Under the pieces are notes generated by a model that saw nothing but the letters and a program-made list of their open reading frames with translations, made no database searches and was not told the DNA's origin. Below, in pieces: positions 1 through 30,669 of a stretch of 30,669 bases of DNA. Every line of letters starts with the position of its first letter. Positions within the stretch are counted from its first letter, which is position 1. The stretch is from positions 1 to 30,669 of IMG/VR virus record IMGVR_UViG_3300027608_000102, one strand, 5' to 3'. Position numbers and translations under genes: made by a program. The DNA comes from a virus.

Positions 1-1
1 C

Positions 2-247
2 CTGGCAAGCGCATTCCGCAACAAGCCAGAGATGGCCCAGAAGAAGCCTGATCCTATTAGGCAGCGAGAGCTTCCTGAGATCAAGCCAATCGGCGCGGGT
101 GGAAAGCTTACGGCGGCAACGATCAAGACTGTAACCCCTAGGACAGTAACCGTTAAGCCTACAGCGGCTGCGGTTACCGGGACAGCCACCGCGACACAGG
201 GCATCTCAGGGACTGGCTATGGTCAACGAGCGAGAGTCCAGAACTAA
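2..247 (+). CDS. C-terminal end of an upstream phage protein (5' partial)
   Basis: The frame is open from the first bases of the window, so this is probably the tail of a longer gene rather than a 71-residue protein starting at the ATG at 32. The visible part is low-complexity, rich in Thr, Ala, Val and Pro, with an RP/KP-rich stretch first and a Gly-Tyr-Gly end. Such disordered ends are common on portal or other head proteins. The position just before the giant protein, scaffold and capsid fits a portal gene, but nothing in the visible residues proves this. Its TAA overlaps the ATG of the next gene by one base, so translation is probably coupled. Confidence 0.55.
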   Translation: MASAFRNKPEMAQKKPDPIRQRELPEIKPIGAGGKLTAATIKTVTPRTVTVKPTAAAVTGTATATQGISGTGYGQRARVQN

Positions 248-3200
248 TGCCATTTATCTATAGAGATCCAGGCGCTCCTTCCGAGCAGGAAGAAAAGCTA
301 AAGGGTAAAGACCTTGGCGTAACCCTTGACATTGGCGGCAAGCCTCAGGACATGAACCTGAACCCTGCTGAAAAGATGGCAAAGGAGTTTGGTGGAGCAG
401 TAACAGAGGTAGTTAGCCGTGGTGCACAGTTCGCCACCAAGCTACCAATTGTTGAGCCTGCCTTTAAAATGGTTGCAGACTCACCGATTGGGTGGGCAAT
501 AGGAAAAGGACTTGACCTTCTTAACGTACCGAGCTGGGCTGTGCAGCAGGCAGCTGCAAGGCTTAGGATGCTGGACCAGGGAGGGCTACCAGACGACATA
601 CGAAACATGATTGCATCAGGTAGAAACGCAGACGAAGTTGCGGATTACATGGTTAACTCGCAGCGCGCTTTCTCCAACAGCAAGGAAGCAAACCTAGCAT
701 TCCAGATACTCCTTGACCCGCTCAACTTTACCCCTCTAGCCCTGGGCAAGATAAGCGCACTCAAGCCCCTTAGCGCCGCAGCTGGACTTCTTGGGGGAAC
801 CGCAGTAGCTGGACCAATCGGGGGAGTGGTCGGCGCTGTTGCTGCATACAAGGCGGGACGATCTGCAGTACGAGGCGCAGAGAAGGCATTCGAGACAGCT
901 GGGAAAATGGACGACCTTGGCACCGCAGACAAAATTCTTCTTAGGCTTGAGAAGGGAATAGATAAGAAGACTGGCATGCCGGCCGATGGTTACGGTATGA
1001 ATCTTACTGAGCGACTGCGGGTAGGTTCACAGAACGAAGAGCTTATCAGAACCTCAAGGACTAAGATCGACGAGCTAATTTCAAAGGGCGCAAACCCAGC
1101 AAGCAGCGAAGTGGTAGCCCTGACTAAAACAATCGAGGATGCGGAATCAGCTAATAACGTTGTAAACGCCATCAACAATGGATTCGGAATCGGTATGTAC
1201 CGTGGAATGGTTGGGGTTAGCAATCGAAGCAAGCAAGGCCTGAGGGCTGTAGCTGGTGCTCTTGTCCCAGCCTCAACGAATACTATCATGAGAGCCCTAG
1301 GCGGATACCGAGCAAACGAAATCATGGACATCCACGCATCTACTGTAGCACCAGAGCTGCGTCCATTGGTTCACGAGTTCATGGGCCGTGGGGCATCAAA
1401 CTTCCCAGTGATGGCAATCGGAAGGCTCATCGCCAGACCTGAGTCGGCCAAGGCAAAGGTCATTGCGGATTCTACCGTGAACACCTTCATGTCCTCGGTG
1501 AAAGAGCTAAATCTTGGCCAGGTTGCCGACAAGGACATCGACAACATCGCAGGTCAGATGATCGTCATGGCCAGGGAGCAGGGTGGTACGGTCGCGGTTC
1601 TAGGAATATCAGACAATGTTGACGGAGTAATTAAGCTCAAGGACCGCATAAGGATTATTTCCAACGTTAACGACAGGGCCAACCTTGCCAACACTGGACG
1701 TGCTAGCGACGTGTCAACTCAGGCTCTTACAGAAATGGTTGAGAGCGAGTACGTTATCACAGCGCTAAAGCAGATCTCAAGGCAGGAGGGTGGCGTAGAG
1801 CGAAGGGTTCACGACCTACTTCTAGACCTGGGCCCAGACGAAATGTCACGACAAGTTATTGCAGAGATCGACCGACAGGTCTATAAGCTGGTACCTAGAA
1901 TTACTAACAAGCAGGCCCTCAAGACAGAGTACCTTGCAAGGACCAGATCGATGTCAGCCGCTGCCGGGGACACATGGACACCGGTCCGTCAATCCGCATC
2001 AGATGAGGCTTTCGAAAAAATCTTCGGTAAATACTTTGATGACCAAGGAGAGCTAGTCCGCAGGGGGGGACTTGTAACGAGGGGCGCAACAGAAGCCGAC
2101 ACCCGACGAATGGTTGCACGAGACTTCCTTCTTATCGATATGGCAGGGTTCGAATCGGCAAACAAGTGGGCCTCACAGATTAACGAAGCCATAGCACCAG
2201 TGACGGCAAAGGTAATGGACCCTAAGGTTTCAGATTCCCTAATATCCAAATACGGTGAGGAAGGGTTCCGACAGATTCGGAAGGCAGCCAATAACGTAGG
2301 TAGGATCCAGGTAGTTCGAAGAAAAGGGATGCTGTTCCTAAGCTCTGCCAGGACAATGAAGAGCGTGTACGAGGCAATACAGAAGATAGAAGGTGGCGGT
2401 CGGGACTCATTCCTTCCGACAGCAGAAGCCAGGTACGCAGCTGGTCAGCCTCTGGTTAAAGAGTACATCGGTAGTGCCTCTGACGTTGCCGCAATCCGCT
2501 CGAAGATCAAGAATGAGCTGATGCCAGACGCGAAGGCCAGGGGAGACAGCTACTCGGTAGACGCCCTTAACGACCTCCTAGAAGAGATGAAGAAGGCAGA
2601 GAACCTACTTGACGTTAAGAAGGCGTGGTCAAGGGCAACTCTTGACATGTCCGAAGAGCTAGGCTCTACGTTCTCGTACGCTGAAAACCCTGAGAGAATC
2701 TTTAGGTTTGTGAACGATGCTATAGAAAATGGATTTGCCATCAACCCACTAGGGCCAGAGGACATGCAAGACCTAGCTAGGATCGTAGCTTCTCAGGGCA
2801 TGGACCCATCCATACTCGGCGTAATGAACGATACGCGCTACACAATTGCTCGTGCTCCAAAGCAAAACTATCACAGGGTCTTGAAGATTATTGAGAACCC
2901 TAACATTGACGGCCAAACCAAGGCGCTTATTATGCAAAGCCAGGTTCGACCGTTTATTGATATGACCAGCCCTTACCTGAAGGACGTTCAGTACAGCACT
3001 AGATACACTGCAAGTAGGCTTCAGCACATCATCGGCAGCGTCTTCTCACCAATAGGGAACTCTGCCGTTACTAGCAATATCAAAAACCGAATGGCGAGCT
3101 ATCTTGCTCGAGGCGGGGTGAGCTCAGCTCATGTAGATAGGGTAATGGACGAGATTGTCAAGGAAGCCATAGCCCAGGGAGTAAGCGCACGAGGTCTCAA

Positions 3201-5328
3201 CAGGGAAACAATGGACTTGCTTTTCGAAAAAGCCTTCAACCTACAGGAAGGATTCGGCGGGTACGACCGATTTAAAGATTCGTGGAAGGCATCTACAGCG
3301 TCCGGTGGCGGAGAGTTCAAGGCAGTTGACGCAATGATGTACTCATTCCAGGGTGACTCTAGAGTTGTAGGATACAGCCAGTACGCAAGCGGAGCTGCGA
3401 AGAGGTGGCTTCCATCTATCGCAAATATAACCGACAGACTGTATCCTCAATTCCGATTCAAGAACAACCCCCTGTACTGGGTACAAGAGTTCTTTGAGTC
3501 GTCTACTCTTAACCAGGCACGGGGTGTTGACCGAGAAGTAATATCAGCAATCACCAAGGACGGCCAGGTATTGCGGGCTACGGCTGGAGAGATCCGAGAC
3601 CTAGCCAACGTTGCCCCTCAAACACATGCTTTAATAGACAACGTTAACTTCCTGACTGTCTTCCGTGAAAGGGCCCTCGAGCGTGCCCTAACTGGGAACT
3701 GGCAGGTGGGAGAGGCCACCGGGATCATCGATGCTGTAAAGAGGAAACTATCTTCTTCCAAAGCTGGTGCCGGAAGAGTGTTCAAGGCAGAAGCAGGAGA
3801 CATTCTTGTCGAAAGGAAAGATGCTGCTAAGGACGCACTTGCAATGGACATTGCCTCCAAGCAGTTTGCGCAGGAGCTTCAGAAAAACGACCCGTCTCTG
3901 TACAACTCACTAGTTTCCCTATACGGTACATCTGACTCACGGACACTATTTGTTCGATACGCAGACTACCGACGACGACTATTCAACCAAGAAAGAGTTC
4001 TGTCTGACATCGACGCCGCACGCCCTGCTGGTATCGGGTTCAATGCTATTCCAGATCGTACCGGCCAGGTGTACGCTGATGTTAGGTACTCTATCTTCGG
4101 GGGTAAGAGTTCAGCTGGAGATGAGGTTGCGCCAAGCCTTGTTCGACGTGAGTACCTAACCAGGCCTAAGCAAGCTGGAGATAACCTAGACGTTGCATAC
4201 CAGAGAATGAGCGATTCCAACTACGACATGTCGATGGTAGACGAGGAGTTCGCGCAGCTCAAGGCACAGCTTGGGCTTGCAGATGACGAGATCCGACGTT
4301 CCGGAACAGTGTCTGCACTTAGGACAACTAAGTTCAACGAGGCATACGACAAGCTGGACCAGTCCTTAAGGAAGGTTCAAGAGATTAGGAACGATGCAGA
4401 CCTCAGGCGCCTTTCCGCCGAGATCATGATCCAAGACACAGCATTCGCTGTTGGCGGTGAGATCACGTACGAAGGGTCGAGAATCGCAGAGGCACTTGCA
4501 CTAGGAGGAGGATACGGAGGAGACATAGCTACCGTGTCGTCTACCCTTCAGCGCATAGTAAGAGACGCCAAGGCCGCAGTCGGGAGCGGTACTGCGCAGG
4601 ATCTTACTGCAGAAATCCGACGACTATCCCGACAGGCAATATCAGATGACGTCAAGCTTCTTGAAGCACTCGACTCAGCCAACTACACGCTCATGACAAA
4701 GCATGGAGTGGAGGAGGAGCTTTTCAAGGCATACCGATACGTATACGAGAAGGCACTCAAGCAGGCGAACAGGACTACATACTTCAACCCGGAGCGAAGC
4801 TTGTTCGAGAGGAGCATCAACCATCCATTCCTAGGGTTCTACCCATACAGCTACATGTTTAAGAAGATCCTACCAGAAATGATTGAGTTCCTATTTAAGA
4901 AGCCGTTCGGAACGTACGCACCTGGAGCAGGGTACCAGTCGTACATACACGTACGAGATTACGTAGAGCATCAGATTGAGACTGACTATACGCTCAGGAA
5001 CAATCTGGAAAATATGGATGAGGTGGCCTTCATGGTCACTCAGCTATTCCCGGGCGTACCGTGGGACATCACAGCTGTCCCTCCGGCATACCTGAGAACC
5101 GTTGCCAGAAGCCTGGCGGGCGCAGACAAGGATTATGGGATCGGCGATTTCGTCGGTCGAGACATCCTTGGATCGCTTGTTAGGTTCGGTCCTCTCGCCA
5201 CAGGTGAAAACCTTGCTGGCGCTGCGGACCAGATCGTCACCCAGATTTCGGGTGGAAACAATCCGGAGCCAATCTCCCAGCGTGCAACGGGAGAGATTGA
5301 CTTCGAAAAATATGGAGGTAACAGGTGA
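247..5328 (+). CDS. Giant putative virion protein, 1693 aa
   Basis: I do not recognise a family. The protein is 1693 residues, mostly helical in appearance and rich in Ala, Arg, Asp and Glu. A glycine/alanine-rich hydrophobic stretch lies near residues 177-205 and could insert in or cross a membrane. The C-terminal third is richer in aromatics, for example HPFLGFYPYSYMF near residue 1526, and ends with a Gly/Asn tail. No catalytic signature was found by eye. It lies directly before scaffold and capsid, a slot where some phages carry MuF-like minor head proteins or internal ejection proteins. The size and the hydrophobic patch favour an internal or DNA-ejection protein in the manner of T7 gp15/gp16, which is inference. 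A tape measure is unlikely because of the position before the capsid gene. The start overlaps the preceding stop and has only a weak GAGAG ribosome site, consistent with coupling. Confidence 0.7.
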   Translation: MPFIYRDPGAPSEQEEKLKGKDLGVTLDIGGKPQDMNLNPAEKMAKEFGGAVTEVVSRGAQFATKLPIVEPAFKMVADSPIGWAIGKGLDLLNVPSWAVQQAAARLRMLDQGGLPDDIRNMIASGRNADEVADYMVNSQRAFSNSKEANLAFQILLDPLNFTPLALGKISALKPLSAAAGLLGGTAVAGPIGGVVGAVAAYKAGRSAVRGAEKAFETAGKMDDLGTADKILLRLEKGIDKKTGMPADGYGMNLTERLRVGSQNEELIRTSRTKIDELISKGANPASSEVVALTKTIEDAESANNVVNAINNGFGIGMYRGMVGVSNRSKQGLRAVAGALVPASTNTIMRALGGYRANEIMDIHASTVAPELRPLVHEFMGRGASNFPVMAIGRLIARPESAKAKVIADSTVNTFMSSVKELNLGQVADKDIDNIAGQMIVMAREQGGTVAVLGISDNVDGVIKLKDRIRIISNVNDRANLANTGRASDVSTQALTEMVESEYVITALKQISRQEGGVERRVHDLLLDLGPDEMSRQVIAEIDRQVYKLVPRITNKQALKTEYLARTRSMSAAAGDTWTPVRQSASDEAFEKIFGKYFDDQGELVRRGGLVTRGATEADTRRMVARDFLLIDMAGFESANKWASQINEAIAPVTAKVMDPKVSDSLISKYGEEGFRQIRKAANNVGRIQVVRRKGMLFLSSARTMKSVYEAIQKIEGGGRDSFLPTAEARYAAGQPLVKEYIGSASDVAAIRSKIKNELMPDAKARGDSYSVDALNDLLEEMKKAENLLDVKKAWSRATLDMSEELGSTFSYAENPERIFRFVNDAIENGFAINPLGPEDMQDLARIVASQGMDPSILGVMNDTRYTIARAPKQNYHRVLKIIENPNIDGQTKALIMQSQVRPFIDMTSPYLKDVQYSTRYTASRLQHIIGSVFSPIGNSAVTSNIKNRMASYLARGGVSSAHVDRVMDEIVKEAIAQGVSARGLNRETMDLLFEKAFNLQEGFGGYDRFKDSWKASTASGGGEFKAVDAMMYSFQGDSRVVGYSQYASGAAKRWLPSIANITDRLYPQFRFKNNPLYWVQEFFESSTLNQARGVDREVISAITKDGQVLRATAGEIRDLANVAPQTHALIDNVNFLTVFRERALERALTGNWQVGEATGIIDAVKRKLSSSKAGAGRVFKAEAGDILVERKDAAKDALAMDIASKQFAQELQKNDPSLYNSLVSLYGTSDSRTLFVRYADYRRRLFNQERVLSDIDAARPAGIGFNAIPDRTGQVYADVRYSIFGGKSSAGDEVAPSLVRREYLTRPKQAGDNLDVAYQRMSDSNYDMSMVDEEFAQLKAQLGLADDEIRRSGTVSALRTTKFNEAYDKLDQSLRKVQEIRNDADLRRLSAEIMIQDTAFAVGGEITYEGSRIAEALALGGGYGGDIATVSSTLQRIVRDAKAAVGSGTAQDLTAEIRRLSRQAISDDVKLLEALDSANYTLMTKHGVEEELFKAYRYVYEKALKQANRTTYFNPERSLFERSINHPFLGFYPYSYMFKKILPEMIEFLFKKPFGTYAPGAGYQSYIHVRDYVEHQIETDYTLRNNLENMDEVAFMVTQLFPGVPWDITAVPPAYLRTVARSLAGADKDYGIGDFVGRDILGSLVRFGPLATGENLAGAADQIVTQISGGNNPEPISQRATGEIDFEKYGGNR

Positions 5329-5849
5329 CTGACGGAGAAGTCGTGTTGAACGAACAGACCGAGTCGCAGGAGGTGGCTGCCACTCAGGATGAGAACGACA
5401 TCACCACTTGGAAGAAGCGCCTTGCTGGCAAGGACCAAGCTCTGACGACTGTTAAAAAGCAGTTGGATGAGATTAAGGCAGAGCACGACAAGGTCGTGCA
5501 GTGGAAGCTTCAGATGGAGGAGGCCAGCCTTTCTGAGTTTGAAAAAGCTCAGCGGAAAATCGCCGCACTGGAGCAAGAACTTAACGCTACTCGGGCTTCC
5601 GAGAAGCGTGAGCGTTTGTCTAAGGAGTTCCCAAACTACACAACCTGGGCCGAATCAAGCAAAGATCTTACAGATGAAGATCGGGCACGGGCCTTTGAAG
5701 ATATGGTTCGCAAGGGTGTGGGGAAGTCTGAGGAAACGTTCGTGGATCCCAACAAGCCTGCCAAGGCCACTACGGCTAAGGCAGGGAAGAGAAGCTCCGA
5801 TGAGATTGTTAGGGACATAGCGTCCCTCGGCAATCCTTGGAGCGACTAA
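5325..5849 (+). CDS. Capsid scaffold protein
   Basis: This 174-residue acidic protein has a long predicted coiled coil at about residues 28-95 (KKQLDEIKAEHDK, AALEQELNATRASEKRER). A short C-terminal part, rich in Lys and Ala, ends in NPWSD. Length, coiled coil, charge and position immediately before the major capsid gene fit phage scaffolds, which guide procapsid assembly inside the shell and are then lost. The start is GTG at 5325, overlapping the TGA of the giant gene as GTGA, with GGAGG at 5314-5318. No protease was recognised nearby, so the mode of removal is unknown. A minor head protein is the alternative, but the coiled coil and location make scaffold more likely. Confidence 0.8.
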   Translation: MTDGEVVLNEQTESQEVAATQDENDITTWKKRLAGKDQALTTVKKQLDEIKAEHDKVVQWKLQMEEASLSEFEKAQRKIAALEQELNATRASEKRERLSKEFPNYTTWAESSKDLTDEDRARAFEDMVRKGVGKSEETFVDPNKPAKATTAKAGKRSSDEIVRDIASLGNPWSD

Positions 5850-5864
5850 AGAAGGAGTAATCTA

Positions 5865-6875
5865 ATGGCTACGCAGACGCGTGCGCTGCTCGATACGAAC
5901 AGCTCAAACGCTTATTCTGCGCTCATTACGGAGCTCGTAGCTCAGCAGGCTCAGGAGAACCTGCGCGACCGTTTGGTCCATGCAATGCCGGGTAACTACA
6001 CGGCAGGGCGTTTCCAGAAGGGCAGCAACGAGATTCGCTATGCGCGCTACCCAGACCTCACGCCGCTTGGCGTGGCGGACACCCTTACCGAGGCAGGCGC
6101 CCCTGCTGAGTATGACCTCACGGTTACGACCGAGTCGTTCATTCCTAAGCAGTACGGTAAGGTTCTCAAGATTTCAGACCTTGCGCAGCTCGACAGCCCG
6201 CACGATCTGATCTCGATTGCTTCCGAGCGACTTGCTCGAGCGGCAACCGAGTCGATGGACACAATCATCCGTGACGTAATAGCACAAGGCACCAGCGTAA
6301 TTTACGCCGGTGACGCAAGTGCACGTAACAACGTTGGTACCGGTTCTAACGACAACCTTACTGGTCTAGGGATCAAGAAGGCTGTTGCACGGCTGAAGGC
6401 TCTAAACGTTCCTACGTTTGCCGACGGCTTCTACCGCGCTATTCTCCATCCTGCGGTCGAGTTCGACCTCTTGACGGATACCAGCGCAAACGGCTTCCTT
6501 GAGGCCACGAAGTACACCAAGTCGCTCGACCTCCTCAACGGAGAGATCGGCGCGTACGCTGGTGTCCGCTTCATGGTTTCACCGAACGCAAAGGTCTTCA
6601 CCGGCGCAGGCGGCGGCTCGGCGAACGTCTACTCGACGTTCCTCTTTGGGCCAGATGCCTACATCGTTGGCGACAGCCAGACGCTTCAGAGCTACTTCGT
6701 GGCTCCGGGCGGCGACCACAGCGATCCAATCGCCCAGGTTGCAACGCTTGGCTTCAAGATGCGCTTCGGCGCGATCCTCCGTGGTGAGGGAACGACTGGA
6801 GAGTTCGATGGTTCAAACACCTCGACTGGCCAGCCACGTTACCTCCGCATTGAGTCGACCGCAACGACGCTCTAA
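5865..6875 (+). CDS. Major capsid protein, N4-gp56 family
   Basis: This is the shell protein of the head, with the HK97 fold expected for the N4-gp56 family. At 336 residues it is slightly short for the family but carries its typical landmarks in order. These are LTEAGAPAEYDLTVTT near residue 75, the KQYGKVLKISDL block, a helix ending ATESMDTIIRDV, then AQGTSVIYAGDASAR, a block around AILHPAVEFDL, NGEIGAYAGVRFMVSPNAKVF, and STFLFGPDAYIVGDSQ. A late DPIAQVATLGFKMRFGAIL matches the usual end of the fold. The ribosome site GGAG lies at 5854-5857, seven bases before ATG. It follows the scaffold by 15 bases and is followed by a strong hairpin, consistent with high expression. The family occurs in many short- and long-tailed phages and does not by itself imply N4 biology. 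Confidence 0.95.
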   Translation: MATQTRALLDTNSSNAYSALITELVAQQAQENLRDRLVHAMPGNYTAGRFQKGSNEIRYARYPDLTPLGVADTLTEAGAPAEYDLTVTTESFIPKQYGKVLKISDLAQLDSPHDLISIASERLARAATESMDTIIRDVIAQGTSVIYAGDASARNNVGTGSNDNLTGLGIKKAVARLKALNVPTFADGFYRAILHPAVEFDLLTDTSANGFLEATKYTKSLDLLNGEIGAYAGVRFMVSPNAKVFTGAGGGSANVYSTFLFGPDAYIVGDSQTLQSYFVAPGGDHSDPIAQVATLGFKMRFGAILRGEGTTGEFDGSNTSTGQPRYLRIESTATTL

Positions 6876-6890
6876 GAGTTAGCTAGCTAC

Positions 6891-6916
6891 GGGGGAGGGG
6901 CTTCGGCCTCTCCCCC
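6891..6916 (+). terminator. Strong hairpin after the capsid gene
   Basis: This is a GC-rich 11-bp stem (6891-6901 with 6906-6916, one G-T pair) closed by a cUUCGg tetraloop, one of the most stable RNA loops known. No U-tract follows; the next bases are AAAG. It may be a partial terminator, or an mRNA 3'-end stabiliser that keeps capsid transcript levels above those of downstream tail genes. Confidence 0.8.
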
Positions 6917-6934
6917 AAAGCGACAGGAGGCCAC

Positions 6935-7579
6935 ATGGCAATTACACTAAGTGCACTAAGAACAATTGTACGTCGGGATCTCAGGGATTCTGGCGCTACC
7001 CCCACGTGGTCTAATGACGAGCTCAGCGACATGATCAAATGGGGTACGCAAGAACTATCCAGGATCCGGCCACAGGAGATTTATGAAACCGCATCCTATT
7101 CTGCTCCGGTTGTCGGAGCTTTCTTTACTATTGACACACTCACGCTGGACAGCGTTTACCGCGTGGACGCTTATAATTCTGGCGGCAAGCTACTCCTCAC
7201 GGTCCCTTACTCGATTACTACCGAAGCTAATGGTGGATGGGACTTCATTGATGGAAAGCTGCACATGCCACAGTATTTCGTCCTGCCTAACAACTGTACA
7301 CTGCGGGTGTTTGGATACAAGCACTATACCCAGCCCGCGAATGACTCGTCCTCTATCGAGCTCGACGACGATGCTATTAACGCCGTGCGTGCCTGGGTCC
7401 AGAAGGAAGCAATGTTCATGCTGATATCTGACCGCGTACGATACCAGCAGTGGGCCGTAGCGTCTGGGGCATCAGACACAAACAGCATCCAGCTTGCCCA
7501 GCTATACAGCGCGGCAGATCGACGATGGGAGAGGATCTCTCGAGCGGTACGCCGAGTTCGCAAGACACCGGGGGCCTAA
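6935..7579 (+). CDS. Head-tail connector or adaptor-like protein
   Basis: This 214-residue protein follows the capsid gene, where most phages encode head-completion or connector proteins that ring the portal. The N-terminus (LSALRTIVRRDLRD, then WSNDELSDMIKWGTQELSRIRP) has the helical pattern of gp6-like connectors and phage adaptors. A beta-rich middle follows and the C-terminus is basic (RRWERISRAVRRVRK). The start has an excellent AGGAGG at 6925-6930. Its TAA directly abuts the ATG of the next gene. The assignment rests on position and general pattern; an exact family was not identified. Confidence 0.6.
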   Translation: MAITLSALRTIVRRDLRDSGATPTWSNDELSDMIKWGTQELSRIRPQEIYETASYSAPVVGAFFTIDTLTLDSVYRVDAYNSGGKLLLTVPYSITTEANGGWDFIDGKLHMPQYFVLPNNCTLRVFGYKHYTQPANDSSSIELDDDAINAVRAWVQKEAMFMLISDRVRYQQWAVASGASDTNSIQLAQLYSAADRRWERISRAVRRVRKTPGA

Positions 7580-8434
7580 ATGGATCTATCACAGGCAGTA
7601 ACAATCGAGCGTCCGGGGCAGTCCGCCTTGGACCTAAACGGAGTACGAGACCCCAACGCGGTTGGGTCTTCACCTGTTTCAGGGTACAACATTGAAAGCG
7701 TAGACTTCTCCGATGTTAACGTAGCTGCTTTCTCTGAGGATAATCCACAGGTGGACGGCATCGACAGCTACGACGCATACCTTGGGGCACGACAGATCTC
7801 TATGATAGTGGGCGTGTATGGCAGTACCTACGGGGACTTCTGGGACAAGATCACGGAGCTGAACTACGCACTACAGCCACGGCCGTCCTTTGCAACCGGC
7901 CAGGCTTTCGCTGAGGATGGGTTTAGGAAGCTGTCTTTCAGCCAGCCTAAGACCTCTGGATCTTACAGCTTGTACATGAAGGTTCGACCAATGTCCCTAC
8001 CTAGATTCGTGACCGAGGCAGGAGCTTCCGCAGGGGACGCTGACCGTGGATACGCCGTGCGGGTACGGGTCGTTCTCATGGCAGAGGACCCATACAAATA
8101 CTTTGCATCACCACGAGTATTCACAAGGACAGGGTCCGGAACCATCTCAGTCGTCAACGACGGGAAGACTATTGCCTGGCCTACTGTCGCGTGGAGCAGC
8201 ACCTCTACCGTGAGCCCACTCCGAGTAGAGCTCGGCACAGACAGCGTTGCATTCACCAAGGCTGGAGGGTTTGGGTCTAACTTCTCTGTTGACTTCAAGA
8301 CTTGCGTGTCGACGCAAACCAACTACCTAACAGAGTACGAGTTCTTTGCCGTTCCACCAGGAACTTCAACAGTTACGGTTACGAGTGGGGCTGGAGTAGT
8401 GTGCACCGTCACAATTAACGAGGCTATACTTTGA
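7580..8434 (+). CDS. Distal-tail-like (Dit-like) tail protein
   Basis: The 284-residue product has an N-terminal half with the layout of distal-tail proteins of the Sipho_tail type: a beta-rich start, the segment DAYLGARQISMIVGVYG, a short helix (FWDKITELNYALQPRP), then YMKVRPMSLPRFV and VRVRVVLMAEDPYKYFASP. The C-terminal half is a Ser/Thr/Val-rich beta-domain that could contact carbohydrate or neighbouring subunits. It directly precedes a Gp37-like tail protein, the usual partner. These proteins build the hub at the tail end that holds the receptor-binding apparatus. The start is ATG with a GGGGG stretch upstream. Family assignment is by pattern, not search. Confidence 0.6.
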   Translation: MDLSQAVTIERPGQSALDLNGVRDPNAVGSSPVSGYNIESVDFSDVNVAAFSEDNPQVDGIDSYDAYLGARQISMIVGVYGSTYGDFWDKITELNYALQPRPSFATGQAFAEDGFRKLSFSQPKTSGSYSLYMKVRPMSLPRFVTEAGASAGDADRGYAVRVRVVLMAEDPYKYFASPRVFTRTGSGTISVVNDGKTIAWPTVAWSSTSTVSPLRVELGTDSVAFTKAGGFGSNFSVDFKTCVSTQTNYLTEYEFFAVPPGTSTVTVTSGAGVVCTVTINEAIL

Positions 8435-10866
8435 GCCGTAAGTTCCAGGTACTAATCCACGACTCCACTGGCTTAGACTTCGCAAAGGGAAACCTTGTTG
8501 CGGTCCTACAGGACGCCAGGGATATCGGTGTCCAGCTGTACGCCAACGATACTGGCTCAGCTTTCTTCACCCTGCCCGTGGATCACCCTGCCCTTCCGCT
8601 TATCGTACCGCTCGAACAGCAGTACACTATCCAAAGGCAGAATGATTCCGGCGTGTACGAGACCATCTCTGGTGGGTTCATATCCGACTACGATGCCAGC
8701 GACCAGGAGGTAGTCATCTCCGGGGTGGACTACATGACCGTACTATCTAGGTACTACACCCCCCTTGATGGCCCTCCCGCAGGGGCACTGGCCATTGACA
8801 TGGCCGACTCGGTGGTGCAGGTAGCGCAGGAATACGACGAGACCTACAAGGAAGAGCCCGACCTAGTGCCAACCGCAGGGGCAGGAGACCCCGAAGCAGG
8901 GCAGATAAACGCCTACAGCAACCCAGCAGGGTCCCCATCCGTGGGTACAAAGAACCAGATCACGGTTACACAGGACGATGCTACTGGCACCGTCAGCGTG
9001 GCGGGGAACCTTTACATCGTTCGACGTACCTCCAACACCAACAAGGTTACTTTAAGCAAGGGTGCTGGGCATATCGTTGGCGGTGCCCCGGCCCTAACCG
9101 CTGTCGGGTTTATACTTTACTCAGACCCGGGTGGGGCATGTGCTCTCGTGATAGGTGGGTTCCCAAATGCCGCACCATACAATCAGGTCTTTCTAAGCGG
9201 AGCCCCGACAGCTGGAGATGTGGTACTCACATTCCGGGTAGACCTGCCATACGTTGGGAACGGTACCTCAAGCGGCACAGCGCCTGGCGGAGCTGCAATT
9301 GGTAGAACTTCACCAGTGATCTACAAGGGGGTTCCGTATAAGTTCGCCGTGCATCCATTCGTTGTAGCTAACTTTGTCCGGTACGAGAATGCAGACAACA
9401 CCAACAACACATACTATACCAACGTAGATGCGACTACAGGGGCCTTGCTGAGCAATGCAACAGCAGCTGGCGCCCCGGCGTCTATCCTTAAGACTGCACC
9501 AGGAGTGTTCCAGATTCGTATGTGGGGTGACAAGTCAGACTACACAACTGCGGCGACTACCTCTGGGATCAAGCGCAAGAACATCAATGACATCGTTGCT
9601 GACATCTACCCAAAGGTCATCGACCGGACCGCAGACTACCCTGACTCTGTTGGCACATTGCCAAAAGCTCTGATAGCTTGGCAGGCATCGGTTAACCACG
9701 TGAATTCAGGGTCTAGCACCACCCTCCACCCTTACATAACGTTTGGCCAGGACCCTGTTGAGTTCTTCCGTGAGGTGTCGGACCTGGAAACCAGCTCTAG
9801 GGGTGGCACAATCGGTGTCAACCCAAACAAGGTTGTCTTCAACTACTACGGTGTTCCTGGGGGTACCGAGGGGCAGCTGACATTCAACCACAACGTAAGT
9901 GCCAGCCCCGCTCACACCTATGTGTACCCGGGACAGATCAAGTCATACAACTTCATTAACAAGCGCAGCGTGCTAGCCAACTCAGTTCGTGTTCTCCCTA
10001 CCACAGACTTCCTTGTGGGTGCCAGCTCAGACGCACCGTCTGGGGCCAGGACAAAGGGTGTGGTTAAGAGCGACCGGACATTGGCTTATGCTCTGCCCCA
10101 TGTCGAAGCTCAGCCTGGGTTCATTAACACAGCGGCTGCAACAAACTACGCACAGGGGATACTCAATGACAGAGGGACAGTAGAGGATACGAAAATACTG
10201 TCCGTTACGATGCGCTCCGGAACTGTTCCACCCATCGGCGCAACCGGAGGGCCACGACTTGGAGAGACTGTTAGACTCATCGTCCGCAGGAAGAACGTAG
10301 ACGTTAATGGGGCCGACTCTATAGCTACGACATACAACATCGGGGGGATGCAGTACCTTGCCCACATGGATGGGCACGAGGAAACCTCTTTCGACTTCGT
10401 CAAGCCCTCTAAGTTCAAGGGTCCTGGCATCAGCTTCGACATGCCTATGACCAAGTACGCCGAGCGAAGAGACACGAGGGTTCCTCAGGATAGCACAAAG
10501 AAGAAGGTCGATCCGCCAGTAGGTGGACCACGCCCAGGCCCGGGACCAGGACCAGGCCCAGGCCCAGGCCCGGGACCAGGGCCAGTCTTACAGGACCCAG
10601 GAGGATTTAATCAATCGTGGTGGGGACCAGGTGGGCCTAATAATCTTGGCGGCCTCAACGACCCGTACAACATACAGCCTGGAAGGGGTGGTGCCATGGA
10701 CCACTTTAACTATGTCAACTCCGAGCAGAAGCCTAACGTACAGCCAGGCAGGGGAGGTGCAGCAGACCACCTTAATTACCTGGCTAACAAGGCGTCATCG
10801 TACGCTAACGCCAATCCTGGGCTGCCACCTTTTAACCCAATGAAGCCAACCAAGAGGGGCCGATGA
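8431..10866 (+). CDS. Large tail protein, ReqiPepy6 Gp37-like, with GP linker and C-terminal repeats
   Basis: This is an 811-residue minor tail protein. The N-terminal part has the pattern of the Siphovirus ReqiPepy6 Gp37-like family, with a strand series ending GGFISDYDASDQEVVISG and then VDYMTVLSRYYTP near residues 90-115. A later block around EFFREVSDLETSSRGGTIGV and SYNFINKRSVLANSVRVLP resembles the tail-hub part. A Ser/Gly/Thr-rich beta insert lies between. Residues 699-718 are alternating Gly-Pro, a stiff linker. After it, two copies of the motif [IV]QPGRGGA-x-DH-x-NY lie at residues 748-761 and 770-783. The start is TTG overlapping the previous TGA, with GAGG upstream. It probably forms the tail tip and may carry a receptor-binding or wall-contacting end. 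Confidence 0.65.
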   Translation: MSRKFQVLIHDSTGLDFAKGNLVAVLQDARDIGVQLYANDTGSAFFTLPVDHPALPLIVPLEQQYTIQRQNDSGVYETISGGFISDYDASDQEVVISGVDYMTVLSRYYTPLDGPPAGALAIDMADSVVQVAQEYDETYKEEPDLVPTAGAGDPEAGQINAYSNPAGSPSVGTKNQITVTQDDATGTVSVAGNLYIVRRTSNTNKVTLSKGAGHIVGGAPALTAVGFILYSDPGGACALVIGGFPNAAPYNQVFLSGAPTAGDVVLTFRVDLPYVGNGTSSGTAPGGAAIGRTSPVIYKGVPYKFAVHPFVVANFVRYENADNTNNTYYTNVDATTGALLSNATAAGAPASILKTAPGVFQIRMWGDKSDYTTAATTSGIKRKNINDIVADIYPKVIDRTADYPDSVGTLPKALIAWQASVNHVNSGSSTTLHPYITFGQDPVEFFREVSDLETSSRGGTIGVNPNKVVFNYYGVPGGTEGQLTFNHNVSASPAHTYVYPGQIKSYNFINKRSVLANSVRVLPTTDFLVGASSDAPSGARTKGVVKSDRTLAYALPHVEAQPGFINTAAATNYAQGILNDRGTVEDTKILSVTMRSGTVPPIGATGGPRLGETVRLIVRRKNVDVNGADSIATTYNIGGMQYLAHMDGHEETSFDFVKPSKFKGPGISFDMPMTKYAERRDTRVPQDSTKKKVDPPVGGPRPGPGPGPGPGPGPGPGPVLQDPGGFNQSWWGPGGPNNLGGLNDPYNIQPGRGGAMDHFNYVNSEQKPNVQPGRGGAADHLNYLANKASSYANANPGLPPFNPMKPTKRGR
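10525..10584 (+). repeat. Gly-Pro coding repeat in the tail protein
   Basis: A hexamer-based tandem repeat of the type GGNCCN encodes alternating Gly and Pro (residues 699-718; one Arg replaces a Gly). It separates the tail-hub part from the C-terminal repeats. Such DNA is prone to slippage, so linker length may vary between relatives. Confidence 0.85.
10672..10779 (+). repeat. Two QPGRGGA-type peptide repeats in the tail protein
   Basis: Copies at 10672-10713 and 10738-10779 encode IQPGRGGAMDHFNY and VQPGRGGAADHLNY, 22 codons apart. Synonymous codons differ (cct gga agg ggt against cca ggc agg gga), so the peptide rather than the DNA seems to be conserved. Confidence 0.85.
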
Positions 10867-11090
10867 CGAAGAGCCAGTTCGAGATCCTGCTCTCCAGGCT
10901 CGACGTTATCGACGAGCGCCTTCGGATCGTTGAAATAGACCAGGCCGGGAACAAGGCTGTGCGGAAGGCTAGACAGACGGGTGAGCTTGAGCTAAAGTGG
11001 CGGGTAGGTATCATAGGCTCAGTGATTGGGTCTATCATAACCGCTATATCGAGGGTCATAGAGGTACTCTCGAGCAACGGAGGTAAGTAA
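10863..11090 (+). CDS. Small membrane protein, XhlA/holin-like
   Basis: This 75-residue protein has an N-terminal amphipathic, coiled-coil-like half (SRLDVIDERLRIVEID) and one hydrophobic segment at about residues 48-67 (VGIIGSVIGSIITAI). A short Ser/Asn/Gly tail follows. This is the layout of XhlA/hemolysin-type phage proteins that work with a holin, and of some single-span holins. It overlaps the tail gene as ATGA and lies about 1.1 kb before the peptidase at 12167, so it may belong to the lysis set. The family assignment is by architecture only. The hydrophobic segment contains few large residues and could be marginal as a membrane span. Confidence 0.55.
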   Translation: MTKSQFEILLSRLDVIDERLRIVEIDQAGNKAVRKARQTGELELKWRVGIIGSVIGSIITAISRVIEVLSSNGGK

Positions 11091-11806
11091 TGGCGAAAGC
11101 AAACTTAGTAGAGCGCGTAGGCTCGATGAAGGAACAGGGACTTTCCTTCTCCCGGATAGGCGAAATGCTAAACATGAGCAAGGACCAGGTCCAGAAGTTC
11201 CACAAGCGATACGTTGAGGAAATCATAGAGGACCACCTCCCAGCTAAGAAGTCGAAGACCAAGACTCCCGAGTTCGTTGGGATTAACATTGCGTTCTTTG
11301 ACATCGAGTCCACGTTCAGCAACTGGCGCCGCGTACTGTGTGCCTCTGTTGCTGACTCGTTCGGGAACGTGGTTACTTACAGCCACGACACTCACCCAGG
11401 TAAGGACTGGCAGGACGACAGCGTCCTAGTCAAGGCTTACTGTGAGTACCTAGACACTTTTGACGTGATAGTCGGATGGAACTCCAAGTTGTTTGACGTA
11501 CCGGTATTGAACGCTCGCTTGCTGTACCACGGCATGCGACCGTACGAGCCACGAATGCACTTGGACCTAATGTACAAGGCGTCGGGATCTTCTATCTCAA
11601 TAGGGCGTAAGTCACTTGACAACGTCTCGAAGTACTTCGGTGTCCAGAACAAGAAGACCCCTCTCGATCCTCGCACGTGGGACGATGCTGACCATGGAGA
11701 CAAGGCTAAGTACGCCAAGATCATAGAGCACTGCGAGGCCGACGTCCTCGTGCTGCGTGATGTGTACGCCAAGCTCAAGCCAATGGTGCACATCCTACAC
11801 AGATGA
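11090..11806 (+). CDS. DnaQ/YprB-like 3'-5' exonuclease with N-terminal helix-turn-helix
   Basis: This is a 238-residue RNase-H-fold exonuclease. The Exo I motif is FFDIEST with D71 and E73. Exo II is WNSKLFD with N131 and D136. Exo III is HCEADVLVLRD with H214 and D218. These fit the DEDD superfamily, closest in appearance to YprB/RNase_H_2 or DNA polymerase B proofreading domains, which remove nucleotides from 3' ends using two metal ions. Residues 5-40 (VERVGSMKEQGLSFSRIGEMLNMSKDQVQKFHKRY) look like a helix-turn-helix, an unusual addition that could target the enzyme to a site. No polymerase is fused or adjacent. GGAGG precedes the ATG, which overlaps the upstream TAA by one base. Confidence 0.8.
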   Translation: MAKANLVERVGSMKEQGLSFSRIGEMLNMSKDQVQKFHKRYVEEIIEDHLPAKKSKTKTPEFVGINIAFFDIESTFSNWRRVLCASVADSFGNVVTYSHDTHPGKDWQDDSVLVKAYCEYLDTFDVIVGWNSKLFDVPVLNARLLYHGMRPYEPRMHLDLMYKASGSSISIGRKSLDNVSKYFGVQNKKTPLDPRTWDDADHGDKAKYAKIIEHCEADVLVLRDVYAKLKPMVHILHR

Positions 11807-12165
11807 CCGAGAACGAGCTCGACCTAGAGTTCAGCAGAACGATAGCTGTCGACTTCGATGACACGATAGCTGTGCGCGTCTTCGGCACCATAGTCCCTGC
11901 TAACGGTGTCGTTGACGCGCTCAGCATGCTACAAGAGTCTGGGTACAAGATACTCATCCACTCAGCAAGGGCATGGGAACAGTGGCCTGACAGGCAAACT
12001 CGTCTCGATGAGATGGAGCGCATGCTAGGGGACTGGGGAATCCCTTACGACGACATATATGTGGGCGAGGGTAAGCCTGGTGCCGCAGCTTACGTCGACG
12101 ACAGGGGTCTTACCTTTGAAAACAACTGGTTGGAAATCGCAAGAAAGATTATAGACAGGGGTTAG
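11803..12165 (+). CDS. HAD-superfamily phosphatase
   Basis: This compact 120-residue haloacid-dehalogenase-fold hydrolase carries motif I as VDFDDT (nucleophile D17, acid D19), motif II Ser at S54 in IHSAR, motif III Lys at K91 in EGKPGA, and motif IV Asp at D99/D100 in YVDDRG. All four catalytic parts are present. There is essentially no cap domain, so it probably acts on a large substrate such as a nucleic acid 5' or 3' end or a phosphoprotein, or on a nucleotide. Small phage HAD proteins of this sort are usually annotated as nucleotidases or polynucleotide phosphatases. It overlaps the exonuclease gene as ATGA, and a shared role in end processing is possible. Confidence 0.8.
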   Translation: MTENELDLEFSRTIAVDFDDTIAVRVFGTIVPANGVVDALSMLQESGYKILIHSARAWEQWPDRQTRLDEMERMLGDWGIPYDDIYVGEGKPGAAAYVDDRGLTFENNWLEIARKIIDRG

Positions 12166-12166
12166 T

Positions 12167-12739
12167 ATGAAGCTACAAGTAAAGAGCCAGTTACCACACA
12201 TAGAGAAGGGCGGCATTCTAGATGACTGCGGACCGTCTTCCGTAGCCGCCGCAGCTTCGTGGGTACACAAGTATGAGAAAGACTTCTCTGCCCTTGAGGG
12301 AATAGAGGCGGCCAACGAAAGCGGGCGGGTTGACAAGGACGGCTTATCAGATGGGGGAACCAACCTAAGCCAGCTTGCTAAGTACTCCAAGAAACTGGAC
12401 TGCGATGCCAGGTATCCATCCGACTGGGTGGATGTGGTCAACGCAGCGAAGAAGGGGCATGCGATCATCGTCAATGTCCAGGCCCCGGCAGGGTACCCTG
12501 AGACAGCAATGGCGGTGAATGCGTTTGCCAAAAAGCTCAAGTCAAAGAAGATGACCTGGGGTCACATGGTTTGCGTCGCTTACCACGAGGCAGTGGGGTG
12601 GCAGCTATCCGACCCGACCCAGTCAGGCAAGGGCAAAGAGAAGTTTGCCGCCATCATAAGCGAGGCGGACTTCAAGGACATTGCCTCATCAAAGGGAGAT
12701 GCACCTTACAAGCGGTGCCTTATTGTGCGTAAAGGTTGA
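12167..12739 (+). CDS. C39-like cysteine peptidase, candidate endolysin
   Basis: The 190-residue protein has a papain-like/C39-like layout: catalytic Cys21 in DDCGPSSVAAAASW, His133 in WGHMVCVAY and Asp149 in LSDPT. In phages such single-domain C39-like proteins often serve as the peptidase part of endolysins, cutting cross-bridges in peptidoglycan. No wall-binding domain, signal peptide or membrane segment is visible. It is the last gene before a terminator, downstream of a holin-like gene, which fits lysis. An alternative is a peptidase acting on phage or host proteins. ATG follows the HAD stop by one base, with AGGGG upstream. Confidence 0.65.
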   Translation: MKLQVKSQLPHIEKGGILDDCGPSSVAAAASWVHKYEKDFSALEGIEAANESGRVDKDGLSDGGTNLSQLAKYSKKLDCDARYPSDWVDVVNAAKKGHAIIVNVQAPAGYPETAMAVNAFAKKLKSKKMTWGHMVCVAYHEAVGWQLSDPTQSGKGKEKFAAIISEADFKDIASSKGDAPYKRCLIVRKG

Positions 12740-12764
12740 CAGCCTAGGGCTCATGCTCTAAGAT
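12736..12764 (+). promoter_or_regulatory. Sigma70-like promoter for the recombination/replication operon
   Basis: A perfect -35 box TTGACA (12736-12741), a 17-base spacer and a -10 box TAAGAT (12759-12764) are visible. The expected start is near 12771, giving a leader of about 39 bases to the ATG at 12810. The -35 box overlaps the stop codon of the peptidase gene, and the -10 box overlaps the 5' arm of the terminator hairpin. Confidence 0.75.
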
Positions 12765-12795
12765 CCACAGTGGACCGACCCACTGTGGGTCTTTT
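12762..12795 (+). terminator. Intrinsic terminator of the structural/lysis operon
   Basis: A 12-bp stem (12762-12773 with 12780-12791, one T-G pair), a six-base loop ACCGAC and a TTTT run at 12792-12795 followed by ATTT form a classic rho-independent terminator for transcripts from the left. A transcript started at the embedded promoter would lack most of the 5' arm and so escape termination. Confidence 0.85.
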
Positions 12796-12809
12796 ATTTG
12801 GAGGGGAAT

Positions 12810-13484
12810 ATGAATACAGTATCCGGAGCCTTCGACCTGGGGCTAAAGAATACCAGGACAGAGCGGCCGTCGGCCACACCATTTAGAGGCAGCACCCTAG
12901 GCGGCTGCCTGCGTGCGCAGTACTACTCTGCGAACGGGGTAGAGCCTAGCAATCCATTCGAGCCTCGTCTCTACAGAATCTTTGAGCAGGGTCACGTCAT
13001 TGCTGACGTCCTGTACAAGAAGCTGGAAGCGTCGGGGCTTTTTGATTCCATCGAGTTCGAGGTTCCAATCGAGTGGCAAGAGATGAACTTCTCCGGCAAC
13101 ATCGACATCCTAGTTCGGTGGAAGGGGGAGACTAACGAAGAGGTCCTTGAGCTCAAGTCGATGAACTCTCGCGGCTTCTCCTATCTTAAAGGTCCAAAGC
13201 CTGAGCACGCAATCCAGGCTGCATCGTATGCGCTGTGCCGGCAGAACTCGACAGGCGCGGACGTATCTGCTAGGGTTGTGTATGTCAGCAAGGACGACTT
13301 CCGCATTGCGGAGTATACTGTTGGCGAGGAATGGTATGCCAAGGCACTCCGCGTTCTGGAGGTTGGCAACAAGTTCCTAAGTCAGGGTCGTATACCCTGG
13401 CGTCTTCCCCTCGGTGAGCGGGAAGATCCCAAGAAGAAGTGGCCATGTGCAGGTTGCCAGTGGCTAACAAAGTGCAGGGGGTAG
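12810..13484 (+). CDS. PD-(D/E)XK nuclease with predicted 4Fe-4S cluster (Cas4/AddB-like exonuclease)
   Basis: The 224-residue nuclease follows the RecB/Cas4 pattern: GH at 61-62, D99 in GNIDILV, E114-x-K116 in EVLELKS, and Q136 with Y140 in IQAASYAL. Cys33 plus C213-x2-C216-x5-C222 match the four-cysteine Fe-S cluster of Cas4 and AddB, which clips the ends of the fold together. Such enzymes resect DNA ends to produce single strands. The next gene encodes an ERF annealing protein, so the pair likely works like lambda Exo/Beta in phage recombination. I chose ATG 12810, with GGAGGGG just upstream. An upstream TTG at 12798 would place the ribosome site inside the gene. There are no CRISPR genes nearby, so a CRISPR role is not suggested. 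Confidence 0.85.
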   Translation: MNTVSGAFDLGLKNTRTERPSATPFRGSTLGGCLRAQYYSANGVEPSNPFEPRLYRIFEQGHVIADVLYKKLEASGLFDSIEFEVPIEWQEMNFSGNIDILVRWKGETNEEVLELKSMNSRGFSYLKGPKPEHAIQAASYALCRQNSTGADVSARVVYVSKDDFRIAEYTVGEEWYAKALRVLEVGNKFLSQGRIPWRLPLGEREDPKKKWPCAGCQWLTKCRG

Positions 13485-13485
13485 T

Positions 13486-14007
13486 ATGGCAGTAGAAAAG
13501 ATCTCTCTAGCTAGCAAGATTGCCAAGGTCATGCAGGCCGTTGGCTACGTTGAGAAGGGCGGTACGAACGCTGCCCAGGGGTACAAGTTCGTACAGGCTA
13601 GCGCCGTTGCGGACAAGGTTCGAGCTGAGCTGGTGAAGCTAAACATCTCGATGACCCCATCGCAGGTTGGCATCGTGAACATGGGGCTCACGCCTAGCGG
13701 TAAGCAGTCCACGATTACTCTGCTCTACACATGGACTCTCACAGACGGGGATACGGGCGAGACCCTTAACTTCCAGTCTGTTGGAACAGGAGCTGACTCA
13801 GGGGACAAGGCTGCTTACAAGGCAGCTACTGGGGCCTTGAAGTATGCTCTGCTCACAGGCTTCCTCATCCCGACAGGCGACGACCCAGAGGCCGACGCGA
13901 AGACGGACGAGGAGACATGGGAGAAGGCCAAGGAGATCGTCAAGGGAGCGGTCAACACTCCGGCACCGAAGAAGTCCGGGGACAGTTTTGATGGGATGGA
14001 GTTCTAA
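13486..14007 (+). CDS. erf: ERF-family single-strand annealing protein
   Basis: This 173-residue recombinase-like protein matches ERF landmarks. NAAQGYKFVQASAVADKVRAEL lies near residue 28 and is followed by an alternating beta region (STITLLYTWTLTDGDTGE). The core TGADSGDKAAYKAATGALKYALL lies near residues 101-123, ending in the GDDPEAD acidic turn. ERF proteins coat resected single strands and anneal them to complementary DNA, driving phage genome circularisation, repair and recombination-dependent replication. The C-terminus is disordered and ends in an acidic DGMEF tail, of a kind that often binds SSB or partner nucleases. It sits between the Fe-S nuclease and a possible SSB, a coherent recombination set. 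Confidence 0.9.
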   Translation: MAVEKISLASKIAKVMQAVGYVEKGGTNAAQGYKFVQASAVADKVRAELVKLNISMTPSQVGIVNMGLTPSGKQSTITLLYTWTLTDGDTGETLNFQSVGTGADSGDKAAYKAATGALKYALLTGFLIPTGDDPEADAKTDEETWEKAKEIVKGAVNTPAPKKSGDSFDGMEF

Positions 14008-14387
14008 TGGCAAGACTAGACATCTGGCTAAGCGATAAGAAGTCGCCAGTAAACAAGACTTCTAAGAACGGTAACGATTACCTTGAGGTGTACGGCACGA
14101 TGCAGACGGCAGCGTATGAGGAGTGGGCAGATAGCGACCGCGCTAATGCAGCACCTGATCGCTATGCCTACGTCACACTACGCTTCTTCGATAAGGAAGC
14201 TCAAGAGCATGTTGGCAAGGTTTACGAGTGGGCCATCTCACAGGAGAAGGACCCTCGCCCTAACGTCCACGTAGTGGGCAAGCTCAACGAAGACCGTGAG
14301 TATAACGGCAAGATGTACTTCACCATGCTGGTGTCTGACATCTCGCCTCTTCGATACGGTGCACTACGAGGTAAGAAGAATGGGTAG
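14007..14387 (+). CDS. Possible single-stranded DNA-binding protein
   Basis: This 126-residue protein has a short basic N-terminus and then alternating beta segments (NDYLEVYGTMQTAAY, YAYVTLRFFDKEAQEHVGKVYEWAIS, RPNVHVVGKLNEDREYNGKMYFTMLVSDISPLRYG) compatible with an OB fold. The ending, a VxGKL strand followed by a tyrosine-rich strand, resembles SSB-like proteins. Its place next to ERF and the resecting nuclease supports a role in holding single strands. There is no acidic SSB tail; it ends in basic RGKKNG, which is atypical. Its ATG overlaps the erf stop by one base. Confidence 0.5.
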   Translation: MARLDIWLSDKKSPVNKTSKNGNDYLEVYGTMQTAAYEEWADSDRANAAPDRYAYVTLRFFDKEAQEHVGKVYEWAISQEKDPRPNVHVVGKLNEDREYNGKMYFTMLVSDISPLRYGALRGKKNG

Positions 14388-14709
14388 GCGAGAGCTGTCG
14401 ATGACGTTCCTCGAAGACATCGAGGCGTGGAAAGCTGATGGCTTTGACGACGCCATCGTTGGTATCGGTCAACAGTTCACAGAAGGTGGGCTGGTGTACA
14501 TATACATCTACAGTAAGAAGTCCATGCTCGACATCATCGCAGACGATATCATCAAGGAAATAAACAACAGAGTAAACACTAGTGACGAGGAGCGAAAAGA
14601 GCTATCTAAGGATGCTTGGGACCAGTCGCTGGAGTACTTCGAGTACAACATCGCCGGTGCCTACATCGGGCGTGGGATGCCTGTCTTCCTGGAGGACCTA
14701 GGTGAGTGA
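14380..14709 (+). CDS. Hypothetical protein, FxxNIxGAYIG type
   Basis: I do not know its function. From ATG 14380, which overlaps the previous stop and has GAGG upstream, it is 109 residues. It is acidic, with a strand pair (DDAIVGIGQQFTEGGLVYIYIY), a charged helix (DIIADDIIKEINNRV), and a final segment EYFEYNIAGAYIGRGMPVF. That last pattern recurs in small hypothetical proteins of many tailed phages. An alternative start is ATG 14401, with a weaker ribosome site. It overlaps the next gene by eight bases. Confidence 0.7.
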   Translation: MGRRELSMTFLEDIEAWKADGFDDAIVGIGQQFTEGGLVYIYIYSKKSMLDIIADDIIKEINNRVNTSDEERKELSKDAWDQSLEYFEYNIAGAYIGRGMPVFLEDLGE

Positions 14710-15049
14710 CGCATCGAGAAGGGGTCGGCTCAACCGCTCGAGGGGTAATTCCTTCGAGCGGGAGGTGGCCCATAAGTTTGGAGGGAAGAGGGTCGGCCAG
14801 TATGGCGGGCCTGAGGACGTATCGGCAGGGAAGTTTAACATCCAGGCCAAGTGCGGCCAGATGTTTAGCGAGAAGTTCTGGCGCTGGCTCTCGGCGGTAC
14901 CGAGGAAGGCAGACCAGGTGCCACTGCTCGTGGTCGGGGATGCCCCCGGATCAGGAGCTAGGCGGCGAGTAGTTGTTATCATCGAGGAGCAGGACTTCCT
15001 CGATTTGATTGGAGGAGAAGATGCAAAGACCGAAGAAAAGACTGACTAG
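14702..15049 (+). CDS. Hjc/PD-(D/E)XK-like resolvase or endonuclease
   Basis: The 115-residue basic protein starts with an Arg-rich stretch and RGNSFEREVAHKFGGKRV, which matches the opening of archaeal Hjc-like and phage Holliday-junction resolvases (E19). D39 follows in GGPEDV, then FNIQAKC with K50. The usual E-x-K is Q48-A-K50 here, a change seen in some PD-(D/E)XK members but one that leaves activity uncertain. VVIIEEQDFLDLI supplies the closing strand and helix. It would cut branched DNA before packaging, in keeping with the neighbouring recombination genes. The start is GTG 14702, with GGAGG near 14690. Confidence 0.65.
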   Translation: MSDASRRGRLNRSRGNSFEREVAHKFGGKRVGQYGGPEDVSAGKFNIQAKCGQMFSEKFWRWLSAVPRKADQVPLLVVGDAPGSGARRRVVVIIEEQDFLDLIGGEDAKTEEKTD

Positions 15050-15194
15050 CTTCGACTTGGCTGTGTCATGGGCCAAGGTGTTTGAGCTCTTGCACACCAG
15101 GCTGAAGGAGCTGGAGGTTCCGGATGCCCACATACTGGCGGCTCGAGCTGCTGATGCACTGGCAAAGGAGGCCGCTAATGGCGACAACGCCTGA
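15021..15194 (+). CDS. Small hypothetical helical protein
   Basis: This 57-residue protein begins at ATG 15021 with GGAGGAG six bases upstream. A TTG at 15009 would include that site in the gene. It has a basic N-terminus (QRPKKRLTS) followed by two likely helices (LAVSWAKVFELLHTRLKELEV, AHILAARAADALAKEA). It has no known motif. It overlaps the resolvase gene by 29 bases and the next gene by 17, typical of translational coupling in this operon. Confidence 0.6.
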   Translation: MQRPKKRLTSFDLAVSWAKVFELLHTRLKELEVPDAHILAARAADALAKEAANGDNA

Positions 15195-15372
15195 TGAAAG
15201 ACAAGAAACTACAAGGACTCAACGGGTTGTTGAGGCCACTAAGAAGGTCGTATCCAATAACAGTGGTAGATTTCTTACTGCTCTCGCAGCTGGTCTCTGC
15301 GTCGGTGTTGATCGCCCTACTGTTGCTGTCGGGCTAGGCCTGCTGATCTACGTGATAGGAGGCAAGAAGTGA
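15178..15372 (+). CDS. Small membrane protein
   Basis: The 64-residue product starts at ATG 15178 with AGGAGG ten bases before it. The first half is polar and charged. The second half is hydrophobic (FLTALAAGLCVGV, then TVAVGLGLLIYVIGG), forming one long or two short membrane spans, and ends GGKK. It could be a second holin-like protein or a membrane anchor, but it lies in the replication operon and its role is unknown. Its stop overlaps the next GTG start. Confidence 0.6.
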   Translation: MATTPDERQETTRTQRVVEATKKVVSNNSGRFLTALAAGLCVGVDRPTVAVGLGLLIYVIGGKK

Positions 15373-15737
15373 GTAAGGTGCCAGACTCCTTTGGGGAATA
15401 CTTCTCAGATCTGTACGAGGAAGCATGGGATATCATGGTCAGCAGGCAGAAGTCGTATGGTCCGGGCAACGTAGAGAACCTTGGTCCACACGGCGTGTTC
15501 TCCAGGATGGCCATGGACAAGGTGAACCGGATTGCCAACTCCATGAATGGCTCGGTGAACAACGGCCGGGTATCAATCGAGGGAGAGTGGTATACTCCAG
15601 AGGTTCACGATGCACTAATAGACACCATGAACTACGCTGCGATACTCATCGCGCTTGGTCAGAACAAGTGGTCTGAAGTGTCGAGAAGCGAGGATGATGA
15701 CACGATTACTGAGATCGTGAGGGAGTATGGAGCGTGA
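15369..15737 (+). CDS. Nmad1-like protein (DUF1599-type), MazG-like helical fold
   Basis: This 122-residue helical protein has the pattern of nucleotide-modification-associated domain 1. A YEEAWDIMVSRQKSYGPGNVE start is followed by GVFSRMAMDKVNRI and a C-terminal helix HDALIDTMNYAAILIALG with conserved Asp and Asn. Members are related to all-alpha NTP pyrophosphohydrolases (MazG/dUTPase-like) and often appear in phages that alter nucleotide pools or make modified bases. No base-modifying enzyme is visible in this window, so a house-cleaning or pool-balancing role is as likely. It starts with GTG overlapping the previous stop. Confidence 0.6.
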   Translation: MSKVPDSFGEYFSDLYEEAWDIMVSRQKSYGPGNVENLGPHGVFSRMAMDKVNRIANSMNGSVNNGRVSIEGEWYTPEVHDALIDTMNYAAILIALGQNKWSEVSRSEDDDTITEIVREYGA

Positions 15738-15970
15738 TGCAGGAAATAGAAACCTTGGCTATAACTATAGGTGGCAAGAATGTGGCGAAACTTATTATGC
15801 TTTACGGTCAGTCAGGGTGGGTAGCTCAGGTAGTGTACAACTTCAAGAGCTCCCAGTCGGAGGTAGTAGGGAAGGGTACGGAGCTTCTGGGTCCGGACTC
15901 AGCGAGGCAGATAGGCCTCGACCTTGCGAACAAGTGGCGTGAAAAAGAGATACGCTTTAAGCGCGGTTGA
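15737..15970 (+). CDS. Hypothetical protein, 77 aa
   Basis: I do not recognise it. It is a small mixed alpha/beta protein with strands ETLAITIGG and GWVAQVVYNF, ending in a charged helix (ARQIGLDLANKWREKEIRFKRG). ATG 15737 overlaps the previous TGA as TGATG, a common coupling arrangement, and GGAG lies just upstream. A GTG three bases earlier is the alternative start. Confidence 0.6.
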   Translation: MQEIETLAITIGGKNVAKLIMLYGQSGWVAQVVYNFKSSQSEVVGKGTELLGPDSARQIGLDLANKWREKEIRFKRG

Positions 15971-16172
15971 TATCTTCAAGGCAGACGCTAAGAGTCTTGG
16001 CCTTGGGCTTAGGGAATACTGTAGGCAGTTTGGTATAGAGTATGAGTCTTTACTCGGCATGGAGAGGACAGATCCCGTAACCAAGCACGAGCATAGAGAT
16101 TACAGAACTTGTAATATATGTAAGACTAACTCAGTAATAAACGGAAGATCAAGTGAGGACACCAATGATTGA
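15939..16172 (+). CDS. Hypothetical basic protein with CxxC
   Basis: This is a 77-residue protein if GTG 15939 is the start; a TTG at 15924 is the alternative. Neither has a clear ribosome site, so the start is uncertain. The first part is helical and basic (FKADAKSLGLGLREYCRQFGIEYESLLGM), with the look of a short helix-turn-helix-like region. The end has TCNICKTNS, half of a possible zinc site. Upstream overlap with the previous gene is 32 bases. Confidence 0.45.
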   Translation: MKKRYALSAVDIFKADAKSLGLGLREYCRQFGIEYESLLGMERTDPVTKHEHRDYRTCNICKTNSVINGRSSEDTND

Positions 16173-16527
16173 AGTGCTATTCGCAATAGGTGTTTTCTTT
16201 GGCTCCGACGATGCGACGTGGTACGGCGATGGTGGCCGGTGCCATGACGGATACCTTAGGACATGCTCTCCTTACCTTTCTGGTGAGAAGGTATTCTACG
16301 CGGCTGTAGGTACGTGGCGATGGAAGGACACACCCTACGTTGTAACTGTGTGCCGCAAGAAGACGGATGACTGTGTCATGGTGTGGGTTCGTGACTTCTG
16401 CCGGGCCTGCAAGAATGGGTTTGGACTCATCGACCTTTCTCCTGCCGCATTCAAAGAGCTTGCCCCCCTGCACAAAGGCCGGATCAACGTGACAGTGGAC
16501 TGGTGGGGTCAACGTAATGGCAGATAG
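16165..16527 (+). CDS. RlpA/expansin-like double-psi beta-barrel protein, probably exported
   Basis: This 120-residue protein has the double-psi beta-barrel pattern of RlpA, barwin and expansin domains. ATWYGDGGRCH near residue 17 is followed by beta segments, then MVWVRDFCRAC with D77, and IDLSPAAFKELAPLHKGRINVTVDWW with D90, the hallmark closing block. The N-terminus is hydrophobic (MIEVLFAIGVFFG) and signal-like. Six cysteines (26, 34, 63, 70, 79, 82) suggest disulfides outside the cytoplasm. RlpA proteins cut or loosen peptidoglycan glycan strands, so this could aid lysis or wall remodelling. The location among replication genes is unusual. A GTG at 16153 would add VRTP and give a more basic signal start. 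GAGG upstream supports ATG 16165. Confidence 0.65.
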   Translation: MIEVLFAIGVFFGSDDATWYGDGGRCHDGYLRTCSPYLSGEKVFYAAVGTWRWKDTPYVVTVCRKKTDDCVMVWVRDFCRACKNGFGLIDLSPAAFKELAPLHKGRINVTVDWWGQRNGR

Positions 16528-16804
16528 GTGGGATTACTTCAGGGCTAAGACTATGATCGGCAAGCTGGAGCTGAAGGCCATGCTTGTATGTGACTCACTT
16601 GGCCACGACTACATAGTTATCAGGGACGACAGGCACGCTTCCTCATTTGGGTGCATCGACTGCAACATATGGGGGTGCGTTGAGAGCGGGAACCCAAGCG
16701 ACCCGATCCATGGTAGTATATTCTCATACAGGTGCGGGGAAGCACCGAAGCTGGAGGTGGACGATGATAGCGTTGATATCCTCGGGGTTATCTACGGGTC
16801 CTGA
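16517..16804 (+). CDS. Hypothetical protein with cysteine pairs
   Basis: This 95-residue protein overlaps the previous gene by eleven bases, with GGGG near the start. Its middle has LGHDYIVIRDDRHASSFGCIDCNIWGCVE, where C-x2-C and His residues could bind zinc, and YRCGEAP further on. The end is acidic (LEVDDDSVDILGV). The pattern is like short phage proteins annotated as zinc-ribbon-like, but no function can be given. Confidence 0.6.
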   Translation: MADRWDYFRAKTMIGKLELKAMLVCDSLGHDYIVIRDDRHASSFGCIDCNIWGCVESGNPSDPIHGSIFSYRCGEAPKLEVDDDSVDILGVIYGS

Positions 16805-16943
16805 CGACGGAGACCAGGCGGGCGAGTGCCCATACTGCGGTCGATACCGGAACAGGATAGAGGGTGGAAAGATAAAGCCGTGCTACGAGTGGGAGAGAGA
16901 GAAGGAGAGGGGAAATGAAGAAGACGACAACGATGCCAAGTAA
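16764..16943 (+). CDS. Small zinc-ribbon-like protein overlapping two genes
   Basis: The 59-residue product starts at ATG 16764, supported by GGAGG upstream. It contains ECPYCGRYRNRIEGGKIKPCYEWE, a C-x2-C with a third Cys, and a highly charged tail (EREKERGNEEDDNDAK). It overlaps the preceding gene by 41 bases and the helicase by 29, in different frames. The shared DNA with the helicase start partly explains the skewed tail composition. It is probably real because of the ribosome site and the CxxC, but could be a chance frame. Confidence 0.5.
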   Translation: MIALISSGLSTGPDDGDQAGECPYCGRYRNRIEGGKIKPCYEWEREKERGNEEDDNDAK

Positions 16944-18216
16944 TACAGACGCCGAGCGTTCGCTGTTGGGGTCTATCCTCATAGATCAGGATGTACTCAA
17001 CGACATAGAGCTAGACCCTTCGATGTTCTGGGATCGCCGTAACTGTTTGGTTGCCGACGCGATCAAGCAAGTGCATGTGACTAATCAGGCCGTAGACGTG
17101 GTGACGGTTAGCGACCAGCTCGCAATAGGTGGACACGTCGATGACATCGGCGGACTCACGTACCTTAACGACCTTACCACCAACACCCCTACATCCATCA
17201 ACGCTTCCAGCTACTTCGAGATCGTAGAGCGTATGGCAATGCTTAGAAGCCTATCTAAGGCAGGGTCCAGGATAGTAGAGGTAGCTCAGTCATCACAGGA
17301 AGATGCCACCATTGCACTTGACGAAGCTGAGCGCATCCTATTCCAGGTTGGAAGCCGACGACGTGGTGCCAGGTGGTCAGACGCTGGCGACCTAATGCGA
17401 ATCACCCAGGGCAGGATAAACTCCATAGCTACTTCAGGTGTTCGCATCGGCGTTCCGAGCGGCATCTCTCAGATAGACGCAGTAACCGGAGGTTGGCAGA
17501 AGTCCGACCTAGTTATCCTCGCGGCTCGGCCTAGCGTAGGCAAGACGGCTCTTGCTACGACCATGGCATACAACGCAGCTACGGTTGGTAGGAAGGTAGC
17601 TATCTTTTCTATTGAGATGAGCGCTGAGCAGGTTGGTGCCCGGCTTCTATCCGCTGCTAGTGGCATACCAATACAGGCAATTAGGCACGGAGGACTAGAC
17701 ATGATGCAGCTGGTTGAGCTGGACCAGGCGGCACAGAGGGTTTCAAAGATGGGTATATACGTTGACGACTCTCCCACTGCATCGCCATCTGTGGTTCGAA
17801 GCAAGTGCAGGAAGCTGATCGCAGACCAGGGCGTGGACTTGATCATCGTAGATTACCTACAGCTCATGAGCGCAGACAAGACCAACAAGGACGGCAACAG
17901 GGTTAACGAGGTGTCAGAGATAAGCCGTGGTCTTAAGGCACTGGCACGAGAGATGGACGTACCTGTCATAGCGCTCTCTCAGCTGAGCCGAATGTCTGAG
18001 TATCGTGAGAGCGGAGAGCCCAGGCTGTCCGACTTGCGTGACTCCGGTGCAATCGAACAGGACGCCGACCTTGTGCTGATGCTGTGGCGAAAGTCAGACC
18101 CTGACTTCCTCGCAGCTACTGAGGTGGTTAGCTGCAAGATTGCTAAGCACCGCAACGGATCTACGGGCGTATGTGATCTGGACTTTGTGAAGAACACAGC
18201 AAGCTTTAGGGGGTAG
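16915..18216 (+). CDS. dnaB: DnaB-like replicative helicase
   Basis: This 433-residue hexameric 5'-3' helicase unwinds the replication fork. The N-terminal DnaB domain (AERSLLGSILID, then GGLTYLNDLTTNTPTSINASSY) covers residues 10-105. The C-terminal RecA-like ATPase has Walker A ARPSVGKT at 204-211, the catalytic Glu in FSIEMS near 234, Walker B LIIVDYLQLM at 309-318, the Q-motif LSQLSRMSEYR, and the arginine finger region KHRNGSTG at 411-418. It is complete and of near-normal length. No primase or loader was recognised beside it, so the phage probably uses the host primase or one outside the window. The start is ATG 16915, with AAGGAG and GGGG upstream; ATG 16933 is possible. Confidence 0.95.
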   Translation: MKKTTTMPSNTDAERSLLGSILIDQDVLNDIELDPSMFWDRRNCLVADAIKQVHVTNQAVDVVTVSDQLAIGGHVDDIGGLTYLNDLTTNTPTSINASSYFEIVERMAMLRSLSKAGSRIVEVAQSSQEDATIALDEAERILFQVGSRRRGARWSDAGDLMRITQGRINSIATSGVRIGVPSGISQIDAVTGGWQKSDLVILAARPSVGKTALATTMAYNAATVGRKVAIFSIEMSAEQVGARLLSAASGIPIQAIRHGGLDMMQLVELDQAAQRVSKMGIYVDDSPTASPSVVRSKCRKLIADQGVDLIIVDYLQLMSADKTNKDGNRVNEVSEISRGLKALAREMDVPVIALSQLSRMSEYRESGEPRLSDLRDSGAIEQDADLVLMLWRKSDPDFLAATEVVSCKIAKHRNGSTGVCDLDFVKNTASFRG

Positions 18217-18217
18217 C

Positions 18218-18487
18218 ATGTCTCTGAAGAAGATAGTTCTTGGTTGCTCGTGCGACACGGAAGTTTGTTCGCATCTCTACGAACAGATATCCGACATGTT
18301 GCAGGAAGGGTACGATGAAGGGTACGATGAAGGATGGAGGGACGCGTGGGAAGCAATCCGTGAGGGCCTAGCTGAGATGGGGTATAAGTCTGCCAAAGAC
18401 ATACGGATTCCGGAGCCACCCCCTCGCCCATCGACCAAGAAGAAGACGCGTTCGCCAGGTAAAAAGGAGAGAGACTTCATCAACTAG
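18218..18487 (+). CDS. Hypothetical protein, last gene of the rightward operon
   Basis: This 89-residue protein starts one base after the helicase stop, with AGGGGG upstream. The N-terminus has three Cys (GCSCDTEVCSHLYEQ), a short internal duplication GYDEGYDEGW from a DNA repeat of twelve bases, and an acidic helix. The tail is proline/lysine-rich (PEPPPRPSTKKKTRSPGKK). The charged end suggests nucleic acid or protein binding, but no family was recognised. A 14-bp stretch of its last codons recurs just after the stop. Confidence 0.65.
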   Translation: MSLKKIVLGCSCDTEVCSHLYEQISDMLQEGYDEGYDEGWRDAWEAIREGLAEMGYKSAKDIRIPEPPPRPSTKKKTRSPGKKERDFIN

Positions 18488-18502
18488 TGCGTTCGCCAGG
18501 TA
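18448..18502 (+). repeat. 14-bp direct repeat, GCGTTCGCCAGGTA
   Basis: Identical copies lie at 18448-18461 and 18489-18502, 41 bases apart, flanking the 3' end of the last rightward gene. They may be remnants of a small duplication. Confidence 0.8.
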
Positions 18503-18536
18503 GAAAGCCGATACGCGCAGTCTGTTTCAAAAAAAT

Positions 18537-18571
18537 ACCCCAATGCTGGGGAAGGAATCCAGCATTGGGGT
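18537..18571 (-). terminator. Terminator between convergent operons
   Basis: A perfect 13-bp stem (18537-18549 with 18559-18571) has a nine-base loop. On the minus strand the hairpin is followed by a TATTTTTTT run, a textbook intrinsic terminator for the leftward operon. For rightward transcription from the helicase operon there is no U-run, but the stem may still block read-through. Confidence 0.9.
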
Positions 18572-18577
18572 GTAGTA

Positions 18578-18904
18578 CTAGACCTCGCAGTCGTGGCCAA
18601 ACTCCCACTCTTCTGCATCGGCTCTCATGTATAGATCAAACTCTCTACCACATTCAACGCATGTCTTTACTTTAGGCATGCTAAATCCGGCAGCATTCTC
18701 TAGGCATGCAATAGCGCAGTCCCTGACTGCTTGCGCATACTCGATCTGCTTAGCCTCTTCACCTGGGTAGTAGTCATAGAATGCAAAGTCTTCCACATCG
18801 TGGATACTTACGCCTGATATTTCTTGTACCCTGCGGTCTACATAGACTAGGAACTTATCGAAGTCTATCTTAATCGTCTGAGCTTCTGGTTGATTTGCTA
18901 GCAT
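18578..18904 (-). CDS. Hypothetical protein with C-terminal zinc-finger-like motif
   Basis: This 108-residue product starts at ATG 18904, with GGGAGG upstream; an earlier ATG at 18937 lacks this site. The middle is acidic and aromatic (VEDFAFYDYYPGEEAKQIEYAQ). The end has C-x2-C (CVECGREF) and later H-x-C (FGHDCEV), a complete four-ligand zinc site. It is the last gene of the leftward operon, just before the terminator. Function is unknown; small zinc-binding early proteins often bind host proteins or nucleic acid. Confidence 0.7.
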   Translation of the reverse strand: MLANQPEAQTIKIDFDKFLVYVDRRVQEISGVSIHDVEDFAFYDYYPGEEAKQIEYAQAVRDCAIACLENAAGFSMPKVKTCVECGREFDLYMRADAEEWEFGHDCEV

Positions 18905-19481
18905 GTTCTGCCTCCCTATGCTTATTGATTGTATCAATAACCTCGTCGACTAATGAGTCCAACTCCTTGAAGTCGAAGCCAATGTATCCTCCGCAGCCGT
19001 CTATGACATCAACGGACGAGTTCTTGCATGACTCGCATACTGTACGCTTGGTTATAGTCCATGCAATTACATTGCCACGCAGCAGATGGTTGTACTCGTT
19101 TACCATCTGCTCAAGCACCAGTTCCATGTATGCTGCATCACCTTCTATTGGTGAGTCTTGTTCAAGCACTGCGAATCCACACTGACCGCTATCATACGGA
19201 TCATGGAATGGATTAGTGCTAACACTTACATCACCGTGAGCCAGAAGATAGAGAGGTACATAGGACTTGGCTGCTGCCAGCATCTGATGCGCCAGTTTTT
19301 CCTCATCTTCATTTGCTGAGCTGATAGTTACATCAACCGGTATGTACCTGCTAGAGCCTGATGTAGCGTAGATCTTGAAGCCACGCTCATAGTCTGACGC
19401 ATCATACGAATCGTCATGGAATACTCGATACCCATACCCATCTTCGTACTCATGTGCATTGATCTCTCTCCAATCACTCAC
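18870..19481 (-). CDS. Hypothetical protein, 203 aa
   Basis: I chose GTG 19481, giving MSDWREINAHEY, because GGAGG lies seven bases upstream; ATGs upstream of it lie within the preceding gene. The N-terminal part is rich in Asp and Tyr with strands (YGYRVFHDDSYDASD, GFKIYATSG, YIPVDVTISS). A helix and an acidic segment follow, then C-x2-C (VCESCKNSS) with a later Cys in GCGGYIGFDF, which might form a zinc site. It has no recognised family. It overlaps its neighbours on both sides by 8 to 35 bases, as expected in this compact operon. Confidence 0.65.
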   Translation of the reverse strand: MSDWREINAHEYEDGYGYRVFHDDSYDASDYERGFKIYATSGSSRYIPVDVTISSANEDEEKLAHQMLAAAKSYVPLYLLAHGDVSVSTNPFHDPYDSGQCGFAVLEQDSPIEGDAAYMELVLEQMVNEYNHLLRGNVIAWTITKRTVCESCKNSSVDVIDGCGGYIGFDFKELDSLVDEVIDTINKHREAEHASKSTRSSDD

Positions 19482-19827
19482 GATTAGACCTCCATTCTTT
19501 CTCGTTGTCATCATAGATTGACTTAGCAATCTCACGCCAGTCTACCTGGTTTAGGTATGTTGTGACGGCATCTGCGACTGGCCCGTAATTTACTTCGTGC
19601 CAGTCATTGCTATCTTGATATACAAATGTATCTGTAAAATAATCTGAGATGAATTGTTCTGCATACGATAGGTATCCAGACTCATCCCATGTCCCTTCGT
19701 CAACGAACTGTTCTATCTGCTGCTCTAGCTGGTCGGACAATGCATCCGCTACACCGTCTACATTGTTGATCCATAGCATAGCATTCCATGTCTCATAGTT
19801 AGACCATCCGTTATACTTTTCGCACAT
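19474..19827 (-). CDS. NGWSNYETW-type small phage protein (DUF7249-like)
   Basis: The 117-residue product opens with YNGWSNYETWNAMLWINN, a signature seen at the start of many small proteins of phages and plasmids (DUF7249-like). An acidic helical stretch and a second aromatic block (YFTDTFVYQDSNDWHEVNYG) follow, ending with helix DWREIAKSIYDDNEKEW. The family has no established function to my knowledge. AGGAGG lies upstream of ATG 19827. It is the first gene after the tRNA in the leftward direction. Confidence 0.7.
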   Translation of the reverse strand: MCEKYNGWSNYETWNAMLWINNVDGVADALSDQLEQQIEQFVDEGTWDESGYLSYAEQFISDYFTDTFVYQDSNDWHEVNYGPVADAVTTYLNQVDWREIAKSIYDDNEKEWRSNRE

Positions 19828-19841
19828 GTTAGTCCTCCTAT

Positions 19842-19917
19842 TGGTCGGGGTGCATGGACTCGAACCATGAACCGCTCAGATATAAGCTGAGTGCTCTAAC
19901 CATTGAGCTACACCCCG
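19842..19917 (-). tRNA. tRNA-Ile(UAU) with encoded CCA
   Basis: A full cloverleaf can be drawn on the minus strand. It has acceptor CGGGGTG/CACCCCG, D-stem GCTC/GAGC, anticodon stem CTCAG/CTGAG around loop CTTATAT, a five-base variable loop, and T-stem CATGG/CCATG with loop TTCGAGT. Discriminator A and an encoded CCA follow, 76 bases in all. The anticodon TAT reads AUA. Most bacteria read AUA with a lysidine-modified CAU tRNA, so this phage tRNA avoids the need for that modification. AUA is fairly common in this phage's genes, which makes a translation-support role plausible. Confidence 0.95.
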
Positions 19918-19930
19918 CTGCTGGGCATGA

Positions 19931-19958
19931 GGGGGAGTGGTTCAATGCCCACTCCCCC
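19931..19958 (-). terminator. Hairpin between gene and tRNA
   Basis: A perfect 10-bp stem, GGGGGAGTGG with CCACTCCCCC, has an eight-base loop. It lies between the gene ending at 19973 and the tRNA on the minus strand. There is no U-tract, so it may be a weak terminator or a processing and protection structure before the tRNA. Confidence 0.7.
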
Positions 19959-19972
19959 AGACCGCCCGTTGA

Positions 19973-20413
19973 TTACTTGACGCCGCGCTTGCTGAGTTCG
20001 TTGCGATCCTTCAACTTGGCCGTAGCCCTGATGATAATCTCATACTCTGCGTTCTCGTACAAGTCCTGGAAATCGTTGCGGGTTTCATTGCCGCACTTGT
20101 CTGTTGCATTCCATGAGTTGCTTTCGTACTCATTGTACTCTGCAAACTCACGAGCCTGCTTATGGTATGAGTTCACACCAACTTCATCAAGCGCTGAGCT
20201 AAGGCTGGTTGCAATGTTCAACACTTTCATGTGTGTCTCTGCACTCCAACCATTGTTCTTAGCCATCTGCCTGCCAATCTCTGGCACTGCAGATGACAAC
20301 ACTTTCTGGAAGTTGTCTATGCTATTAAGATCAAAGCTAATGATTGACTCATAGTCCTTCAAGTCCTTGGCCTTAGGTGTACCATTCTTGAATGTCTTCT
20401 TTGCGTTAGCCAT
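19973..20413 (-). CDS. Hypothetical protein, 146 aa
   Basis: A good AAGGAGG precedes ATG 20413. The protein starts basic (ANAKKTFKNGTPKAKD), then shows amphipathic helices (SIDNFQKVLSSAVPEIGRQMA and MKVLNIATSLSSALDEVGV). A polar Asn/Glu/Tyr-rich middle follows, and a C-terminal helix IIIRATAKLKDRNEL. No motif was recognised. It overlaps the gene on its right by eight bases. A soluble, helical, early-type protein is all that can be said. Confidence 0.65.
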   Translation of the reverse strand: MANAKKTFKNGTPKAKDLKDYESIISFDLNSIDNFQKVLSSAVPEIGRQMAKNNGWSAETHMKVLNIATSLSSALDEVGVNSYHKQAREFAEYNEYESNSWNATDKCGNETRNDFQDLYENAEYEIIIRATAKLKDRNELSKRGVK

Positions 20414-20864
20414 TGTTTGTTTCCTCCTTAACTATCGCAGAGATCGAGTATGAACCAGTGCCATAATCGTACCCTACATAATACTCATCGCTAAGTCCAA
20501 GAATTGTTTGGGTATCATAGTCAAACTTAAACAACCTGTCTAAGATTTTACCAATATCCCTAAGAGAATTCTCATTCTTCTCGCTGATACCATCACCATT
20601 TACACCATCCTTGAGAAGGACATGCAGGTATGCGCTAACCTTAGCCAATTTAAAGCTTAGGTTTATGATGGACTTGTGTTGCTGCACATTGATAGAGTTA
20701 AATTCTACAATGTTATCAATGATGCTATCAATAGCATTGTATGCATCATCTGCTGCTGATTCTGCATACCCTGCCTCACGCACTACTGACTGTGCATAAT
20801 CTGAAGCATTGCTTGCTTCGCTGCGTGCATTACGCAGTTCTTCTAGTAGCTGCTCGCTATCCAT
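20406..20864 (-). CDS. Hypothetical helical protein, 152 aa
   Basis: ATG 20864 has AAGGAGG directly upstream. The first 60 residues are a long Ala/Ser/Glu-rich helix likely to form a coiled coil (LLEELRNARSEASNASDYAQSV). A second helical block INLSFKLAKVSAYLHVLL and an acidic, Tyr/Gly-rich C-terminus (YYVGYDYGTGSY) follow. Nothing identifies its role. The helix could mediate dimerisation. Confidence 0.65.
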   Translation of the reverse strand: MDSEQLLEELRNARSEASNASDYAQSVVREAGYAESAADDAYNAIDSIIDNIVEFNSINVQQHKSIINLSFKLAKVSAYLHVLLKDGVNGDGISEKNENSLRDIGKILDRLFKFDYDTQTILGLSDEYYVGYDYGTGSYSISAIVKEETNNG

Positions 20865-21072
20865 TTGATACCTCCTTACATGCATCACAACAATAGTCTA
20901 TATACACTGATGCGTGGGGACTCTTGTCCCTCTCCATCTCTTGCACCTTAGACCTGATAGTTTCCACATCACCCATAATAAGTGTACGGAATATCTGATC
21001 CGGCTGCTCAATGAATGTAACTACATCAACCTCTGCTCGATGGTTAACACCATCACATTTTGATTCTGTCAT
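20857..21072 (-). CDS. Small protein with CCxxC
   Basis: This 71-residue protein has an acidic, strand-rich body (AEVDVVTFIEQPDQIFRTLIMG), a helix (VETIRSKVQEMERDK) and YIDYCCDACKEVSNG at the end. Two to three Cys plus an upstream Cys-His (KCDGVNH) could bind zinc. Its ATG overlaps the previous TAG/TAA region by one base. The family is unknown. Confidence 0.65.
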   Translation of the reverse strand: MTESKCDGVNHRAEVDVVTFIEQPDQIFRTLIMGDVETIRSKVQEMERDKSPHASVYIDYCCDACKEVSNG

Positions 21073-21512
21073 TAGTTTCCCCTCTCATCATCGTTTGACT
21101 TGGATGAGTTTCTTACAATCCTGATGGCTTCTTGAAGCATTTCTTCAGGTGTTTTACCTCCTTCTTTAGTCCTTTCGATTGGGTCATTCATCAACCTATC
21201 ATCAATTGGCTCTGCTCCCATAACATCAGCCAACTCAGTACCTACCATGAATGCCAAGCGCTGGTTGATTGAGAACAGTTTAGCAACTGCCTCAGCCATC
21301 TCTTTCTTGACATATTCACGGTCCTCACCTCTCTCAACCAGTTCATCGACGATCTCTTTGAAGTACTCTGGGTACGCATCAAGTATCTTGATAGGGTTGT
21401 TGATGATGTGATAGCTTGTTTCTATGATCGTTCTAAATGCTGACATGTGTAGCCTAGCATCTTCCCAATTTCCAAACGCTGCATTGATCTTTAGTTCTAC
21501 ATTGTCTTCCAT
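21072..21512 (-). CDS. Hypothetical helical protein, first gene of its unit
   Basis: I place the start at ATG 21512 (MEDNVELKIN), which has AGGAG upstream. The longer frame from 21590 runs through the conserved leader hairpin and is unlikely. The protein has 146 residues and is almost wholly helical (WEDARLHMSAFRTIIETSYHII, EYFKEIVDELVERGEDREYVKKEMAEAVAKLF), with a polar, charged C-terminus. It heads the transcription unit that runs left to the tRNA region. Function was not recognised. Confidence 0.65.
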   Translation of the reverse strand: MEDNVELKINAAFGNWEDARLHMSAFRTIIETSYHIINNPIKILDAYPEYFKEIVDELVERGEDREYVKKEMAEAVAKLFSINQRLAFMVGTELADVMGAEPIDDRLMNDPIERTKEGGKTPEEMLQEAIRIVRNSSKSNDDERGN

Positions 21513-21534
21513 GATCTCTCCTATTCTCTTTACA

Positions 21535-21547
21535 TACGAGGGAGTCA
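21535..21547 (-). promoter_or_regulatory. Leader element copy 1, TGACTCCCTCGTA
   Basis: One of four copies of a 13-bp motif found only in leftward leader DNA. On the minus strand it is preceded by TGGGGG (near 21557-21552), which can pair with its CCC, and ends 22 bases before ATG 21512. Confidence 0.7.
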
Positions 21548-21586
21548 TTAGTGCCCCCACCAACAAGAAACCAACCCGTGGGCAAA

Positions 21587-21605
21587 GCATTCGCTTGGTA
21601 CTACA
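21587..21605 (-). repeat. 19-bp inter-unit element copy 1
   Basis: On the minus strand this reads TGTAGTACCAAGCGAATGC and matches 17 of 19 bases with the copy at 22913-22931. It lies just past a terminator hairpin and about 75 bases upstream of ATG 21512, a suitable position for a promoter or operator of the leftward unit. Confidence 0.65.
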
Positions 21606-21623
21606 TGCCCTCTGTGGTTGGGA

Positions 21624-21655
21624 AGTCTGGAGGGCTGCCTCTTACCCTCCAGACT
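21624..21655 (-). terminator. Hairpin terminator after the 152-residue protein gene
   Basis: A perfect 11-bp stem, AGTCTGGAGGG with CCCTCCAGACT, has a ten-base loop. It starts seven bases past the stop at 21663 on the minus strand. No U-run follows. Confidence 0.8.
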
Positions 21656-21662
21656 GTTGATA

Positions 21663-22121
21663 TTACCAGACTAGGAAACCATCCAGCGTTGAGGCAATCT
21701 CCATATACTCAATGAACTCTTCTACTAATGCTGTCTGTGCTATATCTTGACCATAGTACTGGATCAACTGCAGTATAGTCAAGATATCTTGTGTCTTGAC
21801 ATGCCTGCCTTCATTCCAGCTGATCGCATCAATGAATGCTAGATACTTCTCACCTATTATGTTGCGCTGATCTTCTGGCATAGCATTGAATAGATCTACG
21901 AAATAAGTGCGTACTTCCTGCATACCCCAGATGTTAGACCTGAAGTATACTGCCGGTTCACCTATGTACTTAGAAGCATAATCAATAGACTTACCCCTGG
22001 TATACAACTCATCTACTGTAAGCGCCTTGTCCTGCTCAAATAGGTAGTTGTACCCGTACTTGCGAGCGAATCGCTCTGCTAGTACGGGGTCTGGCTGGCT
22101 GGTATATATGTCATACCCCAT
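21663..22121 (-). CDS. Hypothetical protein, 152 aa
   Basis: The product starts MGYDIYTSQPDPVLAERFARKYGYNYLFEQ and continues with acidic, aromatic helices (VRTYFVDLFNAMPEDQRNIIGEKYLAFID, ILTILQLIQYYGQDIAQTALVEEFIEYME). No motif was recognised. Its ATG overlaps the TAA of the tiny membrane gene at 22121-22240 by one base. GGAGG is present in that gene's last codons and would serve as its ribosome site. A terminator hairpin follows the stop. Confidence 0.7.
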   Translation of the reverse strand: MGYDIYTSQPDPVLAERFARKYGYNYLFEQDKALTVDELYTRGKSIDYASKYIGEPAVYFRSNIWGMQEVRTYFVDLFNAMPEDQRNIIGEKYLAFIDAISWNEGRHVKTQDILTILQLIQYYGQDIAQTALVEEFIEYMEIASTLDGFLVW

Positions 22122-22240
22122 TACCTGCCTCCATTCTTAATATAATCTACTACATTGTATGCTATAAGGGCAATGAATACCCCTACTGCTGTAGTCAATA
22201 CATCCCAAGCTGCCTCGATTAAGAATAGTTCACCGCTCAT
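22121..22240 (-). CDS. Tiny single-span membrane protein, 39 aa
   Basis: The 39-residue frame reads MSGELFLIEAAWDVL and then a hydrophobic segment TTAVGVFIALIAYNVV, ending DYIKNGGR. That is one membrane span with a charged tail. The ATG overlaps the upstream TGA as ATGA, AAGGAGG lies just upstream, and its stop overlaps the next ATG, so it is an integral member of the operon despite its length. Tiny membrane proteins of phages can be holin-like, inhibitors of host membrane enzymes, or superinfection-exclusion factors. None can be chosen here. Confidence 0.65.
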   Translation of the reverse strand: MSGELFLIEAAWDVLTTAVGVFIALIAYNVVDYIKNGGR

Positions 22241-22350
22241 TGGTTGTCCTCCTTCTTAACTATGGCTAGATAGATTACCACGACCCAGGCTGCTACCATA
22301 CCTGTGATAGCACCCATTAGAAAGCTGCTAGTTCCAAAGTCCTCACACAT
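22237..22350 (-). CDS. Tiny single-span membrane protein, 37 aa
   Basis: The 37-residue frame reads MCEDFGTSSFLMGAITGMVAAWVVVIYLAIVKKEDNQ. It has an acidic N-terminus, a hydrophobic span of about 20 residues (positions 11-30) and a KK-rich end. The ATG overlaps the previous gene's stop, and GGAGG lies eight bases upstream. Its last codons contain the AAGGAGG used by the next gene. The span and coupling argue for a real gene, and it forms a pair with the neighbouring 39-residue protein. Confidence 0.65.
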   Translation of the reverse strand: MCEDFGTSSFLMGAITGMVAAWVVVIYLAIVKKEDNQ

Positions 22351-22573
22351 TATCAACCTCCATATTAAGGTATCTTAACGCTTCATACTCGACTGCAATC
22401 TGCAGCCGCCGGTTAAGATCCCAGTCTAATAGGCGCTTAGGCGCCCAGTTGATCTGTTCACCCCTGAAGAACGCTTCCTTATGTAACGCACATAGTTTCT
22501 TATTACCTGATACTACTCTACTAAAAGGATAGAGACATAGGGTATGGTCATAGGCCATTGCTTCACATCTCAC
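22343..22573 (-). CDS. Hypothetical basic protein, 76 aa
   Basis: It begins MRCEAMAYDHTLCLYPFSRVV and has CALHKEAFFRGEQ further on. Two Cys with nearby His could make a small metal site of the C-x..-C-x2-H type. The end is helical (RRLQIAVEYEALRYLNME). The ribosome site is the GGAG in AAGAAGGAGATC upstream, at a longer than usual distance; ATG six codons inside is an alternative start. It overlaps the previous gene by eleven bases. Function is unknown. Confidence 0.6.
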   Translation of the reverse strand: MRCEAMAYDHTLCLYPFSRVVSGNKKLCALHKEAFFRGEQINWAPKRLLDWDLNRRLQIAVEYEALRYLNMEVDNV

Positions 22574-22748
22574 GCTTGATCTCCTTCTTCTTTGTTACAA
22601 TCTTCTCATAACTTGGTAGTTCTGATTCATTGAGGAACTCATTGAACAGGTCTAGGTATCCTACATCCTCGGTAATAGGTGCTGGATTCTTATGGTCACA
22701 GCAGTCGTTATAGTAACAAGCTGCACAACCACATACCTTACAGTCCAT
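22563..22748 (-). CDS. Cysteine-rich small protein, first gene of its unit
   Basis: From ATG 22748, with AAGGAG upstream, the 61-residue product begins MDCKVCGCAACYYNDCCDHK: seven Cys and a His in 20 residues, enough for one or two zinc sites. An acidic helical part (YLDLFNEFLNESELPSYEKIV) and a basic end follow. A longer frame from 22859 would run through the leader hairpins and is unlikely. Cys-rich early phage peptides are commonly host-interaction factors, but no specific role can be stated. Confidence 0.65.
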   Translation of the reverse strand: MDCKVCGCAACYYNDCCDHKNPAPITEDVGYLDLFNEFLNESELPSYEKIVTKKKEIKREM

Positions 22749-22775
22749 TGTCAACTCCTTATCTGCTATGCTGTC

Positions 22776-22788
22776 TACGGGGGAGTCA
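22776..22788 (-). promoter_or_regulatory. Leader element copy 2, TGACTCCCCCGTA
   Basis: This is the second copy of the 13-bp motif (one base differs). On the minus strand GGGGG upstream pairs with CCCCC (22794-22798 with 22779-22783, ten-base loop). The motif ends 27 bases before ATG 22748. Confidence 0.7.
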
Positions 22789-22809
22789 AGATACCCCCAG
22801 AAGGGAGCA

Positions 22810-22832
22810 CCCGTGAGCACGGGGTAATACCC
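22810..22832. repeat. Adjacent palindromes in the leader of the Cys-rich gene
   Basis: CCCGTG-AG-CACGGG at 22810-22823 and GGGTA-A-TACCC at 22822-22832 overlap by two bases. With the hairpin at 22779-22798 they make the leader highly structured. They may be protein-binding sites or RNA folds. Confidence 0.6.
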
Positions 22833-22888
22833 AACCTCCACCCTTGATACCCATCCCACCCCTTATCATTACCAACCATCCAACTACA

Positions 22889-22931
22889 AATGCGTTCGTA
22901 TCCAAGTCTAACGCATTCGTTAGGTACTACA
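22889..22931 (-). repeat. 19-bp inter-unit element copy 2 with inverted repeat
   Basis: The element TGTAGTACCTAACGAATGC (minus strand, 22931-22913) matches copy 1 at 17 of 19 bases. It partly overlaps a perfect inverted repeat AATGCGTT / AACGCATT (22889-22896 and 22910-22917). It lies directly past the GC-rich hairpin that ends the previous unit. Confidence 0.65.
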
Positions 22932-22940
22932 GTATACCCT

Positions 22941-22980
22941 TAGGGGGTTGGGGGAAGGGATTGCTCCCCTCCCCCCCCTA
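22941..22980 (-). terminator. GC-rich hairpin after the first leftward gene
   Basis: G-runs at 22943-22959 face C-runs at 22966-22978 around an ATTGCT loop, with outer TAGGGGG/CCCCCTA pairing. It begins right after the stop at 22982 on the minus strand. Termination or attenuation is likely; there is no U-tract. Confidence 0.7.
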
Positions 22981-22981
22981 C

Positions 22982-23311
22982 CTACTTGGCTACTGGGGTG
23001 ACTTCAGATGGGAAGACATAGGTCTTGCCCGTCTGTCGGTTGTAGGTGACCTCATCTGCGAGCACCTCTACCTCCTGCCACTGGAGTTCCTGCACCTTGG
23101 CAATGAGGTCACCAGTTGCGATGGCTGTCCAGTAGTTCTTTACTGATCCATCTGCCTTGCGCTCCTCAATCTGGAACACCAACTGTGGCTCTCCAGTGTT
23201 GGGGTTGTATCGCGTGCGCATAGACTCAAACGAGCCTGCGCGCACATTGCCCGCTGCGAGCGGGTGGTTATGGGTTCCCTGAATGAGAGCCCTGTTCATT
23301 CGTCCTTCCAT
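22982..23311 (-). CDS. Hypothetical beta-rich protein, first leftward gene
   Basis: From ATG 23311, preceded by AGGAAGGAAGG, it is 109 residues. The upstream ATG at 23338 lies inside the leader hairpin. The protein is strand-rich (LVFQIEERKADGSVKNYWTAIATG, QEVEVLADEVTYNRQTGKTYVFPSEV) with an N-terminal GTHNHPLAAGNVRAG. The pattern would suit an OB-like or small barrel fold, perhaps nucleic-acid binding, but no family is clear. As the promoter-proximal gene of the leftward arm, set apart by its own terminator, it is probably expressed early and at a high level. Confidence 0.65.
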   Translation of the reverse strand: MEGRMNRALIQGTHNHPLAAGNVRAGSFESMRTRYNPNTGEPQLVFQIEERKADGSVKNYWTAIATGDLIAKVQELQWQEVEVLADEVTYNRQTGKTYVFPSEVTPVAK

Positions 23312-23327
23312 CGGACACCTTCCTTCC

Positions 23328-23344
23328 TGCGGGATCAACCCGCA
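23328..23344 (-). promoter_or_regulatory. Hairpin just upstream of a ribosome site
   Basis: A perfect 6-bp stem TGCGGG/CCCGCA with a five-base loop lies directly before the AGGAAGGAAGG of the first leftward gene, and directly after leader element copy 3. It may protect the 5' end or modulate translation. Confidence 0.6.
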
Positions 23345-23346
23345 TA

Positions 23347-23359
23347 TACGAGGGAGTCA
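23347..23359 (-). promoter_or_regulatory. Leader element copy 3, TGACTCCCTCGTA
   Basis: On the minus strand GGGAG (23368-23364) pairs with CTCCC (23356-23352) around a seven-base loop. The motif ends 35 bases before ATG 23311, with the 6-bp hairpin and the ribosome site between them. Confidence 0.7.
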
Positions 23360-23438
23360 CTTGCTCCCCCACAAACACACAGCAAGATAGGGGGTCTCGC
23401 GTTCGTACTGTCAGATAGCCGAGGGGCTACGCGTCTTT

Positions 23439-23451
23439 TACGAGGGAGTCA
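23439..23451 (-). promoter_or_regulatory. Leader element copy 4, TGACTCCCTCGTA
   Basis: This is identical to copies 1 and 3 over 13 bases. It lies 92 bases upstream of copy 3 and forms the left edge of the large palindrome. Confidence 0.7.
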
Positions 23452-23496
23452 CTATTTTGCCAAAGGGGGTCCCCCTATGGCTTTATAGTGACCCCC
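23444..23496. repeat. 53-bp interrupted palindrome
   Basis: The palindrome is centred on T23470. Outer arms GGGAGTCACTAT / ATAGTGACCCCC have one mismatch. A symmetric TTT/TTT gap follows, then GCCA/TGGC, an A/A mismatch, and AGGGGG/CCCCCT around a single T. About 21 of 26 positions pair. It could extrude as a cruciform or form a long RNA hairpin. Confidence 0.85.
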
Positions 23497-23508
23497 GTAC
23501 GGCGGGGG
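23492..23508. repeat. Hairpin overlapping the large palindrome
   Basis: A perfect CCCCCG/CGGGGG stem with loop TACGG. Its CCCCC (23492-23496) is also the right edge of the 53-bp palindrome, so the two folds exclude each other, as in an attenuator. Confidence 0.75.
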
Positions 23509-23586
23509 ATTACCCGGCCTGCCCGGAGCTGACACACCCATCTGATAAGGAAACTTAAGAATAAGAAACCTTAATGTGCCCTGCGC

Positions 23587-23606
23587 TTGACATGGGTGGA
23601 TATAAT
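23587..23606 (+). promoter_or_regulatory. Promoter-like element A: TTGACA-N8-TATAAT
   Basis: TTGACA at 23587-23592 and TATAAT at 23601-23606 are separated by only eight bases, too short for ordinary sigma70 use. The arrangement TTGACA-N4-TGGATATAA recurs at 29579. It lies 88 bases before the giant gene and points at it. Confidence 0.65.
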
Positions 23607-23607
23607 T

Positions 23608-23683
23608 AGAGGGTAATAAATATACCCTCTTAGATCTCGGTTCTAAAGGTTATAAATAGAGAGTCTAGACCCTCTTAGAGGGT
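23608..23683 (+). repeat. CCCTCTTAGA repeats and dyads in the giant gene leader
   Basis: AGAGGGTA (23608-23615) faces TACCCTCT (23623-23630). The 11-mer ACCCTCTTAGA occurs at 23624-23634 and 23669-23679, the second within the perfect dyad ACCCTC-TTA-GAGGGT (23669-23683). They lie between the promoter-like element and ATG 23695, where a repressor or a translational control fold would act. Confidence 0.75.
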
Positions 23684-23694
23684 GCAAGGGGACG

Positions 23695-26600
23695 ATGGAT
23701 CAGAAAGACCTGCTAGCGAAGCTCCGCGAGGTGAACGAACAGATTGACGTTCAGCTCGAGGGGAAGGCGCCCTCGAAGCCCCAGACTCCAACACCAGCTG
23801 CTCCCGCGCCCGATCAGACCCCAGCTGCTGTCGCCCCCTCCGCTCCGGCAGCTGGGGCACTAACTGGAGTAGACCCTGAGGCCATCGCCAAGATCGCTCC
23901 TTCAGCTGGGGCGCCAACTCCTCAGCCAACGTCAGGTATCTACGAGGTATCGTCTGTAGGTGATTCCAGGTTCTCTGCCCTAAACGCAGTACTCTCAGAC
24001 GGCATGACAATCGAAGAGAAGTACAACATGGAGATCAAGGGATACATCGATCAGATTGGCGAGGCGGAATACGCCAAGGCCATGACGATGAAGCCACGAG
24101 CTAGGTACGATATCCTGGTTCGGCCATTCAAGAGCAAGGACCCAATCAACGGAAAGTCAATGGAGCAGGCGGTCATTGAGTATGACCTTCTATGGGAGCA
24201 GTGGGCAACAGAAAACCCAGATCTTATTGACGACCTGGCAAAGAAGTCAGCCGGCAAAAGACTTAACGACAAGTTTGCAACTAAGCCAGGCAGGCCGTCC
24301 CAGGCACGATCCCTAGAGAAGATCCTTGCCAAGCGCGCTACAAGCCCCGATATGGCCCAGGGTGGGGCCCAGACACCACCTCCAGGGGAAACTCCTGCCA
24401 GCGTGGCTCCTAGGGCCATTTCCAAGCCATCTGGAAGGGCACTGGTGCCCCAGGAAATCCTTGCCACCCCAGAAGCCAGGGCAGAGGGACTAGACGCTAA
24501 CGGATTCATCAACGACGGGAACACACCACTTCCTGGGCAGATCCCAGCCTATGATTCCTGGATAGCCAAGCAGCCAGAACCGCAGCTAGCCCCCGAAAAA
24601 ATGACAACGGCGGCTACCCCCGTAGAACCTACCAGCCCACGAACGTGGGGCAGCGTCGCCAAGCGGGCGCGAGGTGAGCGGGGCGATATCCCGGACACCA
24701 CCATCGACAGGAAGATCAAGAAGGCGGTACGCGAGTTCCAGTCTGAGCCGCACACCCTGTACGACCGGGTGTACGATCTCTACGTGCGAGCAGTGGACCG
24801 TGGAACTGGCCGACTGACAAGCGAAAAATTCAAGGCGTTTGATTCGGTAACCGATCCGCAGCACCAGAACCGTGGGCGCCAGGCGGTGCGAGCATCGCTG
24901 CTCCCGCTGATGCTGAACTACGTGAAGCCAACAGAGGACACGCCGGATATGAAGGCGCTCCGAAGGGAGTTCTATTCAATCCTTGGAGAAGCTGGTGGCG
25001 TTGATGAGCAAACCCTTACATTCGACAATCTAAGGTTTAGCAAGGACCCAATTGAGGCTGAGGGCATGAATGCTGCATTGGCCGCTGAAAGGCTTCGGAG
25101 CTCCCTCAATTCGGTAGAGGATCTCTACGGGCAGAGCAGGCTTCGCGCACTCCTACATCCGGATCATGCCCAGATCGTAGGGTACCTTGCCCGTGAAATC
25201 GAGGCAACGGCGACCGAGCTGGTAGACGGGACAAGGGCAGAGTTCAACCCGGCCGGGGCGGAGACGTATATCCAGAGCAAGGCGACAGAGAAGAACCGAG
25301 CTCTTCTAACCCCAGCAGATCTTGAGCTTCTTGGCATTACCGACGTAACGGCCGCAGACATCCACGAGATGACAACGGTGAATGGCGTAGAGCTGACGGC
25401 GAACCAGATCGCACGGTACCGAAGCGAAGCCTCACGAGGGACCAGACGATATGCTCTAGATGTTGCCGGGATCATCGACCCACGCTGGCAAGACGTAGAC
25501 GAGCGGGGGCTGGACTTGCAGGAAGCATTCCAGAACGACAAGCACCCTACCGCCGACACGTCGGCTGGCGTGTCCTTCCACGTAACCTCCGACGCAACCC
25601 CAGGGAAGAACCGTAATATCATCAACGAGATTAAGGCAACCAAGGCAATGCGGGCATTCATGGTGGCTGAACTGGGAGAGCAGGTCGACATCCCTGGGCG
25701 AATTAGAGGGATGGCCATAGCGGCGGACCCATCGCTTCGAATTGCTAAAGACGCAACTAGCGTAGACAACAACCCGACTATTCGACTTAACCGAAGCATG
25801 CCGTACACACGCGACAGCGCTGTAGTCTATGACATGGCAGATAAGATCAGGGGGGAGCTCGCGTCACGACAGCTGGTGATGGTGCGAATGGGTACCGCCG
25901 ACGCTCGTGGGCAGGGTACCGTGGTTACAAGCGACAACAAGATCCACTACCTTGACGACGTATTCGTAATATTCGACGCAAGCGACGGTGCCGCAAAAGA
26001 CCTTTCCATCAAGACTGGAGGCTCGGTAAGCCAACCGTTCCGAGTCGGGGAAGAGATCAGGTACCCAGGCGGAGTGAAGGCCGGAGACTACGACGGAATC
26101 AAGTTCGACGTAGACCCGGTTGTCAACCAAGCGGTGATGCACACGATACCTCTACGCAAGACGTGGGGATCGGAGTTCAGGCTGGCCTACGTCCCGGCGA
26201 ACCTTGCCGAAGGGATGGAAAGCAAGCCAGTTGTAGATGACAATATCCGACCATCTCAATTTGGCCCTGCCAAGGACGCGATTCTAACCCACATTATTGC
26301 AGACCGTGGCATGTACCCAGATCAGGGAACTATGGCCGACGGGTACATTTACGGAGATGCATACGGGGACTTTGGACCAATATACAGCGAGGTTGAGAAG
26401 AACGAAGAGCAGGTACGAAGGCTTACCCCAGGCGAGGAAGAGGCCGCTTACCGAACGATGCGAACTATGGAAGACGAACAAATTGCCGGCGTAAGAGCTT
26501 CAGACGCAACCAGACCACAGCCGGAAGAGATTGAGGCGATGGGCAAGTTGCGAGAAACTGGCGGACAAGAAATGGAAACGGTCCGGAGGGACCTGACCCC

Positions 26601-29190
26601 AGAAGTCGAAGATAAGTCACAAAAGATCTTCGACGTTAAAGTTCGCCCAAAGGCACGGTACGATGCTGGCAACATCTACGCAGAGATGGACAACTCTCCG
26701 GCGTCACGAATTCCAAACGTCACAAAGGAGAACCCGTTCCGCGCACTCCGAAACCCAGACACTGTGGAGTTCGATCAGCCATCCCCAGAGGAGACGAAGC
26801 AGTTTAAGAAAATCGTTGGCGACATGATGTTCACGCTTCGCTACCTTTCGAATAAGAGCAACTGGTACTCCCCAAGGCTTAAGAGCGAAAAAATTACCAG
26901 CGCAATGCGAGAAGCAAATCTAAATCTTGATGGCACCAAGGAGATCCTGAGCATCATCAAGCCCATGGTCGGAGTCTTGGATGCAGAGGGGTTAGCCGAT
27001 GCAGAGGTAGAGTCTGTTTACCGAAAGAGGATTATCCCGTACTTTGCCGGGCTGGGGCTCGACGAGGAGTTCGCCAAGACCAGGCTCACAAAGCTCCCGG
27101 CACAGACCCCATTGCGATCAAGCGGCCGAGACGGAGCTGACATGTTCCTCCCAAAGCTACCTCCAACAGGGAACCAGCGCGTTGACGACATGGACGCTTT
27201 TGCTTACGAGCTCTACAAGGAGATCTCACGAGAAGACGCCCTCGCTAGAGCCGACGTTTCCGTTGACGAAGCTGCCACAGCAAAGCCTCAGGATGCAGTT
27301 GCCAGGGCAACTCTTAACTCAATTAAAGAAGCCATCGAGAGGAGAATACCAGCAGGTAAGAAGCGAGTTCTTGCCCAGGAGCTCCTCATCCACAACCTAA
27401 ACATTGAAGACGTAAAGAACGCTGCGAAGCCAGCGAACTTCTCCGGAACAGACGGAGAGTGGGTAAAGTACGTTTACAAAAACGGGTACGAAGTAATAGA
27501 CATAATCCGAGAGGAGGGCTTGTCTGCCAGGGGGACTGCGGCAAAGATAGAAGGCGTAACCAAGCTTTCTAAGTCATCAGGCCTTTCTAGGAAGCTTACC
27601 CCTCAAGACCGGGCTATTGGTATTGCCAAGGCATACGACTACTACACGGCACACGTTGCCGCCGACCTAGACGGTGACTCGGTTATAAAGGTGATGAACA
27701 CTGCCCTGTTTGGAGACGAGATGCAGTCTGTTATCGGCAGAAGTTTCTCAGAAACCAAATCTATCCTAATGAACGACGCCTTCGTAAACCTGGAAACAGG
27801 GGAGATCCTTAAGCCTAACGTAAGGGGCGACGGAATGAGGATGGTAAGCGATATTGAGATTAAGAACATGGCAAACCGTGCTGGTAGCGACATATACCCC
27901 TACACCCAGTTCGCCAGGAACAACGACCTTAAGTTTGCATACGACGCAAAAACTGGCGACATATGGCTTGTGAAGGTAAAGTCCTTCGATAAGACGGGTA
28001 AAATTACTGACATCGACAGCGAATGGAGCCCTAGAGGGTCATCAGAGTTTGCCCCGACTGCGGAAGAAGCGTCAGAAGAGCTGCGCAGGAACGGCGGATC
28101 AGACCTATTCGACGTTGTCCCAGTAGAAGAGGGCCGGTCTTGGATCTTAAAGGCGAAGAAAGACGGACAGTACGGAGGCCTTATGTCCACACTCTTCCCT
28201 CCAAACGTAGAAAGCAATCGAAAGATGCGCAATACGAACATGAGAAAAGCGCTTGACGCTGGGATCCAGGTGAATTTTGTAAGGCGAGCACTCGCCAAGA
28301 TGGACTCTGCTGGAGTAGAGATCGACTTAGACCGAAATACTGTGGATGTCCGTGAGGCAATCAAGGGAGACAAGATCGGGCCGTTTACCTACAAGCCAGG
28401 AATCCGTCCAGAGTATACGTTTAGGATTGGGGACCCGAACTTTGGGATTAGGCAGAGAATCGCTGAGGTTGCGGAGACGCAGCTAGTGGCAGAGGAGGCT
28501 CAGAAACCCCTAGTCGACCCACAGCTTGAGGCCGCCAGGGAGGCGGGGAGAATCCCGAGCCTGCAGGGGGAGCGATCACCAGAAACTGGACGTCTTGAAG
28601 AGGTTTCGTTCCGGCCAACTGGGACACGGCGCCTGACACTTACCCCAAGCGAGAAGGCGCTCATGCAGAGAATACGCACAAACGGCAGGCTTGGAGGACT
28701 TTTCGGCCTGGCGGGGGCCATCGGTGGGACGGGAGTAAACATCCTGAGCTCGGGAGCAAAGACACAGGAGGAGATAGCCTCAGTCGCCGGGCCATCGGCA
28801 GCCATCGAGGCGGCGGGCCTCATCAACCCAGCGCTAGGCGCTGCAGCTAACTTCGGGTGGACGGCAGCAAATCGTGGTGATATGCTACGAGCCCTTGTGA
28901 ACTTCGTTGGATCGGTCGGCGGGGGTATCCTGGGTGGCGCAGCAGGCACAATTGGAGGCCCACTAGGGTCCTTTGCTGGTGGTTTCGCAGGCAGTACGCT
29001 TGGGGCTACGGTAACGGATTCTATCTACTCGTCGATTGCCGGAAGCGACGGGACAACCCCAGCAGAAGTGTCATACGCCCCAGTCAACCCAGCTACGAGC
29101 GTGCCTATGGGGGCAACACCACCAACCGCGTCCCTAAGGAAGAACCTGGAAGAAGATCCACTTAAGAGACTGAAGGAGGAGTACAGATGA
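23695..29190 (+). CDS. Giant multidomain protein, 1831 aa, with DLDGD motif
   Basis: Function is not established. The N-terminus is Pro/Ala-rich and disordered (residues 20-80). A domain near residues 125-225 (RPFKSKDPINGKSMEQAVIEY, then NPDLIDDLAKKSAGKRL and PSQARSLEKILA) has the outline of DUF4326-like phage domains without their Cys/His. The middle is charged and mixed. Residues 1324-1328 are DLDGD in YYTAHVAADLDGDSVIKVMN. This resembles the metal-binding DxDGD of double-psi-barrel RNA polymerases, but also EF-hand or dockerin loops. The C-terminus (about 1664-1785) is Gly/Ala-rich and hydrophobic (LFGLAGAIGGTG, VGSVGGGILGGAAGTIGGPLG), membrane-active in appearance like the patch in the other giant protein. 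It is probably an injected virion protein or a polyvalent protein. AAGGGG precedes ATG. Confidence 0.65.
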   Translation: MDQKDLLAKLREVNEQIDVQLEGKAPSKPQTPTPAAPAPDQTPAAVAPSAPAAGALTGVDPEAIAKIAPSAGAPTPQPTSGIYEVSSVGDSRFSALNAVLSDGMTIEEKYNMEIKGYIDQIGEAEYAKAMTMKPRARYDILVRPFKSKDPINGKSMEQAVIEYDLLWEQWATENPDLIDDLAKKSAGKRLNDKFATKPGRPSQARSLEKILAKRATSPDMAQGGAQTPPPGETPASVAPRAISKPSGRALVPQEILATPEARAEGLDANGFINDGNTPLPGQIPAYDSWIAKQPEPQLAPEKMTTAATPVEPTSPRTWGSVAKRARGERGDIPDTTIDRKIKKAVREFQSEPHTLYDRVYDLYVRAVDRGTGRLTSEKFKAFDSVTDPQHQNRGRQAVRASLLPLMLNYVKPTEDTPDMKALRREFYSILGEAGGVDEQTLTFDNLRFSKDPIEAEGMNAALAAERLRSSLNSVEDLYGQSRLRALLHPDHAQIVGYLAREIEATATELVDGTRAEFNPAGAETYIQSKATEKNRALLTPADLELLGITDVTAADIHEMTTVNGVELTANQIARYRSEASRGTRRYALDVAGIIDPRWQDVDERGLDLQEAFQNDKHPTADTSAGVSFHVTSDATPGKNRNIINEIKATKAMRAFMVAELGEQVDIPGRIRGMAIAADPSLRIAKDATSVDNNPTIRLNRSMPYTRDSAVVYDMADKIRGELASRQLVMVRMGTADARGQGTVVTSDNKIHYLDDVFVIFDASDGAAKDLSIKTGGSVSQPFRVGEEIRYPGGVKAGDYDGIKFDVDPVVNQAVMHTIPLRKTWGSEFRLAYVPANLAEGMESKPVVDDNIRPSQFGPAKDAILTHIIADRGMYPDQGTMADGYIYGDAYGDFGPIYSEVEKNEEQVRRLTPGEEEAAYRTMRTMEDEQIAGVRASDATRPQPEEIEAMGKLRETGGQEMETVRRDLTPEVEDKSQKIFDVKVRPKARYDAGNIYAEMDNSPASRIPNVTKENPFRALRNPDTVEFDQPSPEETKQFKKIVGDMMFTLRYLSNKSNWYSPRLKSEKITSAMREANLNLDGTKEILSIIKPMVGVLDAEGLADAEVESVYRKRIIPYFAGLGLDEEFAKTRLTKLPAQTPLRSSGRDGADMFLPKLPPTGNQRVDDMDAFAYELYKEISREDALARADVSVDEAATAKPQDAVARATLNSIKEAIERRIPAGKKRVLAQELLIHNLNIEDVKNAAKPANFSGTDGEWVKYVYKNGYEVIDIIREEGLSARGTAAKIEGVTKLSKSSGLSRKLTPQDRAIGIAKAYDYYTAHVAADLDGDSVIKVMNTALFGDEMQSVIGRSFSETKSILMNDAFVNLETGEILKPNVRGDGMRMVSDIEIKNMANRAGSDIYPYTQFARNNDLKFAYDAKTGDIWLVKVKSFDKTGKITDIDSEWSPRGSSEFAPTAEEASEELRRNGGSDLFDVVPVEEGRSWILKAKKDGQYGGLMSTLFPPNVESNRKMRNTNMRKALDAGIQVNFVRRALAKMDSAGVEIDLDRNTVDVREAIKGDKIGPFTYKPGIRPEYTFRIGDPNFGIRQRIAEVAETQLVAEEAQKPLVDPQLEAAREAGRIPSLQGERSPETGRLEEVSFRPTGTRRLTLTPSEKALMQRIRTNGRLGGLFGLAGAIGGTGVNILSSGAKTQEEIASVAGPSAAIEAAGLINPALGAAANFGWTAANRGDMLRALVNFVGSVGGGILGGAAGTIGGPLGSFAGGFAGSTLGATVTDSIYSSIAGSDGTTPAEVSYAPVNPATSVPMGATPPTASLRKNLEEDPLKRLKEEYR

Positions 29191-29582
29191 GGTCGATCTC
29201 AGAGCTACAGGAATACGTAAATCGGTGCGCATCAGTACTAGGGCTTGGGCACTGGAAGGTAGAGGTATCAAAGCACCCGTGCGAGGAGGATAGCTGGGCC
29301 GACATAGAGGTAAGCCAAAACCTATGGACCGCTACCATGAGGATATCAGCCGAGTTCTGGGGCCTAGACAACCTAGAGAAGCGTCGAGTGATCGCCCACG
29401 AGCTACTACACATTCACTATGCCGGGGCAGAGCGCTCTCTGGAGGCCCTAGACGGGGTGATCGGCAGGGAGTCCTACGAGATCATCTCTAACGTCTTCGA
29501 CATCGAGGTGGAACGTGCGGCAGATGCCCTCTCCACCCATGTCTCCAAACTACTTCCTGGGATAGATGAGGTTATCTCTTGA
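29187..29582 (+). CDS. HExxH zinc metallopeptidase-like protein (SprT/M-type)
   Basis: This 131-residue protein carries RRVIAHELLHIHY, an HExxH zinc-binding and catalytic motif at about residues 71-75. A downstream Glu/Asp-rich helix (YEIISNVFDIEVERAADAL) could give the third ligand. Small phage proteins of this type look like SprT or minimal gluzincin peptidases. Substrates are unknown; processing of the giant protein encoded just before it, or of structural proteins, is an attractive but untested guess. The start has AGGAGG and overlaps the giant gene stop by four bases. Confidence 0.75.
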   Translation: MRSISELQEYVNRCASVLGLGHWKVEVSKHPCEEDSWADIEVSQNLWTATMRISAEFWGLDNLEKRRVIAHELLHIHYAGAERSLEALDGVIGRESYEIISNVFDIEVERAADALSTHVSKLLPGIDEVIS

Positions 29583-29598
29583 CAAGAATGGATATAAG
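29579..29598 (+). promoter_or_regulatory. Promoter-like element B: TTGACA-N8-TATAAG
   Basis: TTGACA at 29579-29584 and TATAAG at 29593-29598 have the same eight-base spacing as element A and share TGGA before the second box. It overlaps the stop of the peptidase gene and ends 23 bases before the tail-fibre ATG. Confidence 0.65.
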
Positions 29599-29621
29599 TG
29601 AGGGGAATTTAATGGAGGCCT

Positions 29622-30560
29622 ATGGCTAGACTACGCTTTGGACGCCCCATCTCGCTTCGCTGGAACGGACTCCTCATTGAGGGTCCGGCAAACACCGTGT
29701 TCGAGATCCCGGACGAGTACTACGAAGAGTTCAACGGAGACATAGGTCCAGTTGAGCCTACCCTTGTCTGGCTAGATCCAGACGAAGGATTCAGCCTCCG
29801 CACCCGTGTTACGCAGCTCGAACAGAGCGCAAACGGTATCCCACAGGCGCTCGTCGACTTCAAGGGCGACCTCCTTACAGCCACCGCAGACAACACTGTC
29901 ACCCGTCTTGGGGTAGGATCTAACGGCCAGATCCTTACGGCTAACTCAGCCACAGCCACTGGCCTTGAATGGCAGACACCAAGTAATGACATCCCAGTAT
30001 CTATCGTCGATGCCAAGGGAGACCTGGTCATCGGGACTGCCGACAACACCGTTTCACGCTTCGGCGTAGGCACAAACGGTCAGGTCCTCACCGCAGACTC
30101 TAACCAGGGGAATGGCCTAGTATGGACCACTCCAGCATCATCTGTTTCCCTTGGATCAGCCAGCCCAGCAGCACTAGGGGCGGCAGCCGCAGGCACAGCA
30201 GCCAGCGCCTCGCATGAAGACCACGTTCACCCAACCACAGGTCTCGAGCTTGCAGGAACCGCAGCGGCCGCAGTGGCTGCTCACAACCATTCCGGTACCT
30301 ACGACCCAGCTGGAACTGCAGCATCCGCAGTGTCTACGCACGCCGGTCTGTCGGACCCACATCCAGGGTACCTGACTCCAACTGAAGGCAACGCAGCATA
30401 CTCAGGGATTGCACACGCTCACGGCATTAATGATCTTAGCGACGTAACAGTTTCGTCTCCGATAAATGGACAGACTCTTTTGTATGACGGAGCGACGTCT
30501 CAATGGGTAAATACCACATCATCAGGAGGGGATGAATTCCTCTCCTACCTGTATTTTTAG
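29622..30560 (+). CDS. Tail-fibre-like protein with repeats and HxH motifs
   Basis: The 312-residue product has a globular N-terminus (about 1-70) likely to attach to the virion. Two copies of a 46-residue repeat follow, KGDLxxxTADNTVxRxGVGxNGQxLTAxS, at about 77-120 and 127-171. An Ala/Gly/Thr-rich shaft with HEDHVHP, HNHSG and HAGLSDPH motifs (residues 198-247) follows; such HxH sites bind metal in trimeric fibres. HAHGINDLSDV and GQTLLYDGATSQWVN near the end are the usual fibre-end repeats. It is probably a trimeric fibre or adhesin that touches the host surface. GGAGG lies close before ATG. Confidence 0.85.
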   Translation: MARLRFGRPISLRWNGLLIEGPANTVFEIPDEYYEEFNGDIGPVEPTLVWLDPDEGFSLRTRVTQLEQSANGIPQALVDFKGDLLTATADNTVTRLGVGSNGQILTANSATATGLEWQTPSNDIPVSIVDAKGDLVIGTADNTVSRFGVGTNGQVLTADSNQGNGLVWTTPASSVSLGSASPAALGAAAAGTAASASHEDHVHPTTGLELAGTAAAAVAAHNHSGTYDPAGTAASAVSTHAGLSDPHPGYLTPTEGNAAYSGIAHAHGINDLSDVTVSSPINGQTLLYDGATSQWVNTTSSGGDEFLSYLYF

Positions 30561-30577
30561 CTGAAGGGGTGATTTAG

Positions 30578-30669
30578 ATGGCACGCACGGAAAAGAAGTT
30601 TGGACATGCGACGAAGGTTCTCGGTGGTACTACTATCACCGAGCTAGTCCCAGTGTCGGCAAACCGAAG
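30578..30669 (+). CDS. Start of a further gene (3' partial)
   Basis: ATG 30578 has AAGGGG 9-14 bases upstream and opens a frame reading MARTEKKFGHATKVLGGTTI, continuing past the window edge. It follows the tail fibre gene by 17 bases, so another tail or fibre-associated protein is likely. Only 30 residues are visible and no family can be assigned. Confidence 0.6.
   Translation, partial: MARTEKKFGHATKVLGGTTITELVPVSANR

Follow-up and report, generated by a model that had tools for sequence, protein, structure and literature searches.

We describe here a pair of sequence elements that, to judge from their conservation and placement, very probably form a family-specific class of phage promoter. 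The window, by which we mean the whole stretch of DNA analysed, comprises a whole virus record (30,669 bases) and, judged by its gene order, is a permuted fragment of a circular-type family genome. The pattern TTGACA-N4-TGGATATAA, followed by a purine-rich stretch, is present at 23587 and 29579 (Table 1) with eight bases between TTGACA and TATAA in both elements, and an earlier note on this DNA was right both on this and in placing the copies directly before rightward genes, for a giant protein and a tail fibre; the same two borders carry the elements in relatives. In the window the ATG follows at a distance of 108 nt in class 1 and 43 nt in class 2, and the TGA stop of the 131-aa gene sits within the class-2 TTGACA. 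A third copy is absent from the window, even with up to three mismatches allowed. The giant gene product, probably a virion or ejected protein, is longer in the full-length relatives shown (2388-2761 aa) than in the window.

Table 1. Features of the window discussed in the text; the promoter role of the class 1 and class 2 elements is putative.
Feature	Position	Strand	Context
Candidate promoter element, class 1: TTGACA-TGGG-TGGATATAA-TTAGAGGG	23587-23613	+	Divergent intergenic region, 5' of the giant gene; matrix score 34.6 bits
Candidate promoter element, class 2: TTGACA-AGAA-TGGATATAA-GTGAGGGG	29579-29605	+	Gap separating the 131-aa gene from the tail-fibre gene; matrix score 33.4 bits
Giant gene, 1831 aa	23695-29190	+	Class-1 element upstream; weak match to tail-associated lysin family
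131-aa gene	29187-29582	+	Conserved; adjoins the class-2 element on its 5' side
Tail-fibre gene	29622-30560	+	Class-2 element upstream; ribosome-binding site and ATG within 43 nt of the element
238-aa protein	11090-11806		N-terminal helix-turn-helix and 3'-5' exonuclease-like domain; strong conservation across the family
Canonical promoter TTGACA-N17-TAAGAT, not the same element	12736-12764	+	Before Cas4-like exonuclease/ERF/DnaB genes
Leader inverted repeat AGAGGGTA...TACCCTCT	23608-23630	+	Begins inside the end of the class-1 element
TATAAATAG, partial conserved second TATA-like stretch	23651-23659	+	Class-1 leader; without TTGACA/TGGA
Second leader inverted repeat ACCCTCT-T-AGAGGGT	23669-23683	+	Just 5' of the giant gene

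Two copies within one window prove little alone: chance would yield this particular 15-base pattern 2e-5 times per strand, yet 81 of 200 windows simulated with a Markov model contain some repeated 6-N4-9 pair. That the pair is no accident is shown by its conservation, since related phages retain both copies, each at its own gene border. A major capsid protein search gave 58 related viral loci, and sixteen relative records from IMG/VR were examined at first, with further ones later; three of these (G014, G031, and G040; 41.0-43.0 kb) have ends that are identical over 123 nt and are thus apparently circular and complete. Class 1 again occupies the divergent intergenic region 5' of the giant gene, and class 2 the gap of about 40 nt from the conserved 131-aa gene to the tail-fibre gene, with the stop codon inside TTGACA. 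Orientation and place are constant, immediately 5' of the same two genes. The suggestion in the earlier note of promoter-like elements directed rightward and 5' of two gene blocks is well supported in this respect, both copies being conserved in those close relatives whose sequence spans the two borders.

A position-matrix scan of the window, the three circular genomes, and G027 finds exactly two sites per genome, scoring 33-44 bits, with the next-best score in these five sequences at or below 6.1 bits. Among the 28 distinct sites compared (13 class 1 and 15 class 2), TTGACA and TGGATA are invariant in all 28 with a variable intervening N4, positions 23-27 are all purine in 22, and the family consensus is TTGACA-N4-TGGATATAWATAG-purines. 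Alignment of 14 loci for each class shows an invariant class-2 core and a class-1 core that is invariant bar one position of the TATA part varying once, embedded in flanks that in class 1 have clearly diverged. All 15 class-2 sites have the ATG at an offset of 41-43 nt, with an AGGAG-like site between. Scanning IMG/VR for TTGACA-N4-TGGATATAWATAG returned 29 stretches, of which all but one (L252) fall within this phage family; these include L270/G043, which its giant and 811-aa-type proteins mark as a divergent member. The element is absent from the distant relatives G033 and G038 (57% capsid identity). The search for further copies proposed by the earlier note thus yields only two per genome scanned, albeit both conserved. 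We also note that a block TGATAAG...CTTA (window 23543-23558) is invariant in 14 aligned loci 5' of the class-1 TTGACA and may be another regulatory site.

The perfect TTGACA invites comparison with a -35 box, and the element resembles a sigma70/sigma-A promoter further in its A/T-rich box and in having a gene downstream, but the distance to TATA is eight nucleotides rather than about 17. No TATAAT-like -10 is conserved downstream of TTGACA at spacers of 14-22 in the 28 sites; at N17 no site has more than two of the six -10 letters, and the sequence there is mostly purine-rich. The TATA stretch itself lacks TANNNT in 27 of 28 sites, the sole exception being the first window copy, and no -35 lies consistently 15-19 nt upstream of TATA over the 28 sites. 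An extended -10, with TGN directly before TANNNT, also fails, the TG being two nucleotides and not one before TATA, and the sigma54 pattern GG-N10-GC occurs in none of the 28. A sigma70/sigma-A promoter is ruled out by the missing -10 at 15-19 nt and the lack of TANNNT in 27 of 28 sites, and the 28 sites likewise bear out the view that sigma70 could not read the element at standard spacing.

The same phages provide an internal control. The sequence TTGAC[AG]-N17-TAAGAT is present in the window and ten relatives, and its spacer differs in letters. The -10 shares bases with the stem of a hairpin that resembles a terminator (AAGATCCACAGTGG...CCACTGTGGGTCTTTT; promoter and hairpin together lie in window 12736-12796), but N17 is exact in all eleven, which points to an ordinary promoter read by the host. 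The idea that copies of the element would precede other rightward operons does not hold here, as a canonical promoter stands before this rightward block instead. By this comparison, the host would read promoters of the ordinary sigma-A type and the element would belong to a second class; two classes sharing TTGACA seem to exist within these phages. A probable second, non-sigma70 class in an uncultured phage family whose genomes also carry a canonical control is a warning against taking every perfect TTGACA for a -35 box. A consensus scan for sigma70 promoters and terminators over 15000-30669 gave no excess over shuffles.

We consider it reasonably likely that the element is a promoter for the giant-protein and tail/virion operons at which the host RNA polymerase is redirected by a phage factor. 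Rightward transcription of both operons would start at the two elements, and the recognition signal would be the invariant hexamers TTGACA and TGGATA, one helical turn apart. Both lie on the same helix face and loosely fit a directly repeated T-x-G-A-x-A that recurs after 10 bp; one protein could contact both, placing the TATAWATA stretch next to itself; this A/T stretch would melt easily and be followed by a purine start region. Synthesis would most likely be by host RNA polymerase, which a DNA-binding factor encoded by the phage, either sigma-like or an activator, would divert from ordinary -35/-10 promoters. Host polymerase redirected in this way is probably the reader, because no phage polymerase was found and by analogy with T4 (PMC1524935, PMC7403470). 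Two copies per genome are few for a dedicated transcription system, and with regard to the label 'late' we note that genes for replication are among those read rightward. Matches to sigma region 4 (PF04545) all stay below threshold and, in most genomes, fall on the helix-turn-helix that starts an exonuclease protein; a Pfam scan of 48 proteins contains no sigma-like protein, though a divergent gp55 could escape it. The best helix-turn-helix candidate, the start of the 238-aa exonuclease protein, is also found in G033, which is without the element. If these are promoters, they point to a transcription switch whose agent can be sought directly.

From the anatomy of the element only, transcription would start about 22-28 nt from its first base. 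In class 2 the ribosome-binding site starts at about position 32-36, which requires an RNA start ahead of about position 30; were a sigma-A -35 to dictate the start (about position 36), most of this site would be lost. In several class-1 leaders an inverted repeat begins at position 21-24 of the element, and several relatives, not all, form stems of different sequence near this point (GAACCC/GGGTT, AGAGACT/AGTCTCT), which suggests a class-1 transcript start near the leader inverted repeat. One alignment of the class-1 leader shows no covariation, because the stems are rearranged between genomes and not compensated in place.

Other repeats and structures are found elsewhere in the window. In the leftward region, TGACTCCCTCGTA occurs four times on the minus strand (21535-21547, 22776-22788, 23347-23359, and 23439-23451), one copy with one change, and relatives have other repeats there (GGTCTGCCCCCC in G031, G014, and G040, and GGTTCTCCCAAAG in G027), as if repeat and reader co-evolve. 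A strong GC-rich hairpin with a TTCG loop (6891-6918) lies directly 3' of the capsid gene, as in G031 and G040 with other stem letters, and CCAGGC-type repeats (10516-10575) make the 811-aa protein rich in proline and glycine close to its end. The only match in an Rfam search is a tRNA, and the window has a tRNA-Ile gene with anticodon TAT on the minus strand (19842-19917).

Several other configurations are to be weighed against a phage factor acting on host polymerase. Host RNA polymerase could act alone, through an alternative sigma or an unusual principal sigma, with no phage factor needed. An element invariant across divergent phages is what a fixed host reader would demand, the search for a phage reader gene found none, and a capsid search of the genome collection found no relative. 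However, the canonical TTGAC[AG]-N17-TAAGAT in the same phages makes the main host sigma look ordinary, and in bacterial genomes the element pattern has just three matches, in unrelated contexts, two of them resembling ordinary N17 promoters. We regard the host-alone explanation as unlikely. Similarly doubtful is that the element is read by an undescribed phage transcription factor or polymerase recognising TTGACA-N4-TGGATATAWATAG, the gene for which has no recognisable sequence relative; this would mean that TTGACA is used outside the -35 context.

It is quite improbable that the element is no promoter at all and instead either binds a regulator of the phage or directs DNA processing, preceding both operons by happenstance. 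Two hexamers one helical turn apart do look like a protein-binding site, and class-1 leaders contain inverted repeats, but the orientation is constant and always at gene starts, and the A/T box, the purines, and the class-2 ribosome-binding site follow downstream at a fixed distance.

The earlier note had raised a phage RNA polymerase, and a highly divergent one, perhaps inside a giant protein, could be envisaged in that the layout ending TATA-G is T7-like, with TATATATA, the GAGAG after it, and an upstream signal of 22 nt resembling single-subunit-polymerase promoters. Giant ejected polymerases exist (N4 vRNAP, PMC12633501), and the giant protein has a conserved DxDxD motif. This motif (AADLDGDS, at about residue 1324) was rejected as an RNA polymerase motif, since it lies in an EF-hand-like helix-loop-helix, albeit in a low-confidence model of the giant segment (pLDDT 45) for which fold matches are meaningless. 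Neither PF00940 nor a polymerase-like large protein was found in the relatives, circular genomes included. The single-subunit polymerase family PF00940 has no match in 17 records, a search with no positive control and weak alone, as none of 14 control genomes has PF00940 either; Pfam, PHROG, and PDB-profile searches of the large proteins also yield no RNA polymerase. A 1693-aa protein is predicted to be mostly helical, and the only fold that it matches strongly is that of a phage 'large polyvalent protein', not a polymerase. We therefore consider a phage polymerase very unlikely. That the pair is a chance repeat without function, unremarkable as a repeat of such size is within the window alone, is refuted by its conservation in related phages and can be set aside.

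Returning to host polymerase redirected by a phage factor, the element is new in sequence and in layout as far as checked, and ordinary in kind; the ten best-ranked of 131 papers retrieved for TGGATATA in a phage-promoter context include nothing relevant. T4 middle and Thermus phage P23-45 promoters retain the sigma70/sigma-A -10, which the element does not have. What it shares with them is the notion of a phage protein opening phage-specific promoters to host RNA polymerase, as in the sigma appropriation by AsiA and MotA, in which the MotA box replaces the -35, and in the extended -10 promoters of P23-45 (PMC7403470). The promoters of T7-type single-subunit polymerases, compared over -17 to +6 (PMC4496689), are similar in that the element abuts the presumed start and ends in TATA and then purines, an anatomy compatible with RNA beginning at the first purine past the TATA box, but the element is longer and of other sequence, and no such polymerase gene was found. 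Those of the jumbo phages phiKZ and AR9, such as the AR9 late AACA-N6-TA/G (PMC5312081), are likewise short, bipartite, and phage-specific near the start site, but these phages encode multisubunit RNA polymerases, and none is seen in the 42-kb phages here. In the T4 late promoter, TATAAATA at -13 to -6 is read by the phage sigma gp55 with gp33 and gp45 (PMC1524935). The invariant upstream TTGACA-N4-TGGA is outside the T4 late consensus, TATATATA is found instead in 11 of 15 class-2 sites, and no gp55-like sigma was found in these phages. However, the exact TATAAATA is present in six of 13 class-1 sites (and in none of 15 class-2 sites), and in both systems a phage-specific promoter class stands beside ordinary promoters.
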